NCBI RefSeq assembly: GCF_007989805.1
Contig: NZ_BJUB01000002.1
Span: forward strand, 248,001-312,000
Direction of reading: 5' to 3'
Length of the DNA: 64,000 nt
Origin: Cellulomonas xylanilytica
GTDB lineage: Bacteria; Actinomycetota; Actinomycetes; Actinomycetales; Cellulomonadaceae
Positions 1-64,000 of this stretch are shown here, piece after piece. The notes beneath the pieces are model-generated. The model did no database searches. It saw nothing but the letters and a program-made list of their open reading frames with translations, and was not told the DNA's origin. Made by a program: the position numbers and the translations under genes. Within the stretch, counting starts at the first letter, position 1. Each line of letters begins with the position of its first letter.

Positions 1-781
1 ACCCGGACGACGGTGACGTCAGCCAGTCCCGGACGAACTGCTTGTCGAAGCTGGCCTGCGCGCGACCGGGCTGCCACAGGTCCGCCGGCCAGAACCGCGA
101 GGAGTCGGGCGTCAGCACCTCGTCGCCCAGCGTGATCGCGCCGGTCGTCGGGTCGGTGCCGAACTCGAGCTTGGTGTCGGCCAGGATCACCCCCCGCTCG
201 CGCGCGATCGCCTCGGCGCGCCCGTACACCGCCAGCGTGAGCTCCCGCAGCGTCGCCGCGGTGTCGGCGCCGACCACTCCCACCACCGTCTCGAACGGCA
301 CGTTCTCGTCGTGCTCGCCCAGCTCCGCCTTCGTGGCCGGCGTGAAGATCGGCTCCGGCAGCCGTGACCCGTCGACCAGCCCCGCGGGCAGCGGGATGCC
401 GGTCACCGACCCGGACACCCGGTACTCCGCGAGCCCCGACCCGGTCAGGTAGCCGCGCGCGACGCACTCGACAGGGAACATCTCGAGGCGGCGGCAGACC
501 ATCGCGCGCCCGGCGACCTGCGCCGGGACGTCCGTCGACACCACGTGGTTGGGCACCAGGTCCGCCAGCTGCTCGAACCACCACAGGCTCAGCTGCGTGA
601 GCACGACGCCCTTGCCGGGGATGCCGGGGTCGAGCACGTGGTCGAACGCGGAGACCCGGTCGCTGGCGACGACGAGGACGACGTCCCCGTGCGCCGCCGT
701 CGAGGGCGAGCCGTCCGGCACGTACAGGTCGCGGACCTTGCCGGAGTAGGTGTGCGTCCAGCCGGGGAGGTGAGAGGTCAC
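1..781 (-). CDS. purC: SAICAR synthetase, 3' end outside the window
   Basis: Phosphoribosylaminoimidazole-succinocarboxamide synthase joins CAIR and aspartate in purine synthesis. The reverse-strand translation starts [20 protein letters not shown] and continues with [30 protein letters not shown]-like and [12 protein letters not shown] segments, all typical of PurC (the SGKVRDLY phosphate-binding loop and the ARGY substrate region are clear). About 260 codons are present and the C-terminus lies beyond base 1. The GTG at 781 is chosen because homology begins at once and a TAnnnT-like box (CACACT on this strand) sits 6-7 nt upstream without a Shine-Dalgarno, as in many genes here. purD lies two genes upstream on the same strand. 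Confidence 0.93.
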
Positions 782-796
782 GGGCACAGTGTGCCC
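782..796. promoter_or_regulatory. Perfect palindrome abutting the purC start codon
   Basis: GGGCACA and TGTGCCC arms flank a single central base, directly against the purC GTG. The palindrome includes the putative leaderless -10 box. It may be an operator for a purine or other repressor, or a 5' hairpin. Only the symmetry is seen; the role is inference. Confidence 0.4.
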
Positions 797-799
797 GAA

Positions 800-1207
800 T
801 CACACGAGGTCGTCGCCGCCCTCGAGGCCGTCGGGGATGGGCAGCCCGACCAGCCGCACCAGGCGCTCCACGGTCTCCTCGACGAACGTGTCCTCCGGCT
901 CGTCCACGTGCTCCTCGGCCAGCAGCCGTCGCACGTGCTTCGCCTCGACGTCGACGGCGCCCACCAGCAGGGCCCACTCGGCGAACGCCTCCGCCTCGGC
1001 AGCCAGGTCGACCGGCTCGCTCTCCGCCGGGTCGTCGAAGAAGTCCCGCGGCTGGAAACCCAGGTAGAACCGGCCGAGACCGTCCGGCGCCGGGCGGTAC
1101 TCGACGGTCGCGATGTCGCCGTCCTGGACCTCGATGCGCAGGCTGGGGACGACGTCTGCGTCCCCTCCCCACCTGCCGTCGCCGTACACGAACTCGGAGG
1201 TGCCCAT
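800..1207 (-). CDS. Conserved hypothetical protein between purC and purD
   Basis: A 135-residue acidic protein beginning MGTSEFVYGDGRW. I recognise no catalytic motif. It has an N-terminal beta-rich part (residues about 1-50, with SLRIEVQDGDIATVEY) and a C-terminal helical part rich in Glu and Ala (about 60-135). There is no signal peptide or membrane segment. It lies 24 bp downstream of purD and 18 bp upstream of purC on the same strand, so it is probably co-transcribed with the purine genes. That position suggests a housekeeping role but does not define one. Coding status rests on the codon pattern and snug placement. Confidence 0.7.
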   Translation of the reverse strand: MGTSEFVYGDGRWGGDADVVPSLRIEVQDGDIATVEYRPAPDGLGRFYLGFQPRDFFDDPAESEPVDLAAEAEAFAEWALLVGAVDVEAKHVRRLLAEEHVDEPEDTFVEETVERLVRLVGLPIPDGLEGGDDLV

Positions 1208-1231
1208 GCGGCGATGATGCCCTACGCGACC

Positions 1232-2536
1232 TCAGACCAGCGGGAGGTCCGCCACCTGGGCGGCGATGTCAGAGCGGTGGTGCGAGAACGGCAGCTCGAT
1301 CTGCTGGACGCCCGCGTAGGCGGCGGCTCGGGCGGCGGCGAGGTCGGGGCCGACGCCGACGACGGACAGCACGCGACCGCCCGCCGCGACGAGGTGGGCT
1401 CCGTCGATCGCGTCGTCGTCGTCGCCGGCGGCGTTCTGCTGCAGGGCGGTGCCGGCGTGCAGGACGTGCACGCCGGGCAGCGCCTCGGCGTCCTCGGTCC
1501 CGGTGATCGGGTCGCCGGACCGCACGGCCCCGGGGTAGCCCCCCGAGGCGATGACGACCGTCACGGCGGCGTCGTCGCGCCACTGCAGGGGAGGCAGGGT
1601 GCCGAGGGTCCCCGTCGCCGAGGCGAGCAGCACGGCGGCCAGGGGCGTCGCCAGGCGCGCGAGCACGACCTGCGTCTCCGGGTCGCCGAACCGGGCGTTG
1701 AACTCGACCACCTTCAGCCCGGACGACGTCAGCGCGAGCCCGACGTAGAGGACGCCCGAGAACGGCGTGCCTCGACGCGCCATCTCGGCGATCGTCGGGC
1801 GCGCCACCCGCTCCACCACCTCGTCGACCAGGTCCGCGGGAGCCCAGGGCAGCGGCGAGTAGGCACCCATCCCGCCGGTGTTGGGGCCCTCGTCGCCGTC
1901 GTGCGCGCGCTTGAAGTCCTGCGCGGGGACCAGCGGCACCACGTCGACGCCGTCCGACAGCACGAACAGCGAGATCTCGGGGCCGTCGAGGTAGTCCTCG
2001 ATGACGACGCGCCCGTCGGCCTTGGCCAGGCACGCCTGCGCGTGGGCCAGCGCCTCGGCGCGGTCGTGGGTAACGACGACCCCCTTGCCCGCGGCGAGGC
2101 CGTCGTCCTTCACGACGTAGGGCGCGCCGAACGCATCCAGACCTGCGGCAGCCTCCTCGACGGTCGTCGCCACCCGCGGCTCGGCCGTGGGCACGCCCGC
2201 GGCGGCCATGACCTCCTTGGCGAACGCCTTGGAGCCCTCGAGCCGGGCGCCCGCTGCGGACGGGCCGAACACGGGGATACCCACCGCGCGCACGGCGTCC
2301 GCGACACCCGCGACCAGCGGAGCCTCCGGGCCGACGACGACCAGGTCCACCGCCAGCGAGGTGGCCAGCGCCGCGACCGCGGACCCGTCCAGCTGGTCGA
2401 CGGCGTGCAGCGTGGCGAGCGTCCCGATGCCCGGGTTGCCCGGGGCGGCGTGCAGCGCGGTCACCGCGGGGTCGAGGGACAGCGCGCGCGCCAGCGCGTG
2501 CTCACGGGCACCGGTGCCGACGACGAGGATCTTCAC
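1232..2536 (-). CDS. purD: Phosphoribosylamine-glycine ligase (GAR synthetase)
   Basis: Ligates phosphoribosylamine and glycine with ATP in purine synthesis. The 434-residue product is full length. It starts [19 protein letters not shown] (N-terminal GAR domain), then shows [15 protein letters not shown], an ATP-grasp domain with [50 protein letters not shown] and [12 protein letters not shown], and a C-terminal GAR_C domain. The frame stays open upstream to 2596, but homology begins at the GTG at 2536, which has a TAGGCT box 8 nt upstream and is likely leaderless. It is the second purine gene on this strand, separated from purC by one small gene. Confidence 0.97.
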
Positions 2537-2606
2537 GTGCCGGGAGCCTACCGACAGTCGCGTCCGGAGAGCAGACGCGACGTCGACCGTGGACACGGCC
2601 GCCGGA

Positions 2607-4463
2607 TCAGCCCGCCGAGCGCAGCCGCACCCGCAGCGCGTCCAGCTCGTCCACCATCGCGACGGGCAGCCGGTCGCCGAACTGCGCGAAGAACTCCTCG
2701 GTCAGGTCGCACTCCGCCAGCCACGCCTCGGGGTCGACCGCGAGCAGCTGCTCCAACGTGCCGGGCGGCAGGTCCAGCCCGCGCAGGTCCAGCTCACCGT
2801 CGGCGGGCAGCACCCCCAGCGGCGAGTCGGTCCCCTCCACCGCCCCGTCGAGCCGCTGCAGCGCCCAGGCCAGCACCCGGGCGTTCTCCCCGAACCCCGG
2901 CCAGAGGTAGGACCCGTCCGTGCCCTTGCGGAACCAGTTGACGCCGAAGATCGCCGGCAGCGGGATGCCGCGGGCGGACAGCTGCGCGCCGAGGCGGAGC
3001 CAGTGGCCCCAGTGGTCGGCCATGTTGTAGCCGCAGAACGGGAGCATGGCGAAGGGGTCGCGACGCAGCGTCCCGACGGGTCCCTCGGCGGCCGCGGTCT
3101 GCTCGGACGCGATCGTCGCGCCGAGGAAGACCCCGTGCGCCCAGTCCCGCGCCTGCGCGACGAGCGGCACGTTCGTGGCCCGGCGGCCGCCGAACCAGAT
3201 GGCGTCGATGGGCACCCCCTCGGGCGAGTCCCACGAGTCGGCGATGGTCGGGCACTGGTCGGCGGCGACCGTGAACCGGCTGTTCGGGTGGGCGGCCGGG
3301 GTGCCGGAGGCCGGCGTCCAGTCCTCGCCGCGCCAGTCGGTGAGGTGGTCGGGCGGGGTGTCGGTGAGCCCTTCCCACCACACGTCCCCGTCGTCGGTGA
3401 GCGCGACGTTGGTGAAGATGACGTCGTGCGCGAGCGTCGCGATGGCGGCGGGGTTGGTGGCCTGCCCGGTGCCGGGTGCCACACCGAAGAACCCGGCCTC
3501 CGGGTTGATGGCGCGCAGCCGGCCGTCGGTGCCCGGCCCGCCCGGTCGCAGCCAGGCGATGTCGTCGCCGATCGTCTCGACGGTCCAGCCGGGGATGGTC
3601 GGCCGGAGCATCGCGAGGTTGGTCTTGCCGCACGCGGACGGGAAGGCCGCGGCGACGTGCGAGACGCGTCCGGTCGGGGACGTCACGCGCAGCACCAGCA
3701 TGTGCTCGGCCAACCAGCCCTCGTCGCGGGCCATGACGGACGCGATCCGCAGGGCGAAGCACTTCTTGCCCAGCAGCGCGTTGCCGCCGTAGCCGGAGCC
3801 GTACGACCAGATCTCGCGGGTCTCGGGGAAGTGCACGATGTACTTCGTCTCGTTGCACGGCCACGGGACGTCGTCGCCCTCAGGACCGAGCGGTGCCCCG
3901 ACGGAGTGCACGGCGGGGACGAAGTCGCCGTCGGTCCCCAGCAGGTCGAGCACGGGTGTGCCGACGCGGGTCATCACGCGCATGCTCACCACGACGTACG
4001 GCGAGTCGGTGATCTGCACGCCCAGCTGCGAGATCGGTCCGCCCAGCGGGCCCATCGAGAAGGGGACGACGTACATGGTCCGCCCGCGCATGGACCCGTC
4101 GAACACCCCGGCGAGCTCGGCGCGCATGACGTGCGGCTCGCGCCAGTGGTTGGTGGGCCCGGCGTCGTCCGGGTCGACCGAGCAGATGAACGTGCGGTCC
4201 TCGACACGGGCGACGTCCGAGGGGTCGGAGCGCGCCAGGTAGGAGCCGGGTCGGAGCTCCTCGTCCAGCCGGATCAGCGTGCCCGCCTCGACCATCCCCT
4301 CGACGAGCGTCGCCGCCTGCTCGGCGGAGCCGTCGACCCAGACGACGTCGTCCGGCTCCGTGAGCGCCGCGACCGCCCCGACCCAGGCGTGCAGGGCGCG
4401 GTGCCGGTGACTGCCGGGCGCCGCAGGGACGGTGAGGAGGGGATAGTGCTCGACGAGCGTCAT
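2607..4463 (-). CDS. pckG: Phosphoenolpyruvate carboxykinase (GTP)
   Basis: Converts oxaloacetate and GTP to phosphoenolpyruvate, CO2 and GDP, the entry step of gluconeogenesis. The 618-residue length matches the family (about 600-620). The P-loop [12 protein letters not shown] is at residues 274-285 with the catalytic-loop Cys278. [25 protein letters not shown]-type phosphate contacts and the FGVNWFRK segment near the C-terminus are also family marks. The ATG at 4463 is preferred over the upstream in-frame ATG because GGAGG lies 5 nt before it. It is in line with purD but separated by about 70 bp, so co-transcription is uncertain. Confidence 0.97.
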
Positions 4464-4568
4464 GACGACCTCCGGGAAAGGATCCAGTCCTTCCACCGTG
4501 GACCCGTATGCCCGTGGATTCCATCACCTCAGACGTGAAACATCCGCAGTTCTTTCGATCTGCACAAC

Positions 4569-5165
4569 TCACGCGTCATCGTCGCGGGGCAGCGGGAGGG
4601 CGTCGAAGTAGAGACGCACCCGCCGGCGCCCCTCGGTGTCCCCGGCAGCCTTGCGGGCCTTCGCGCTCTTGAGGGCTCCGTCGACGACCTCCTGGACGGC
4701 GAGCACCACCCCCTGGAACTCCTCGAGCGTGAGGTCGCCGGTGGACGAGTCGTTGAGCGAGGCGGCCTCCCACTCCGGGGTGTCCCCCGTGGACAGCCAC
4801 CGCTGCAGGACCTTGGCCCGCTCGGCGACGACCCCCTGGAGCAGTGCGTTCGCCGCGTCCGCGGTGCGGGGGTCCCGGAGCATGTCCCGGCCGTCGACGC
4901 TGTAGCCGACGGAGCGCCACCACCGGTCCCGGCCGCGCTCGTGCGCGGGGTCGTCCTCGACGAAGCCGTGCTTCTCCAGCTGCCGCAGGTGGTAGCTGGT
5001 CTGCCCGCTGCTCTCCCCCAGGTGCCGGCCCAGCTGGCTGGCCGTGGCGGGCCCGTGCTCGGAGAGGTAGTCGTACATCGCCATCCGCAGCGGGTGGGCC
5101 AGCGCCTTGAGCTCCTCCGGTCCGATGGCGCGGGCGCGGAACGGCAGGGGGTTGCTCTCGGTCAT
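4569..5165 (-). CDS. ArsR-like helix-turn-helix regulator
   Basis: A 198-residue DNA-binding protein starting MTESNPLPFRARAI. Residues about 18-80 form a winged helix of the ArsR/HTH_20 type: LKALAHPLRMAMYDYL, then ATASQLGRHLGESSGQTSYH as recognition helix, then LEKHGFVEDD as wing. The C-terminal half is helical and polar and lacks the metal-binding Cys of classic ArsR. It is divergent from the MFS transporter at 5232, 66 bp away, with three 14-bp repeats between them, so it probably controls that exporter and itself. The frame remains open far upstream, but only the region after 5165 shows homology. Confidence 0.88.
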   Translation of the reverse strand: MTESNPLPFRARAIGPEELKALAHPLRMAMYDYLSEHGPATASQLGRHLGESSGQTSYHLRQLEKHGFVEDDPAHERGRDRWWRSVGYSVDGRDMLRDPRTADAANALLQGVVAERAKVLQRWLSTGDTPEWEAASLNDSSTGDLTLEEFQGVVLAVQEVVDGALKSAKARKAAGDTEGRRRVRLYFDALPLPRDDDA

Positions 5166-5167
5166 TC

Positions 5168-5209
5168 GCAGAGTTACCTTTGCAGAGTTGTCTTTGCAGA
5201 GTTTCCTTG
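5168..5209. promoter_or_regulatory. Three 14-bp direct repeats, putative operator array
   Basis: GCAGAGTT occurs at 5168, 5182 and 5196, exactly 14 bp apart, each followed by a pyrimidine-rich hexamer (ACCTTT, GTCTTT, TCCTTG). The array fills most of the gap between the ArsR-like regulator and the MFS gene. Same-orientation half sites fit binding by the adjacent regulator; that assignment is inference. Confidence 0.6.
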
Positions 5210-5231
5210 TCGATCGTACCGGGAGAGCGCC

Positions 5232-6503
5232 ATGAGCGAGCAGGCCGCCACGCGGGAGCCCCTCGGCCGCCGGTTCGCCGCACACCTCACGGCGACCGGG
5301 ATGGCGAACCTCGGCGACGGCATCGTGCAGACCGGCGTCCCGCTGTACGCGCTGACCCTCACCCGCTCCCCCAGCCAGATCGCGCTGCTCACCGCCGCCG
5401 CGTGGCTCCCGTGGCTCGTGCTCGGGCTCGCCGCCGGGGTGCTGGTCGACCGCCGCGACCGCAAGCACACCCAGGTGGCCGGCCTGGCCGCCCGCGCGGT
5501 GCTGCTCGGGATCGCGGTCTGGCTGGTGGCGACCGGGCGCATGACCATGCCCGCGCTGACGGTGATCGTCCTGCTCTACGGCGTGACGGACGTGGTGGTC
5601 GACCTCGCCGGCTCCGCGATGGTCCCGGACCTCGTCCCCCGCTCCCGCCTCGACGCGGCGAACGGTCGCACGCTCGCTGCGCAGCAGGTCATGGCGTCCT
5701 TCGTCGGCGGACCGGTGGCCGGCGCCGTGCTCGCGCTCGGCGCCGGGTGGGTGTTCGGCATCCCGGCGGGCCTCGGCGTCGCCGCGCTGCTGCTGATCGC
5801 CACCCGGATCCCGGGCTCCTACAAGCACGCGGCGACCGAGAAGCGCTCGGCGACGGTCGAGGTGCGGGAGGGGGTCCGCTTCCTCGTCCGGCACCCGGTG
5901 CTGCGGCCGCTGCTGGTGGCCGGCAGCGTCATGAACATGGCCAACACCGGGTACTTCGCGGTGTTCGTGCTCTGGATGGTGGGACCCGGGTCGCGCGTCG
6001 GCCTCGAGCCCGCGCAGTACCCGCTGGTGGTCGCCGGGCTGGCGGTCGGTGCGGTCCTGGGCTCGCTGGCCGCCGAGCCGCTGGGCCGTCGCATCCCCGA
6101 GGTCCGCCTCCTGCTGGGCTGCTGGACCCTGAACACCCTGCTCCTCCTGGTCCCCGTGCTGGTGCCCACCGTGCCCGCCATCGCGGTCGCCGTGCTCCTG
6201 CTCGGCTTCCTCAACACCAACGGCAACGTCATCTCGCAGTCGATGCGCCAGCGGATGGTCGCGCCCGGCATGCTCGGCCGGGTCGGCGGGGCCAGCCGGA
6301 CCCTGGCCTACGGGCTCATGCCCGTCGGGGCGCTGCTCGGCGGGCTCGTCGCCGAGCGCTGGGGCCTGCCCGCCGTGTTCGTCGGCGCGACCGCGCTGTG
6401 CCTGGCCGGGATCGCCTACCCGGTGGCGGTCGTCCGTCAGCGGATGGTCGCCGAGCTGAAGCTGCCCGTGACCTCCGCCGAACCGGCACCGGCACGCGTC
6501 TGA
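5232..6503 (+). CDS. MFS transporter, probable drug or metabolite exporter
   Basis: A 423-residue integral membrane protein starting MSEQAATREPLGRRF, with about 12 hydrophobic segments. The loop after the second segment carries a family-like VDRRDRKHTQV motif, resembling the MFS loop motif of DHA/MFS_3 exporters (enterobactin exporter EntS-like group). The substrate cannot be read from sequence. The ATG at 5232 has GGGAGAG upstream. Divergence from the ArsR-like regulator with a repeat array between them suggests inducible efflux. The GNAT gene follows 17 bp after the stop but has its own leaderless-type start. Confidence 0.88.
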   Translation: MSEQAATREPLGRRFAAHLTATGMANLGDGIVQTGVPLYALTLTRSPSQIALLTAAAWLPWLVLGLAAGVLVDRRDRKHTQVAGLAARAVLLGIAVWLVATGRMTMPALTVIVLLYGVTDVVVDLAGSAMVPDLVPRSRLDAANGRTLAAQQVMASFVGGPVAGAVLALGAGWVFGIPAGLGVAALLLIATRIPGSYKHAATEKRSATVEVREGVRFLVRHPVLRPLLVAGSVMNMANTGYFAVFVLWMVGPGSRVGLEPAQYPLVVAGLAVGAVLGSLAAEPLGRRIPEVRLLLGCWTLNTLLLLVPVLVPTVPAIAVAVLLLGFLNTNGNVISQSMRQRMVAPGMLGRVGGASRTLAYGLMPVGALLGGLVAERWGLPAVFVGATALCLAGIAYPVAVVRQRMVAELKLPVTSAEPAPARV

Positions 6504-6520
6504 CTCGGCATACTGACCGC

Positions 6521-8928
<2,408 letters not shown>

Positions 8929-9034
8929 GCGCCCAGTGTGCCTCGGTGGCACGGCTCTGGGAGCGCGACTACAGTCGTTCCGCCGACCTGGACCACCGTT
9001 CGGCTTGCACCTCCCCCCTCCAGACAGGGTGCCC

Positions 9035-9406
9035 ATGATCGAGATCTCCACCTCCTCGACGACGACGACCCTGACCGTCGCCGGCGATCTGGACCTTGCC
9101 GAGCGCGACCAGTTCCCGGAGATCGCCGCACGCGTCGTGGGCCTGCGCCGCCAGCTCGTCGTCGTCGACATGTGCCGCGTGACGTTCATGGACTCGACGG
9201 GCGCCGCCTTCCTCATCTCGCTGGCGGACGCCGGCCGCAAGCGGGGCGGAGCGACCGTCCTGCGCGGCGCGGACCCGCGGGACCTGTTCGTCATCGAGAT
9301 CTGCGGCGCGCTCGACCTGTTCCGCATCGACACCGACCACCGGTGCGAGTCGGGCGTCGAGCAGTCGGACTTCCGCCGTCCCGACGGCGCCTCCGCTCCC
9401 GCCTAG
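9035..9406 (+). CDS. STAS-domain anti-sigma factor antagonist
   Basis: A 123-residue single STAS domain (MIEISTSSTTTTLTVAGDLD, then LVVVDMCRVTFMDSTGAAFL). The Ser in MDSTG is the site phosphorylated in SpoIIAA/RsbV proteins. Dephosphorylated antagonists bind the anti-sigma kinase and free a sigma factor. The gene ends in a CTAG shared with the convergent stop of the large phosphatase/kinase, which is the obvious partner. The C-terminal about 25 residues (CESGVEQSDFRRPDGASAPA) extend past the domain. A GTG six bases earlier is an alternative start. Confidence 0.87.
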   Translation: MIEISTSSTTTTLTVAGDLDLAERDQFPEIAARVVGLRRQLVVVDMCRVTFMDSTGAAFLISLADAGRKRGGATVLRGADPRDLFVIEICGALDLFRIDTDHRCESGVEQSDFRRPDGASAPA

Positions 9407-11523
9407 CGGCCACCTGCCGGGAGCGACCCCGGCCGCACCTTCGCCCACACCAGCTTGCCGCCGCGCGACTGCCGCCAGCCCCAGTCGGCCAGCCGCTCGA
9501 CGATCTGCATGCCGAAGCCCCCGACCCGCCCGGGGTGCCCGTCCGTGGTGACCGGCGGTGCCGGGTTGGCGTCCTCGACCTCGATGCGCAGGCCGTCACC
9601 CGTGTCGTAGAGCTGCAGCGACACGTGCCCGAACCCGTGCAGGACGGCGTTCGCGACGAGCTCGGAGACCACCAGCTCGGCGTTCGCGGCGTCCTCGATC
9701 CCCCACGCCTGGCAGGTCCGCACCACGGCGTGCCGCGCGCGACCGATCGACGCCGCCTCGCTCGGCAGCGACCACCGGCGCCGGCGGGGGCTGCGCGTGC
9801 GCTCGGCGGTGTCCAGCGGCGACGGCACACGGACCACGACGACGGCGACGTCGTCCTCGGGGTGGTCCGCGAGCCGGGACAGCAGCTCCTCACCGACCCC
9901 CGCGGCGTCCCGCGCGGTGACGGCCGCGGCCACCGCCGACAGGGCGGCGAGCCCGTCCCGCAGGCCGCGGTCACGCCGCTCGATCAGGCCGTCGGTGTAG
10001 TAGACGACGACGTCGCCGGGCTCCAGCTCGACCGTGCCGGTGGTCCGGGGCACGCCCCCGAAGCCGATCAGCGGACCCCCGGCGGCGTCGAGCTGGGTGA
10101 CCACGCCCGCGCGGACGAGGAGCGCGGGGAGGTGACCCGCCCGCGAGTACTCCAGCCGCCAGACCTGCTCGGACCGGGTCAGCGTGGACAGCACGAGTCC
10201 CGCCGGGCGCGGCACCCGCATGCCGGCCACCAGCTGGTCGACCCGCTCCAGCACCGGACCGGGCGTCGTGATGTCGAAGATGTAGGAGCGGACGACCGAG
10301 CGCAGCTGGCCCATCGACGCCGCCGCCTCGACGTCGTGCCCGACGACGTCCCCGATGACGACGCCGATCACGTCCTGGCTGACCTGCAGCACGTCGTACC
10401 AGTCGCCGCCCACCTGGGCGTTCTCCGAGTTGGGCGCGTAGTACGTCCACACGTCCAGGCCGTCGACCTCGGCCTGCTCCGGGAGCATGGCCCGCTGGAG
10501 CGTCTCCGCAAGCCGGTGCTCGCGGTCGTAGAGGCGGGCGTTGTCGATGACGAGACCGACGCGGCGGGCCGTGAGGTCCAGGACGGTGCGCACCGACGGC
10601 TCGAGATCACGCAGCCCGTGGCCGCCGTGCGGGTGCACGACCAGCACCCCGAGCACCCGTCGGCGGCCGGGCAGCGGGAACACCAGGACGGAACGCTCCG
10701 TGGCGTCATCGGCGGGACCCAGCTGGGCGTCGGCCTGCTGCGCGAGCCACGCCGACGCGCTGCCGTCACCGTAGGAGCCGCCGAGCGCGAGCTCGACCGG
10801 CCGGTCGATCTCGGCGTCGAGGAGCTGCTGGACCACGTCGGGCCCCACCTCCCCCACCGCCTGCACGTCCCCGTGCCGCGAGCCCTTCCCCGTGGGCGGG
10901 CGTCCCGCGTCGATCCCGTCGGCGACGCGCAGGCCGCCGTCGTTGAGGTAGAACGCCGCCCAGCCGACGACGGCCCGGCGCAGGATGGTCGCGATCTCCC
11001 GCAGGGCGTGCGGGTCGTCGACGTCCATCAGGAGGTCCGAGACCTGCGCGATGAGGCCGAGGCTGCGCCGCTCGCGCCGCTCCGTCTCCACCATCGCGGC
11101 CTGCTCGGCGTCGTGCGAGAGCTGCTCGGTGAGGTCCTGGAGCGCGGCGACCCAGTGGGTCAGCGCACCGTCACCGGCGTCGCGGACCGGGGACAGGTGC
11201 GCGCGGCACGCCAGCCGGGTGCCGTCCGCGCGCCGCAGGACGATCGTGTGCGCGATCTCCCGCCCTGCTCGCAGCTCGTCCGCCAGACGGGCGATGTCGT
11301 CCTGGTGGAACGGGGTGTCGTCCAGCACAGCCGTCTGGCGGCTCCGCGCCTCCTCCACGCCGTAGCCGGTGACCCGCTCGAACGCGTCGTTCACCCAGAT
11401 CACGGGCAGATTCGTCCCCGCCGCATCCAGCAGGGCCATCGGCACGGAAGTGGACTTGAGGGCCCGGTCCCGCACCTCGGCGAGGGCCTGATCCGGAAGG
11501 GGTGAGGCGTGGGAGTTGACCAC
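9403..11523 (-). CDS. PAS-GAF-PP2C(SpoIIE)-HATPase signalling protein
   Basis: A multi-domain regulator of about 706 residues. Approximate order: PAS (20-130, PVIWVNDAFERVTGY), GAF (165-325, VGWAAFYLNDGGL), SpoIIE/RsbU-type PP2C phosphatase (345-560, GGDWYDVLQ, VIGDVVGHDVEAAASM, GDVVVYYTDGLIERRD) and an RsbW-like HATPase (580-700, ELVVSELVANAVLHGFG, GGFGMQIVERLADWGW). It therefore carries both the phosphatase that activates STAS antagonists and the kinase that inactivates them. Start: GGAGG runs into three GTG codons and the last, at 11523, has the best spacing. A longer upstream frame overlaps the divergent STAS gene and is rejected. Confidence 0.88.
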   Translation of the reverse strand: MVNSHASPLPDQALAEVRDRALKSTSVPMALLDAAGTNLPVIWVNDAFERVTGYGVEEARSRQTAVLDDTPFHQDDIARLADELRAGREIAHTIVLRRADGTRLACRAHLSPVRDAGDGALTHWVAALQDLTEQLSHDAEQAAMVETERRERRSLGLIAQVSDLLMDVDDPHALREIATILRRAVVGWAAFYLNDGGLRVADGIDAGRPPTGKGSRHGDVQAVGEVGPDVVQQLLDAEIDRPVELALGGSYGDGSASAWLAQQADAQLGPADDATERSVLVFPLPGRRRVLGVLVVHPHGGHGLRDLEPSVRTVLDLTARRVGLVIDNARLYDREHRLAETLQRAMLPEQAEVDGLDVWTYYAPNSENAQVGGDWYDVLQVSQDVIGVVIGDVVGHDVEAAASMGQLRSVVRSYIFDITTPGPVLERVDQLVAGMRVPRPAGLVLSTLTRSEQVWRLEYSRAGHLPALLVRAGVVTQLDAAGGPLIGFGGVPRTTGTVELEPGDVVVYYTDGLIERRDRGLRDGLAALSAVAAAVTARDAAGVGEELLSRLADHPEDDVAVVVVRVPSPLDTAERTRSPRRRRWSLPSEAASIGRARHAVVRTCQAWGIEDAANAELVVSELVANAVLHGFGHVSLQLYDTGDGLRIEVEDANPAPPVTTDGHPGRVGGFGMQIVERLADWGWRQSRGGKLVWAKVRPGSLPAGGR

Positions 11524-11608
11524 CACCACCTCCGATCGTCTAGCGTTCCGAACAGGCAAGTAGTCGAGAAGCGGCGCGGGCCTGGCGGAAGTAGCTGAAA
11601 GGAGCGCC

Positions 11609-12028
11609 GTGCGCGACGGTAACAGCACGATCCCCGACGGGCCTGCGGACGTCTCGCAGGCCGACCAGGGTGCCGCGATCGTGGGCGAGCCCGGAGCGGT
11701 CCAGGTCATCGTGGGGACGGACGCCACCCGCATCGTGCTCTCGGGCGAGGTCGACGCCGACCTCGGTCCCGAGCTGCAGGAGGCGACGGCGGAGGCCGAG
11801 CAGGTCGGCCTGCCCATCGAGGTCGACGCCCACCACGTCACGTTCATGGACTCGTCGGGGGTGGCCTTCCTGGCGCGCCTCTCCATCCGGTCCCAGCACC
11901 GCGTGCGCCTCCTGCGGGTGCCGCCCACCGTGCGCTTCCTCCTCGAGGTCACGCGGATCGGTGAGCTCCTGGACGTCGTCGAAGGTGACGAGGCCGGGTT
12001 CCAACCGGTCGGAGAGAGCACCAACTGA
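11609..12028 (+). CDS. STAS-domain anti-sigma factor antagonist
   Basis: A 139-residue protein with an unstructured N-terminus (about 1-28) and a STAS domain (IVLSGEVDADLGPELQEAT, then HHVTFMDSSGVAFLARL) holding the conserved phosphorylatable Ser in MDSSG. The GTG at 11609 has AAAGGAG 5-11 nt upstream. It is divergent from the PAS-GAF-PP2C-HATPase gene, so the module is STAS, phosphatase/kinase, STAS. The two STAS proteins differ at the N-terminus, so they may answer to different signals or partners. A terminator follows at once. Confidence 0.87.
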   Translation: MRDGNSTIPDGPADVSQADQGAAIVGEPGAVQVIVGTDATRIVLSGEVDADLGPELQEATAEAEQVGLPIEVDAHHVTFMDSSGVAFLARLSIRSQHRVRLLRVPPTVRFLLEVTRIGELLDVVEGDEAGFQPVGESTN

Positions 12029-12030
12029 GA

Positions 12031-12059
12031 AAGGCCCCGGACACGATGTCCGGGGCCTT
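12031..12059. terminator. Bidirectional hairpin terminator
   Basis: A perfect 13-bp stem (AAGGCCCCGGACA with TGTCCGGGGCCTT) encloses a CGA loop. It lies between the stop of the STAS gene and the stop of the convergent fba gene, and its A/T ends give short U-tracts on both strands. Confidence 0.88.
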
Positions 12060-12073
12060 CCTCGTGGTCGGCG

Positions 12074-13099
12074 TCAGGCGCCGAGCGTGTGCCCGGCCGA
12101 GCGGAGCTGGCGCGAGGCCTCCGCGATGCGCTGGGCCATGCCGGCCTCGGCGAGCTTGCCCCAGGCGCGCGGGTCGTAGGCCTTCTTGTTGCCCACCTCG
12201 CCGTCGACCTTGAGCACGCCGTCGTAGTTGCGGAAGAAGTGGTCCGCCACCGGACGGCTGAACGCGTACTGCGTGTCCGTGTCGATGTTCATCTTGATGA
12301 CGCCGTTGTCGACGGCCTCGGCGATCTCGGCCTCGGTCGAGCCGGAGCCACCGTGGAACACCAGGTCGAACGGGTTCTCCTTGCCGATGGCGTCGCCGAC
12401 GGCCTTCTGGATCTCGGCGAGGATCGACGGACGCAGCTTGACCGCGCCGGGCTTGTAGACGCCGTGCACGTTGCCGAACGTGAGGGCCGTCAGGTAGCGG
12501 CCCTTCTCGCCCGCACCGAGCGCCTTGACCGTGGCCAGGCCGTCCTCGACCGTGGTGTAGAGCTTGTCGTTGATCTCGGCGGTGTGGCCGTCCTCCTCGC
12601 CACCGACCACGCCGACCTCGATCTCGAGGATCGTGCGGGCCTGCACCGAGAGCTCGAGGAGCTCCTCGGCGATGACCAGGTTCTCGTCCAGCGGCACGGA
12701 CGAGCCGTCCCACATGTGCGACTGGAACGTGGGGAGCTTGCCGGCCTTGACCTGCTCGATCTCGAGCGCGAGCAGCGGGCGGACCCAGGAGTCCAGGTTC
12801 TGCTTGGCGCAGTGGTCGGTGTGCAGCGCGACGGTGACCGGGTAGCCCTTGGCCACCTCGGCCGCGTACGCGGCGAGGGCGAGCGAGCCGGCGATGCGGT
12901 CCTTGACGGTCGAGCCGGCCGCGTACTCGGCGCCGCCGACGGACACCTGGATGATGCCGTCGGACTCCGCCTCGGCGAAGCCCTGCAGCGCGGCGGTGAC
13001 GCTCTGGGACGACGTGACGTTCACGGCCGGGTAGGCGAACTTGCCTGCCTTCGCCCGGTCGATCATCTCGGCGTAGACCTCGGGGGTGGCGATGGCCAT
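12074..13099 (-). CDS. fba: Class II fructose-bisphosphate aldolase
   Basis: Cleaves fructose-1,6-bisphosphate to dihydroxyacetone phosphate and glyceraldehyde-3-phosphate in glycolysis and runs in reverse in gluconeogenesis. The 341-residue product has the zinc/catalytic motif VALHTDHCAK, then ILEIEVGVVGGEEDG, TFGNVHGVYKPG, FHGGSGS and KMNIDTDTQYAF. These give the zinc His and Glu ligands and the phosphate-binding Gly-rich loop. AGGAG lies 9 nt before the ATG at 13099; an ATG nine bases earlier is too close to that site. It follows the SpoU methyltransferase gene by 84 bp on the same strand. Confidence 0.97.
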   Translation of the reverse strand: MAIATPEVYAEMIDRAKAGKFAYPAVNVTSSQSVTAALQGFAEAESDGIIQVSVGGAEYAAGSTVKDRIAGSLALAAYAAEVAKGYPVTVALHTDHCAKQNLDSWVRPLLALEIEQVKAGKLPTFQSHMWDGSSVPLDENLVIAEELLELSVQARTILEIEVGVVGGEEDGHTAEINDKLYTTVEDGLATVKALGAGEKGRYLTALTFGNVHGVYKPGAVKLRPSILAEIQKAVGDAIGKENPFDLVFHGGSGSTEAEIAEAVDNGVIKMNIDTDTQYAFSRPVADHFFRNYDGVLKVDGEVGNKKAYDPRAWGKLAEAGMAQRIAEASRQLRSAGHTLGA

Positions 13100-13183
13100 C
13101 TGCAGCATCTCCTGCGCGTAGGGGGGCGGTATCAGAAAGATTCTGGCACGGCTGCGCATCCGCGCCGCCGCCCGTCCCACCCC

Positions 13184-13792
13184 TCAGGCGTGCTGCGCGA
13201 CCCAGGCGTGCATGGCGATCGCAGCCGCCGCACCGGCGTTGATCGAGCGGGTGGAGCCGAACTGGGCGATGTGCAGGACGTCCACGGCGGCGGCGCGGGC
13301 GGCGTCCGACAGCCCGACGGACTCCTGCCCGAACAGCAGGACGCACGCGCGCGGCAGCGGGTAGCCCTCCAGGGCCACCGAGCCCGGCAGGTTGTCGACG
13401 CCGAGGACCGGCAGCCCCTCCCCGGCCGCCCAGGCGACCAGGTCCTCGACGGTCGGGTGGTGCCGGACGTGCTGGTACCGGTCGGTCACCATGGCGCCCC
13501 GGCGGTTCCAGCGGCGGTTGCCGACGATGTGCACCTCGGCCGCCAGGAACGCGTTCGCGGTCCGCACGACCGAGCCGATGTTGAGGTCGTGCGCCCAGTT
13601 CTCGATCGCCACGTGGAAGGGGTGCCGGCGGGTGTCCAGGTCGGCGACGATCGCCTCGACCGTCCAGTAGCGGTACCGGTCGACGACGTTGCGGCGGTCG
13701 CCCTCGGCGAGGAGTGCGGGGTCGTACCGCGCATCCGAGGGCCACTCGCCCACCCACGGGCCGACCCCGACCTCTGCGCGCTCCTCGTCCAC
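13184..13792 (-). CDS. SpoU/TrmH-family RNA 2'-O-methyltransferase
   Basis: A SAM-dependent SPOUT methyltransferase of about 202 residues acting on tRNA or rRNA ribose. Motif 1 is HDLNIGSVVRTANAFLA, motif 2 is CVLLFGQESVGLSD, and motif 3 is IAQFGSTRSINAGAAAAIA, which form the trefoil-knot cofactor site. There is no L30e-like N-terminal domain, so it is closer to TrmH/LasT-type enzymes than RlmB; the target base is not assignable. I chose the GTG at 13792 because TACCGT lies 7 nt upstream (leaderless). A GTG at 13801 is the alternative. Confidence 0.88.
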   Translation of the reverse strand: MDEERAEVGVGPWVGEWPSDARYDPALLAEGDRRNVVDRYRYWTVEAIVADLDTRRHPFHVAIENWAHDLNIGSVVRTANAFLAAEVHIVGNRRWNRRGAMVTDRYQHVRHHPTVEDLVAWAAGEGLPVLGVDNLPGSVALEGYPLPRACVLLFGQESVGLSDAARAAAVDVLHIAQFGSTRSINAGAAAAIAMHAWVAQHA

Positions 13793-13807
13793 GGGCGCCA
13801 CGGTAGC

Positions 13808-13843
13808 GGCGACCGACCCGGGACCCGCCCGGGCCGGGTCGCC
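13808..13843 (-). terminator. GC-rich hairpin after abfA
   Basis: GGCGACC pairs with GGTCGCC around a second helix of two CCCGGG arms. It starts 8 nt after the arabinofuranosidase stop on the minus strand. There is no U-tract, so its efficiency is uncertain. Confidence 0.55.
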
Positions 13844-13851
13844 GCACCCGG

Positions 13852-15387
13852 TCAGGCGCGCGTGACCTCCAGCTCCACGACCGCCCAGGAGAGCGGAGGC
13901 AGCCGCAGGGTCACGGTGCCGCCGTCGGTCTGCACGCCCTCGAGCGGACGCAGGCCGACCCGGTCCTGCGCGTCCTGCGCATTGGTGGTGTGCCGGTCAC
14001 CGCCCTCGGGCACGGTCAGCACCTCGGCGCGGGCGACCTGGCCCGCGGACCAGCCGCGCAGGTCGACCGTGACCTCCGCGTCCTCGTCGAGACCCCGGTG
14101 CGCCAGGAACAGCGCCACGCGGCCCTGCTCCTCGTCCCAGGTGGCCGACACGTCGACCAGGTCCACGGCGTCGAACACGGTGGTGTCGTACCGGTCCGAG
14201 GTCACCGCCGTCCGCAGGATGACCCCGCGGGCCAGCGCCGCCGTCCGCGCGAACGGCCAGAAGATCGACTGCCGCCACGCCGGGCCGCCCTCCTCGGAGC
14301 GGATGGGCGCGATGACGTTGACCAGCTGCGCCTGGTTGGCCACCGTCACCCGGTCGCCGTGACGGAGCAGCGAGTTGAGGAACGTGCCCACGACCACGGC
14401 GTCGGTCACGTTGTACTCGTCCTCGATGATCCGCGGGTGCTCCCGCCACACTCCCTCGCGCTCGATGACGTGCGGCTGGTCCAGGGAGTCCTTGCCCCGC
14501 TGGTACCAGACGTTCCACTCGTCGAACGACAGGTTGATGTGCTTCTTGTGCTTGCCCTTGGCCCGGACGGCGTCGGCCGTGGCGACCACGGACTCGATGA
14601 AGTAGTCCATGTCCACGGCACTGGCCAGGAAGCTCGCGTGGTCGCCGTCGTGCTCCTGGTAGTAGGCGTGCAGCGAGATGTAGTCGACCTGCTCGTACGT
14701 GTGCCCGAGCACCGTCTGCTCCCACGCGCCGAACGTCGGCATCCCGGAGTTCGACGAGCCGCACGCGACCAGCTCGATGCGGGGGTCCACCAGGCGCATG
14801 GCCTTGGCCGCCTCCTGCGCCAGCCGGCCGTACTCGTCGGCCGTCTTGGCACCCATCTGCCAGGGACCGTCCATCTCGTTGCCCAGGCACCACAGGCGGA
14901 TGTCGAACGGGTCCTCGTGGCCGTTCTTGCGGCGCAGGTCGGACAGCTCGGTGCCGCCGGGGTGGTTGGCGTACTCGACGAGAGCGCGCGCCTCCTCGAC
15001 GCCCCGGGTGCCCAGGTTCACGGCCTCCATGACCTCGACGCCGGCCACCCGTGCCCAGTCGACGAACTCGTGCAGGCCGAACGCGTTGGTCTCGACCGTG
15101 TGCCAGGCACCGTCCAGACGACGCGGTCGCTCGGGGCCGACGCCGTCCTCCCACTTGTACCCGGAGACGAAGTTGCCGCCGGGGTACCGGATGACGGTCG
15201 CACCCAGCTCCTTGACCAGGTCCAGGACGTCCCGCCGGAAGCCCTGCTCGTCGGCCGCGGGATGGCCGGGCTCGTAGATGCCGGTGTAGACGCACCGGCC
15301 CATGTGCTCGACGAACGACCCGAAGATCCGGCGAGGGACGGGCCCGACGACGAAGTCGCGGTCGAGGGTGACACGTGCGCGGGACAT
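13852..15387 (-). CDS. abfA: Alpha-L-arabinofuranosidase, GH51
   Basis: Removes terminal alpha-L-arabinofuranosyl groups from arabinoxylan or arabinan oligosaccharides. The 511-residue retaining enzyme has an (alpha/beta)8 barrel with the GH51 marks VIRYPGGNFVSGYKWEDGVG, acid/base Glu171 in WCLGNEMDGPW and nucleophile Glu289 in NLSFDEWNVWY, then a C-terminal beta-sandwich (ending PLSWAVVELEV). It has no signal peptide, so it acts in the cytoplasm on imported oligosaccharides. AAGGAG precedes the ATG. It is the last gene of an operon led by a solute-binding protein and two permeases, which supports import of arabinosylated oligosaccharides. Confidence 0.96.
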   Translation of the reverse strand: MSRARVTLDRDFVVGPVPRRIFGSFVEHMGRCVYTGIYEPGHPAADEQGFRRDVLDLVKELGATVIRYPGGNFVSGYKWEDGVGPERPRRLDGAWHTVETNAFGLHEFVDWARVAGVEVMEAVNLGTRGVEEARALVEYANHPGGTELSDLRRKNGHEDPFDIRLWCLGNEMDGPWQMGAKTADEYGRLAQEAAKAMRLVDPRIELVACGSSNSGMPTFGAWEQTVLGHTYEQVDYISLHAYYQEHDGDHASFLASAVDMDYFIESVVATADAVRAKGKHKKHINLSFDEWNVWYQRGKDSLDQPHVIEREGVWREHPRIIEDEYNVTDAVVVGTFLNSLLRHGDRVTVANQAQLVNVIAPIRSEEGGPAWRQSIFWPFARTAALARGVILRTAVTSDRYDTTVFDAVDLVDVSATWDEEQGRVALFLAHRGLDEDAEVTVDLRGWSAGQVARAEVLTVPEGGDRHTTNAQDAQDRVGLRPLEGVQTDGGTVTLRLPPLSWAVVELEVTRA

Positions 15388-15418
15388 GGAGCTCCTTGGA
15401 TGTCTCGGTGTGCGGGTG

Positions 15419-16357
15419 TTACTGACCGCCGAAGCCGGTCGTGGCGAAGCCCTTGATGATCTGGCGCTGGAAGAACAGGAAGACGACGACCAGCGGCAGC
15501 GCCGCGAGCACGGCCGAGGCCATGACCTGCGCGTACTGCAGGCCGTACGCGCTCTTCACCGTCTGCAGGCCGACGGGCAGCGTCATCAGCGTCGCGTCGC
15601 TCGTCGCGATGAACGGCCAGAGGAAGTTGTTCCAGGCCGCGATGAACACGAACATCGAGACGGCCGCGAGGATCGGCCGGGACAGGGGCAGCAGGATCGA
15701 CCAGAACACCCGGAGGCGTCCCGCACCATCGATCCGGGCCGCGTCCTCGAGCTCGACGGGCACCTGGTCGAAGAACTTCTTCAGGATGAACACCATGGCC
15801 GGGTGGACCGTCTGCGGCAGGATCACGGCCCAGTAGGTGTCGATCAGGTTGAGCGTGAGCATCTCGTAGAACAGCGGGACGATGAGCACCTGCGGCGGGA
15901 TGATGATCGACGCGATGATCCCCCAGAACAGCCAGCGCCGGCCGGTGAAGTCGAGCCGGGAGAACGCGTAGGCGGCCAGGGCCGTCACCACGACCGTGAT
16001 GATCGTGATCGCCACCGCGGTGACCAGGCTGTTCCAGGTCCACAGCGGGATGTTCCCCTCGTTCAGGACCCTCTCGTACGCCTCCGTCGTGAAGCCGTCG
16101 GGGGGCAGCCACGTCACGGGCGTCGCTGCCGCCGCCGTCTCGGTCTTGAACGACGTGGCGACGGCCCACAGGAAGGGCAGCAGCCACACCACGGCGAGGA
16201 CGACCAGGGCCACGATGGCGCCGATGCGGCCGGGGCTCACGAAGCGCTCGCCGGTCCGCAGCCCGGCCTTGTCGGCGAAGCGGCCGCGCGGCCGACGGGG
16301 ACCGCGAGGGCCGACCGGTGCGGGCTGAGGCTGGGTGCTCTGCACGGCGGTGGTCAT
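15419..16357 (-). CDS. Sugar ABC transporter permease, MalG/AraQ type
   Basis: A 312-residue inner-membrane permease starting MTTAVQSTQPQPAPVG with a cytoplasmic N-tail of about 40 residues and six predicted membrane segments (first VALVVLAVVWLLPFLW). The ATPase-contact EAA loop appears as VELEDAARIDGAGRLRVFW before segment five. The ATG overlaps the TGA of the upstream permease by one base and GGAGGAG precedes it, so translation is coupled. It forms the transporter with the two upstream genes. No ATPase is encoded nearby, which implies a shared MsiK-like ATPase elsewhere. Confidence 0.93.
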   Translation of the reverse strand: MTTAVQSTQPQPAPVGPRGPRRPRGRFADKAGLRTGERFVSPGRIGAIVALVVLAVVWLLPFLWAVATSFKTETAAAATPVTWLPPDGFTTEAYERVLNEGNIPLWTWNSLVTAVAITIITVVVTALAAYAFSRLDFTGRRWLFWGIIASIIIPPQVLIVPLFYEMLTLNLIDTYWAVILPQTVHPAMVFILKKFFDQVPVELEDAARIDGAGRLRVFWSILLPLSRPILAAVSMFVFIAAWNNFLWPFIATSDATLMTLPVGLQTVKSAYGLQYAQVMASAVLAALPLVVVFLFFQRQIIKGFATTGFGGQ

Positions 16358-17304
16358 CACGCACTCCTCCGGGTCGTCAGCCGCATCTGGCCGATCGAGA
16401 TGATGACGATGAGGGCGAAGAAGATGTAGGCGATCGCCGAGGCGTACCCGAACCGGTAGCCGGTGAACCCGCTCTCGAAGACGTACTGGACCACGGGGCG
16501 GGTCGCACCGCCGGGTCCGCCCTGGGTCATGATGTAGATCTGGTCGAAGACCTTGAGCGACGCCAGGATCTGCAGGATCACGATGAGGACGGTCGTCGGG
16601 CCGAGCTGCGGGATCGTGATGGAGCGCAGCTGCCGCCACCGGCCGGCCCCGTCCAGCGCGGACGCCTCGTACTGCTGCTCGGGGATGTTCTGCAGCGCCG
16701 TCAGGTAGAGCAGGAAGTTGAAGCCGACGGTCCACCAGAGCGTCATGACGACGACCGCGAGCATCGCCCACTGCGGGTCCTGCAGCCAGGCGATCTGCTC
16801 CACACCCACCGCCCCGAGCACGTAGTTCACGAGGCCCAGCTGCGGGTTGTACATCCAGATCCAGAACTGCGCGGCGACCGTGGACGCCAGCAGGAACGGC
16901 ATGAAGAAGGAGAGCCGCCACAGCCACTGGCCCGGGAGCCCCTGGTGCACGAGCAGGGCGAGGATCAGCGAGACGATCACCAGCGGGATGGTCGACAGCA
17001 CCGTGAACCACAGGGTGTTCAGCAGCGAGCGCCACATGATCGGGTCGCGCAGGGCCTCGGCGTAGTTGTCGAAGCCGATCAGCTCGCCACCGGCGCCGGT
17101 GATGCTCTCCGCCGTGAAGCTGAGGTAGAAGCCGTGGACCAGGGGCCAGATCAGGAACATCACGAAGACGACGACGAACGGGGCGACGAACGCCCAGCCG
17201 ATGCGGTTGTCACGGGCTCGGCGTTCCCGCTCCCCGCGCCTGATCTCGTCGGGCGACGTGGTGCGCGGCGGGGCGCCGGTGACATCGACGGTTGCAGAAG
17301 ACAC
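16357..17304 (-). CDS. Sugar ABC transporter permease, MalF/UgpA type
   Basis: A 315-residue permease starting VSSATVDVTGAPPRTT with six hydrophobic segments (first FVAPFVVVFVMFLIWPLVHG). The EAA loop is YEASALDGAGRWRQLRSITIPQLGP. The GTG at 17304 is chosen because AAGGAG lies 6 nt upstream and the longer frame overlaps the solute-binding protein gene. It begins 17 bp after the solute-binding protein and overlaps the next permease by one base. The role is oligosaccharide uptake; arabinose-containing ligands are inferred from the GH51 gene at the operon end. Confidence 0.93.
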   Translation of the reverse strand: MSSATVDVTGAPPRTTSPDEIRRGERERRARDNRIGWAFVAPFVVVFVMFLIWPLVHGFYLSFTAESITGAGGELIGFDNYAEALRDPIMWRSLLNTLWFTVLSTIPLVIVSLILALLVHQGLPGQWLWRLSFFMPFLLASTVAAQFWIWMYNPQLGLVNYVLGAVGVEQIAWLQDPQWAMLAVVVMTLWWTVGFNFLLYLTALQNIPEQQYEASALDGAGRWRQLRSITIPQLGPTTVLIVILQILASLKVFDQIYIMTQGGPGGATRPVVQYVFESGFTGYRFGYASAIAYIFFALIVIISIGQMRLTTRRSA

Positions 17305-17321
17305 GGTCGGCTCCTTCGGGG

Positions 17322-18695
17322 TCACACCGGGTTCGGCTTGTCGAGCTGGACGTTGACGCGGCGGACGAACGCGTTGAAGCCGTCCGCGGGGTCGGAGCCG
17401 TTGAGGTACACGCCCTGCACGGTCTCCAGGAAGTAGTTCTGGAAGTCGCTGCCCGATCCCGTGAACCACGCCTCGGGGTCGTAGTTGAGGATCTCGGCCG
17501 CCGGCGCGTAGTGGGCCTGCGGGATGAGGTTCTGGTAGTCGGGGCTCTGCACGACGGGCTGGAACGCGGGGATGTGCCCCGCCTCGGCCCACCCGAACGA
17601 GTTCTTCAGCAGGTCGGCGACGAACTCATAGCTGGCCCGCCGCTGCTCGGGGTCGGGGCTCGACTGGTGCGGCAGCGTGAACGCGTGCGAGTCGGCGTAG
17701 GCGGCAGGTGTGCCGAACAGCGTCGGGATCGGCTGGGCGTCGAACCGCAGCCCCGAGTTGATGGCGGTCGGCAGCTCCCACACGCCGGTGAAGAACAGCC
17801 CGCTCTCGCCGGACATGAACTCCGAGACCGCGGTGCCGTAGTCACCGCTCTGGGTGGCGATGGTGCCGTCGAGCAGCTGCTGGATGAACTCGAGCGACGC
17901 CACCGCGGCGTCCTGGTCGACCTCGGCCCGGGGACCGGACAGGTCGAACTCCGCGTCGTGCTGCTTGTAGAACGTGTAGAACAGCCGCCACATCTGCGCG
18001 CCGTCGCCCAGGTAGCCGTACGACAGGCCGTGCTTGCCCGTGACTGCCTGCATCGCACGGGCGACCTCGAGGAACTGCTCCGGGCTCTCGATCGGCGCCA
18101 GCTGCCCGTCGGGGCCGAGCGCCCCGGCCTGCTCGGCGACGTCGAGGTTGTACATCATGACGAACGGGTGCGAGTCGAGCGCGATGGAGAACTGCTCGCC
18201 CTCCAGCCCGCCCTTGGCCCACACGCGCTCGAGGAAGTCCGACTCCTGCACCCCGAACTCGGCGAGCAGGTCGAGGTCCCACGGGTCGAGCAGCCCGCCG
18301 GGTGCGTACCCCGCGACGCGTGACGCGTGCATGATCGCGACGTCGGGCGACCGACCGCCGACGCTCGCCATGGCGAGCTTGGTGTAGTACGGCGCCCCCC
18401 AGGCCAGCACGGTCTGGGTGGCCTGGTAGCCGTGGTCCATCGCGTTGACGTCCTCGACGAGGCCCGCCATGTTGATGCCGTCTCCGCCGCTGAGCAGGTG
18501 CCAGTAGGCCAGCTCGTTGACGCCGGCGGCCGATGCGGTCGCCGGTGAGCAGCCGGCGAGCGACGAGGCGGCAGCGACGCCGCCGACTGCCGCCAGCGAG
18601 CCCAGGAGCATCTGGCGACGGGTGATGCCCGGACCGGGGCTGGTCGGTGGGCCTGCGGCGGCGGTGCGCGGCCGCGCGAGGTGGTGCGATGCCAT
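17322..18695 (-). CDS. Sugar ABC solute-binding lipoprotein
   Basis: A 457-residue extracellular binding protein of cluster B type (SBP_bac_1/8). The N-terminus has a twin-arginine-like TRRQMLLGSLAAVGGVAA segment ending in the lipobox SLAGC, so it is exported (probably by Tat) and lipid-anchored. The mature part includes ELAYWHLLSGGDG and PDVAIMHASR, and a GESGLFFTGVWELPT segment typical of MalE-like proteins. AAGGAG precedes the ATG at 18695. It is the first gene of the arabinoside operon, located 142 bp after the LacI gene on the same strand. Confidence 0.94.
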   Translation of the reverse strand: MASHHLARPRTAAAGPPTSPGPGITRRQMLLGSLAAVGGVAAASSLAGCSPATASAAGVNELAYWHLLSGGDGINMAGLVEDVNAMDHGYQATQTVLAWGAPYYTKLAMASVGGRSPDVAIMHASRVAGYAPGGLLDPWDLDLLAEFGVQESDFLERVWAKGGLEGEQFSIALDSHPFVMMYNLDVAEQAGALGPDGQLAPIESPEQFLEVARAMQAVTGKHGLSYGYLGDGAQMWRLFYTFYKQHDAEFDLSGPRAEVDQDAAVASLEFIQQLLDGTIATQSGDYGTAVSEFMSGESGLFFTGVWELPTAINSGLRFDAQPIPTLFGTPAAYADSHAFTLPHQSSPDPEQRRASYEFVADLLKNSFGWAEAGHIPAFQPVVQSPDYQNLIPQAHYAPAAEILNYDPEAWFTGSGSDFQNYFLETVQGVYLNGSDPADGFNAFVRRVNVQLDKPNPV

Positions 18696-18765
18696 GCCCT
18701 CACTCCTTCGTGAGACACGTCCGACGTCGTCGTCGGTAGCCGGGAACGGCGTCGTCGCCGTGTCC

Positions 18766-18792
18766 GGTTCGCATCATTACATCGTTAGAACC
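18766..18792. promoter_or_regulatory. Possible operator upstream of the arabinoside operon
   Basis: GGTTC and GAACC arms lie 17 bp apart in the gap between the LacI gene and the solute-binding protein gene. The spacer is A/T-rich for this genome (TAACGATGTAATGATG on the minus strand) and may hold promoter elements. The symmetry is weak, and no standard CG-centred LacI site is visible. Confidence 0.3.
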
Positions 18793-18837
18793 ACGCCGCA
18801 CACCGAAGGACGAAGACGCCCCTGACCAGCCAGGACG

Positions 18838-19842
18838 TCAGCCCGTGCTGGCCCGGACGACGATCCGGTGGGGGTACACCAGCTGCCGCGGGGGCAGGTC
18901 CGGCTCGGCGATGCGCTCGCTCAGCAGGTCCAGCGCGGCCACCGCGTACCCGCGCAGGTCGAACGCCACCGTTGTCAGCGGAGGCACGGCGTACCGGGCG
19001 GCGGCGACGTCGTCGAACCCCGCCACCGCGACGTCGTCGGGCACCCGCAGCCCGCGCTCCCACAGGACGTTCAGCACGCCGAGCGCCATCGAGTCCGTGA
19101 AGCAGAGGAACGCCTCGGGCACCGGGTGCCGCGCCAGGTAGGCCCGCGTGGCCTCCACCGCGCGTTCGGTCGTCCAGTGGTGCACGGGGACCTCGAGCTC
19201 AGGGTCGTGCGTCGCACCGGCCGCCGCAAGAGCCGCCCGGTACCCCTCGGTGCGCTGCCGGGCCGCCGCGGACTCCACGCCCACCGGTGGCGTGCCCACC
19301 GCGGCGATCCGGCGCCGGCCCGTCGCCAGCAGGTGCTCCGTCATGTCCCGGGACGCCTGCACGCTGTCCACGCCCACGTGGTCGGCCCGGTCCTGGACGA
19401 CCTCACCGATGAGCACGGTCGGCGGCAGCGGCCCCGGCACCGCCGGGACGGCGGAGTCCGCGAGGGAGACCGGGTTGAGCACCAGACCGTCGACCAGGTG
19501 CGACCGCGCGCGGGACAGCAGGTCGCGCTCGCGGCCTGGCTCTGACGCCGTCTCCTCGATCTGCAGGGACCAGCCTCGCGAGTGCGCCTCCTCGACGAAG
19601 TGGTGCGCCAGCTCGGCCGAGTACGCCGTGGACAGGTCCGGCAGGGCCAGCGCGATCAGCCCGTACCGGCCGTTGCGCAGCCCGCGCGCGCCCAGGTTGG
19701 GGACGTAGTCCAGCTCCGCCAGGGCACGCTCCACCCGCTCACGCGTCTCCGGGCGCACGTACACGACGCCGTGGATCACGTTGGAGACGGTCTTCGGCGA
19801 CACCCCTGCCCGGGCTGCGACATCCTTCACTGTGGCCCGCAC
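18838..19842 (-). CDS. LacI-family regulator of the arabinoside operon
   Basis: A 334-residue repressor. The N-terminal helix-turn-helix reads ATVKDVAARAGVSPKTVSNV and is followed by the hinge helix region GARGLRNGRYGLIALALP. The periplasmic-binding-like effector domain runs from about residue 60 to the end, with VAVAGFDDVAAARYAVPPLTTV near the C-terminus as in GalR/LacI proteins. It lies directly upstream of the GH51/ABC operon on the same strand, so arabinose or arabino-oligosaccharide sensing is likely. The GTG at 19842 gives the usual two residues before the HTH; another GTG at 19881 would add 13. Confidence 0.9.
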   Translation of the reverse strand: MRATVKDVAARAGVSPKTVSNVIHGVVYVRPETRERVERALAELDYVPNLGARGLRNGRYGLIALALPDLSTAYSAELAHHFVEEAHSRGWSLQIEETASEPGRERDLLSRARSHLVDGLVLNPVSLADSAVPAVPGPLPPTVLIGEVVQDRADHVGVDSVQASRDMTEHLLATGRRRIAAVGTPPVGVESAAARQRTEGYRAALAAAGATHDPELEVPVHHWTTERAVEATRAYLARHPVPEAFLCFTDSMALGVLNVLWERGLRVPDDVAVAGFDDVAAARYAVPPLTTVAFDLRGYAVAALDLLSERIAEPDLPPRQLVYPHRIVVRASTG

Positions 19843-19926
19843 GGCGCCATTGTTCAGCACCTCGATGCACGAAGTCCGCACACATGGCCCACGGGTCGCT
19901 CGTCACCCGCCCCGTACTCTGGGCAC

Positions 19927-20661
19927 ATGCTGATGACGACCGCCCTCACGGCCGCCGGACCGATCGCCGCCCTCGGGCCCGACTTCCTGAACGCCGACCA
20001 CCTGATCGAGTCGTTCGGGACCGCGGCCCTCATCGGCATCGCGCTCGTCATCTTCATCGAGACGGGGCTGCTGTTCCCCATCCTCCCTGGCGACTCGCTG
20101 CTGTTCACCGCCGGGGCCCTGGTGGCGCAGGACTCGCTCGACATCAACATCTGGGTGCTCTGCCTGGTGCTGTTCGCCGCCGCGTTCCTCGGCGACCAGA
20201 CCGGCTACCTCATCGGACGGACCGTCGGGCCAAAGGTGTTCAACAAGCCGGACTCGCGCTTCTTCAAGAAGAAGTACATCGACCAGACCTACGCCTACTT
20301 CGACAAGTACGGCGGCCGCACGATCATCGTCGCCCGCTTCGTGCCCATCGTGCGCACCTACGCACCCGTCGCCGCCGGAGTCGGCGGGATGCGCTACCGC
20401 TACTTCGTCACCTACAACGTGATCGGCGCGCTGCTGTGGGCGGTCGGCGTGACGCTGCTCGGCTACTGGCTGGGCAACTTCACGTTCATCAAGGAGAACA
20501 TCGAGATCCTGCTGATCGTCGTGGTCGGCCTCTCGGTGATCCCCATCGGCGTCGAGCTGCTGCGCGCCCGTCGCAAGGGTGGCCAGCCGGAGGAGCGCGA
20601 CGAGCGGTACGACGAGCAGGCCGAGCGTGACGAGGTCGAGCGCAAGGCCTTCGGGGCGTGA
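19927..20661 (+). CDS. DedA-family membrane protein
   Basis: A 244-residue integral membrane protein of the DedA/SNARE-associated (PF09335) family, implicated in other bacteria in undecaprenyl-phosphate or phospholipid translocation. It has ETGLLFPILPGDSLLFTAGAL (the conserved E and PGD), GDQTGYLIGRTVG, and the arginine motif IVARFVPIVRTYAPVAAG with GALLWAVG. The C-terminal 40 residues are charged and cytoplasmic. The ATG at 19927 has TACTCT 6 nt upstream, so it is likely leaderless. Its TGA overlaps the GTG of the HAD gene (GTGA), so the two are co-translated. Confidence 0.92.
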   Translation: MLMTTALTAAGPIAALGPDFLNADHLIESFGTAALIGIALVIFIETGLLFPILPGDSLLFTAGALVAQDSLDINIWVLCLVLFAAAFLGDQTGYLIGRTVGPKVFNKPDSRFFKKKYIDQTYAYFDKYGGRTIIVARFVPIVRTYAPVAAGVGGMRYRYFVTYNVIGALLWAVGVTLLGYWLGNFTFIKENIEILLIVVVGLSVIPIGVELLRARRKGGQPEERDERYDEQAERDEVERKAFGA

Positions 20662-21452
20662 CGCACCAGAGGCACGGGGAGATCCGCGCAATTCGTTCCT
20701 GGCTGTCCGACATGGACGGCGTCCTCGTGCACGAGGGCACCGCGCTGCCCGGTGCCGCGGAGTTCGTGAAGGCCCTGCGCGACGGCGACCGCCCGTTCCT
20801 CATCCTCACGAACAACTCGATCTTCACCACGCGGGACCTGCGCGCCCGGCTCGCCGCCTCCGGGATCGACGTCCCCGAGGACGCCATCTGGACCTCGGCG
20901 CTGGCCACCGCCCAGTTCCTCACCGACCAGATGCCCGGCGGCTCCGCCTACGTGATCGGCGAGGCCGGGCTGACCACCGCGCTGTACGAGGCCGGCTACA
21001 CGCTGACCGCCGCGCAGCCCGACTTCGTGGTGCTCGGCGAGACGCGCACGTACTCGTTCGAGGCCATCACGCAGGCCATCCGCCTGATCCAGGGCGGCGC
21101 CCGGTTCATCGCCACCAACCCCGACGTCACCGGCCCGTCCGCCGACGGGGACCTGCCGGCCACCGGCGCGGTCGCCGCGATGATCAGCGCCGCCACGGGC
21201 CGTCAGCCCTACTTCGTCGGCAAGCCCAACCCGATGATGATCCGCTCGGCGCTCAACCGGATCGACGCGCACTCGGAGACCACCGTCATGGTGGGCGACC
21301 GGATGGACACCGACGTCGTCGCCGGCATCGAGGCCGGGCTGCGCACGTTCCTGGTGCTGTCCGGGTCCACCCGGCTGGCCGACGTGCAGGCGTTCCCGTT
21401 CCGGCCCACCGAGATCCTCGACTCCGTGCAGGACCTCATCGAGCGGGTCTGA
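20658..21452 (+). CDS. HAD-IIA phosphatase, NagD-like
   Basis: A 264-residue haloacid-dehalogenase-fold phosphatase. Motif I is WLSDMDGVLVHEG (nucleophile Asp then Asp), motif II is LILTNNS, the C2A cap follows (about residues 80-180, FVVLGETRTYSFE), then motif III Lys in YFVGKPNP and motif IV in VMVGDRMDTDV. This is the NagD/p-nitrophenylphosphatase group that removes phosphate from small metabolites; the substrate is unknown. It overlaps the upstream dedA-like gene by 4 bp and is followed by a hairpin. Confidence 0.9.
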   Translation: MTHQRHGEIRAIRSWLSDMDGVLVHEGTALPGAAEFVKALRDGDRPFLILTNNSIFTTRDLRARLAASGIDVPEDAIWTSALATAQFLTDQMPGGSAYVIGEAGLTTALYEAGYTLTAAQPDFVVLGETRTYSFEAITQAIRLIQGGARFIATNPDVTGPSADGDLPATGAVAAMISAATGRQPYFVGKPNPMMIRSALNRIDAHSETTVMVGDRMDTDVVAGIEAGLRTFLVLSGSTRLADVQAFPFRPTEILDSVQDLIERV

Positions 21453-21469
21453 CCGCGCTCCGACGACGG

Positions 21470-21498
21470 ACGCCCGACCTGCTGGGCAGGACGGGCGT
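21470..21498. terminator. Hairpin between convergent HAD and lemA genes
   Basis: A 12-bp stem with one A-A mismatch (ACGCCCG and CCTGC on one side, GCAGG and CGGGCGT on the other) closes a TGG loop. It lies 18 nt after the HAD stop and 24 nt from the lemA stop and probably serves both. There is no strong U-tract. Confidence 0.6.
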
Positions 21499-21521
21499 CG
21501 TCGAGCTGAGGTGGTGAAGCC

Positions 21522-22091
21522 TCAGAAGCTCACCTCGGGAGCCGCCCGGATGCTGGGCTCCTCGACCTCGAAGTACTCGGCCCGCTCGACGTGGAACATG
21601 TTCGCGATGATGTTCGGCGGGAACGTCTCGACCTTGGTGTTGAGCTCCCGGACGTTCGCGTTGTAGAACCGGCGCCCCGCCGCGATGCGGTCCTCGGTGT
21701 TGGTCAGCTCCGCCTGCAGCTGCTGGAAGTTCTCGCTGGCCCGCAGCACCGGGTACGCCTCCGCCACGGCGAACAGCCGGCCCAGGGCCTGCGTGAGCTG
21801 GTTCTCCTGCGCGGCCTGCTCGGCCGGGCCCGACGCGGGTCCGGCGGCAGCGGCGCGGGCACGAGCCACCTCGTCGAAGACGCCGCGCTCGTGGGCGGCG
21901 TACCCCTTGACGCTCTCGACGAGGTTCGGGATCAGGTCGTGGCGACGATGCAGCTCGACGTCGATCTGCCGCCACGCCTCCTGCACCAGGTTCCGCAGCC
22001 GGACGAAGCCGTTGTACGTGGCGACGCCCCAGACGAGGGCGATCACGACGATCACTGCGATCACGATCAGGACGATGACACCGGTGGTCAC
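21522..22091 (-). CDS. lemA: LemA family protein
   Basis: A 189-residue protein with one N-terminal membrane anchor (VIVLIVIAVIVVIALVWGVA, residues about 4-24) and a four-helix LemA domain: NGFVRLRNLVQEAWRQIDVE, LHRRHDLIPNLVESVKGYAAHE and ITTxRRFYN-like AAGRRFYNANVRELN, ending in PPNIIANMFH. LemA proteins are signal-anchor proteins of unclear role, often beside membrane peptidases or TPM-domain proteins. The initiator is GTG at 22091. Its upstream neighbour is a membrane protein of unknown function, and the two may form a pair. Confidence 0.93.
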   Translation of the reverse strand: MTTGVIVLIVIAVIVVIALVWGVATYNGFVRLRNLVQEAWRQIDVELHRRHDLIPNLVESVKGYAAHERGVFDEVARARAAAAGPASGPAEQAAQENQLTQALGRLFAVAEAYPVLRASENFQQLQAELTNTEDRIAAGRRFYNANVRELNTKVETFPPNIIANMFHVERAEYFEVEEPSIRAAPEVSF

Positions 22092-22118
22092 GGCTGGGCC
22101 TCTCAGCGGTCGGGCAGG

Positions 22119-22841
22119 TCAGACGATCGTAGCGTCGGGATCGACGTTCCCGGCCGGCGCCAGCGGGTCGTGGCCGTGGTCCAGCCAGACGTGCCGCGGG
22201 ACGGACCGCGCGACGGCGGAGAGCAGACCGAGCCGGGACGCCAGGCGGTCGAGGTCGGTGGTCCCCGACGCCCAGGACAGGATCCACGTGCCGTCGATCC
22301 GCCAGGCGGTACCGAGGGCGTCGGGACGCAGCAGCCGTTCCATCAGGCGCGGGTGGAGGATCGCGTGGCCCGTCCGCTGGTCGCGCGCCGCCACCCGGTA
22401 CGCGCGGTTGAAGGCGTCGGACTCGAGCTGGACGTCCTGCGCACCGACCAGCTTGGCCAATCGGGCACCGAGCCCCTCGGGCGTCACCTCGACCGTCGGC
22501 AGGTACGTCGGCAGGGCCAGCGCGACGACGTGCGCGTGGTGGGTGCTCTTGTTCTTCCCGCTCCCCGTGGTCCAGACGTAGGTGAACGACAGCGCGGGCC
22601 GGGAGTCGTAGGTGCCGCGCAGCACCTCGATGGCGCGACGGCTGCTCCCCTGCCCGAAGGGCTGCCCCCGCGAGAGGTCGACCAGCGACCGCTCGGACTG
22701 CGCGTAGGTCCAGCCGTTGCGCAGCGCCCAGCCCCGGAACCGCTCGTGCCGCTTCTTCTGCACCCAGAAGCCGGCGACCGCCAGGCCGAGCATGACGACC
22801 CCGCCGAGGACGACCAGCAGCCCGAACGATACGTCGCCCAT
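22119..22841 (-). CDS. Membrane-anchored protein of unknown function
   Basis: A 240-residue protein starting MGDVSFGLLVVLGGVVMLGL. A single membrane segment (about 5-27) is followed by basic residues KKRHERFRGWALRNGWTY and a soluble domain with SFTYVWTTGSGKNKSTHHAH and a C-terminal region ending in HVWLDHGHDPLAPAG. I recognise no catalytic motif; the layout resembles DUF3137-like proteins that accompany LemA, but the match is only by impression. It begins 7 bp after the pyrE stop and precedes lemA by 27 bp, so the three genes are probably one transcript. Confidence 0.75.
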   Translation of the reverse strand: MGDVSFGLLVVLGGVVMLGLAVAGFWVQKKRHERFRGWALRNGWTYAQSERSLVDLSRGQPFGQGSSRRAIEVLRGTYDSRPALSFTYVWTTGSGKNKSTHHAHVVALALPTYLPTVEVTPEGLGARLAKLVGAQDVQLESDAFNRAYRVAARDQRTGHAILHPRLMERLLRPDALGTAWRIDGTWILSWASGTTDLDRLASRLGLLSAVARSVPRHVWLDHGHDPLAPAGNVDPDATIV

Positions 22842-22848
22842 CGTGGGA

Positions 22849-23424
22849 TCAGGCCAGGCCGAGGTCGGACAGGCTGAACAGGTAGTGGTACGGCACGCCG
22901 AGCGCCTCGATCTTGGCCTGCGCACCGGTCGCCCGGTCGACGATGACCGCGGCACCCAGCACCTCGGCGCCCGCCTCCCGCGCCGCCTCGATCGCCGTGA
23001 TGGGCGACCCGCCGGTCGTCGACGTGTCCTCCAGGATCACGACCTTGCGGCCCGCGATGTCGGGGCCCTCCACGCGACGCTGCATGCCGTGCGCCTTGGC
23101 CTCCTTGCGGACGACGAACGCGTCGAGGTCCTGACCGCGGGACGCGGCGGCGTGCAGCAGAGCGGTCGCCACGGGGTCGGCGCCGAGCGTCAGCCCGCCG
23201 ACCGCGTCGATCTCCGCCGTGCCGAGGCCGACCTCCTCGAGCCGGTCCAGCAGCAGGTGCCCGATCAACGGGGCGGCGCGGTGGTGCAGCGTGACGCGGC
23301 GCAGGTCGACGTAGTAGTCGGCCTCACGGCCGGAGGACAGCGTGACCTTCCCGTGCACGACCGCGAGGGTCCGGATGAGGTCGAGCAGCTGCTCGCGGGG
23401 CGTCGCGGAGAGGTCGTGGGTCAC
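22849..23424 (-). CDS. pyrE: Orotate phosphoribosyltransferase
   Basis: Transfers ribose-5-phosphate from PRPP to orotate to make OMP in pyrimidine synthesis. The 191-residue product is full length. It has KVTLSSGREADYYVDLRRV (dimer/orotate contacts), GGLTLGADPVATALL, the flexible catalytic loop RKEAKAHGMQRRVEG, and the PRPP motif VVILEDTSTTGGSPI with its acidic pair, where the usual DVxT reads EDTST. The GTG at 23424 has TACCCT 7 nt upstream, fitting a leaderless start. It lies 52 bp downstream of the SDR gene. Confidence 0.96.
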   Translation of the reverse strand: MTHDLSATPREQLLDLIRTLAVVHGKVTLSSGREADYYVDLRRVTLHHRAAPLIGHLLLDRLEEVGLGTAEIDAVGGLTLGADPVATALLHAAASRGQDLDAFVVRKEAKAHGMQRRVEGPDIAGRKVVILEDTSTTGGSPITAIEAAREAGAEVLGAAVIVDRATGAQAKIEALGVPYHYLFSLSDLGLA

Positions 23425-23476
23425 GGCGGCCAGGGTACCGGGCGGGTGTCCCTCACCCGCTCACCCGCTCACCGGC

Positions 23477-24271
23477 TCAGCCGACGGTCGGGGCGTCCGT
23501 GTCCTGACCCTGGTAGGCGCGACGGTAGCGGCCGAACGCGCGGACGGCGGAGCGCGGGACCACCCGCGCGACCGCCGACAGCGTGCGGTAGCGCAGGCTG
23601 GGGGTCGACAGGACGGCGCCGCGGCGCACGTCGGCGAGGCCGGTCGCCACCACGTCCTCCGCGTTCAGCCACGCGATCTCGGGGTACGCGGTCATGTCGA
23701 TCTCACCGCGCTCGTGGAACTCGGTGTGCACGAAGCCCGGGTTGAGGGCGGTGGCGGTGACGCCGGTGCCGCGCAGCTCGACGGCGAGGCTCTCGGTGAA
23801 CACGCGGACCCACGCCTTGTGCGCCGAGTACGTGCCCGAGGTGAGCAGCGCGGCGACGGACGCGACGTTGAGGATGGCCCCCCGGCCTCGCGAGACCATC
23901 GCGCCGGCGGCGGCGTGCGACAGCACCATGACCGCGGTGACCATGACCGCGAGCGCCGACTCCTCGGCGGCCAGGTCCCCGGGCACGAAGCGCTGGTTGA
24001 GGCCCAGCCCGGCGTTGTTCACCAGCAGCCCGACGGGGCGCTCGGTGGCCCGCAGCCGGTCGGCGACGCGCTCGACGTCCGCGCGGTCCGACAGGTCGGC
24101 GACGAGCACCTCGGCGCGGATCCCGGCGGCGGCCTCGAGCTGGGCGGCGAGGCGGGTCAGCCGCTCCTCGTTCCGGGCGACCAGGACGACGTCGTGCCTG
24201 GCCGTGGCCAGCTGCCAGGCGAACTCCAGGCCCAGGCCTGCGGACGCGCCGGTGATGAGTGCGGTTGCCAT
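23477..24271 (-). CDS. Short-chain dehydrogenase/reductase
   Basis: A 264-residue classical SDR with Rossmann motif [15 protein letters not shown] (TGxxxGxG), NNAG in [12 protein letters not shown], catalytic Ser region [13 protein letters not shown], and the YxxxK pair in [12 protein letters not shown](H) preference is suggested by the Arg-rich [11 protein letters not shown] after strand two. The C-terminal segment [21 protein letters not shown] resembles the DltE/YqjQ-type group; the substrate is unknown. A TAGGGT box ends 6 nt before the ATG (leaderless). It is divergent from recQ, whose start lies 101 bp away. Confidence 0.9.
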
Positions 24272-24372
24272 GCGCCCACCCTACGGACGAGCAAGGACCG
24301 TTGCGCGGCACTGTGCGCGGCACTGTGGAGGAACCACCCGGGACGTCGGCGGTCGGACGTAGGGTGTGCCGC

Positions 24373-26412
24373 GTGACTGACGGCTGGGGTGGCGACGTAC
24401 CGGACTGGCCTCTCGACGAGGAGCCTCCGTTCGACCCGTTCTACGACGCCCCGCCCCCCGAGCAGGACGACCCGCGCGCGCTGCCCGCGGCGGAGCGACG
24501 TGACCGGTCGGGCATCCCCCGGCGCGCGCCCGCTGCCCGCCCCGACATCCCCCGTCAGGTGGCGCAGACGCTCGACCCGGAGGCGGCGCTGGCCGCCGCG
24601 GCCGAGGTGCTGCACAGCGTGTGGGGGTACGACGCCTTCCGCGGCGAGCAGGCCGAGATCATCGACACCGTCGTCCGCGGCGGCGACGCCCTGGTGCTCA
24701 TGCCCACGGGCGGCGGCAAGTCGCTGTGCTACCAGGTCCCGGCGCTGGTGCGGGAGGGCACGGGGGTCGTGGTCTCCCCCTTGATCGCCCTCATGCAGGA
24801 CCAGGTCGACGCCCTGTCGGCGCTGGGTGTGCGGGCCGGGTTCCTCAACTCGACGCAGCAGTCGTTCGAGCGGCGCAAGGTCGAGGACGCCTACCTCGCG
24901 GGTGAGCTGGACCTGCTGTACCTGGCTCCCGAGCGGCTGCGGGTCCCCGAGACGGTCGAGCTGCTGGACCGCGGCACCGTCGCCCTGTTCGCCATCGACG
25001 AGGCGCACTGCGTCTCCCAGTGGGGGCACGACTTCCGGCCCGACTACCTGCAGCTGTCGATGCTGCACGAGCGCTGGCCCGAGGTGCCCCGGATCGCGCT
25101 GACGGCCACGGCCACCGAGCAGACCCACGCCGAGATCGCCCAGCGGTTGCAGCTCGGGGACGCCAGGCACTTCGTCGCCAGCTTCGACCGGCCCAACATC
25201 CAGTACCGGATCGCCCCCAAGGACAAGCCGCGCGACCAGCTGCTGAACCTCCTGCGCACCGAGCACGAGGGCGACGCCGGCATCGTCTACTGCCTCTCGC
25301 GGAACTCGGTCGAGCAGACCGCGCAGTTCCTGGTGGACCACGGAGTCCCGGCGCTGCCGTACCACGCGGGCCTCGACCGGCAGGTGCGCGCGAGGAACCA
25401 GTCGCGGTTCCTGCGCGAGGACGGGATCGTGATGGTCGCGACCATCGCGTTCGGCATGGGCATCGACAAGCCCGACGTCCGGTTCGTCGCACACCTGGAC
25501 CTGCCCAAGTCCGTCGAGGGCTACTACCAGGAGACCGGCCGCGCCGGTCGTGACGGCCTGCCGTCGACGGCCTGGCTCGCGTACGGGCTCGCGGACGTCG
25601 TGCAGCAGCGCCGCATGATCGACACGTCCGAGGGCGACGCCGCGCACAAGCGCCGGCTCACCGCGCACCTGGACGCCATGCTCGCGCTGTGCGAGACGGT
25701 GTCGTGCCGCCGGGTGCAGCTGCTCAACTACTTCGGTCAGCCGTCCCAGGCGTGCGGCAACTGCGACACGTGCCTGACTCCTCCCGAGTCGTGGGACGGC
25801 ACCGTCGCGGCGCAGAAGCTGTTGTCGACGGTCGTCCGGCTGGAGCAGCGCGGGCAGCGGTACGGCGTCGGGCACCTGGTCGACATCCTGCGCGGCAAGG
25901 TCACACCCCGCGTCACGCAGCTCGGCCACGAGTCGCTCAGCACGTTCGGTGTGGGCCAGGACCTGTCCGACGGCGAGTGGCGCGGCGTCGTCCGGCAGCT
26001 GCTCGCCATGGAGCTGCTCGGCGTCGACACCGACGGCTACGGCACGCTGCGGCTCGCGCCCGACAGCGCGGACGTGCTGCGCGGTGCGCGCGAGGTACGG
26101 CTGCGGCGGGAGACCGAGAAGGTCGTGCGGACGCGCGGCTCCCGCTCCAGCCGGCCGACGGCCGCCGCCGACCTCTCGGACGACGCCCTCGAGCTCTTCG
26201 AGGTGCTGCGGGCCTGGCGCGCCGGGGTGGCCAAGGAGCAGGGCGTGCCGGCGTACGTGGTGTTCCACGACGCGACCCTGCGCGAGGTGGTGACGCAGCG
26301 GCCCACGTCGCTGGAGGCGCTGGGCGGCATCAGCGGGGTGGGAGCCACCAAGCTGGAACGGCACGGCCCCGGACTGCTGGCGGCCCTGAACGGGGTCCCC
26401 GAGCCCGCCTGA
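24373..26412 (+). CDS. recQ: ATP-dependent DNA helicase RecQ
   Basis: A 679-residue 3'-5' helicase for recombination and fork repair. After an acidic, Pro-rich N-tail (about 1-65) come Walker [14 protein letters not shown] (109-121), the DEAH box at 209-212 and the aromatic-rich loop [15 protein letters not shown], a second RecA domain with [14 protein letters not shown] and [13 protein letters not shown], and the zinc Cys set [11 protein letters not shown] and CGNCDTC. An RQC winged helix follows ([11 protein letters not shown]), then a C-terminal HRDC domain (about 610-675). The GTG at 24373 has TAGGGT 7 nt upstream. It is followed by a 55-bp repeat tract. Confidence 0.96.
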
Positions 26413-26430
26413 CCGGACCGGCTCCTCTCC

Positions 26431-26650
26431 GGACGAGCAGGACCACGGCCTCGAGCGCGTCGTGATCGCGCTCGGGCTCTTCCGTGGACGAGCGGGATCA
26501 CGACCTCGAGCGCTTCGTGATCGCGCTCAGGCACGTTCGTGGACGAGCGGGAGCGCGGCCAGCAGCGCGTGGTGATCGCGCTCCGGCTCCTCCATGGACG
26601 AGCGGGATCGCGGCTCGAGCGCGTCGTGATCGCGCTCCGGCCCGACGGCC
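26431..26650. repeat. Four tandem 55-bp repeats
   Basis: Units start with GGACGAGC at 26431, 26486, 26541 and 26596, exactly 55 bp apart; the last unit has lost one internal base. A partial tail (CGGCTCCTCTCC) at 26419-26430 suggests a further half unit. Each holds near-inverted arms GAGCGGGATCACG and CGTGATCGCGCTC, so every unit can fold. The 55-bp period breaks reading frame, and no conserved protein is encoded. It fills the gap between recQ and the convergent deaminase. Confidence 0.9.
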
Positions 26651-26701
26651 GGCGAGGCCGAGGCCGACTCGCTCGGCTGGTCGAGCGACGACGTCGCCTG
26701 A

Positions 26702-27181
26702 TCAGGCCCCGTACCGGCGGCGCTGGAGCTCGCGGACCTCGTCGGCGAGCTCGGGCACCGGCCCCTCGACCGGCAGCCCCGGCGCCACCGTGGCGATCGG
26801 GAGGGCGGCGACGGGCCCCGCGGGGACGCCCCACTCGGCGCGCCAGCCGGCGGTCTGGGCCGACGACGACGCGTACACGATCCGGCCGAGGCCGACCCAG
26901 GCGTGGGCGGCCGCGCACATCGGGCAGTGCTCGCCGGACGTGTAGACGGTGGACGCGGCGCGCTCCTCCGGCGTCAGGTGGTGCACGGACCAGCGGGCGA
27001 TCTCGAGCTCGGGGTGCCGGGTCTCGTCCCCGTCCTTGACGCGGTTGCGGTCCTCGAACCGGACCGTGCCGGCGGGGTCGACGAGGACGGAGCCGTACGG
27101 CTCGTCGCCGTCGTCGAGGGCCTCGCGGGCGAGGTCGACAGCGCGCCGCAGGTGGGTGAGGTCGACCTCGGTGATCGTCAT
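26702..27181 (-). CDS. Nucleoside/nucleobase deaminase family protein
   Basis: A 159-residue zinc-dependent deaminase starting MTITEVDLTHLRRAVDLARE. Zinc and catalytic residues are in RHPELEIARW (HxE) and SGEHCPMCAAAH (CxxC); the usual Pro before the first Cys is His. VLVDPAGTVRFEDRNRVKDG before the HxE is the N-terminal strand pair of the CDA fold. The group includes guanine deaminases and related enzymes; the substrate is unproven. The ATG overlaps the TGA of the upstream kinase-like gene by 4 bp, so they are co-translated. Confidence 0.87.
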   Translation of the reverse strand: MTITEVDLTHLRRAVDLAREALDDGDEPYGSVLVDPAGTVRFEDRNRVKDGDETRHPELEIARWSVHHLTPEERAASTVYTSGEHCPMCAAAHAWVGLGRIVYASSSAQTAGWRAEWGVPAGPVAALPIATVAPGLPVEGPVPELADEVRELQRRRYGA

Positions 27182-28152
27182 CGGCCCACCGTGGCGGCCA
27201 GCACGCGGGCGCGCAACCGGCGCCGGTGCTCGACCACGGAGGCGCGCAGGTCCGCCGACCACGGCGCCTCGTCGGGTGCCGGGTCGGCCGCCACGTGCGC
27301 GATCGAGACGAGCAGGCGGACCGCGACCGCGGCGCTGTGCAGCTCCAGCGCGGACACGTCCGCGTCGGACAGGGGGCGTACCTCCCGGTAGCCGGCGATG
27401 AAGTCCGCGAGCAGCTCCGGGTGCTCGACGCTGCCGGGCGTGTCACCGAGCAGGTCGCGCACCGCCGCCGCGACGTCCTGGACGAACGGGCCGGTACGCG
27501 CCTCGTCCGCGTCGAACGCGACGGGCCGACCGTCGGCCCATCGAAGGTTGTCCAGCTCGAGGTCGCCGTGCAGGGTGCCCCGGGGCGACCCGAGCAGCGA
27601 CGCGTCGTCGAGGACGGCGTGCGCGGCAGCGTGCAGGACGGGGTCGTCGCCGAGCACGGCGAGGTCCAGGGGCGGCGGCTCGTCCGCGGCGGCCAGGGCC
27701 GGTGCGTCGCGGTGGAGGCGCGCCAGAGACGCTCCCCAGGACTGCGCGAGCGGCGGTGTCAGGTCGTCGAGCGTCACCTCCTCCCCCGGCGCGGCACGGA
27801 CGACCGTGGCGTGCACGGGGCCGAGCGCGGTGGGCACCGTCTCGACGAGCCGGCCGGCCGTCGACGGCACGGGGGCGACGGTGCAGCCGTGCACGGACCA
27901 CGCGGCGAGCAGGCGGGCCGGCGCCGCCAGGTCCCGGACGGTGCGGAGCGACGCCGGGACGAAGCGCACGAACAGAGCGCCGCGCGCGTCGACGTCAGCG
28001 GGGACGACGAACACGTGCGTCGCGCTGGAACGGAGCCATCGGGCCTCGCCCGGGGCGATCCCCCAGGCAGCCGCGACCTCGTCGGCCACCGGGCTGCGCC
28101 AGGACGCGTCGACGGTGGCGCCGACGCGGGCGATCTCGCTGAGGGGAAGCAT
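27178..28152 (-). CDS. Aminoglycoside-phosphotransferase-fold kinase
   Basis: A 324-residue protein of the APH/choline-kinase superfamily starting MLPLSEIARVGATVDASW. The catalytic loop is GTLHGDLELDNLRW (Asp of HGD and the Asn), and the magnesium site is VAFDADEARTGPF. The N-lobe is reduced (HVFVVPADVDARGALFVRFV). Such proteins phosphorylate small molecules such as homoserine, choline, sugars or drugs; nothing here tells which. It is coupled to the deaminase by a 4-bp ATGA overlap, suggesting a joint role in a nucleoside-like or modified metabolite. An upstream in-frame extension shows no homology. Confidence 0.82.
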   Translation of the reverse strand: MLPLSEIARVGATVDASWRSPVADEVAAAWGIAPGEARWLRSSATHVFVVPADVDARGALFVRFVPASLRTVRDLAAPARLLAAWSVHGCTVAPVPSTAGRLVETVPTALGPVHATVVRAAPGEEVTLDDLTPPLAQSWGASLARLHRDAPALAAADEPPPLDLAVLGDDPVLHAAAHAVLDDASLLGSPRGTLHGDLELDNLRWADGRPVAFDADEARTGPFVQDVAAAVRDLLGDTPGSVEHPELLADFIAGYREVRPLSDADVSALELHSAAVAVRLLVSIAHVAADPAPDEAPWSADLRASVVEHRRRLRARVLAATVGR

Positions 28153-28238
28153 CCGCGCATCCTCGCGGGGCTGGGCCCGTCCGGTCGTGGGGAATTCCGG
28201 CGACCGTTTCGGGCGGTGCCAGCGAGAACGGCACTTCA

Positions 28239-28291
28239 CGACGAGGTCGGCAGTTGCAACTCACGCGTTCGTCTCCCAGTGCCGACCTCGT
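28239..28291. repeat. Intergenic inverted-repeat element, copy 1
   Basis: ACGAGGTCGGCA at 28241-28252 pairs with TGCCGACCTCGT at 28280-28291 around a 27-nt loop that includes the palindrome GTTGCAAC. The first 36 bases match the reverse complement of 52356-52391 at 28 of 36 positions. The rest of the 231-bp gap (28153-28384) shows nothing else I can assign. Confidence 0.7.
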
Positions 28292-28384
28292 GGCAGGGTC
28301 GACGACGCGACGCAGGGAACCCGGTCACGACGCGCGGCGGGTGGCGAGCGCGCGGCGGGTGGTGGGGCTTGGTGGTGCGGCGGG

Positions 28385-29389
28385 TCAGCGGACCACGCGG
28401 AGCGGGGCCTGGCCGGTGGAGCCGCGGACGACCAGGTGAGTGGGGAGCTCCACCGTGACCGAGCCGCCCGGGTGGGTGGGGTCCAGCCTGGCCAGCAGGA
28501 GGTCGGCGGCCGCGTGGCCGGCGCGCTCCAGCGGCGCGGCGATCGTCGTCAGACCGGGCCGGACGAGGTCGGCACCGAAGACGTCGTCGCAGCCGACGAC
28601 GCTCATGGCGCCCGGGACGTCGACCCCGCGCTCGGCCAGCCGATCGAGGATCCCGAAGGCGAGCAGGTCGTCGAACGCCAGGACGGCGGTGACCTCGGCG
28701 TGCAGGACGGCGTCGGCGGCGGCGGCGCCGTCCTCGCGGCGGGGGACGAACGGGCCGAGCCCGACGACCTCGACGCCGAGGCGCTTGGCCGCCGTGCGCA
28801 GGACCGCGCGCCGGCGGCGGTCCGACCAGGACGCGCGCGGGCCGCCCGCGTAGGCGACGCGGCGGTGCCCGAGCGAGGCGAGGTGGGCGAGCGCCTGACC
28901 CGTGCCTCCCGCGGTGTCGACGAGGACCCCGGACTGGTCGGGGACGGGACGGTTCACGGTGACCATCGGGAACTCGTGCGACCAGGACGTCAGGCGGTCG
29001 TCGTCGAGCCGGGACGCCGCCAGGACGGCCCCGTCGACGGTCGGCCGCAGCGCGCGCAGCGCACGCTCCTCGGCCTCGACCGACTCCTCGGCGTCGACCA
29101 GCACGTGCACGTAGCCGTCGGCGCGGAGGCGGGCCGCTGTGCCGCGCACGATGCCGAAGAAGTAGGGGTTGGTGACGTCGGGCACGAGGAGGGCGACCAT
29201 CCGGGTGCGGCCGGAGCTCAGGGCACGGCCCGTCGGGCTGGGCGCGTACCCGAGCTCACGTGCGGCCTCCCGGACGCGCGTCGCGGTGCGCTCGTTGACC
29301 CGGCCGGGCTTGGTGAGCGCGCGGGACGCCGTCGAGATGGCGACGCCGCTGGCGGCCGCGACGTCGCGGAGAGTGGGTGGCCTCGTCAT
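28385..29389 (-). CDS. LacI-family regulator of manD/GH67
   Basis: A 334-residue repressor starting [20 protein letters not shown] with helix-turn-helix to about residue 26 and hinge segment [20 protein letters not shown]. The ligand domain shows [28 protein letters not shown] and [25 protein letters not shown] precedes the ATG. The frame continues upstream without homology. It is divergent from manD, and a 14-bp palindrome between them, overlapping the predicted manD -35, is its probable operator. The likely inducer is a uronate such as glucuronate or an aldotetraouronic acid, inferred from the target genes. Confidence 0.92.
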
Positions 29390-29477
29390 CGGTCCTCGTC
29401 GAGCGATCGGCGTCCGGCGGGCCGACCGGCCCGGCGCCGTCCCATGGTGGCGGTCGACGCGTCGGATGGCAACCATC

Positions 29478-29516
29478 GGCAAACGTTTGCCCGTATCGGC
29501 CGGAACCGCCTACGGT
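29478..29516 (+). promoter_or_regulatory. LacI-type operator over the manD promoter
   Basis: GGCAAACGTTTGCC at 29478-29491 is a perfect palindrome centred on CG, the hallmark of LacI/GalR sites. A -35-like TTGCCC (29487-29492) overlaps its right arm, and TACGGT (29511-29516) follows after 18 bp as -10, so bound repressor would block RNA polymerase. The promoter assignment is inferred from spacing. Confidence 0.75.
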
Positions 29517-29606
29517 GGACCGCACGCACGGCGCCGCCCACCGCAGAGGTGGGGACGCGAGGAAGCACAGCAGCGCCGACGACGTCGTCGGCGGGACGGA
29601 GCAGGC

Positions 29607-30890
29607 ATGCCGACGGACCAGCCCGACACCGCACCGAGCGACCTCGCCCCGGCGGCGAGCGGGACCGCGATCCGGTCCGCCGAGGTGCTCGTCAGCAGCC
29701 CGGACCGCAACTTCGTCACGCTGCGGATCACGACCGAGGACGGCGTGGTCGGGCTCGGCGACGCGACGCTGAACGGCCGAGAGCTGTCCGTGGCGTCCTA
29801 CCTGTCCGACCACGTGGTGCCGCTGCTGCTGGGCCGGGACGCGCACCGCATCGAGGACACCTGGCAGTTCCTCTACCGCTCCGCGTACTGGCGGCGCGGG
29901 CCGGTGACCATGGCGGCGATCGCCGCGGTCGACGTGGCGCTCTGGGACATCAAGGCCAAGGTCGCCGGGCTGCCGCTGTACCAGCTGCTCGGCGGCGCCA
30001 GCCGGACCGGGATCATGGCGTACGGGCACGCGAGCGGCCGGGACCTGCCCGAGCTGTTCGACTCGATACGCAAGCACCAGGAGCAGGGCTTCCGCTCCAT
30101 CCGCGTGCAGACCTCGGTGCCGGGCATCGACGCCGTCTACGGGGTGGCCGCGCAGCCGTCCTCATCGGGCCGCTACGACTACGAGCCCGCCCAGCGCGCT
30201 CCCCTGCCGGCCGAGGAGGACTGGGACACCCGCGCCTACCTGCGGCACATCCCCACGGTCTTCGAGGCGGTCCGCAACGAGTTCGGCCCCGAGCTGCCCC
30301 TGCTGCACGACGGGCACCACCGGATGACCCCCATCCAGGCCGCCCGCCTGGGCAAGGACCTGGAACCGTACGACCTGTTCTGGCTCGAGGACTGCACGCC
30401 CGCGGAGAACCAGGAGGCGCTGCGGCTGGTCCGGCAGCACACCACCACGCCGCTGGCCATCGGCGAGGTGTTCAACACCGTGTGGGACTACCAGACCCTC
30501 GTGCGCGAGCAGCTCATCGACTACGTGCGGTCGGCCGTCACGCACACCGGCGGCATCAGCGCCCTGCGCAAGATCCTCGACTTCGCCGCGCAGTACCAGA
30601 TCAAGTCCGGCATCCACGGGCCGACGGACATCTCCCCGGTCGGCATGGCCGCCGCCCTGCACCTCGACCTCGCGATCCACAACTTCGGCATCCAGGAGTA
30701 CATGCAGCACGGGTCGCGCACCGACGAGGTGTTCCGCCAGACGTTCACCTTCGAGGACGGCTACCTGCACCCCGGTGAGGTGCCCGGCCTGGGCGTCACC
30801 TACGACGACGACGCGGCCGCGCGCTACCCGTACCAGGCGGCGTACCTGCCGTTCAACCGGCTCAAGGACGGCACGGTGCACGACTGGTGA
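29607..30890 (+). CDS. manD: D-mannonate dehydratase (enolase superfamily, ManD/RspA)
   Basis: Dehydrates D-mannonate to 2-keto-3-deoxy-D-gluconate in glucuronate catabolism. The 427-residue protein has the enolase capping domain then the barrel. ManD active-site residues are visible: Arg166 (SIRVQTS), Tyr178 (DAVYG), the metal ligands Asp235 (with His237 in LLHDGHH), Glu261 ([10 protein letters not shown]) and Glu287 (AIGEVFN), and a late His in SGIHGPTD. This full set favours true ManD over the low-activity relatives. The ATG at 29607 has GGACGGAG upstream. Its TGA overlaps the GTG of the GH67 gene, tying glucuronate release to its catabolism. Confidence 0.93.
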
Positions 30891-32953
30891 CGGGCGTGCA
30901 CCCGATGTGGCTGCCCGACGAGGCGTTCCGGGCGCTGGGGTCGCGACGCGTGCTCGTCGCCGTCGGACCGGACGCCGGACCGGTCGCCGGGACGGTCGTC
31001 GCGGAGGTGGCGGCCGCCACGGCGCGGTTCGGCGGTCACCTGGTGACCGCACCCGTGAGCGTCGACGAGGTGCTCGCCAGCGACGTGGTCCTCGCCATCC
31101 TCGGGAGCGGGGGGCAGGTGGGCGCCGAGCCGGCCGTGCAGGCGGCGCTCGAGGGCGGGTTCGTCCTCGGCGCGGACGCACCGATGAGGTCTGGGGCGTT
31201 CACGGTCGAGCGGCAGGACGGCACGACGGTCGTCGTGGCAGCCGACGCCGCAGGCCTCCTGTACGGGCTGCACGCGCTGGTCCGTCGGGGCGAGGACGCC
31301 TTCTCGGGGTCCCACCAGGTGGTGCGGGACCAGCCGGTCAACGGCATCCGCATGCTCGACCACTGGGACAACATGACCGTGCACCCGGTCATGGGCCAGG
31401 TGGAGCGCGGGTACGCGGGCGGGTCGATCTTCTACACCGACGGCCGCGTCCGCGACGACCTGTCGAGGGTGGCCCGGTACGCGCGGCTGCTCGGGTCCGT
31501 CGGGATCGACGCGGTCGGCCTGAACAACGTCAACGTGCACGCGACCGAGGCCCGGCTGCTGACGGACCACCTCGACGACGTCGCCCGGCTGGCCGACGTC
31601 TTCCGGCCGCACGGAATCCGCGTGTTCCTGTCCGCGAGCTTCGCGGCGCCGCTGACCGTCGGCGGCCTCCCCACGGCGGACCCGCTGGACCCGGCGGTGC
31701 AGGACTGGTGGGCGTCCGCGGTCCGCCGCGTCTACGAGACGGTCCCGGACTTCGGCGGGTTCGTCGTGAAGGCGGACTCGGAGGGCCAGCCGGGTCCGTT
31801 CGCGTACGGCCGCGACCACGCCGACGGCGCGAACCTGCTGGCCCGGGCGCTCGCACCGTTCGGCGGCACGGTGTTCTGGCGGGCGTTCGTCTACGACCAC
31901 CACCAGGACTGGCGGGACCGGTCCACCGACCGGGCCCGGGCCGCGCACGACCACTTCACGCCGCTGGACGGCCGGTTCGACGACAACGTGGTCCTGCAGG
32001 TCAAGTACGGCCCGATGGACTTCCAGACCCGTGAGCCGGTCTCTCCCGTGATCGCTGGCATGCCCCGGACACGGCTCGCCGTCGAGCTGCAGGTGACGCA
32101 GGAGTACACGGGCCAGCAGCAGCACGCGGTCTACCTCGGGCCGCAGTGGGAGCAGATCCTCGCGTTCCGGCTGGCCGAGGACGGGCGCACGGTCGGGGAC
32201 GTCGCCGCCGGGCTGCCGGAGGGTCGACCCGCGGGGCTCGTCGCCGTCTCGAACGTCGGCACCGACGAGTTCTGGACCGGCCACCCGCTCGCGCAGGCGA
32301 ACCTCTACGCGTTCGCGCGGCTGGCATGGGGAGCCCACGACCCGCTCGCGATCCTCGACGAGTGGGCCGGCCTGACGTTCGGCGACGACCCGGCCGTCCG
32401 CGCCGCGGTGCATGCGGTCCTCGACGACTCGTGGCGGACCTACGAGCGGTACACCGCCCCGCTCGGCGTGGGGTTCATGGTGCGACCCGGCCACCACTAC
32501 GGCCCCGACGTCGACGGCTACGAGTACACCGCCTGGGGCACGTACCACTTCGCCGACCGCGACGGCATCGGCGTCGACCGCACGCGCGCGACCGGCACCG
32601 GCTTCACCGGCCAGTACGCGGCCCCGTGGCGGGACGTCTACGAGTCCGTGGAGACGTGCCCGGACGAGCTGCTGCTGTTCTTCCACCACGTCCCGTACAC
32701 CCACGTCCTGCACAGCGGGTCGACCGTCGTCCAGCACATCTACGACACCCACGCGGACGGGTACGACGAGGTCGTGCGGATGGCGTCGGCATGGGAGCAG
32801 GTCCGGGGACGAGTGCCGGACGCGCTGTTCGACCGGGTCACGCAGCGGCTGGCGGAGCAGGAGCGCAGCGCCCGCGAATGGCGCGACCAGCTGCGGTCGG
32901 CGTTCTTCCGCCGCTCCGGCATCCCGGACGCGACGGGCCGCACGATCTACTGA
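30887..32953 (+). CDS. aguA: Alpha-glucuronidase, GH67
   Basis: Removes 4-O-methyl-D-glucuronic acid from the non-reducing end of aldouronic acids derived from glucuronoxylan. The 688-residue enzyme has the GH67 N-terminal domain (1-150), the catalytic barrel with acid Glu299 in [11 protein letters not shown], general-base pair Asp378 in [12 protein letters not shown] and Glu406 in [10 protein letters not shown], and a long C-terminal helical domain. There is no signal peptide, so it is cytoplasmic, as most GH67 enzymes are. It starts 4 bp inside the manD stop (GTGA) and is surely co-translated. The gene ends 70 bp before the convergent first paralogue. Confidence 0.95.
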
Positions 32954-33023
32954 CGGGCCGGCAACGGGCCAGAGATCGACCACGCCGTCGGCGGCGATGC
33001 CGTCCGTGGGCAGGGTTCACCCG

Positions 33024-34811
33024 TCAGGGTGCGACGACGAACCCGGCGACGTCGGCGGCCACGTGCACGGTGTGCCCCGGTGCCGTGTCGGAGTACATCG
33101 TCACGGTTGCCGGGCCCGTGTCCGGCAGGTCCACGACGACGAGGTTGGGGATGTCCCGTCCGGGGATGTAGTTGATCGTCGACGCGTCGGGAACACCTGA
33201 CCCGCCGGGGTACACCCGGAGGTTGCCCAGGCTGCTCGGCGCGATCGCGGTGACGTTGAGGACCACGGAGGTCGCCCCGGCCGGCACGAGCGTGCTGGGA
33301 AGCTCGACCGTGTACTCCTTCTTCGCCTGGAGCGGCCCGGCGACCGTGCCGACACGCCCACCGCCGGGACGGGTGTCGAGGACACGGGTCGGCGTCGTGG
33401 CCCGGTACGGGCTCCTCGCGGTCACGTAGCCGACGACGTCGAGGATGACGTGCGCGGTGGACCCGCCGGCGTCGGAGACGAACGAGACCTCCCCCGACGA
33501 CGGCAGCTGCACGATCGTCTGGTTCGCCTTGTCGTTGCCGGGGGCGTAGTTGACCACCGACGCGTTGGGCACCGGCGTCCCGGCCGGGAAGATGCGCAGG
33601 TTGCCCAGGCCGGTGGTCCCCGTCACCGTCGCGTTGAGGATCACGGCCAGCGCGTCGTTCGGCACCCAGCCCTCGCCACGCACCATGACGGTCTGCACGG
33701 CGCCCGAGGGCACCGGCCCCGACACGGGACCGATCTGACCGGTGTCGGACCGGGTGTCGAGGATCCGGAACGGATCCGCCAGCACCACGCCCGAGCTCCC
33801 CATGACGAAGCCGGTCAGATCGAGAAGTACCCGGGCGCCCGCCACCCCTCGGGCGTGGTAGCAGATCCTGCCGCTGTCGGACAGCGCGACGAAGGCAGAG
33901 TTGGCGACCTCACGGCCCACCTCGAAGTTCACCGTGGAGGTCGTCGGGACCGGCGTGAGCGTGGTCCCCTCGGGGTAGACCGCGACGTGCCCGGAGCCGT
34001 ACGGCGCGATGGCGGTGACGTTCAGCACGACCCCAGTGGCGCCGGCGGGGACACCGTTCGTCTGGCCCACCTGCAGGCACCTCGAGGCCTGCGCGCTGTC
34101 CGCCCAGACGTCGAGGATCCGCACCGGGACCCGGGACACGATTCCCGGCTCCGTGTCGACGAGCTGCACCGGGACGGCGTTCGACGTGCCGGCCAACGTC
34201 GTCACCACGACGTCGACCGTGCCCGCCGCAAGCTTCGGGACATAGACGGAGATCGAGCGGTCCGACGAGATGAGGCCGGTTCCGGGCACTCCGCCGAACG
34301 TCACGCTCGTGGCTCCCCCGAGGTGCGAGCCGACGATGTCGACGCGCTGGTCGCGGCGGGCCGGCAGGACCGTCGGCCGCACGCTGGAAACGACCGGAGC
34401 GGTGCGAGCGACCACGGCGAACGACTGCCCGAAGGACTGACCCGACGGACCGAACCGACCGTCACCGGGGTACCAGGCTTCGATGCGGTAGGACCCGACG
34501 TCCAGGTCGTCGAACGTCAGCGACGCCGTGCCGTCGACGAGGGGGACGGAGGTCGCCGGACCGAGGTCGAGCGAGACGTCGACCGTTCCCGTCGGGACGC
34601 CCTCCTCGGACCGGACGTCGATGGTGACCGTCACCGCGTCGCCGACGAACGTCGCCCGCGGATACGTCATGAACGTCGCCGTCTCGACGAGAGCGGGGTC
34701 GTCCGCAGCCGTGGCCGGCTGCACGATGCCCGCGACCGCGACCGCGGCCACGCCGACGACCGCGAGGACGCGGCGCAGCGACAGGCGTCGATGCGTGGCG
34801 GTCGGGTTCAT
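33024..34811 (-). CDS. Secreted Ig-like/IPT/LDTR-module protein, paralogue A
   Basis: A 595-residue secreted protein of unknown function. Signal peptide 1-36 ends QPATAA. An Ig-like (Big_3_5-type) domain covers about 40-135 (VTVTIDVRSEEGVPTGTVDV), and an IPT/TIG domain about 138-222 (VDIVGSHLGGATSVTFGGVPG). Three related beta-rich modules then start at VPVRILDV (about 228), FRILDTR (348) and TRVLDTR (475), each running through LNVT, N(F/Y)xxGR/GND and ending DLTGF, DVVGY or DVAGF. Module 1 has Cys245 and Cys317, a likely disulfide. No LPXTG, SLH or transmembrane anchor is present. AAGGAG precedes the ATG. It is last of three tandem paralogues. Confidence 0.88.
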   Translation of the reverse strand: MNPTATHRRLSLRRVLAVVGVAAVAVAGIVQPATAADDPALVETATFMTYPRATFVGDAVTVTIDVRSEEGVPTGTVDVSLDLGPATSVPLVDGTASLTFDDLDVGSYRIEAWYPGDGRFGPSGQSFGQSFAVVARTAPVVSSVRPTVLPARRDQRVDIVGSHLGGATSVTFGGVPGTGLISSDRSISVYVPKLAAGTVDVVVTTLAGTSNAVPVQLVDTEPGIVSRVPVRILDVWADSAQASRCLQVGQTNGVPAGATGVVLNVTAIAPYGSGHVAVYPEGTTLTPVPTTSTVNFEVGREVANSAFVALSDSGRICYHARGVAGARVLLDLTGFVMGSSGVVLADPFRILDTRSDTGQIGPVSGPVPSGAVQTVMVRGEGWVPNDALAVILNATVTGTTGLGNLRIFPAGTPVPNASVVNYAPGNDKANQTIVQLPSSGEVSFVSDAGGSTAHVILDVVGYVTARSPYRATTPTRVLDTRPGGGRVGTVAGPLQAKKEYTVELPSTLVPAGATSVVLNVTAIAPSSLGNLRVYPGGSGVPDASTINYIPGRDIPNLVVVDLPDTGPATVTMYSDTAPGHTVHVAADVAGFVVAP

Positions 34812-34857
34812 GCTGGTGCTCCTTCGAGCGTCTCGGCAGTGAAGGGCGCGGCGCGCG

Positions 34858-36648
34858 TCAGGGAGCGACGACGAACCCGGCGACGTCGGCGGCGAGCCAG
34901 ACGCTGCCGTAGGCGACCATGTCGGAGTACACCCTGAACGTCGCCGGGCCGGAGTCCGGCAGGTCGACGACCACCAGGTTGGGGATGTCACGACTCGGGA
35001 TGTAGTTGACCGTGGACGCGTTGGGAACATCAGAACCGGTCGGGTACACCCGCAGGTTGCCGAGGCCGCTGGGCGCCATCGCCGTGACGTTGAGGACGAC
35101 CGAGGTCGCCCCGGCCGGGACCATCTCGCTGGGCAGCGTGACCGTGTGAGCCCTCAGCGCCCGCAGCGCCCCCCTCGTCGGGCCGACCTGCCACTGCCCC
35201 CCACGGGTGTCGACGACGCGGGTCGGCGTCTGGCCGCGGTAGACGCCCCCGTCGGTCACGTAGCCGACGACGTCGAGGATGACGTGCGCGGTGGACCCGC
35301 CGGCGTCGGAGAGGAAGGAGAGCTTTCCGGACGACGACAGCTGCACGATCGTCTGGTTCGCCTTGTCGTACCCGGGCGCGTAGTTGACGACCGACGCGTT
35401 CGGGACCGCTGTCCCCGCGGGGTAGATCCGCAGGTTCCCCGGGCCGACGGTGCCGGTGACCGTGGCGTTGACGATCACCGCCGTGGCATCGGCGGGCACC
35501 CCTGCCTTGCCACGGACCTGGACGGTCTGCACGACACCGGACGGCACAGGCCCCGAGACGTCACCGACCTGAGCCGGCCCGGGCCGGGTGTCGAGGAGCC
35601 GGACAGGGTCCTGCAGCTCCATGCCGGAGCCCTCCATCACGAAGCCCGTCAGGTCGAGGAGCACGCGGGCGCCACCGAAGCCTCGGGCGTCGTAGCAGAT
35701 CCTGCCGTTGTCGGGCAGCGCGACGAAGGCGGCGTTCGCGACCTCGCGGTTGTACTCGAAGTTCACCGTGGAGGCCGTCGGGACCGGCCCGAGCGGACCC
35801 CGGTCTGGGTAGACGACGAGGTTGCCCGGCCCGTACGGGGCGATGACCGTGACGTTCAGGACCACGCCGGTGGCGCCGGCGGGGACGCCGTTCGTCTCCC
35901 CCACCTGCAGGCAGCTCGGCGACGACGGGTACGCCCAGGAGTCGTGGATCCTCACGGGCACCGTGGACACGATGCCGGCGCGCGTGTCGACGAACTGCAC
36001 GGGGACACCCGCCGACGTCCCGGCGGGCGTGGTCACGACCAGGTCGACCGTGCCCGCGGCGTGCCGGGGGATGTCGACGTCGATCCTGCCGGTCGATGTC
36101 ACGGCGAGGTTGGTACCGGGAACGCCGCCGAAGGTGACGCTCGTGGCGCCCGCGAGGTACGACCCGATCACGGAGATACGGACGTCGTGGTCGGACGGCA
36201 GGACGGCGGGCTGGACGGCCGAGACGGTCGGCGCGACACGTTGGATCACCCAGAGCTCCAGCACGGAGGTCTGGAACGACGGACCGAAGCCGCCGTCGCC
36301 CGCGTAGTCGGCCCAGATGTGGTGCTGCCCGACGCCGACGTCCTCCAGCGTCAGTGACGCGGTGCCGTCCACGAGGGGGACGGGAGTCAGCGCACCGAAG
36401 TCCAGAGAGATGCCGACGCTGCCGGTCGGGACACCCTCGGCCGCCGAGACCGTCACGGTGACCGTCACCGGGTCCCCGACGAAGACCGCCTCCGGGACGC
36501 TCGCCACGGTCGTGGTCGTGATCAGGGCGGAGCCGGCCGCCGCGGTGGCCGGCTGCACGGCGCCGGCGACGGCGAGCGCGGCGATGCCGAGGACCGCCAG
36601 GACGCGCCGCAGCGCCCGGAGTCGGTGGTGCACGGGTGCGGGGCTCAT
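34858..36648 (-). CDS. Secreted Ig-like/IPT/LDTR-module protein, paralogue B
   Basis: A 596-residue protein with the same order as its neighbours: signal peptide 1-37 (VQPATAAA), Ig-like domain (VTVTVTVSAAEGVPTGSVGI), IPT domain (SVIGSYLAGATSVTFGGVPG), and modules opening VPVRIHDS, VRLLDTR and TRVVDTR. Module 1 holds the Cys pair in PSCLQVGE and GRICYDA. It shares long near-identical runs with paralogue A, especially NATVTGT, GGSTAHVILDVVGYVT and the last 20 residues. The ATG at 36648 has AAGGAGC upstream. The gap to paralogue A is 46 bp and to C is 102 bp, so one transcript is likely. Function unknown. Confidence 0.88.
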   Translation of the reverse strand: MSPAPVHHRLRALRRVLAVLGIAALAVAGAVQPATAAAGSALITTTTVASVPEAVFVGDPVTVTVTVSAAEGVPTGSVGISLDFGALTPVPLVDGTASLTLEDVGVGQHHIWADYAGDGGFGPSFQTSVLELWVIQRVAPTVSAVQPAVLPSDHDVRISVIGSYLAGATSVTFGGVPGTNLAVTSTGRIDVDIPRHAAGTVDLVVTTPAGTSAGVPVQFVDTRAGIVSTVPVRIHDSWAYPSSPSCLQVGETNGVPAGATGVVLNVTVIAPYGPGNLVVYPDRGPLGPVPTASTVNFEYNREVANAAFVALPDNGRICYDARGFGGARVLLDLTGFVMEGSGMELQDPVRLLDTRPGPAQVGDVSGPVPSGVVQTVQVRGKAGVPADATAVIVNATVTGTVGPGNLRIYPAGTAVPNASVVNYAPGYDKANQTIVQLSSSGKLSFLSDAGGSTAHVILDVVGYVTDGGVYRGQTPTRVVDTRGGQWQVGPTRGALRALRAHTVTLPSEMVPAGATSVVLNVTAMAPSGLGNLRVYPTGSDVPNASTVNYIPSRDIPNLVVVDLPDSGPATFRVYSDMVAYGSVWLAADVAGFVVAP

Positions 36649-36750
36649 GGGGCGCTCCTTCGACGGTGGCTCGGCGGAGCCGACCCTAGGGCATCGCGCG
36701 CGGCGACGTGTGCGCTCGTGGGACCTGGCGGACTACGCGGAAAGCATCGG

Positions 36751-38529
36751 TCAGGGAGCGACCACGAACCCGGCGACGTCGGCAGCGACGTGGACCGTGC
36801 CGCCGGGCGCCATGTCCGAGTACAGGGTCACAGTCGCCGGGCCGGTGTCCGGCAGGTCGACCACCACGAGGTTGGGGATGTCCCGTCCAGGGATGTAGTT
36901 GATCGTCGACGCGTTGGGCACACCCGATCCGCTCGGGTACACCCGCAGGTTGCCGAGCGAGGTGGGCGCGATCGCGGTGACGTTGAGGACCACCGACGTC
37001 GCTCTGGCCGGGACGATCGCGCTGGGCAGGGTGACCGTGTAGGGCGTGCCGGCCTGCACCGAACCGGCGATCGAGCCGACCTGTCCCGGCCCGGGTCGCG
37101 TGTCGAGCACGCGGACGGGCGCCTCGCCCCGGTACCGGCCTCCGGCGGTGACGTAGCCGGCGACGTCGAGGATCACGTGCGCGGTGGAGCCCCCGGCGTC
37201 GGAGAGGAACGAGATCTGCCCGGACGGGGACAGCGGAACGATCGCCAGGTTCGCCTTGTCCCGCCACGGTGCGTAGTTGACGACCGACGCGTTCGGCACG
37301 GGGGTCCCCGCGGGGAAGACGCGCAGGTTGCCGGGTGCCGTGGTCCCCGTGACGGTCGCGTTCAGGATGACTGCGGTCGCGTTCGCGGGCACCCCCGCCT
37401 TGCCGCCCACCTGCACGGTGTGGACGGTGCCCGAGGACACCGCCCCCTGCACCTCTCCGACGGCGTCGAACCCGGACCTCGTGTCCAGGAGCCGGACCGG
37501 GCTCAGGAGCTCGACACCGGAGCCCGGCATCGTGAAGCCGGTGACGTCGAGCAGCACGACAGCGGACAGGCCCTCGACCCGGAAGCAGATCCGGCCGTCG
37601 GGAGACAGGGGGACGAAGGCAGCGTTCGCGACGTCCCGTCCGGGCTCGAAGTTCACCGTGGACGTCGTCGGCAGGCCCAACGGGTACCGGATGTCCGGGT
37701 AGACGACGACGTAGCCGGGCTCGAAGGCTCCCCAGGTGGTGACGTTCAGGGTCACCGCAGCCGCTCCCGACGGGACGACGCTCGTCCCGGCGACCTGGAC
37801 GCACGTCGGCGCGTAGCCGATGCGCTGGTCTGTGTCGAGGCGCACGGGTGTGCGCGAGACCAGTCCGGCGCTCGCGTCGACAACCTCCAGGAGGAACGGC
37901 TTCGACCGACCGGCCGGCGTCGTCACGACGACGGGGACCAGACCAGGTGCCACGGCAGGCATGTCGACACGCAGCGAGATGGTGTCCCACGACTCGTAGA
38001 TCTTCCCGGCCAGCCCACCGAACGTGACCTTGGTGGCGCCGGCGAGATGGGATCCGCTGAGGTCGATCTCCTCGACCCGGTTGGCGACGACCATCTTCGA
38101 GACCTTGGTGACGACCGGGGCCACGGGTTCGAGGACCCACCCGTGCGACGTCCCGATGGATGGCTGCAGGTCGTCTGTTCCGAGGTACCAGGCCGAGGCG
38201 CTGTAGTCCCCGACGGGAAGTCCGTCGACCTGCACCTGCGCGACGCCGTCGACCAGCGGGAGCGTCTGGTCAGCGCGACCGGTGATCCGGAAGGTCACGC
38301 TGCCCGTCGGGATGGGCGCCGCGGACGAGACGGTCGCGGTGAACACCACCGGGCTTCCCGCGACCACGGCGTGCGCCGAGGCGACGAGCACGGTGTCCGT
38401 GTTTGCCCGCTCCACCGTGGGGACGGCCGCGCCGGCTGTGGCGGTCCCGATGGTCGTCACGACGACGGCCACGAGCGCGAGCAGGCGTCGCAGCGTGCGG
38501 TGGCGATGGGTTGCGAGGCCGGCGGTCAT
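36751..38529 (-). CDS. Secreted Ig-like/IPT/LDTR-module protein, paralogue C
   Basis: A 592-residue member, first of the tandem set. Signal peptide about 1-34 (TTIGTATAGAAVP), Ig-like domain with VVFTATVSSAAPIPTGSVTF, IPT domain with DLSGSHLAGATKVTFGGL, then modules opening TPVRLDTD, VRLLDTR and VRVLDTR. The N-terminal half is clearly more diverged from A and B than the last two modules, which suggests either relaxed selection on the front or gene conversion at the back. The Cys pair (PTCVQVAG, GRICFRV) is kept. The start has AGGAG upstream. The 137-bp gap to the divergent oxidoreductase probably holds the promoter. Confidence 0.88.
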   Translation of the reverse strand: MTAGLATHRHRTLRRLLALVAVVVTTIGTATAGAAVPTVERANTDTVLVASAHAVVAGSPVVFTATVSSAAPIPTGSVTFRITGRADQTLPLVDGVAQVQVDGLPVGDYSASAWYLGTDDLQPSIGTSHGWVLEPVAPVVTKVSKMVVANRVEEIDLSGSHLAGATKVTFGGLAGKIYESWDTISLRVDMPAVAPGLVPVVVTTPAGRSKPFLLEVVDASAGLVSRTPVRLDTDQRIGYAPTCVQVAGTSVVPSGAAAVTLNVTTWGAFEPGYVVVYPDIRYPLGLPTTSTVNFEPGRDVANAAFVPLSPDGRICFRVEGLSAVVLLDVTGFTMPGSGVELLSPVRLLDTRSGFDAVGEVQGAVSSGTVHTVQVGGKAGVPANATAVILNATVTGTTAPGNLRVFPAGTPVPNASVVNYAPWRDKANLAIVPLSPSGQISFLSDAGGSTAHVILDVAGYVTAGGRYRGEAPVRVLDTRPGPGQVGSIAGSVQAGTPYTVTLPSAIVPARATSVVLNVTAIAPTSLGNLRVYPSGSGVPNASTINYIPGRDIPNLVVVDLPDTGPATVTLYSDMAPGGTVHVAADVAGFVVAP

Positions 38530-38667
38530 GGTGTGCTCCTCAGAAGGCCGCACAGGGTCGGAGCGGCGTCGCGAGGCCGACACTAGTCGGCCGACACCTC
38601 GCTGATCGGGGGTTTCCGGGCAGCACTTGAGCGGGCGGGCCGTGGCGTCTCGGCCCAGACTCGACGC

Positions 38668-39666
38668 ATGACGACCAGCACCCAGGTCCAGCTCGTCCGC
38701 CGGCCGCAGGGGTGGCCCGTGCCCGAGGACTTCCGCACCGTGACGGTCGAGCTGCCCGAGCTCGGGCAGGACCAGGTGCGCGTGGCCAACGCGTTCCTGT
38801 CCGTCGACCCGTACATGCGCGGCCGCATGAACGACGCGGAGTCCTACGTGGCGCCGTTCGCCCTGGACGCGACGATGACGGGCGGCGCGGTCGGGCAGGT
38901 GGTCGCGTCGACGTCGGCGGACGTGCCCGTCGGCGCCACCGTCACGCACGACCTCGGCTGGCGGGACGTCGCTCAGGGTGACGCCGGGCAGTTCCGGGTG
39001 GTGGACGACGGCGTCCCGTTGTCGGCGTACCTCGGGGTGCTCGGTCTGACCGGGTTCACCGCGCACCTCGGGCTCCTGCAGATCGCGCAGATGCGGCCCG
39101 GTGACGTCGTGTTCGTGTCCGGGGCTGCGGGTGCGGTGGGGTCGGTCGTCGGGCAGATCGCGCGGCTGAAGGGTGCGTCGCGGGTGATCGGGTCCGCGGG
39201 GTCGCCGGAGAAGGTGGCGCTGGTGCAGGAGCGGTACGGGTTCGACACCGCGTTCGACTACAAGGACGGTCACGTCTACCGACAGCTCCGGGCGGCCGCG
39301 CCCGACGGGATCGACGTCTACTTCGACAACGTCGGCGGGGCGCACCTCGAGGCGGCCATCGGCACGCTGAACCGGGACGGTCGCGTGGCCCTGTGCGGGG
39401 CGATCTCCGGGTACAACGACACGGAGGCGCAGCCGGGGCCGCGGAACCTGGCGCGGATCATCCAGCAGGGTCTGATGCTGCGCGGGTTCACCGTGCCCTA
39501 CCACCTGCAGCACTACCCCGCGTTCCTCGCGGACATGCGGGAGTGGTTCTCGTCGGGTCAGGTCGCGTACGACGAGACCGTCGTCGACGGCCTCGACCAC
39601 GCGGTCGACGCGTTCCTGGCGATGATGCGCGGCGAGACCACCGGCAAGACGGTGGTCAGGCTGTGA
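38668..39666 (+). CDS. NADP-dependent oxidoreductase (zinc-free MDR, PTGR/curA type)
   Basis: A 332-residue medium-chain reductase starting MTTSTQVQLVRRPQGWPVPE. The GroES-like N-domain has VDPYMRGRMND, a mark of the leukotriene B4 dehydrogenase/CurA group. The Rossmann domain has VFVSGAAGAVGSVVGQIARL (AxxGxxG) and FDNVGGAHLEAAI. Catalytic zinc Cys and His are absent, as expected. These enzymes reduce enone double bonds with NADPH; the substrate is unknown. Its 3' end overlaps the convergent YesL-like gene by 11 bp. It has no obvious link to the sugar genes. Confidence 0.91.
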   Translation: MTTSTQVQLVRRPQGWPVPEDFRTVTVELPELGQDQVRVANAFLSVDPYMRGRMNDAESYVAPFALDATMTGGAVGQVVASTSADVPVGATVTHDLGWRDVAQGDAGQFRVVDDGVPLSAYLGVLGLTGFTAHLGLLQIAQMRPGDVVFVSGAAGAVGSVVGQIARLKGASRVIGSAGSPEKVALVQERYGFDTAFDYKDGHVYRQLRAAAPDGIDVYFDNVGGAHLEAAIGTLNRDGRVALCGAISGYNDTEAQPGPRNLARIIQQGLMLRGFTVPYHLQHYPAFLADMREWFSSGQVAYDETVVDGLDHAVDAFLAMMRGETTGKTVVRL

Positions 39667-40342
39667 ACTGCGCCTCCGCGGCCGCGACGACGGGTGCGGC
39701 GGTGCGCGCGTAGAGGTAGGTCAGCGGGGCGGCGAGCAGGACGAGGAGCCAGTCGGACGCGTAGGCCGCCGCTGCCGTCAGGACGAGCACCGACCCGAGC
39801 CCGAGCGTGACCAGCGGCTTGCCCGCCAGGTAGTACGCCCCGAGCCGGGCGACGTCGCGGGTACGGAAAGAGAAGAGCGCACTGAGCACCAGCGCGTGCC
39901 CGGACCAGAGCAGGAGCAGCAGCGCGATCGCCCCGAGCGCGACGCCGAGGACCGGCGGGATGCCCGCGGCGCCCAGGTGCGTCAGGTTGACCGCGACCAC
40001 CGCGAGCACGGCGAGCGTCGGCACCCACCAGCGGAGCACGTCGAGGACGTCGAGCCGGTACCCGCGCCAGAAGTGCCGTGCCGGGGACAGGTCGCGGTCG
40101 CGCGCGAACACCCGCCACGCGAACAGCGCCGCCGCGACCGACGGGCCCACCGGCACGCACGCCAGGGCGACCAGCGGGATGTTGCTGACGTCCCGGTCGA
40201 GCAGCTGCAGGAGCACCAGGCCCGGTGCGGACGTCAGGACCAGCATCGCCTCGACCACGAGGAACCAGTAGACGACAGCGGACCAGCGCGCGAGAGGGCC
40301 GGTGCCGATCTCGTCGTCCGGCTTCGTCGTCATGGCGGTCAT
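39656..40342 (-). CDS. DUF624/YesL-like integral membrane protein
   Basis: A 228-residue membrane protein with about five to six hydrophobic segments (VVYWFLVVEAMLVLTSAPGL, VALACVPVGPSVAAALFAW, VPTLAVLAVVAVNL, LLLLLWSGHALVLSALF). Its layout matches DUF624/YesL proteins, which sit in polysaccharide-use operons with LplB/LplC-type importers in Bacillus and actinobacteria. Their role is not settled; a part in assembly or control of the transporter is a guess. The ATG overlaps the TGA of the GH39 gene (ATGA), so it is the last gene of the GH3-led operon. Confidence 0.82.
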   Translation of the reverse strand: MTAMTTKPDDEIGTGPLARWSAVVYWFLVVEAMLVLTSAPGLVLLQLLDRDVSNIPLVALACVPVGPSVAAALFAWRVFARDRDLSPARHFWRGYRLDVLDVLRWWVPTLAVLAVVAVNLTHLGAAGIPPVLGVALGAIALLLLLWSGHALVLSALFSFRTRDVARLGAYYLAGKPLVTLGLGSVLVLTAAAAYASDWLLVLLAAPLTYLYARTAAPVVAAAEAQFTA

Positions 40343-41853
40343 CCCATCACGTCCTGCCCGAGCAGCCGTCGGTCGTCCAGCCCGGGGTGCTCGTCGGGGG
40401 TCACCGGCAGGAGCTCGACCAGCGTCACCTCGTGCTGCCCGAGCACCAGATCCAGGTCCACGTAGCCGTTCTCGGCGGTCAGGGAGGAGTGCCGTACCGC
40501 GGGCGCGGACGCGTCGCGCAGCAGGTCGAGCACGCGCTCGGACGGGTTCCGAGGCCGGCCGAGCTCCCGCCAGGCCGACCAGGCGTTGCCCTCGGTCTCG
40601 TTCACCGAGCGCCGGACGACCGCCACGTCCGAGCCGACCGGGAGCCGCAACCGCACCTCGTGGGTGGCCGGCGCGGAGCCGTAGGGACCGTCATCGGAAC
40701 CCCCGACCGGCTGCCACGCGAGGACCGTCACGCGTCCGTCGTCGTCCCGGCACACGAGGTGGTCGTCGCCGCGGGCCAGCACCGAGAAACCCATGCGGGC
40801 CAGGAACGCGTACAGGTGGTAGGTCGGCTTGCGCACCTGGCGGTGGGTCAGCAGGCCGAAGCCCCCGTGGAACAGGGACGTCGGGATGTCGGCCTCCTCG
40901 AACACGTCGCAGAACGTCCAGTACGAGAACGACTCGACCAGGTCCCCGCCGCCGGCGAGGACGGGTGCCAGGTAGGCGGCGTTCCAGGCCGTGTCGTGGA
41001 CCGGGTTGTCCGGGCGGTAGGAGGTGTTGAACTCGCTGATGTGCACGGGCAGCCCCGCGAGCGGGGTCCCGGCCAGGTGCCGGCGCGGGGCGTCGAACTG
41101 GTCGAGCAGCGTCTGCGGCCGCTCGAACGTCTGGTAGACCCCGAACGGCACGGGCTGGGCAGGTCCCGACGAGTACGCGTGCCGGCTGACGAAGTCGATG
41201 GGCACGTCCCGCGACGCGACGAAGTCGGCGAAGGGCGCCCACCACTCGTCGGACCCCGGCGACAGGACCGGGCCACCGACCTGCAGGGACGCGTCGACGT
41301 CCTTCACCGCGCGGGCCGTCGCCTCGTACAGCCGGAAGTACGCGGCCTGGTCGGCGCCCTCCCAGAACACGTCGAGGTTCGGCTCGTTCCACACCTCGAT
41401 CGGCCAGGTCCGGACCTCCTCCAGCCCGTAGCGGTCGATCAGGTGGCGCAGCACCGCGCGGACCATCGCGGCCCACTCGTCGTGCGAGCGCGGGGGCGTG
41501 ACGTTGCCCTTCCACCAGAACACCGTCTGGTCCCCCGACGCGAGCGCCGACGGCATGAAGCCGAGCTCGAGGAACGGCTTGAGGCCGATCCGCAGCCACG
41601 AGTCGACCACCTGGTCGACGTAGGTGAACGTGTACCGGGTGACACCCTCGGACTGGCGCAGCACCCCCATGTCGTCGGACAGCAGGCCGTGGCCGCGGAT
41701 GTACCGGAACCCGATCTCGCGCTGCACCAACGCGGCGGACTCCTGGTAGTCGGCGCGCAGGGCGAGGTTGAGGCGGCCGGTGCCGACGCACTCGCGCCAC
41801 GCGGCGGGCAGAGGACCAGAGGGCTGGGAGGGGATGTCGACGCGGTTGTTCAT
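40339..41853 (-). CDS. Beta-xylosidase-like glycosidase, GH39
   Basis: A 504-residue retaining glycosidase of clan A. After the strand with REIGFRYIRGHGLLSDDM come acid/base Glu157 in IEVWNEPNLDVFWEG and nucleophile Glu274 in VHISEFNTSYRP, both textbook GH39. A C-terminal beta-sandwich ends with QHEVTLVELLPV. Most characterised GH39 bacterial enzymes are beta-xylosidases, so action on xylo-oligosaccharides is likely. There is no signal peptide. It overlaps GH42 upstream and the YesL-like gene downstream by 4 bp each, showing tight translational coupling. Confidence 0.92.
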   Translation of the reverse strand: MNNRVDIPSQPSGPLPAAWRECVGTGRLNLALRADYQESAALVQREIGFRYIRGHGLLSDDMGVLRQSEGVTRYTFTYVDQVVDSWLRIGLKPFLELGFMPSALASGDQTVFWWKGNVTPPRSHDEWAAMVRAVLRHLIDRYGLEEVRTWPIEVWNEPNLDVFWEGADQAAYFRLYEATARAVKDVDASLQVGGPVLSPGSDEWWAPFADFVASRDVPIDFVSRHAYSSGPAQPVPFGVYQTFERPQTLLDQFDAPRRHLAGTPLAGLPVHISEFNTSYRPDNPVHDTAWNAAYLAPVLAGGGDLVESFSYWTFCDVFEEADIPTSLFHGGFGLLTHRQVRKPTYHLYAFLARMGFSVLARGDDHLVCRDDDGRVTVLAWQPVGGSDDGPYGSAPATHEVRLRLPVGSDVAVVRRSVNETEGNAWSAWRELGRPRNPSERVLDLLRDASAPAVRHSSLTAENGYVDLDLVLGQHEVTLVELLPVTPDEHPGLDDRRLLGQDVMG

Positions 41854-43865
41854 GAGAGGACGAGCACCTCGTTCGGCCGGAGGGTCAGGGGGTCACCGGC
41901 GGCCACGGCGCGACCGGTCAGCAGGTCGGTGCCGGAGACCTCCGACGTCAGGGTCACCGGGTGGGCGCCGTGGTGCAGGACGAACCGGTGGCGGACGCCC
42001 TCGGGCGAGACGCGGTCGACCACCTCGACACCCTCGTCGCCGGCGTGCGGTCCCAGGAGCCCGTGCCGGTCGACGACGCGCCGCACCACGTCCGCGACAC
42101 CGGCGTCGTCGAGTGCCGTCGCGACGTACCAGGCCTCGCCGTCGCCGTGCTGGGCGCGCGTGATCGCGGGAGTGCCCGCGTAGAAGTCCGCGCCGTACGT
42201 CGCGACCACGGTCGTCGCCTCGTCGGGGACCACCACCTCGAAGACGTGGCGCGCCTCGTGGGCCACCCCGTCGAGCGTGACCGGGTTGACCACCGACGGC
42301 TGCTGCGCGTCGGTCTCCTCCACGCGCAGCCCGAGCAGGTCGCGCAGGGGGCCGGGCGCGTCCGTGAGGAACGCGTTGTCGTCCTCGTCGACCCGGCCCG
42401 ACAGGAACGTCGTCAGAACGCTCCCCCCGCGCTCGACCAGCGACCGCAGCCGCGCGGCCAGGTCCCCCTTCACCAGGTGCAGCAGGGGCGCGACGACGAC
42501 GTCGTACCCGTCGAGGTCCGTGGTCACCGGCACCACGTCGACGAGCACGTTCTGGTTCCACAGCGCGCGGTGGTAGCTGGTGAGCACGTCGAGGTAGCGG
42601 ACGTTGCGGTTGGGCCCGTCGGACATCTCGACCGCCCACCAGGAGTCCCAGTCGAGCAGCAGCGCCACCCGCGCGGGCGTCCGGGCGCCGAGCGTCGCGT
42701 CCCCCAGGCCCGCCAGCTGCGCACCCAGGGCGGCCACCTCGCGGAACACCCGGGTGTCCGTGCGGCCCGCGTGGTCGAGGACGGCGCCGTGGTACTTCTC
42801 GCAGGCGCCGCGGGACTGGCGCAGCTGGAAGAACAGGGTCGCGTCGGCGCCGTGCGCCACGGACTGCCAGGTCCACAGCCCGAGGACGCCGGGCCGCTTC
42901 ACGGCGTTGACGTCGCGGCTGGCCGTCGTGGACGGCGTCTGCTCCATCACCCAGAACGGCGCGCCCCGCCGCAGCCCGCGCATCGCCCCGTGCGCGAGGG
43001 CCATCCGGGCCGCGGTGCGCAGGGGCGACGGGTCCTCGGGCGGGTAGTTGTCCCACGTGGCGACGTCGAGGTGCTCGGCCCAGCGGTGGTAGTCGACCGG
43101 CTGGTAGAGGCCCATGAGGTTCGTGGTGACCGGTGTGTCCGGGACGTGCGCGCGGATGGCCGCCTTCTCCGCCAGGAAGCCGCCGAGCAGCGCGTCCGAC
43201 ATGAAGCGCCGGTAGTCGAGCGTGATGCCCTGGAACGCCGTGTGGTTCGGCCCGCGCCAGTGCTCGGAGAGGGCCGTCGGCGGCTGGACCTCCTCCCAGT
43301 CCGTGAACGTGTGCGACCAGAAGGTGGTGTTCCACGCGTCGTTGAGCCGGTCGAGGGTGGTGTAGCGCTCGCGGAGCCAGACGCGGAACGCCGCGGCGCA
43401 CTCCTCGCAGTAGCAGGCGCCGCCGTACTCGTTGCCGACGTGCCACGCGACCACGGCGGAGTTGTCGCCGTACCGCTCGGCCAGCCGGCCCGCGAGCGCC
43501 ACCGACAGCCGCGCGAACGCGGTCGACGACGGGCAGTGGTTGTGCCGCTGGCCGTACACGTGCCGGCGGCCCTCGAAGTCGACCCGGCACGCGTCGGGGT
43601 GCGCGCGGGCGAGCCACGGCGGCATCGCCCCGCTCGGTGTCGCCAGCACGATCGAGCGCCCCTGCGCGGTCGCGCGCTCGACGATCGCGTCGAGCCGGGA
43701 GAAGTCGTACCGGTCCTCGGCGGGTTGCAGGTGCGCCCACGCGAACACCCCGAGCGTCACCGTGGTGATGCCGGCGAGGCCGAAGGCCGCGTCGTCCTCG
43801 TCCCAGACCTCGGGGTCCCACTGCTCCGGGTTGTAGTCGCCGCCGTACAGGATCTGGTTCGTCAT
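41850..43865 (-). CDS. GH42 beta-galactosidase-family glycosidase
   Basis: A 671-residue GH42 enzyme starting MTNQILYGGDYNPEQWDPEV. Acid/base Glu146 lies in WHVGNEYGGACYCEECAAAF, with the zinc-binding Cys cluster 111, 151, 153 and 156; the nucleophile is Glu308 in PFWVMEQTPS. The trimerisation and C-terminal beta domains follow. GH42 enzymes act on beta-galactosides, and some on alpha-L-arabinopyranosides; among xylan genes it may trim galactose or arabinopyranose side groups. It is cytoplasmic. It follows a strong hairpin after the solute-binding protein and overlaps GH39 by 4 bp. Confidence 0.94.
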   Translation of the reverse strand: MTNQILYGGDYNPEQWDPEVWDEDDAAFGLAGITTVTLGVFAWAHLQPAEDRYDFSRLDAIVERATAQGRSIVLATPSGAMPPWLARAHPDACRVDFEGRRHVYGQRHNHCPSSTAFARLSVALAGRLAERYGDNSAVVAWHVGNEYGGACYCEECAAAFRVWLRERYTTLDRLNDAWNTTFWSHTFTDWEEVQPPTALSEHWRGPNHTAFQGITLDYRRFMSDALLGGFLAEKAAIRAHVPDTPVTTNLMGLYQPVDYHRWAEHLDVATWDNYPPEDPSPLRTAARMALAHGAMRGLRRGAPFWVMEQTPSTTASRDVNAVKRPGVLGLWTWQSVAHGADATLFFQLRQSRGACEKYHGAVLDHAGRTDTRVFREVAALGAQLAGLGDATLGARTPARVALLLDWDSWWAVEMSDGPNRNVRYLDVLTSYHRALWNQNVLVDVVPVTTDLDGYDVVVAPLLHLVKGDLAARLRSLVERGGSVLTTFLSGRVDEDDNAFLTDAPGPLRDLLGLRVEETDAQQPSVVNPVTLDGVAHEARHVFEVVVPDEATTVVATYGADFYAGTPAITRAQHGDGEAWYVATALDDAGVADVVRRVVDRHGLLGPHAGDEGVEVVDRVSPEGVRHRFVLHHGAHPVTLTSEVSGTDLLTGRAVAAGDPLTLRPNEVLVLS

Positions 43866-43880
43866 GACTCTCCGCGGACG

Positions 43881-43913
43881 GGCCGGCCCCGCGCGAGGAG
43901 CGCGGGGCCGGCC
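43881..43913 (-). terminator. Intra-operon hairpin between binding protein and GH42
   Basis: A perfect 14-bp stem of pure G/C (GGCCGGCCCCGCGC with GCGCGGGGCCGGCC) closes a 5-nt loop, 10 nt after the solute-binding protein stop. There is no U-tract and the next gene starts 15 nt later. It probably acts as a partial terminator or 3' mRNA stabiliser that raises binding protein relative to the downstream enzymes. Confidence 0.75.
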
Positions 43914-43923
43914 GGTGGTGTGC

Positions 43924-45591
43924 TCAGCCCTTGGCAGCGAGCGCCTGGTTGTACGTGTCGACGTACTGGTCGACGTTCAGGCCCTTGAGCTCCGTCATCC
44001 AGGCGTCCCACTCGGACATCGGACGCTTGCCGACGATGAACGCGGCAGTGTTCTGCGTGACCGAGTCGTTCAGGGCCGACTGCCAGAGCGTCACCTGCTC
44101 CTGCTGCATCTCGTCGAGCGGCGCGGTCGGCGTCAGCGGCAGCTCCTCCTTGTCGGACATCGACTCGACGAACGTGTTGGCGGCCTCGGTGTTCAGGCCG
44201 GAGATCAAGCTGTCCGTCGACCCGTTCGCCAGCGACCACACGCCGTTGCTGAACCCGAAGTCCGCGTTCAGCTTCTTGGTGCCGGCCGGGTTGACCCCGT
44301 TCCAGTCGACGTCCGCTGCGAGGGTGCGGGTCTCACCGTCCTTGGTGAACGTGGTGCCCTCGACGCCGAACTTGGCGAACTCGAGGCCCTGGTCCGAGTA
44401 GTACAGCCAGTCGGCGAACTGCAGCAGCGCGAGGAAGTTCGGGTTCTCCGCCGCCTCGGAGGAGAGCATGAAGCCGGACGCGGCCCGGCTGCCCCCCGCC
44501 ACGTTGTCTCCTGCGGGGCCCTCGGGCACCCGGATGAGGTGGACGGCGGCCTCGGTGTTGCCGGCGTCGGTGAAGGTCTTCTTGTACGTCGTGACCTCCT
44601 GGGTGTTGCCGGAGATCGCGAGCGACTGGCCGCTGCCGAACTTCTGGATGGCCGTCGCGTCGTCCTGCGTGAGCGACTCGGGGTCGAGCAGGCCGTCCTC
44701 CACCAGCGAGGCGAAGTACCCGACGAGCTCCTTGTAGCCGTCCGTGGTGGGCGCGTACTGGAACGTCTTCTCGTCCTGGTCGTACCAGAGGCCGTTGCCG
44801 AAGCCCCAGCCCGCGATGGTGCCGAAGTTGGGGGCCGCGATGTTCAGCGTGGCTCCCAGCGGGCTGTCGTTGGTCGTCGACCAGCGGTCGGACATCGGCC
44901 AGACGCCCGGGTTCGCCGCCTTGAGCTTCTCCAGGTCCGCCTTGAGGTCGTCCCACGTCTCGGGGTCGTCGGTGATGCCCGCCTTCTCCCACGCGTCCTG
45001 GCGGACCGCGATCGAGTACTGCGGCTGGGGCGACTCGTACAGGCCCGGCAGCATGTAGTACTTGCCGTCGGCCTGCTCGAGGTTGTCGAGGTACGGCTGC
45101 AGGTCCCAGTCCTCGATCTTCTGCTGGAAGTTCGGCATGTACTGGACGTAGTCGCTGATGGGCAGCAGCGCCCCGCCCGAGACGAACTGCGTCTCCTGGC
45201 CCGAGTACGTGACCGGGATGAGGTCGGGCGCGTCGCCGGAGCTGATGACGAGCGACTTCTTGGCGTCCCAGTCGCTCAGGGGGGCGCTGGTGAGGTCGAA
45301 GTCGACCTTGTTCTTCTCGGCGAGCTGGGAGAAGAACAACCAGTCCTCGTTGAGCGGGTAGTTGGGGTGGTCGCGGTAGAGCACGCTGAACGTCACCGGC
45401 TCGGTGGCGACGAACTCGGTGCCCGCCTCGAAGTCCTCCATCGCCCCGACGCGCTGCGCGTCCGGTATCCCGCTGCTGCTGGCGGACGGCTCGTCGGCCG
45501 CGTCGCCGCCCGACGAGCACGCCGCCGTGAGCGTGAGCGCGAGCACCGCGACCGACGCCGCAGCCCCGACGCGCTTCCTGGTTGAGCGCAT
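43924..45591 (-). CDS. Extracellular solute-binding lipoprotein (LipO/YtcQ type)
   Basis: A 555-residue binding protein with signal peptide and lipobox (VAVLALTLTAAC, Cys25), so it is anchored on the outer face of the membrane. The large size and features such as VLYRDHPNYPLNEDWLFF, SSGDAPDLIP and TYSGQETQFVSGGALLPI match the LipO/YtcQ family that works with LplB/LplC permeases on complex oligosaccharides. GAGGAG precedes the ATG. The permeases lie just upstream, the glycosidases downstream. No cognate ATPase is nearby. The ligand is likely a xylan- or galactan-derived oligosaccharide. Confidence 0.94.
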   Translation of the reverse strand: MRSTRKRVGAAASVAVLALTLTAACSSGGDAADEPSASSSGIPDAQRVGAMEDFEAGTEFVATEPVTFSVLYRDHPNYPLNEDWLFFSQLAEKNKVDFDLTSAPLSDWDAKKSLVISSGDAPDLIPVTYSGQETQFVSGGALLPISDYVQYMPNFQQKIEDWDLQPYLDNLEQADGKYYMLPGLYESPQPQYSIAVRQDAWEKAGITDDPETWDDLKADLEKLKAANPGVWPMSDRWSTTNDSPLGATLNIAAPNFGTIAGWGFGNGLWYDQDEKTFQYAPTTDGYKELVGYFASLVEDGLLDPESLTQDDATAIQKFGSGQSLAISGNTQEVTTYKKTFTDAGNTEAAVHLIRVPEGPAGDNVAGGSRAASGFMLSSEAAENPNFLALLQFADWLYYSDQGLEFAKFGVEGTTFTKDGETRTLAADVDWNGVNPAGTKKLNADFGFSNGVWSLANGSTDSLISGLNTEAANTFVESMSDKEELPLTPTAPLDEMQQEQVTLWQSALNDSVTQNTAAFIVGKRPMSEWDAWMTELKGLNVDQYVDTYNQALAAKG

Positions 45592-45624
45592 GACTTCTCC
45601 TCGTTGAGAACGTGGTGGATGGGG

Positions 45625-46542
45625 TTACTGCTTGACCGCGCCGAGCATCACGCCCGACACGAAGTACCTCTGGAGGAACGGGTAGAGGCAGATGATGGGC
45701 AGCACCGTGAGGAGCATCGTCACGGACTGCACGTTGGCCGCGATCTGCGTCATGTTGTCCGTCGACCCGCCCTGGATCGAGGTGCCCGACGTGACGCCGG
45801 CCATGAGGTTCCGCAGGTACACGGTGACCGGGTAGAGCTTCGGGTCGTCGAGGTAGAGGAACGCCCCGAACCAGCCGTTCCAGAACGAGACCGCGTAGAA
45901 CAGCAGCATCGTGGCCACCACGGCCTTGCTCAGCGGGAGCACCACCTTGAAGAACACGCCGTAGGTGCTCATCCCGTCGATCGAGGCGGCCTCCTCGAGC
46001 TCGCTGGGGAAGTTCTCGAAGAACGACTTCATGACCAGCAGGTTGAACACGCTGATGGCGTTGGGCAGGACGATCGCCCACAGGGTGTTCCGGAAGCCCA
46101 GCTCGCTGATCAGGATGTAGTTCGGGATCAGGCCGCCGTTGAAGAACATGGTGGCGACGGCCACCCCGATGAAGAACTTGCGGCCCTTGAGCTTGTGCTT
46201 GGACAGCGCGTACGCGTACGTCGTGGTCAGCGCCATGGCGATGGCCGTGGCGATCACCGTGTACTGGACGGTGTTGCGGTAGTTGCGCCAGAACATCGAG
46301 TCGCCGAACACCACCTGGAACGTGGTGACGTTGAACCCGCGCGGGATCAGGTTGACCTGTCCCGAGTTGATGTAGCCCTCGGAGCTGAACGCCTGGGCGA
46401 CGATGTTGACGAACGGGTACAGGACGAGGGCCGCGACGAGGATCAGGACCGCGGCGTTGACCCAGCGGAAGGTCCGGTAACCCGCGCTGTCCTTGACGAC
46501 GGTGCCCGTCGTCCCGGTCGGCTTGGCGAGGTCGGTGGTCAC
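45625..46542 (-). CDS. ABC transporter permease, LplC/YtcP type
   Basis: A 305-residue inner-membrane permease starting VTTDLAKPTGTTGTVV, with six hydrophobic segments (first AAVLILVAALVLYPFVNIV). The EAA loop reads LEEAASIDGMSTYGVFFKVV, and the ending RYFVSGVMLGAVKQ is the usual LplC C-terminus. Two GTG codons are possible; the one at 46542 overlaps the TGA of the upstream permease (GTGA). It pairs with LplB-type permease 46539-47588 and the binding protein 34 bp downstream. Confidence 0.94.
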   Translation of the reverse strand: MTTDLAKPTGTTGTVVKDSAGYRTFRWVNAAVLILVAALVLYPFVNIVAQAFSSEGYINSGQVNLIPRGFNVTTFQVVFGDSMFWRNYRNTVQYTVIATAIAMALTTTYAYALSKHKLKGRKFFIGVAVATMFFNGGLIPNYILISELGFRNTLWAIVLPNAISVFNLLVMKSFFENFPSELEEAASIDGMSTYGVFFKVVLPLSKAVVATMLLFYAVSFWNGWFGAFLYLDDPKLYPVTVYLRNLMAGVTSGTSIQGGSTDNMTQIAANVQSVTMLLTVLPIICLYPFLQRYFVSGVMLGAVKQ

Positions 46543-47588
46543 CACAGGCTCGCCCCCACGGTCTTCCGGGAGATCGCGTTGGCCGACAGGATCAGCGTCA
46601 CGCCGATGATCGCCTCGAACAGGCCGATCGCGGTGGCGTAGCTGATCGAGTTGGACACGATGCCGACGCGGTACAGGTAGGTGGAGATGACGTCGGCCGT
46701 GGAGTAGATCAGCGGGTTGGACAGCAGCAGGATCTTCTCGAAGCCCACCGCCATGAACGTCCCGACGTTGAGGATGAGCAGCACGATCATCGTCGGCCGG
46801 ATGCCCGGCAGGGTGATGTGCCAGGTCTGCTTCCACCGGTTGGCGCCGTCGATCCGCGCCGCCTCGTAGAGCTGCTCGTCGATCGTCGTGAGCGCCGCGA
46901 GGTAGAGGATCGTGCCCCAGCCGACCGTCTGCCAGACCTCGGACGTCAGGTAGATCGTGCGGAACCAGGACGGCTCCTGCATGAACGTGATGGCCTGCCC
47001 GCCGGCCGCCTCGATGATCTGGTTCACGGTGCCGTTCACCGCGGTGAGCTGGAACACCACCCCCGCGACGATGACGACGGACATGAAGTGCGGCAGGTAG
47101 GAGATCGTCTGGATGCTCCGCTTGAACCGGCGTGACCGCACCTCGTTCAGCATCAGCGCCAGGATGATCGGCAGCGGGAACACGATCAGGAGCGTGAGCA
47201 CCCCGATGATCACCGTGTTGGTGAACGCGTGCCAGAACTGCTGGTCGTTGATGAACATGCGGACGTAGTAGAGGCCCACCCACTCGTCGCCGAACATGCT
47301 GCCGCCGGGACGGAACCGGCGGAACGCCACGACGTTCCCCAGGATCGGCACGTACCGGAAGACCAGCAGGAACAGCAGCGGCAGCACGAGGAACGAGTAC
47401 AGCCGCCAGTCCTTGCGCAGCGCGGTCCGCCAGGAGAGGTGGGCGGCCGGGATGACCGAGCCGTCGTGCGCGACCCAGGACTCCTTGCGGGGCCGCTTCT
47501 TCTTCTTCGGCGTCGGGCCCGTGACGGCCGGCGCGATGGCCGCCACCGGCGCGACCGGGTCCGCCACGGCGGGCTCCTGCAGGCTCAT
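46539..47588 (-). CDS. ABC transporter permease, LplB type
   Basis: A 349-residue permease with a long basic N-tail (KKKKRPRKESW at about 28-38) and six hydrophobic segments (first YSFLVLPLLFLLVFRYVPIL). The EAA loop is YEAARIDGANRWKQTWHITLP, matching LplB/YtcP partners. The ATG overlaps the stop of the GH3 gene by 4 bp, and its stop overlaps the next permease by 4 bp. It is the second gene of the operon and forms the heterodimeric channel. Confidence 0.94.
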   Translation of the reverse strand: MSLQEPAVADPVAPVAAIAPAVTGPTPKKKKRPRKESWVAHDGSVIPAAHLSWRTALRKDWRLYSFLVLPLLFLLVFRYVPILGNVVAFRRFRPGGSMFGDEWVGLYYVRMFINDQQFWHAFTNTVIIGVLTLLIVFPLPIILALMLNEVRSRRFKRSIQTISYLPHFMSVVIVAGVVFQLTAVNGTVNQIIEAAGGQAITFMQEPSWFRTIYLTSEVWQTVGWGTILYLAALTTIDEQLYEAARIDGANRWKQTWHITLPGIRPTMIVLLILNVGTFMAVGFEKILLLSNPLIYSTADVISTYLYRVGIVSNSISYATAIGLFEAIIGVTLILSANAISRKTVGASLW

Positions 47589-49903
47589 GCGTTCGTCACC
47601 TCCATCGCATGCAACGGGACGACCGAGACGTGCGTGGTCAGCCGCCGCGTGTGGTCGACGGTCCGGAGGTCGCCGACGAGCCGCAGCGCCAGGGCGTCGC
47701 TGTCGTCGGCGCTGGACCGCGCCACCCGCAGCTCGACGTCCCCCGGCTCGACGATCCGTGCGCCGAACCGCCCGGTGAACGCGGTGACGTCGGCGGGGAC
47801 GGTGAACGTGACCAGGGCCGACTCCCCCGGCTCCAGGTGCACGCGCGCGTAGCCGACGAGGCGCACGACAGGCCGGGTCACCTGGGCCACCGGGTCGTGC
47901 AGGTAGAGCTGGACGACGTCGGCGCCGGGCCGGTCCCCGGTGTTGGTGACGAGCACCTCGACCTCGGCGTCGCCGTCGACGGCCCAGTCGTCGCTGGTGG
48001 CGCGGGCCGACCAGGAGAAGGACGTGTAGGACAGGCCGTGGCCGAACGGGAACGCCGCGGTCGGGTCCACCGACGAGACCCCGGAGCGTCGGCCCAGCGG
48101 TGCCGACAGGTAGGTGCCGGGCTGACCGGAGGCGTCCGCGGGGATGCTGACCGGCAGGCGGCCCGACGGCGACACCGCGCCCGTGAGCACCTCGGCGAGC
48201 GCCTGCCCGCCGAGCTGCCCCGGGAAGAACGCCTGCACGACGGCCGCGGCGTCGGCGGCGAGCGGTCCGACGGCGTACGGGCGGCCGGTCAGGAGCACCA
48301 GCACCACCGGCGTGCCGGTGTCGAGCACCGCACGCACCAGGTCGGCCTGGACGCCCGGCAGGTGCAGGTCGGTCGCGTCGCAGCCCTCGCCCGACGTGCC
48401 GCGGCCGAACAGCCCGGCACGGTCGCCGACCGCGACGACGCAGACGTCGGCGTCCCGGGCGGCGGCCACCGCGGCGTCGAAGCCGTCCCGGGAGGGGTCC
48501 GTCACGTCGCAGCCGCGGGCGTGCGTGACGTGCGTGCCGGTCGCGCGCAGCGCGTCGAGCACCGTCGGGATCTCGATCCCGAGCCCGCGCTCCGGGTGGT
48601 GCACGCCGACGTGCGCGGGGAACGAGTAGCAGCCCAGCATCGCCATCGGGTCGTCCGCGAGGGGTCCGACGAGGGCGACCTTCGCCCCGGCACGCAGCGG
48701 GAGGGCGCCCGCGGGGTTGGTCAGCAGGACGACCGACTCCCGGGCCAGGCGCAGCGCGACGTCCCGGCTCCCCTCGTCGTCCAGGACCGGGTCGGCGTCC
48801 GCCAGCGGTGACCAGCCGGCGTCGAGCAGGCCGAGCTCGGCCTTCTGGGTCAGGACCCGGCGCAGAGCCCGGTCCACGAGGCCCTCGTCCACCTCGCCGC
48901 GGGCCAGCGCCTCGCGCAGCGGCTCGCCGTAGCAGTGCACGCTGGGCAGCTCCACGTCGACGCCGGCCGCGAGCGCGAGCGCCGCCGCCTCCCCCTCGGA
49001 GCCCGCGACGCCGTGCAGGGTCTGCAGGAACCGGATGCCGAAGTAGTCGGCGACGACCGTGCCGGTGAACCCCCAGCGGTCGCGCAGGATCGTGGTGAGG
49101 AGGGTGTGGTCCGCCGCCGAGGGGACGCCATCGAGCTCCGCGTAGGAGTGCATGACGGAGCGTGCGCCGCCGTCGCGGACCGCCATCTCGAACGGCGGCA
49201 GGATCACGTCGGCGAGCTCACGCGGGCCGATGGACACGGGCGCCAGGTTGCGGCCCGCACGGCTGGCCGAGTAGCCCGCGAAGTGCTTCAGGGTGGCGAC
49301 GACGCCCGCACCCTCGAGCCCACGCACGTAGGCGGTGCCGACGGTGCCGACGAGGTACGGGTCCTCGCCGATCGTCTCCTCGGTGCGGCCCCAGCGGTAG
49401 TCGCGCGTCACGTCCAGCACGGGGGCGAGCCCCTGGTGCACGCCCGCGGCCCGCATCGACGCGCCGATCCGGGCGGCCATCTCCTCGACCAGGTCCGGGT
49501 CGAAGCTCGCTCCCCAGGACAGCGGGACGGGGTAGGCGGTGGCGCCCCAGGCGGCGAACCCGGCGAGGCACTCCTCGTGCACGAGGGCGGGGATGCCCCA
49601 CCGGTTCGCGGCGACGATCTCCGCCTGCGACGCGGCCAGCGACCGCGCACCGGCGGCGGGGTCGACGGGAGCCGACCCGTACGGCCGGGTCAGCTGGCCC
49701 AGTCCGTCGCGGATGACCTCGGACCAGCTCAGTCCGTCGTCGGTCATCTCCGACTGGTGCGGTGCGACCCCGGCTCCGCTCGCGTCGGCGCCGACCCAGA
49801 GGCCGACGAGCTGCGAGAGCTTCTCCTCGAGGGTCATCCGGGCGACCAGGTCACCGACGTGGGCCTGCGTGGTGCTGTCCAGTGTGGGTTCCTGCCATGC
49901 CAT
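47585..49903 (-). CDS. GH3 beta-glucosidase/beta-xylosidase
   Basis: A 772-residue GH3 enzyme. The N-terminal barrel has LAPVLDVTRDYRWGRTEETI, KHF at 206-208, and the nucleophile Asp286 in GTVVADYFGIRF. The second alpha/beta-sandwich domain has VVAVGDRAGLFGRGTSGEG, and the C-terminal fibronectin-like domain has YTSFSWSA and the usual ending VELRVARSS. There is no signal peptide, so it acts inside the cell. Specificity for xylo- or gluco-oligosaccharides cannot be told from motifs; context favours xylose-type. GGAGG precedes the ATG. It is the first gene of a seven-gene operon (GH3, two permeases, binding protein, GH42, GH39, YesL-like). Confidence 0.95.
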   Translation of the reverse strand: MAWQEPTLDSTTQAHVGDLVARMTLEEKLSQLVGLWVGADASGAGVAPHQSEMTDDGLSWSEVIRDGLGQLTRPYGSAPVDPAAGARSLAASQAEIVAANRWGIPALVHEECLAGFAAWGATAYPVPLSWGASFDPDLVEEMAARIGASMRAAGVHQGLAPVLDVTRDYRWGRTEETIGEDPYLVGTVGTAYVRGLEGAGVVATLKHFAGYSASRAGRNLAPVSIGPRELADVILPPFEMAVRDGGARSVMHSYAELDGVPSAADHTLLTTILRDRWGFTGTVVADYFGIRFLQTLHGVAGSEGEAAALALAAGVDVELPSVHCYGEPLREALARGEVDEGLVDRALRRVLTQKAELGLLDAGWSPLADADPVLDDEGSRDVALRLARESVVLLTNPAGALPLRAGAKVALVGPLADDPMAMLGCYSFPAHVGVHHPERGLGIEIPTVLDALRATGTHVTHARGCDVTDPSRDGFDAAVAAARDADVCVVAVGDRAGLFGRGTSGEGCDATDLHLPGVQADLVRAVLDTGTPVVLVLLTGRPYAVGPLAADAAAVVQAFFPGQLGGQALAEVLTGAVSPSGRLPVSIPADASGQPGTYLSAPLGRRSGVSSVDPTAAFPFGHGLSYTSFSWSARATSDDWAVDGDAEVEVLVTNTGDRPGADVVQLYLHDPVAQVTRPVVRLVGYARVHLEPGESALVTFTVPADVTAFTGRFGARIVEPGDVELRVARSSADDSDALALRLVGDLRTVDHTRRLTTHVSVVPLHAMEVTNA

Positions 49904-49923
49904 GTGACCTGTCCACCTCCCGT

Positions 49924-49968
49924 CTCACAGCCTTGTGAGGGCCGAAAGTATCGACTGCTTTGTCGATA
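49924..49968. promoter_or_regulatory. Two inverted repeats in the GH3 leader
   Basis: CTCACA and TGTGAG flank GCCT at 49924-49939, and TATCGAC and GTCGATA flank TGCTTT at 49949-49968. Both lie between the predicted GH3 promoter and the start codon, so they would be in the mRNA leader or act as operators. Neither has a central CG, so they need not be LacI sites. Confidence 0.5.
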
Positions 49969-49982
49969 TCTGCCGGTGACGG

Positions 49983-50041
49983 ACGTTAGGCGGCTTCGTG
50001 AGAACTGGCAATCCGCCTGGGAACTTTGGCAAACGTTTCTC
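49983..50041 (-). promoter_or_regulatory. Predicted GH3 operon promoter and upstream LacI-like site
   Basis: On the minus strand, TTGCCA (50011-50006) and TAACGT (49988-49983) are separated by 17 bp. GGCAAACGTTTCTC at 50028-50041 keeps the core of the manD operator (GGCAAACGTTTGCC, 11 of 14 positions, CG-centred), so it probably binds the divergent LacI regulator or a cross-acting one. The operator lies upstream of the -35, where it could also repress the LacI gene. Confidence 0.55.
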
Positions 50042-50153
50042 ATTCAGGGCCGCACTGGGCGGCGGATGAGATCCCGGACGTTGGTGGGCCGCGTCCCTGG
50101 TCAGTGCTACGTTCGGCCCGATAGTTGCGACGAGCAGACCGGGACGACCCCTC

Positions 50154-51230
50154 ATGACGACCACCAGCGCCGAGAACGCCGCCGCACCCGACGACGACGT
50201 CGTGGAGGCCGAGGTGCCCACCAGCACCGCGACGATCGCGCTCATCGCCGCTGAGGCCGGCGTCTCCATCCCCACCGTCTCCAAGGTGCTCAACGGCCGG
50301 ACCGACGTCGCCGCCGTCACCCGGGCCCGCGTCGAGGAGGTCATCGACCGCCACCAGTACCGGCGCCGCCGTGGCCGCTCCCAGACCGGACCGGGACTGC
50401 TCGACCTCGTCTTCCACGAGCTCGACGCCGGCTGGGCCGTGCAGATCATCAAGGGCGTCGAGTCCGTCGCCGGGCCCGAGCGCCTGGGCGTCGTGCTCTC
50501 CGAGCTGGGCGGCGCGCACCGGCCGCGCCAGGAGTGGCTCGACGATGTGCTGGCTCGCCGGCCGCGCGGCGTCATCCTCGTCCTGTCCGACCTGGACCCG
50601 GCGCAGCGCCGCCAGCTGGAGACCCGGTCGATCCCGTTCGTCGTCGTCGACACCGCCGGTGAGCAGCCCGCGGGCGTGCCCACGGTCGGCTCCGCCAACT
50701 GGGCCGGCGGCCTCGCGGCGACCCGGCACCTGCTCGGGCTCGGCCACCGCAAGGTCGCCGTCATCTCCGGCCCGGTCGACGTGCTGTGCAGCCGTGCCCG
50801 CATCGACGGGTACCGCACCGCGCTCGACGAGGCCGGCGTCGCCGTCGACCCGGGGCTCGTCCGGTACGGCGACTTCTTCGTCGGCGGCGGCTACACGCAC
50901 GGCATGGACCTGCTCGACCGCCCCGACCGGCCCACCGCGATCTTCGCCGGGTCCGACTTCCAGGCCCTCGGCGTGCTCCGCGCCGCCCGCGAGCTGGGTC
51001 TGCGGGTGCCGCAGGACCTGTCCGTCGTCGGCTACGACGACCTGCCCGTCACCGAGTGGATCGGCCCCCCGCTCACCACCATCCACCAGCCGCTCTACGA
51101 GATGGCCGCCACGGCCACCCGGATGGTGCTCGCCACCGCACGCGGCGAGGCACCGGCCAACCCGCGCATCGAGCTGGGCACCGAGCTGGTGATCCGCGAG
51201 AGCACCGCACCCCCGCCGACGGTGGTCTGA
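50154..51230 (+). CDS. LacI-family regulator of the GH3 operon
   Basis: A 358-residue regulator with an acidic N-tail of about 25 residues, then the helix-turn-helix ATIALIAAEAGVSIPTVSKV with hinge RRRRGRSQTGPGLLDLVF. The effector domain shows NWAGGLAATRHLLGLGHRKV and LSVVGYDDLPVTEWIGPPLT. The Arg-rich hinge in place of the usual AR(S/T)LRxG is a subgroup trait (XylR-like actinobacterial regulators). It is divergent from the seven-gene operon and followed 2 nt after its stop by the esterase gene, so it likely controls both. Confidence 0.92.
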   Translation: MTTTSAENAAAPDDDVVEAEVPTSTATIALIAAEAGVSIPTVSKVLNGRTDVAAVTRARVEEVIDRHQYRRRRGRSQTGPGLLDLVFHELDAGWAVQIIKGVESVAGPERLGVVLSELGGAHRPRQEWLDDVLARRPRGVILVLSDLDPAQRRQLETRSIPFVVVDTAGEQPAGVPTVGSANWAGGLAATRHLLGLGHRKVAVISGPVDVLCSRARIDGYRTALDEAGVAVDPGLVRYGDFFVGGGYTHGMDLLDRPDRPTAIFAGSDFQALGVLRAARELGLRVPQDLSVVGYDDLPVTEWIGPPLTTIHQPLYEMAATATRMVLATARGEAPANPRIELGTELVIRESTAPPPTVV

Positions 51231-51232
51231 CC

Positions 51233-52300
51233 GTGGCGCTGTTCGACCTCCCGCTCGACCGGCTCGAGCGCTACCGCTCCGACTCCCCCGAGCCTCCCGA
51301 CTTCGACCCGTTCTGGGCCTCGTCGCTGGCTCAGGCCCGCACGCACGACGTGCTGGTCGACGTCGTCCCCGTCGCGACCGGGCTCGCGCTCGTCGACACC
51401 TGGGACGTGACCTTCGCCGGGTTCGACGGGCACCCGGTGCGCGCCTGGTACACCCGCCCCGCCGGCGTCACCGGTGACCTGCCGACCGTCGTCGAGTACC
51501 TCGGGTACGGCCGCGGCCGCGGGCTGCCGCAGGAGCGGCTGACCTGGCCCGTCGCCGGGTGCGCGCACCTGCTCATGGACACCCGCGGGCAGGGCTCCCA
51601 GTACGGCTCCGGCGGCGACACCCCGGACCCCGTCGGCTCCGACCCGGCCACCCCCGGCTTCGTCACGCGCGGCATCCTCGACCCCGCCACGTACTACTAC
51701 CGTCGGGTCCTCACCGACGCCGTCCGCGCCGTCGACGCCGCCCGCGCCCTCCCGGCCGCCGTGGCGACGACGCCCCCGTCCACCGCAGGCACCCACCGTC
51801 CTGACGGCCCGGCGCCGGACGCGTCCACCCGTGGTGCCGGCCCGTCCGGCGGGACCGTGCCGCCCGTCGCGGTCGTCGGCAACAGCCAGGGCGGTGGCAT
51901 CGCGCTCGCGGTCGCCGGGCTGGCCAGCGACCTCGCCGCCGTCATGGTCAGCGCACCGTTCCTGTGCGACATCCCCCGCGCGCTCGCGATCACGGACGCG
52001 GACCCGTACGGCGAGATCGTCCGCTACCTCGCCGTCCACCGTGGCGCCGACGAGCAGGTGCTCCGGACCCTCTCGTACGTCGACGGCGTCCACCACGCCC
52101 GCCGCGCGACCGCCCCGGCCCTGTTCGCGACGGGCCTGCGCGACACGATCTGCCCGCCGTCGGGCGTCTTCGCCGCGCACAACGTCTACGGCGGCGACGC
52201 CGAGATCGCCGTCTACCCGTACAACCACCACGAGGGCGGCGAGGCCCACCACACGGCTCGCCAGCTGACGTGGCTGGCAGCGCGGCTGCCGCACCCCTGA
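51233..52300 (+). CDS. axe1: Acetyl-xylan-esterase-like hydrolase (AXE1/cephalosporin deacetylase family)
   Basis: A 355-residue alpha/beta hydrolase of carbohydrate esterase family 7 type. Start motifs FDPFWASSLAQA and GFDGHPVRAWYTRP, oxyanion region YLGYGRGRGLP, and RGQGSQYGSGGDTPDP are family marks. The triad is Ser218 in VVGNSQGGGIAL, Asp in GLRDTICPP, and His in YNHHEGGE. Residues about 178-209 are an extra Pro/Thr/Gly-rich stretch before the nucleophile strand, absent from typical members. It has no signal peptide, so it would deacetylate imported xylo-oligosaccharides. The GTG is 2 nt after the LacI stop. Confidence 0.9.
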   Translation: MALFDLPLDRLERYRSDSPEPPDFDPFWASSLAQARTHDVLVDVVPVATGLALVDTWDVTFAGFDGHPVRAWYTRPAGVTGDLPTVVEYLGYGRGRGLPQERLTWPVAGCAHLLMDTRGQGSQYGSGGDTPDPVGSDPATPGFVTRGILDPATYYYRRVLTDAVRAVDAARALPAAVATTPPSTAGTHRPDGPAPDASTRGAGPSGGTVPPVAVVGNSQGGGIALAVAGLASDLAAVMVSAPFLCDIPRALAITDADPYGEIVRYLAVHRGADEQVLRTLSYVDGVHHARRATAPALFATGLRDTICPPSGVFAAHNVYGGDAEIAVYPYNHHEGGEAHHTARQLTWLAARLPHP

Positions 52301-52336
52301 CCCAGCCCCGGCCGATCTGCCCGTCACCCCTCGCGT

Positions 52337-52410
52337 CCGCGAGGACGTGACTGTGCGACGAGAGCGTGCGTTCGAACTGCCGTTCTCGTCGCAAAGTCAC
52401 GCTCTCGCGG
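52337..52410. repeat. Long hairpin, intergenic repeat element copy 2
   Basis: Three helical blocks stack: CCGCGAG/CTCGCGG, CGTGACT/AGTCACG and TGCGACGAGA/TCTCGTCGCA, split by single or double mismatches, around a 20-nt loop containing the palindrome GTTCGAAC. Its core (52356-52391) matches copy 1 at 28239-28274 in reverse orientation. It lies in the 228-bp convergent gap between the esterase and the aldo-keto reductase and may act as a terminator for the esterase. Confidence 0.75.
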
Positions 52411-52453
52411 GAAGGGCCGCGGCGGGTCAGGTCAGCGCGCGGGTGCGGGGAGC

Positions 52454-52523
52454 CGAGATCGTGGCTTCGGCGCGAGATCGTGGGTGCGCACCCACGGTCT
52501 CGCGCCGGACCCACGATCTCGCG
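52454..52523. repeat. Cluster of mutually exclusive hairpins
   Basis: CGCGAGATCGTGGGT at 52471-52485 can pair with its imperfect copy at 52490-52504 (forming a 17-bp stem with flanking GG/CC and loop GCGC) or with a perfect 15-bp copy at 52509-52523. A partial further copy (CGAGATCGTGG) lies at 52455-52465. It ends 6 nt from the aldo-keto reductase stop, so it is probably its terminator. Confidence 0.65.
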
Positions 52524-52528
52524 GTGGG

Positions 52529-53566
52529 TCAGCGGCCGGTGCCGTCGATCGCGTGTGGCTCGATCGACGCGATCTCGTCCGGGGTCAGCGCCGGGGCGGT
52601 CAGCGCCTTGACGTTGTCCTCCAGCTGGGCGACCGAGCTGGCGCCGACGAGCGCGGAGGTGATCCGGTCGTCGCGCAGCACCCAGGAGAGGGCCAGCTGC
52701 GCGAGGGACTGACCGCGGCCCGACGCGATCTCGTTCAGCGCCCGCGCGCGCGACAGGTAGGTCTCCGACAGGGCCGACGGCTTGAGGAAGTGGCCGACGG
52801 CCGCGCGGGAGTCGGCGGGCACGTCGCCGGACAGGTAGCGGCCGGTGAGCAGGCCCTGCGCCAGCGGGGAGAACACGATGGTCCCGATTCCCAGCTCGCC
52901 GACGACGTCGAGCAGGCTCTCGGTCTGGCCGTCGGCCACGTTCTCGATGTGCCGGTTGAACATCGAGTAGCTGGGCTGGTGGATGAGCAGCGGGGTGCCC
53001 AGGTCGGCGAGCACCTGCTGCGCCACCCGGGTCTGCGCGGGGGTGTAGTTGGAGATGCCGGCGTACAGCGCCTTGCCGCTGGTCACGGCGGTGTGCAGGG
53101 CGCCCATCGTCTCCTCGACCGGCACCGACGGGTCGGGGCGGTGGGAGTAGAAGATGTCGACGTAGTCGACGCCGATCCGCTGCAGCGACTGGTCGAGCGA
53201 CGAGAGCAGGTACTTGCGCGAGCCGCCGTCGCCGTACGGGCCGGGCCACATGTCGTAGCCGGCCTTGGAGGAGATGACGAGCTCGTCGCGGTACGGGCGC
53301 AGGTCGGACGCCAGCACGCGGCCGAAGTTCTCCTCGGCGGAGCCGTAGGGCGGGCCGTAGTTGTTGGCCAGGTCGATGTGCGTGATGCCGAGGTCGAACG
53401 CGCGGCGCAGCACGGCCCGCTGGGTGTCCAGGGGCGTCGTGTCGCCGAAGTTGTGCCAGAGGCCCAGCGACAGCGCCGGCAGGTCGAGGCCGCTGCGGCC
53501 GGTGCGGCGGTAGGTCATCGAGTCGTAGCGCGTGGCGTCAGCGACGAAGGGCTCAGGAACAGGCAT
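52529..53566 (-). CDS. Aldo/keto reductase, YghZ (GpmA/GAP reductase) type
   Basis: A 345-residue NADPH-dependent reductase. The barrel has Asp and Tyr in FDLGITHIDLANNYGPPYGSA, Lys in VISSKAGYDMW and His in IFYSHRPDPSVP (the D-Y-K-H tetrad), and the nucleotide motif ALVGASSVAQLEDNVKAL. The GPPYGSAEENFGRVL and MWPGPYGDGGSRKYLLSS segments point to the YghZ/Kv-beta-like branch that reduces L-glyceraldehyde-3-phosphate and methylglyoxal. The ATG at 53566 follows TAGCGT by 6 nt. The start lies only 28 bp from the divergent trmL start. Confidence 0.92.
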   Translation of the reverse strand: MPVPEPFVADATRYDSMTYRRTGRSGLDLPALSLGLWHNFGDTTPLDTQRAVLRRAFDLGITHIDLANNYGPPYGSAEENFGRVLASDLRPYRDELVISSKAGYDMWPGPYGDGGSRKYLLSSLDQSLQRIGVDYVDIFYSHRPDPSVPVEETMGALHTAVTSGKALYAGISNYTPAQTRVAQQVLADLGTPLLIHQPSYSMFNRHIENVADGQTESLLDVVGELGIGTIVFSPLAQGLLTGRYLSGDVPADSRAAVGHFLKPSALSETYLSRARALNEIASGRGQSLAQLALSWVLRDDRITSALVGASSVAQLEDNVKALTAPALTPDEIASIEPHAIDGTGR

Positions 53567-53572
53567 GAGACA

Positions 53573-53588
53573 ACGCTATCCGTAGGAT
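53573..53588. promoter_or_regulatory. Back-to-back leaderless -10 boxes
   Basis: TAGCGT (minus strand, 53578-53573) lies 6 nt before the aldo-keto reductase ATG and TAGGAT (plus strand, 53583-53588) lies 6 nt before the trmL GTG. Only 4 bp separate them, so each -35 region must lie inside the opposite coding sequence. Confidence 0.65.
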
Positions 53589-53594
53589 CGGCCC

Positions 53595-54056
53595 GTGCTG
53601 CACGTCGCGTTCTTCGAGCCCCGCATCCCCGGCAACACCGGCAGCGCCATCCGCCTGGCGGCCGGCACAGGGTCGACGCTGCACCTGGTGGAGCCGCTCG
53701 GCTTCGACCTGTCGGAGGCCAAGCTGCGCCGGGCCGGGCTGGACTACCACGACCTCGCGCACGTCGTGGTGCACCCCTCGTGGGACGCCCTGCTCGACAC
53801 GGTCCCGGGCCGGGTCTACGCCTTCACGACGCACGCGACCCAGCACCACACCGACCTCGCGTACCGTGCGGACGACGTGCTCCTGTTCGGCCCGGAGCCC
53901 ACCGGGCTGCCCGCGGACGTGCTGGAGCACCCCCGCATCACCGCGCAGGTGCGCATCCCGATGCTCCCCGGCCGGCGGTCGATGAACCTGTCGAACGCCG
54001 CAGCTGTCGCCACGTACGAGGCGTGGCGACAGCTGGGCTTCGAGGGCGGGGTCTAG
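53595..54056 (+). CDS. trmL: tRNA (cytidine(34)-2'-O)-methyltransferase
   Basis: A 153-residue minimal SPOUT enzyme that methylates the wobble-base ribose of certain leucine tRNAs in other bacteria. The protein starts VLHVAFFEPRIPGNTGSAIR (motif 1), then shows LHLVEPLGFDLSEAKLRRAGLDY, DDVLLFGPEPTGLP (motif 2) and RIPMLPGRRSMNLSNAAAVA (motif 3), an almost textbook TrmL pattern. It has no extra RNA-binding domain. The GTG at 53595 is likely leaderless. Its stop shares CTAG with the convergent GH64 gene. Confidence 0.94.
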   Translation: MLHVAFFEPRIPGNTGSAIRLAAGTGSTLHLVEPLGFDLSEAKLRRAGLDYHDLAHVVVHPSWDALLDTVPGRVYAFTTHATQHHTDLAYRADDVLLFGPEPTGLPADVLEHPRITAQVRIPMLPGRRSMNLSNAAAVATYEAWRQLGFEGGV

Positions 54057-55651
54057 CCCAGCCGCCACTTCTGTGCGTCTGCGCCGTTGCAGTCCCAGAT
54101 CTGGGCCTGCGTGCCGGGCGTCGTGGAGTGCGCCGGGTTGTCCAGGCACCGGTTCGACGCGGGGTTGTAGTAGCCGCCGTTGCGCGGGAGCCAGACCTGC
54201 GCGCCGGTGCCGTTGCAGCTGTACAGCTGGACCTTGGTGCCGTTGGCGGTGCCGCCGCCGGTGATGTCGAGGCACTTGCCCTGGACGCGCAGCGTGGTGC
54301 CGGCCTCCACGAACGTCCACTTCTGGGCGACCGTGCCGTTGCAGCCCCAGATCTGGATCTTGTTGCCGTCGGCGGTGCTCTGCGCGCTGTTGTCCAGGCA
54401 CATGCCGTTGGCGTTCACCAGGGCGCTGCCGCTCCCGGTGGGCGGCGGGTTCGTCGTGCCACCACCGGTGAAGGGCTGGATGATCAGCCCGGCCGCCGAC
54501 GGGGAGCCGTCGTGCACCAGGGACTCGAAGGCGCCGACGTCGTCGAACGCGAACGCGTACGCCTTCCCGTCGGCCATGTTGGCGTGCACGATCCGCGCGT
54601 ACTGGTTGGTCGGGTTGCTCTTGTAGAACGCCGACGCGTCGGTGCTCGGCTGCGTGTCGATCGTGCCGAGCGTGCCACGGTTGAGGGCCGCGCACAGGGT
54701 GCGGGCGATGGGCCCGACGACCTGGTCGTTGGGCGCGTGCAGGGCGCCGTCGCAGCCCCACACGTCGGCGCTGCTGGGCCGGTTGAACGACGCGACCTGC
54801 TGGCCTGCCCCGTTGGTGAACCGCATCGTCGTGCCCGAGGTCCGGCCGAAGTACCTGAGGTTCGGCTGGTCGCCGAACGGCACGACCGTGAGCGTCTTGC
54901 CGGTGTAGGCGTTCCACGCCGACGCGATGTAGGAGTCGAGGTAGGTGGCGCTCATCAGGCCCGCACCCGCCGCCTTGCCGGGGGCGAGCACCCGCAGGAC
55001 GGTGCCGTCGGACCGGCGCACGACGGTGTTGCCCCACCCGGGCTGCGCGGCGATCTGGTTGATGGTGTTGTCGCGGCCGTTGGCGACGAGGTCGCCGGTC
55101 CGCCGGGTGCCCTGCGCGCCCGTGACGGTGACGGTGTGCGGCACCGCGAACATGTCGACCTGCGAGCTGTTCAGCCACAGCCCGGCGTCGTTGTAGGTGA
55201 ACTCGCTCCAGTCGAACAGGATCTGGTGGTTGGCGTCCCCGCTCGCCCACGGCGCCGGCTGCACGAGCCCGTCGGGCGTCAGGAAGAACTTCAGCTTCTG
55301 CCCCAGCGAGAAGTACACGCGCCCGGAGATGCCGCGCGGAACCTGGACCGTCGTGCTGCCGCCGTTGCCCGGTCCGGCGATGGCGACGTCGGGCGCGGCC
55401 GACGGCGGGTTGGAGCCCGCGGGCCACGCGGTGAACGTGCCGGCCGCGTTGACGTAGCCGAGCCGGCCCGTGCTCAGGTTGGTGCCGAGCACGTAGACGT
55501 AGACCGCCTCACCGCGGCCGCTGGAGTTCGTGATGGTCAGCGGCAGGCGGTCGGGCCCGACAGCCTGCGCTCCCGCGGCCGCGGCCACCATCGTCGTCAC
55601 TGCGACCGCGAGCGCGCTGAGCGCCCCGATCACGCGTCTGCTGGTCCTCAT
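54053..55651 (-). CDS. Secreted beta-1,3-glucanase GH64 with ricin-type CBM13
   Basis: A 532-residue secreted enzyme that cleaves beta-1,3-glucan (laminaripentaose-producing type). Signal peptide 1-30 (LSALAVAVTTMVAAAAGAQA). GH64 spans about 34-395 and shows FFLTPDGLVQPAPW, LFDWSEFTYNDAGLWLNSSQVDMF, the catalytic acidic residues in this stretch, and YARIVHANMADGKAYAFAFDDVG near its end. A Gly/Pro/Thr linker follows, then a ricin-B trefoil (about 408-532) with repeated CLDN and QxW motifs (QIWGCNG, QLYSCNG, QIWDCNG). GAGGAG precedes the ATG. A LacI-like palindrome lies 38 bp upstream. It is aimed at fungal or plant callose. Confidence 0.93.
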   Translation of the reverse strand: MRTSRRVIGALSALAVAVTTMVAAAAGAQAVGPDRLPLTITNSSGRGEAVYVYVLGTNLSTGRLGYVNAAGTFTAWPAGSNPPSAAPDVAIAGPGNGGSTTVQVPRGISGRVYFSLGQKLKFFLTPDGLVQPAPWASGDANHQILFDWSEFTYNDAGLWLNSSQVDMFAVPHTVTVTGAQGTRRTGDLVANGRDNTINQIAAQPGWGNTVVRRSDGTVLRVLAPGKAAGAGLMSATYLDSYIASAWNAYTGKTLTVVPFGDQPNLRYFGRTSGTTMRFTNGAGQQVASFNRPSSADVWGCDGALHAPNDQVVGPIARTLCAALNRGTLGTIDTQPSTDASAFYKSNPTNQYARIVHANMADGKAYAFAFDDVGAFESLVHDGSPSAAGLIIQPFTGGGTTNPPPTGSGSALVNANGMCLDNSAQSTADGNKIQIWGCNGTVAQKWTFVEAGTTLRVQGKCLDITGGGTANGTKVQLYSCNGTGAQVWLPRNGGYYNPASNRCLDNPAHSTTPGTQAQIWDCNGADAQKWRLG

Positions 55652-55688
55652 TGACCCGCTCCTCATCGCATCGCCGGCATCCCCACCC

Positions 55689-55708
55689 GCGTTGACACGT
55701 ATCAACGC
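55689..55708. promoter_or_regulatory. Palindrome upstream of GH64
   Basis: GCGTTGA and TCAACGC arms are 6 bp apart. The inner TTGACACGTATCAA is centred on CG with one mismatch, which fits a LacI/CelR-like operator for the glucanase gene. It lies 38-57 bp before the GH64 ATG. No cognate regulator is adjacent, so an unlinked one is implied. Confidence 0.5.
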
Positions 55709-55820
55709 CAGTCGCAGGACCCTATGACTCCGTGGGACGTCTCCGCAACTGTCGTCGCCGGAGGCACCGACGCGGCGCCGCGCCGGTGCCTCGGGCGGTC
55801 CCGTGAGGCAAGATCGAGAG

Positions 55821-57587
55821 GTGTTCACCACCCGCCCCGAGCTCGTCGGGACCTTCGGCATGGTCGCCTCGACACACTGGCTCGCGTCGTCGGTCGGCAT
55901 GCGCACGCTCGAGGCCGGCGGCAACGCGTTCGACGCCGCGGTCGCCGCGGGGCTCACGCTGAGCGTCGTCGAGCCGCACCTGAACGGCCCGGGCGGCGAC
56001 GCCCCGATCATCGGCCACCGCGCGAGCGACGGGCACACGTTCGTGATCTGCGGGCAGGGCACGGCGCCCGCCGCGGCGACCATCGACGCCTACCGGGACC
56101 TCGGCCTGGACCTCGTCCCGGGCACCGGGCACCTGGCCGCCGTGGTCCCCGGGGCGTTCGGCGCCTGGCTGGACCTGCTCGCGCGGTACGGCACGCTCCC
56201 CCTCGCCGACGTGCTCGGACCGGCCATCGGCTACGCGCGCGACGGCTACCCGCTGGTCCGGGCCGCGTCCCGCACCATCGAGACCGTCGCGCCCCTCTTC
56301 ACCGAGCACTGGCCCACGTCCGCCGCGGTCTACCTTCCCCACGGACAGGTCCCGGCGCCGGGCGGCCGGTTCGCCAACCCCGCGCTGGCGGACACGTTCG
56401 AGCGCCTGCTGGCGGGCAGCGGCTCCCGCGAGGCGCAGATCGAGGCCGCGCGCCGCGCGTTCTACGACGGCTTCGTCGCCGAGGCCGTCGACGCGTTCCA
56501 GTCGGGCACCGCCGTGCAGGACTCGTCCGGCCGGCCGCACACCGGGCTGCTGCGCGCCTCCGACCTCGCCGGCTGGCGCGCGACCGAGGAGCCCACCACG
56601 TCCCTGCGGTTCGCCGGCCGGACCGTGCACAAGACCGGCGCCTGGGGGCAGGGCCCGGTGCTCCTGCAGCAGCTCGCGATGCTCGACGCGCTCGGGGTCG
56701 GGGACCTCGTGCGCACCAACGACACCGTCGAGCTCGTGCACGTCGTCACCGAGGTGGCCAAGCTCGCGTTCGCCGACCGGGAGGCCTGGTACGGCGACGT
56801 GGACGACGTCCCGCTCGCCGCGCTCCTGTCGCCGGAGTACGCCGCGGCACGCGCCGCGCTCGTCGGACGGACCGCCGCCGACGGCCTGGCGCCCGGCTCA
56901 CCGGACGGCCGCGCGCCTCGGGTCGCCACCGCCCTGTCCGGAGCCCGGTCGGGATCGGCCCCCGGCGTCGGCGAGCCCACCGTGTCACCCCAGGGGCTGA
57001 GCCCCGGCGACACCTGCCACGTCGACGTCGTCGACCGCTGGGGAAACCGCGTCTCGGCGACCCCGTCGGGCGGCTGGCTCCAGTCCAGCCCTGTGGTCCC
57101 GGGCCTCGGGTTCGCCCTGCCGACCCGCGCCCAGATGTTCTGGCTCGAGCCCGGACTGCCCAACAGCATGGCCCCCGGCAAGCGCCCGCGGACGACGCTG
57201 AGCCCGGCGCTGCTGCTCGACGACGACGGCTCCGGCGTCGCGTTCGGCACCCCCGGCGGCGACCAGCAGGACCAGTGGACCGTCCCGTTCCTGCTGCGCC
57301 ACCTCGTCGGTGGGGCGGGGCTGCAGGCCGCGATCGACGCGCCGATGTGGCACTCGACCCACGTGCCCGGATCGTTCTACCCGCGCACCCACACGCCGCG
57401 CGGGCTCGTCGCCGAGTCCCGCCTCGGGGCCGACGTGCTGGACGAGCTCGCGGACCGGGGGCACGACGTGGAGGTGGTCGGGCCGTGGGAGCTCGGTCGG
57501 CTCAGCGCGGCCGGGGTGCGGCCGGACGGGCTGCTCGTGGCGGCGGCGAACGCGCGGGGGATGCAGGGCTACGCCGTCGGCCGGTGA
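55821..57587 (+). CDS. ggt: Gamma-glutamyltransferase family protein (YwrD-like)
   Basis: A 588-residue Ntn-hydrolase that transfers or hydrolyses gamma-glutamyl groups such as glutathione or related thiols. The large-subunit part opens VASTHWLASSVGMRTLEAGGNAFDAAVAAG. The autoprocessing and nucleophile Thr is in SPGDTCHVDVVDRWGN, followed by the conserved SATPSGGWLQSSPVVPGLG and a GTPGGDQQDQW loop. There is no signal peptide, as in intracellular YwrD/YwrD-like members. The GTG at 55821 has CAAGAT 6 nt upstream; a GTG 18 bases earlier is the alternative. It is divergent from GH64. Confidence 0.9.
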   Translation: MFTTRPELVGTFGMVASTHWLASSVGMRTLEAGGNAFDAAVAAGLTLSVVEPHLNGPGGDAPIIGHRASDGHTFVICGQGTAPAAATIDAYRDLGLDLVPGTGHLAAVVPGAFGAWLDLLARYGTLPLADVLGPAIGYARDGYPLVRAASRTIETVAPLFTEHWPTSAAVYLPHGQVPAPGGRFANPALADTFERLLAGSGSREAQIEAARRAFYDGFVAEAVDAFQSGTAVQDSSGRPHTGLLRASDLAGWRATEEPTTSLRFAGRTVHKTGAWGQGPVLLQQLAMLDALGVGDLVRTNDTVELVHVVTEVAKLAFADREAWYGDVDDVPLAALLSPEYAAARAALVGRTAADGLAPGSPDGRAPRVATALSGARSGSAPGVGEPTVSPQGLSPGDTCHVDVVDRWGNRVSATPSGGWLQSSPVVPGLGFALPTRAQMFWLEPGLPNSMAPGKRPRTTLSPALLLDDDGSGVAFGTPGGDQQDQWTVPFLLRHLVGGAGLQAAIDAPMWHSTHVPGSFYPRTHTPRGLVAESRLGADVLDELADRGHDVEVVGPWELGRLSAAGVRPDGLLVAAANARGMQGYAVGR

Positions 57588-57671
57588 CGCCAAGTCCTCC
57601 GATGACTTCGCGGGTCGATGAGGATTCGATGAGGGATCGACGCTGAGGGTCCCCTACCAGCGCAGAGACAT

Positions 57672-57691
57672 CGGACCACTGCTACGGTCCG
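57672..57691 (+). promoter_or_regulatory. Inverted repeat over the amidohydrolase -10
   Basis: CGGACC and GGTCCG flank 8 bp. A TACGGT box (57683-57688) inside it ends 7 nt before the ATG at 57696, fitting a leaderless promoter under repressor control. Direct repeats TCGATGAGG and TCGATGAGG follow each other 10 bp apart near 57613-57632. A binding role for the GntR regulator at 58591 is inference. Confidence 0.45.
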
Positions 57692-57695
57692 TTTC

Positions 57696-58565
57696 ATGCC
57701 CAACGTCGTGGATGCCCACCTTCAGGTGTGGAACCCGGACACGGTGCACTACCCCTGGATGACCGCGGAGAACGCGGCTGTGCACCGCACGTACCGGGTC
57801 CCGGACATCGAGGACCAGCTGGCCGACGAGGACGTCGCCTGGGTGGTCCTCGTGCAGGCCGCGGACAACCGCGCGGACTCCGAGCTCATGCTGTTCCAGG
57901 CGCTGTCGTCCTCCCGGGTCGCCGGCGTCGTGGCGTGGGTCCCCCTCGACGCGCCCGACGACGCCGCCACGCAGCTGGACAAGTGGCGGCGTGAGCCGAT
58001 CGTCGGGATCGGCCATCGGGGACATGACGGGAGGGATCCCGACTGGCTCCTCGACTCCGCCGTCGACGACAGCCTGACGCTCCTGACCGAGCGGCGGCTG
58101 ACGCTGGACCTCACCGCGCACACGCCCACGGCCCTGGCGCACGTCGCGACGCTCGCCGAGAACCACCCCAAGCTCACGGTCGTCCTCGACCACCTCGGCG
58201 CTCCCCCGCTGGCTGCGCTGCGGGCCGGGGACCGTGACGGCTGGACGCGCTGGTCCGCCCTGCTCGGCGCCGTCGCGCAGCTGCCGAACGTCGTCGCCAA
58301 GCTCTCGGGGCTGACCACCGCCGCCGGCGCGGGCTGGACCCCGGACCACCTGCGGCCCGCCGTCGACCGCGCGCTGGAGGTGTTCGGCCCCGACCGGCTC
58401 ATGCTCGGCAGCGACTGGCCGTACGCGCTGCTCGAGGGCGACTCCTACGCACAGGTGTGGCACGGGCTGCGCTCGACCGTCGACCAGCTGACCGACGACG
58501 ACCGCGCCGCGGTGCTCGGCGGCACCGCCACCCAGGTGTACGGGCTCCCGTTCGACGCGTTCTGA
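57696..58565 (+). CDS. Amidohydrolase-2 family (COG3618), likely sugar lactonase
   Basis: A 289-residue TIM-barrel hydrolase starting MPNVVDAHLQVWNPDTVHYPW. COG3618 enzymes hydrolyse sugar lactones such as L-fucono- or L-rhamnono-lactone, or related dicarboxylate pyrones (LigI). The usual HxH after strand one is HLQ here: His8 is kept and the second His is Gln10. Later residues are present: LDHLGAPP and the terminal Asp in MLGSDWPYALLEG. LigI works without a metal, so the lost ligand need not mean inactivity. It lies between ggt and a GntR regulator 25 bp downstream, near uronate genes. Confidence 0.86.
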   Translation: MPNVVDAHLQVWNPDTVHYPWMTAENAAVHRTYRVPDIEDQLADEDVAWVVLVQAADNRADSELMLFQALSSSRVAGVVAWVPLDAPDDAATQLDKWRREPIVGIGHRGHDGRDPDWLLDSAVDDSLTLLTERRLTLDLTAHTPTALAHVATLAENHPKLTVVLDHLGAPPLAALRAGDRDGWTRWSALLGAVAQLPNVVAKLSGLTTAAGAGWTPDHLRPAVDRALEVFGPDRLMLGSDWPYALLEGDSYAQVWHGLRSTVDQLTDDDRAAVLGGTATQVYGLPFDAF

Positions 58566-58590
58566 CCGCGCGACCGCGTAGGTTCGCTCC

Positions 58591-59286
58591 GTGTCACGTT
58601 CCGACGACGTCGTCGACGGGGTCAAGCAGATGATCCTCGACGGACGACTCCAGGCAGGGCAGCGGCTGCCCGCCGAGAAAGAGCTGGCCGCCACCCTCGG
58701 CGTCTCCCGCGGCTCCCTGCGCGAGGGCGTCCACGCGCTCGGGACCCTCGGCATCCTCGAGTCCCGGCACGGCGACGGCACCTACGTGACGACGCTCGAC
58801 CCGGCCCTGCTGCTGGCCCCCGTCGGCTTCGTCGCCGAGCTGCAGGACGACGCCGCCGCGTTCCACACCGTCCGGCGCCTGCTGGAGACCGAGGCCGCCG
58901 GGCTGGCCGCGCTGCACGCCGACGACGACTGCCTCGCGCGCCTGCGCGCCGTGCTCGACGAGACGGCGCGTGCGCTCGTCGACGTGCCTCTCGACCACGA
59001 GCGGCTCGTCGACGTGGACCTCGCCTTCCACGAGGAGGTCGCCCGGGCGTCCGGGAACCCCGTCCTCGCGGCGCTCGTCGTGGGCCTCGCGGGGCGGGCG
59101 TCCCGGACCCGGCTGTGGCGCGGGCTCTGCGACGAGGGCGCGGAGGACCGCGCGTTCGTCGAGCACGAGGCGATCCTCGCGGCCGTCGCCGCCCACGACC
59201 CCGACCGGGCGCGCCTGCGGATGGCCACCCACCTGCTCGGGCTCGAGGACTCCGCGACGGGCGTCTGGCCGCCCGGGAAGCGTTAG
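58591..59286 (+). CDS. GntR-family regulator, FCD (FadR/UxuR) subgroup
   Basis: A 231-residue regulator with winged helix about 1-70 (DDVVDGVKQMILDGRLQAGQ, LPAEKELAATLGVSRGSLRE, GILESRHGDGTYV) and an FCD ligand domain (about 85-215, LLETEAAGLAALHADD, FHEEVARASGNPVLAAL, EHEAILAAVAAHDPDRAR) whose Asp/His residues bind a metal and an acid ligand. This subgroup includes UxuR, ExuR-like and LldR. It begins 25 bp after the amidohydrolase with TAGGTT 6 nt before its GTG, and likely controls that gene and itself. Its TAG stop overlaps the convergent LacI stop. Confidence 0.92.
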   Translation: MSRSDDVVDGVKQMILDGRLQAGQRLPAEKELAATLGVSRGSLREGVHALGTLGILESRHGDGTYVTTLDPALLLAPVGFVAELQDDAAAFHTVRRLLETEAAGLAALHADDDCLARLRAVLDETARALVDVPLDHERLVDVDLAFHEEVARASGNPVLAALVVGLAGRASRTRLWRGLCDEGAEDRAFVEHEAILAAVAAHDPDRARLRMATHLLGLEDSATGVWPPGKR

Positions 59287-60305
59287 AGGCCGGGCGTCGA
59301 GTCGCGCAGGACCACCTGCGTCGGGACGTGCGTGAGGCGCGGCTCGTCGGACGCGTCCGCGAGCGCGAGCTCGGTCGCGGCGATCCCGACGTCCACCAGC
59401 GGGATCCGGACCGTCGTCAGCGCCGGGACGACATCACGCAGCGTGGAGATGTCGTCGAAGCCGGCGAGGGCCACGTCCTGCGGTACCCGGATCCCCGCCT
59501 CGCGACCGGCCGCGAGCGCGCCGAGCGCCATGACGTCGTTGACGGCGAACACCAGCTCCGGCAGCTCGCCGCGGCGCAGCAAGGCCCGCATGGCGTCCTC
59601 GCCGCCCTCGTGCGTGAACGTGCTCGTGATGACCGCGTCGTCCGGCACCGGGCTGCCCAGCTCCGCGAGCGCACCGCGGAACGCGTCCCGGCGCTCGCAC
59701 GCGGTCAGGTGGTCGGCGGGGCCGGCGAGGATCGCGAACCGGCGGTACCCGCGTCCGTGCAACGCCTTGGCCAGGTCACCGGCGCCCTGGGCGTTGTCGA
59801 CGACGATGCTGTCGACGCCCAGGATCGGCTGACCGATCAGAGCCACCGACCCCCCGACCGACCGGTAGTCGGCCAGGGCCGCGCGGAGCTCGTCGTTGGT
59901 GGCCTCGTCGTCCAGGCGGCCTCCCGCGATGACGATCGCCCGCGCACGCTGCCGCTTCAGCAGGTCGACCAGCCCGCTCTCGCGGCTCGGGTCGTGCTGG
60001 GTGCTCGCGAGGGTCACCTGCAGACCCGCACGGTCGGCCGCGCGCGCGACACCCGCGGCGATCGAGGAGAAGTACGGGTCGGCGATGTCGTGCACGACGA
60101 GACCGAGCGACGTCGTGCGGCCGCGAGCCATCGCCTGCGCGTTGGCGTCCGGGGTGTACCGGAGCTGGGCCGCCGCCGCCAGCACGCGGTCCCGCAGGTC
60201 GGCGCGCACGGTGCGGTTGGCGCTGCCGTTGATCGCGCGGGAGGCGGTGGCCAGCGAGACCCCGGCCTCGCGGGCGACGTCACTGAGCGTCACGGAAGCA
60301 GCCAT
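59283..60305 (-). CDS. LacI-family regulator of the uronate genes
   Basis: A 340-residue repressor starting MAASVTLSDVAREAGVSLAT with hinge ANAQAMARGRTTSLGLVVHD and a periplasmic-binding-like domain (PYFSSIAAGVARAADRAGLQ, VPQDVALAGFDDISTLRDVV, PALTTVRIPLVDVG). It is divergent from the UxaA-type dehydratase, 90 bp away, and so probably represses uxaA and perhaps kdgK/eda. The effector is likely altronate, galacturonate or KDG. TACCCT lies 7 nt before the ATG, so it is likely leaderless. Confidence 0.92.
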   Translation of the reverse strand: MAASVTLSDVAREAGVSLATASRAINGSANRTVRADLRDRVLAAAAQLRYTPDANAQAMARGRTTSLGLVVHDIADPYFSSIAAGVARAADRAGLQVTLASTQHDPSRESGLVDLLKRQRARAIVIAGGRLDDEATNDELRAALADYRSVGGSVALIGQPILGVDSIVVDNAQGAGDLAKALHGRGYRRFAILAGPADHLTACERRDAFRGALAELGSPVPDDAVITSTFTHEGGEDAMRALLRRGELPELVFAVNDVMALGALAAGREAGIRVPQDVALAGFDDISTLRDVVPALTTVRIPLVDVGIAATELALADASDEPRLTHVPTQVVLRDSTPGL

Positions 60306-60321
60306 GGTGAGGAGGGTAGGC

Positions 60322-60389
60322 GCTTGCCCGTCATTGCAGGCCAGATCGGGGTGGGCACGCCGGTGCAGAAGCCGGGAAAGCGGTATCCT
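60322..60389 (+). promoter_or_regulatory. uxaA promoter region with possible LacI site
   Basis: A leaderless -10, TATCCT (60384-60389), lies 6 nt before the uxaA GTG. Upstream, GCTTGC and GCAGGC flank 8 bp at 60322-60341 with one mismatch, a weak candidate operator for the divergent LacI regulator. Confidence 0.4.
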
Positions 60390-60395
60390 GCGGGG

Positions 60396-61925
60396 GTGAC
60401 GACGACGCTCAGCCTGGCCGACTGCGTTCTCGTGCTGCGCCCCGACGACGACGTCGGCGTGGCGACGCGCGACCTGCAGTCCGGGACCCAGCTCGACACC
60501 CTCGTCGTCACCCAGAGCGTCCCCCGCGGCCACAAGCTCGCCGTACGCGCCGTCCCCGCCGGGTCCCCCGTGCACAAGTACGGGCAGTCGATCGGCCGCG
60601 CCACCCGGGACATCGCCGTCGGCGACCACGTGCACTCCCACAACCTCGGCATGGACGACGACGAGCGCGCCTACGAGTTCGGCACCGCCCGCGTCACCCT
60701 GCCGACGCCTCCGGGTCCCGTCCGCACCTTCGACGGGTACGCGCGCAGCGACGGCCGCTGGGGCACCCGCAACTACGTCGGCATCGTCACCTCCGTGAAC
60801 TGCTCCGCGTCCACCGCCCGGCTCATCGCCGACCAGTTCCGCGGCCGCGTCCTCGACGCCTACCCGCACGTCGACGGCGTCGTCGCCCTCACGCACGACA
60901 CCGGCTGCGGCCTCGTGCCCACCAGCGAGGGCGCCCAGATCACCCGGCGCACCCTGCGCGGCTACGCCGACCACCCCAACATCGCCGGGCTGCTCGTCCT
61001 CGGCCTCGGCTGCGAGATGATCCCCGCCGAGTCGCTCCTCGACGGCCTCGACCTGCCCACCGACAAGCCCGTCACCACGCTCGTCATCCAGGAGACCGGC
61101 GGGATCCGCCGCACCGTGCGCGCCGGCGTCGAGGCCATCGAGCAGATGCTCCCGGCGATCGACGCCCAGCGGCGCACCCCCGCACCCGTCTCCGAGCTGA
61201 TGCTCGGCCTGAACTGCGGCGGCTCCGACGGCTACTCCGGCATCACCGCCAACCCCGCGCTCGGCCACGCGTCCGACCAGCTCGTCGCCCGCGGCGGCAC
61301 CTCGATCCTCGCCGAGACCCCCGAGGTGTTCGGCGCCGAGCACCTCCTGCTGCGCCGAGCCGTCTCCCGTGACGTCGGGCAGAAGCTCCTCGACCGGCTC
61401 GACTGGTGGAAGGGCTACACCGCGGCCGGCGGCGGCACCATGGACAACAACCCCTCGCCGGGCAACAAGGCCGGCGGCCTGACCACCATCCTCGAGAAGT
61501 CGCTCGGCGCCGTCGCCAAGGGCGGCACCGCGGAGCTCGTCGAGGTCTACGAGTACGCCGAGCCCGTCACCGCACGCGGCTTCACCTTCATGGACACCCC
61601 CGGGTACGACCCCGTCTCCGTCACCGGGCTCGTCGCCGGCGGCGCCACCGTCGTCGTGTTCACCACCGGTCGCGGTTCCGTCCTCGGCTGCAAGCCCACC
61701 CCGTCCATCAAGGTCGCGACGAACACCGCCACCTACCTGCGGATGACCGAGGACATGGACCTCAACGCCGGACGCATCGTCGACGGCACCGCGACCGTCG
61801 CCTCCGTCGGTGACGAGCTGTTCGAGCTCATCATCGCCGTCGCGTCCGGCCGGCAGACCGTCTCCGAGGAGCTCGACCTCGGGTCCGACGAGTTCGTCCC
61901 CTGGCAGCTCGGCGCCGTCACCTGA
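60396..61925 (+). CDS. uxaA: UxaA-family altronate dehydratase
   Basis: Dehydrates D-altronate to 2-keto-3-deoxygluconate in galacturonate breakdown. The 509-residue protein joins an N-terminal SAF-like domain (about 1-110, VVTQSVPRGHKLAVRAVPAG, GDHVHSHNLGM) to the large UxaA/GarD domain, with NYVGIVTSVNCSASTARLIA, LTHDTGCGLV, LGLGCEMIPAE, GLNCGGSDGYSGITANPALG, TMDNNPSPGNKAGGLTTI and GCKPTPSIKVATN. The Cys and His residues in these motifs bind the iron. GarD-type galactarate dehydratases are close relatives, so galactarate is the main alternative. KDG kinase and aldolase nearby support altronate. Confidence 0.92.
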   Translation: MTTTLSLADCVLVLRPDDDVGVATRDLQSGTQLDTLVVTQSVPRGHKLAVRAVPAGSPVHKYGQSIGRATRDIAVGDHVHSHNLGMDDDERAYEFGTARVTLPTPPGPVRTFDGYARSDGRWGTRNYVGIVTSVNCSASTARLIADQFRGRVLDAYPHVDGVVALTHDTGCGLVPTSEGAQITRRTLRGYADHPNIAGLLVLGLGCEMIPAESLLDGLDLPTDKPVTTLVIQETGGIRRTVRAGVEAIEQMLPAIDAQRRTPAPVSELMLGLNCGGSDGYSGITANPALGHASDQLVARGGTSILAETPEVFGAEHLLLRRAVSRDVGQKLLDRLDWWKGYTAAGGGTMDNNPSPGNKAGGLTTILEKSLGAVAKGGTAELVEVYEYAEPVTARGFTFMDTPGYDPVSVTGLVAGGATVVVFTTGRGSVLGCKPTPSIKVATNTATYLRMTEDMDLNAGRIVDGTATVASVGDELFELIIAVASGRQTVSEELDLGSDEFVPWQLGAVT

Positions 61926-62104
61926 CCTCGTCGCACGTCCCTACCGCCGGACGGTGGTTGCAGTCCCTGACGGCCCGGTCCGTCGAACGCCGAGCCGGGA
62001 CCGAGCCTCCCGACGCCCGGACGCACCGCCTTCTCCCAGACGCGGACACCTGCGGCCCCGGTGCGGACGTACGGTCGGAGACCCATCCCTCAGGAGGTCC
62101 CGCC

Positions 62105-62308
62105 ATGAAGTTCGTGCTCGAGGTCGACCTGTCCGCCGGCGCCGTCGCTGACGCGCCCCTCGACGAGCTCGGCCGGATCCTGCGCTACTGGGCGGGCAAC
62201 GTGAAGCACTACCCGCTGGAGCCCGGGTCCGGCGAGACGATCTCCGACTCGACCTATGCACCCGTCGGCTCGTGGACGATCACGGCCACCGAGTCACCGG
62301 CGCCCTGA
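62105..62308 (+). CDS. Small conserved protein, 67 residues
   Basis: Starts MKFVLEVDLSAGAVADAPLD and continues GRILRYWAGNVKHYPLEPGS, ending in a beta-like SYAPVGSWTIT-type tail. AGGAGG lies 6 nt before the ATG at 62105, one of the best ribosome sites in the window, which supports it as a real gene. It is soluble and I see no known motif; the RILRYWAGN pattern recurs in unannotated actinobacterial proteins to my memory only. It is flanked by uxaA (179 bp upstream) and a convergent zinc-ribbon gene, which gives no functional hint. Confidence 0.75.
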   Translation: MKFVLEVDLSAGAVADAPLDELGRILRYWAGNVKHYPLEPGSGETISDSTYAPVGSWTITATESPAP

Positions 62309-62375
62309 CCGGCCGAGCCGTCGCCCGCGCCGCGACCCGGCCGCGGAGCCGTCGGTCTGGGACGCTACGCACTCA

Positions 62376-62423
62376 GTCGTCGAGCCAGCCTCCGTCGTCG
62401 AGCCAGCTCAGTCGTCGAGCCAG
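62376..62423. repeat. Three GTCGTCGAGCCAG repeats at a gene end
   Basis: The 13-bp unit begins at 62376, 62394 and 62411 (spacings 18 and 17). The last copy encodes the C-terminal WLDD of the zinc-ribbon protein on the minus strand; the others lie just past its stop and spell WLDD again in the next frame. This looks like slippage or partial duplication of the gene end. Confidence 0.75.
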
Positions 62424-62644
62424 CGGAGGACCGTGCGTCCGAAGGCACCGACCAGTGCCAGCCGTGACGTGACGCCGCACGTCCGGCACACGAGGACGTG
62501 GTTCACCCACGGCATGCCACCCACCTGGTCGATCCCCGAGACGTCGAGGGTCGTCGCCCGGCACCTCGGGCACAGCAGCTGCCCCTCGGGGTCCAGCTCC
62601 AGCGATGCACCGGGCATCGCGGACGGCAGCGTCGAGTGGCTCAT
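62408..62644 (-). CDS. Small zinc-ribbon protein
   Basis: A 78-residue protein starting MSHSTLPSAMPGASLELDPE. Two CxxC knuckles, LLCPRCRATT and LVCRTCGVTS, about 25 residues apart, form a rubredoxin-like zinc ribbon. The tail VLRWLDD is repeated just beyond its stop in the DNA. The function is unknown; it may be a nucleic-acid or protein-binding adaptor. GGAGG lies 6 nt before the ATG at 62644. It is convergent with the 67-residue gene and follows kdgK (131 bp away) on the same strand. Confidence 0.8.
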   Translation of the reverse strand: MSHSTLPSAMPGASLELDPEGQLLCPRCRATTLDVSGIDQVGGMPWVNHVLVCRTCGVTSRLALVGAFGRTVLRWLDD

Positions 62645-62727
62645 GGGGTACCTCCGGGGGTCGTGCTGAGAGTGCGGTTGCTGGCCCAAGTGCACCACGA
62701 GTGCATGGGCACGCGCCCGTCGGTCCA

Positions 62728-62753
62728 CCTCGGCGTGGCGACCTACGCCGAGG
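62728..62753 (-). terminator. Hairpin after kdgK
   Basis: CCTCGGCGT pairs with ACGCCGAGG (9 bp) around an 8-nt loop, 23 nt after the kdgK stop on the minus strand. No clear U-tract follows. It probably ends or attenuates the kdgK transcript before the zinc-ribbon gene. Confidence 0.55.
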
Positions 62754-62776
62754 GGTCGCGCACGTCGAGGCCGTGG

Positions 62777-63880
62777 TCAGCGGTCGACGCGGGCTCCGCC
62801 GCCGCCGGCCAGCTTGAGCACCTCGGCCTTGCTGACCATGGTGGTGTCGCCGGGGGTCGTCATCGCGAGGGCGCCATGGGCGGCGCCGTACTCGACTGCG
62901 GTCTGCAGGTCCTCGCCCGCGAGCAGGCCGTACGCGAGGCCCGAGGCGAACGAGTCCCCGCCGCCGACGCGGTCGAGGATCTCGAGCCGCTCCCGGTGCG
63001 TGGCGCTGACCAGGCCGGTGCCCTTCGACCAGGCGATCGCGCCCCAGTCGTTGACGGTCGCCGAGTGCACCGTGCGCAACGTCGTCGCGATGACCTGGAA
63101 GTTGGGGTACGTCTCGGCCACGCGGTCGATCATCGCGGCGAACGACGAGAGCTCCAGGGCCGACAGGTTCTCGTCGACGCCCTCGACCTCGAAGCCGAGC
63201 GAGGCGGTGAAGTCCTCCTCGTTGCCGATCATCACGTCGATGTGCGGCGCGATGGCCCGGTTGACCTCCTGCGCACGGGCCTGGCCACCGACGGCCTTCC
63301 AGAGGCTCGGCCGGTAGTTGAGGTCGTAGCTGACGATCGTGCCGTGCTTGCGCGCGACCGTGACCGCCTCGATCACCGTCTCCGCCGCGCTGTCGGACAG
63401 GGCCGCGAAGATGCCGCCCGTGTGGAACCAGCGCACCCCGAGCTCGCCGAAGAGGTGCTCCCAGTCGACGTCCCCGGGGGCCAGCTGCGCCGCCGCGGTG
63501 TGCCCGCGGTCGCTCACGCCGACGGCTCCGCGGACCCCGAAGCCGCGCTCGGTGAAGTTGAGCCCGTTGCGGACCTGCCGCCCGATGCCGTCGTAGGGCA
63601 CCCACTGGATGAACTGGGTGTCGAGCCCGCCGGTGAGGATGAGGTCCTCGACCAGCCGCCCCACCTCGTTGTCCGCGAGCGCGGTCACGATCGCGGTGCG
63701 CAGCCCGAACGCGCGTCGCAGGCCGCGGGAGACGTTGTACTCGCCACCGCCCTCCCAGGCGCGGAACGACCGGGCGGTGCGGATGCGGCCCTCGCCGGGG
63801 TCGAGGCGGAGCATGACCTCGCCGAGGGAGACGGCGTCGTAGCGTGTCTCGCCCGCGGGGCGGATGACCAGGTCGGACAT
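62777..63880 (-). CDS. kdgK: 2-Keto-3-deoxygluconate kinase (PfkB/ribokinase family)
   Basis: Phosphorylates KDG to KDPG. The 367-residue PfkB-family kinase starts MSDLVIRPAGETRYDAVSLG, has EVMLRLDPGEG and EGGGEYNVSRGLRRAFGLRT (substrate/Gly-Gly switch), ALADNEVGRLVEDL, SYDLNYRPSLW (the N-Y-R-P mark of KDG and fructokinase-like members), a VHSATVNDW region and the C-terminal anion hole/catalytic motif LDRVGGGDSFASGLAYGLL (GxGD Asp). AAGGAA precedes the ATG. It lies 26 bp downstream of the aldolase gene and is surely in the same operon; the two carry out the last steps of uronate breakdown. Confidence 0.93.
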   Translation of the reverse strand: MSDLVIRPAGETRYDAVSLGEVMLRLDPGEGRIRTARSFRAWEGGGEYNVSRGLRRAFGLRTAIVTALADNEVGRLVEDLILTGGLDTQFIQWVPYDGIGRQVRNGLNFTERGFGVRGAVGVSDRGHTAAAQLAPGDVDWEHLFGELGVRWFHTGGIFAALSDSAAETVIEAVTVARKHGTIVSYDLNYRPSLWKAVGGQARAQEVNRAIAPHIDVMIGNEEDFTASLGFEVEGVDENLSALELSSFAAMIDRVAETYPNFQVIATTLRTVHSATVNDWGAIAWSKGTGLVSATHRERLEILDRVGGGDSFASGLAYGLLAGEDLQTAVEYGAAHGALAMTTPGDTTMVSKAEVLKLAGGGGARVDR

Positions 63881-63905
63881 GAGCGATGTTCCTTCGCGAT
63901 CGAGG

Positions 63906-64000
63906 TCAGGGGTGGGCGACGAGGCTCACGGCCTCGGCCGTGAGGTCGCGGACGGCGTCGAGGTCGCCGCCGCGGATGAGGTCGCGCGGAACCATCCAGG
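63906..64000 (-). CDS. eda: KDPG/KHG aldolase, C-terminal fragment cut by the window edge
   Basis: Only the last 31 codons are present, reading WMVPRDLIRGGDLDAVRDLT and ending EAVSLVAHP before TGA. WMVPRDLI followed by GGDLDAV and a closing helix is the common C-terminus of 2-keto-3-deoxy-6-phosphogluconate aldolase, which splits KDPG to pyruvate and glyceraldehyde-3-phosphate. It sits directly upstream of kdgK, which strongly supports the call. The start lies beyond base 64000. Confidence 0.78.
   Translation of the reverse strand, partial: WMVPRDLIRGGDLDAVRDLTAEAVSLVAHP

Follow-up and report, generated by a model that had tools for sequence, protein, structure and literature searches.

The locus raises the question of what three adjoining genes for apparently secreted proteins might do when none belongs to a recognised enzyme family and each ends in three copies of an unannotated module. 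The genes lie in the window, a stretch of 64,000 nucleotides from Cellulomonas xylanilytica (contig NZ_BJUB01000002.1, positions 248,001 to 312,000), and all are read from the minus strand: gene A (33024..34811, 595 aa), gene B (34858..36648, 596 aa), and gene C (36751..38529, 592 aa). B and C are paralogues of A with 68% and 56% identity to it, respectively. The intergenic gaps measure 102 bases between C and B and 46 bases between B and A, and transcription probably reaches gene C first; a simple scan of the row yielded no promoter-like or terminator-like sites. All three N-termini are signal-like when judged by eye, in keeping with the shared signal peptide claimed by the initial annotation, and the proteins are read from their sequence as exported.

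According to Pfam, a Big_3_5 Ig-like domain is present in A (34437..34658, residues 52-125, E 2e-12), B (36268..36501, residues 50-127, E 3e-14), and C (38155..38385, residues 49-125, E 4e-12). It is followed by a TIG domain in A (34197..34397, residues 139-205, E 6e-8) and B (36001..36231, residues 140-216, E 1e-6), and by a TIG-like domain in C (37912..38118, residues 138-206) that falls slightly below the Pfam cut-off (E 9e-4). The C-terminal part of each protein consists of three LDTR modules of about 125 aa, delimited by module blastp. Modules 1, 2, and 3 occupy 33801..34145, 33420..33800, and 33027..33419 in A, 35635..35976, 35254..35634, and 34861..35253 in B, and 37528..37866, 37147..37527, and 36754..37146 in C, again on the minus strand. 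The nine modules are homologous, since each matches the other eight in an all-against-all blastp (weakest E 3e-9). In module 1, the LDTR motif is decayed and the first hairpin is short by about a dozen residues, and inspection by eye of all nine modules confirms that the Cys pair is confined to this module. The domain order proposed by the initial annotation for three genes of 592-596 codons is thus borne out by Pfam and blastp.

When A, B, and C were searched against Pfam and NCBIfam, only Big_3_5 and TIG scored above the cut-off, and the LDTR module remained without a family. A catalytic role was dropped, as no enzyme family occurs in any of the three proteins. Membership in the C1q/TNF or CBM families was likewise abandoned for want of a sequence match: C1q and TNF families were matched neither by A, B, and C (Pfam, E up to 1) nor by 42 modules (Pfam, E up to 10, within HMMER filters), and no CBM family was listed for A, B, and C (Pfam, NCBIfam) or for the 42 modules (Pfam). 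The matches of the 42 modules to Pfam were scattered and one-off, the best being pAdhesive_15 (E 9e-4) in one member and unrepeated in others. Querying the PDB sequences with one protein and with two profiles returned no E value better than 0.25. No description of the LDTR motif or module was found in open-licence PubMed Central papers (it may be in print elsewhere), and a search of the same literature for a natural single-chain C1q/TNF trimer gave no account of the module.

The initial annotation knew the module only as an unannotated tail of actinobacterial proteins. It is indeed unannotated in Pfam and NCBIfam, but its range is wider than the phylum. Of the genomes sampled, the profile search proposed there detected the module in 25 of 396 from the phylum and in 23 of 60 from the genus; it also occurred in one MAG each of Chloroflexi and Acidobacteriota and in two virus contigs. 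Within its own genome (4.44 Mb), a module profile search located nine copies, all in genes A to C. The two contigs (L076 and L077) are viral by their IMG/VR call and are putative phages. The L076 region contains tail-fibre-like genes, and the L076 protein matches tail families over its collagen stretch only; the neighbourhood in L077 gave no informative PHROG match. Neither the L076 protein nor gene C had a tblastn match among named phages, and when the L076 and L077 proteins were used to query viral sequences, the same two contigs alone were recovered.

Structure prediction and a fold search, which the initial annotation had suggested as a check, were informative for both the triplet and the single module. 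An AlphaFold2 model of the gene B triplet (residues 220-596, ten sequences) folds as one rigid body with a pLDDT of 87.0, a pTM of 0.87, and no residue below 50. Comparison of this model with 980 PDB chains by a structural aligner placed one-chain C1q/TNF trimers in the top four positions, each aligned over the whole model: a single-chain APRIL-BAFF-BAFF (4zch, rank 1, Z 14.7, 326 residues), a single-chain C1q head (5hzf, Z 14.3, 316 residues), a Cbln1 C1q trimer inside one 807-residue chain (5kca, Z 12.8, 322 residues), and a single-chain adiponectin (4dou, Z 12.3, 301 residues). Three of these four are titled single-chain constructs, and from rank 5 onward any match scoring Z 8 or higher spans about one module. 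The predicted model accordingly packs its three domains in threefold fashion as in C1q/TNF trimers, and differs from 5hzf, 4dou, and 4zch in that those single-chain forms are man-made. In Foldseek, the top rows for the triplet were unrelated beta proteins with TM no higher than 0.25; the single-chain trimers surfaced only in the structural-aligner comparison. With the triplet as query, BFVD returned partial matches (TM 0.45-0.50) to proteins of giant viruses and to a 'C1q domain-containing protein' of Caudovirales; these may be further one-chain trimers, in which case the LDTR family may share its arrangement with others.

The single module (gene C module 2, modelled alone, pLDDT 95.1) has a predicted fold like the tip domain of Bd2133, a trimeric fibre tip (8ok3, 8ond) that was its best PDB match (Z 9.8, the next being 7.6; rmsd 2.9-3.2 over 106-108 residues) and took Foldseek ranks 1-3 (E 1.7e-4 to 7.3e-4). 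Identity between the two is only about 10%, and the LDTR profile shows no sequence-profile link to Bd2133. A match to a well-described domain, which the initial annotation had named as evidence against its reading, was absent at the sequence level; the predicted fold matches a solved and recently described tip domain whose ligand is not known. The Bd2133 tip, from the MAT family of Bdellovibrio bacteriovorus, is a beta-sandwich that trimerises to cap a stalk (PMC10769870). It is a homotrimer to which each chain contributes one domain, sits on a trimeric beta-helix, and goes with a MAT N-terminal domain, whereas the window proteins carry three modules per chain preceded by Big_3_5 and TIG. Protomers of C1q/TNF trimers (collagen X and VIII NC1, CD40L) scored Z 6.2-6.4 against the single module, level with CBM36, CBM35, and CBM22 sandwiches (Z 6.3-7.1).

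In our view, each triplet probably forms a pseudo-trimeric head from one natural chain, carried on an Ig/TIG stalk, with a glycan or a cell surface as its likely target. The one-chain architecture, for which prediction and copy number give good support, is suggested by the number of modules, the rigidity of the AlphaFold2 model, the matches to trimers, the short linkers, and the trimerising partners of single-module relatives. Each of the three C-terminal modules would fold as a beta-sandwich, and the three would pack side by side round a pseudo-threefold axis as a single compact head. In the exported protein, the Ig-like and TIG domains would form a short stalk, with the head as the working part, perhaps using pockets between modules. 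Binding, its ligand (a glycan or cell surface, possibly the cell's own wall as for SLH and CWB2), and the location of the proteins after export are all putative. The mussel protein HcC1qDC6 likewise repeats a head domain three times in tandem within a single secreted chain, and its gC1q domains bind bacteria and PAMPs; that protein belongs to the animal C1q family, and the word 'trimer' does not appear in the text describing it (PMC5519582).

The relatives indicate what such a head may be joined to. Collagen and BclA_C are trimerising partners, and they accompany some of the single-module relatives: BclA_C in L114, collagen in L154 and L156, and a short collagen stretch in virus contig L076. 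A collagen pattern occurs in 3 of 26 singles and in 0 of 118 triples (Fisher p 0.005), a further likeness to C1q/TNF trimers. Neither partner was visible to Pfam or by eye in 22 of the 26 singles, and in the Acidobacteriota MAG many of them form the ends of enzymes, so trimerisation may not be needed for a single module to function. Among 113 in-frame triples, the triplet is C-terminal in 97 and N-terminal in 13, and across 66 scanned stretches it is accompanied by domains as different as Peptidase_S8 (11), SpoIID (9), Amidase_2 (9), FG-GAP_3 (8), and RCC1 (7).

This terminal position and variety of partners would suit a wall anchor, in which the same pseudo-trimer has its bound end reversed, gripping an envelope glycopolymer of the cell itself and displaying the attached Ig stalk, protease, or amidase. 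SLH and CWB2 modules probably differ in fold from the predicted LDTR beta-sandwich. Like the LDTR triplet as predicted, they occur as three tandem motifs forming one pseudo-trimer on many unrelated secreted proteins. Three SLH motifs form a pseudo-trimer and three CWB2 motifs a triangular prism, and none of the three CWB2 motifs is dispensable (PMC8056022). However, neither SLH (PF00395) nor CWB2 (PF04122) was listed for A, B, and C (Pfam, E up to 1) or for the 42 modules, and a wall ligand of LDTR is putative. As the initial annotation had stated, no LPXTG sorting signal is visible by eye either, the C-termini reading ...ADVAGFVVAP. Moreover, only Ig and TIG are available for display in the window proteins, and singles occur in the Acidobacteriota MAG and virus contigs, settings in which one would not expect a wall ligand of this kind. 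We regard an anchoring role as possible but rather unlikely.

The copy number bears on whether the three modules are a head at all or simply three independent carbohydrate-binding-like sandwiches strung together for avidity, their count being a historical accident. Since ORF-level counting is biased by frameshift pieces, the census was taken at the DNA level and its raw tally resolved by the author. Among 155 resolved relatives, three modules are present in 124, one in 26, two in 4, and five in 1. The Big_3_5 domain, used as a control in 14 of the same genomes, occurs once, twice, or three times in 28, 25, and 10 ORFs. The contrast with this control in the split between two and three or more copies (Fisher p 1.5e-17) is taken as description only because neither set is phylogenetically independent. 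In L215 (two genes) and L080, the copies within the two-module proteins are nearly identical, and it is possible that a third copy was collapsed during assembly. In the module tree, 17 of 115 triplets are monophyletic (14 with support of 0.8 or more), which suggests that three is kept or regained upon copy renewal. The linkers between modules are short, with a median of 5 aa and a 5-95% range of 3-10 over 232 junctions. The CBM-like scores of the single module and the abundance of glycoside hydrolase genes at the locus would agree with independent sandwiches, but the near-absence of two or more than three copies, the retained triplets, and a pTM of this height with rigid alignment to one-chain trimers make that arrangement improbable. 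The three copies, which the initial annotation took as a mere tandem repeat, are almost obligatory and are predicted to form one pseudo-threefold head.

Least probable is a many-copy surface layer, sheath, or fibre, as three paralogues in a row and beta-rich secreted proteins without enzyme domains might suggest, because the same triplet caps monomer-type enzymes, 37 of the 60 sampled genus genomes lack the module, and no known polymerisation motif is present; of the roles offered by the initial annotation, adhesin or carbohydrate-binding scaffold fits better than a sheath or fibre subunit.

With a binding head as the preferred reading, the proteins of this locus may help the cell to use hemicellulose or to attach to plant material. 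As first annotated, a GH67 alpha-glucuronidase family gene adjoins the row (30887..32953, plus strand) and glycoside hydrolase genes are plentiful around it; GH67 is also a neighbour in Cellulomonas sp. Leaf334, and a neighbouring GH39 family gene (40339..41853, minus strand) is conserved in L005 and L118. However, two of the closest homologues (L119 and L125) adjoin MFS_3 and DUF4012 genes rather than glycoside hydrolases, which weakens a xylan-specific role, and a xylan-only role was dropped on this account. In these two homologues the stalk varies, with up to seven CarboxypepD_reg repeats, and Ig, TIG, and the terminal triplet are retained.

More tentatively, and with somewhat less than even confidence, the LDTR triplet could be a widespread natural single-chain trimer in which a head otherwise built from three chains became one chain, with the number three maintained or restored several times, possibly providing a third grip on surface glycopolymers beside SLH and CWB2 in Actinomycetota and Chloroflexota. 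The three-chain assembly could then persist in some phage, Acidobacteriota, and actinobacterial proteins, and the fused chain could be carried by secreted monomeric enzymes and adhesins. If the one-chain head is real, nature already makes what has been engineered for C1q, adiponectin, and TNF-family ligands, the unannotated LDTR module would gain a function-bearing structure, and its three-or-one copy number would be explained. The fused chain would also be a stable asymmetric trimer scaffold with each face free to evolve separately, and the module order, hairpin loss, and Cys pair of module 1 show that the three predicted faces have already diverged in the window proteins.

Three minus-strand genes, C (36751-38529), B (34858-36648) and A (33024-34811), lie head to tail, and because of this order and the short gaps of 102 bases (C-B) and 46 bases (B-A) they are probably co-transcribed. 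No promoter-like or terminator-like sites were found at the three-gene locus. Relative to A, identity is 68% for B and 56% for C, and all three proteins have a signal-like N-terminus (judged by eye), a Big_3_5 Ig-like domain and then a TIG domain, that of C just under Pfam's cut-off. The remaining ~375 residues of each protein match no Pfam or NCBIfam entry and consist of three homologous modules that open with LDTR or a decayed form of it; in blastp every one of the nine modules retrieves all the others (weakest E 3e-9). The architecture proposed in the initial annotation (Ig-like, IPT/TIG and three modules) thus holds for every paralogue, as does its placement of the only Cys pair in module 1, where the first hairpin has lost a dozen or so residues. 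Modules 2 and 3 of one protein share 44-50% identity and equivalent modules of different paralogues 53-82%, and a profile search of the whole Cellulomonas xylanilytica genome found nine copies, all in genes A, B and C.

The neighbours in the window are MR_MLE, GH67, oxidoreductase, GH39, GH42, solute-binding protein, permease and GH3 genes; an ORF with an APH phosphotransferase match (27178-28239, minus strand, E 8e-9) adjoins the MR_MLE gene. Cellulomonas sp. Leaf334 carries two paralogues at the corresponding position, flanked by GH39/GH42/transport genes on one side and GH67/ManD on the other, and the contig of sampled genome G049 shows GH42, GH39 and two module genes up to its end. Other close homologues (loci L119 and L125) have MFS_3 and DUF4012 genes as neighbours.

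Of the genomes sampled, a six-module profile from the window matched 23 of 60 from the genus and 19 of 296 from the phylum, and a broader 42-module profile matched 25 of 396 from the phylum. Beyond the phylum, matches came from one Chloroflexi MAG (34) and one Acidobacteriota MAG (16), with MAG contamination possible for both, and from two IMG/VR virus contigs (one each). The module, initially known from actinobacteria, is therefore present there but is not limited to them. Both virus proteins (L076:5881-6909 and L077:5893-6792) combine a signal-like N-terminus with one module; the L076 protein continues into a short collagen stretch, and its contig has tail-fibre-like genes upstream. In the Acidobacteriota MAG (G356, loci L152-L164) the modules are single and many have, by eye, Cys in PCR and in CGxP, possibly a second disulphide type unlike the module-1 pair of the window.

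Census loci, the regions around profile matches listed for the genus, the phylum and beyond it, were picked irrespective of copy number, and tandem arrays were counted on DNA in six frames with an iterated profile. From 172 arrays, eight at a locus edge and one more with a best hit below 30 bits were dropped, and the remaining 163 held one (32), two (7), three (118), four (2), five (3) or seven (1) copies; triples were present in 35 of 43 genomes or records in this raw count, and seven had singles only. Exceptions were resolved from coordinates and translations. Three loci are single ORFs with three modules: L010 (counted as 1+2), L123 (1+2, module 2 containing an inserted stretch) and L211 (1+1+1, the modules separated by another domain). 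L210 has two modules and by eye a degenerate third, and in L005 both arrays counted as four copies are three modules plus a frameshift. With two L126 arrays, one L128 array (genome G054, frameshifted) and the truncated L207 set aside, 124 of 155 proteins have three modules, 26 one, four two (L215 twice, L080, L085) and one five. As a control, Big_3_5 was counted in 14 genomes of the census, 11 of which gave matches (108 listed); ORFs with one, two or three copies numbered 28, 25 and 10, a count in which weak Ig copies may be missed; both counts include related proteins and are non-independent.

In the sole five-module protein seen (L117:7284-9215), a degenerate pair precedes three strong modules. 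Both Leaf334 paralogues (L005:9495-10627 and 11422-12617) have a frameshift at a shared position in module 3, by repeat-driven gene conversion or assembly error, and several LDTR genes of G054 (L126, L128) are frameshift-broken, perhaps as decayed copies or through sequencing error. In L085 (5888-11044 and 2829-4961) the modules lie within Rhs-like repeat proteins, the shorter ORF having a fused second/third module.

In a tree of 377 modules, 232 of 345 were closest to the same-position module in another genome's protein, and 17 of 115 triplets were monophyletic (14 at support of at least 0.8). The tree therefore points to an old triplet passed on largely by descent, alongside some renewal or re-triplication that once more produced three.

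For module 2 of gene C, AlphaFold2 with 26 sequences gave a pLDDT of 95.1, and the best PDB matches of this model were the trimeric Bd2133 fibre tip of Bdellovibrio (8ond, 8ok3; Z 9.8, next match 7.6). Foldseek likewise placed this tip at ranks 1-3, before BclA heads, the trimeric cement protein of phage KHP40 and others. According to PMC10769870, other tips in this fibre family are TNF-like and one binds glycans. C1q and TNF protomers fit the module at Z 6.2-6.4, no closer than several CBM sandwiches, and profile searches (Pfam with 42 modules; PDB) gave no link to Bd2133, C1q, TNF or CBM. We thus claim arrangement and resemblance, not family membership; the structure prediction and fold search proposed initially yielded a predicted-fold match to the Bd2133 tip, and the sequence searches matched the module to no well-described domain.

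The triplet of gene B (residues 220-596, ten sequences) was modelled with pLDDT 87.0 and pTM 0.87, the latter implying a confident predicted placement of the three modules. When Foldseek's top 1000 PDB chains were structurally re-aligned to it (980 aligned), ranks 1-4 were C1q/TNF trimers within one chain that span the whole model: 4zch (Z 14.7, rmsd 5.3, 326 residues), 5hzf (14.3, 4.9, 316), 5kca (12.8, 5.5, 322) and 4dou (12.3, 5.1, 301). Three are titled single-chain in the PDB; 5kca is taken as one because its matched range, 59-477, lies within one 807-residue chain. From rank 5 onward (Z at least 8) only about one module is covered (Bd2133 tip 10.5 and 10.2, Ena3A 8.3). Against this, Foldseek's own triplet ranking did not put trimers on top and TM values are low. 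The best BFVD matches (TM 0.45-0.50) include a Caudovirales protein named C1q domain protein. Linkers between modules are short (232 junctions, median 5 residues, 5-95% range 3-10, maximum 13), a mark of a one-chain trimer.

A second mark is that some single-module relatives appear, from their sequences, built to trimerise. The single of L114 carries BclA_C (E 1e-14), and the collagen repeats in those of L154 and L156 pass Pfam's cut-off; the stretch in the L076 virus protein is below it, and L205 (GVYG-type repeats) and L235 (coiled-coil-like stretch) are similar by eye only, with nothing above cut-off. Of the 26 singles, 3 show a collagen pattern, against 0 of 118 triples (Fisher p 0.005). 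L211 holds three units of another domain plus LDTR in one chain; its 819-aa ORF (L211:5953-8409) resembles the fused stalk and head of a trimer. Since most singles show no trimerising partner and many in the Acidobacteriota MAG end enzymes at the C-terminus, single modules may also function without a trimer.

We propose that the protein would be exported, that its Ig/TIG domains would form a short stalk ending in a one-chain threefold head, and that pockets between the modules would bind glycan or a surface. We consider it likely that the triplet is a single-chain head with a role in binding, whether as tip or as anchor; any one ligand has less than an even chance. The strongest functional rival, in our view less likely than not, is that a three-part grip of the triplet anchors the protein to the cell's own wall, in the manner of SLH, where three motifs form a pseudo-trimer, and CWB2, where three motifs form a triangular prism and all are required (both from PMC8056022). 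The triplet is C-terminal in 97 and N-terminal in 13 of 113 in-frame triples, and 66 of 79 listed partner stretches were aligned and scanned with Pfam. Among the matches listed (25 of 49 families) were Peptidase_S8 (11), Big_5 (10), SpoIID (9), Amidase_2 (9), FG-GAP_3 (8) and RCC1 (7), a broad range whose wall-active SpoIID and amidase domains suit an anchor. Close homologues of A, B and C have two to seven CarboxypepD_reg repeats, then Ig and TIG, with the triplet last. Proteins consisting wholly of stalk and head speak instead for a binding tip, as do the collagen-bearing single-module forms from Gram-negative and virus sequences. With three faces in one chain, such a head would leave each face free to diverge, as module 1 already has.
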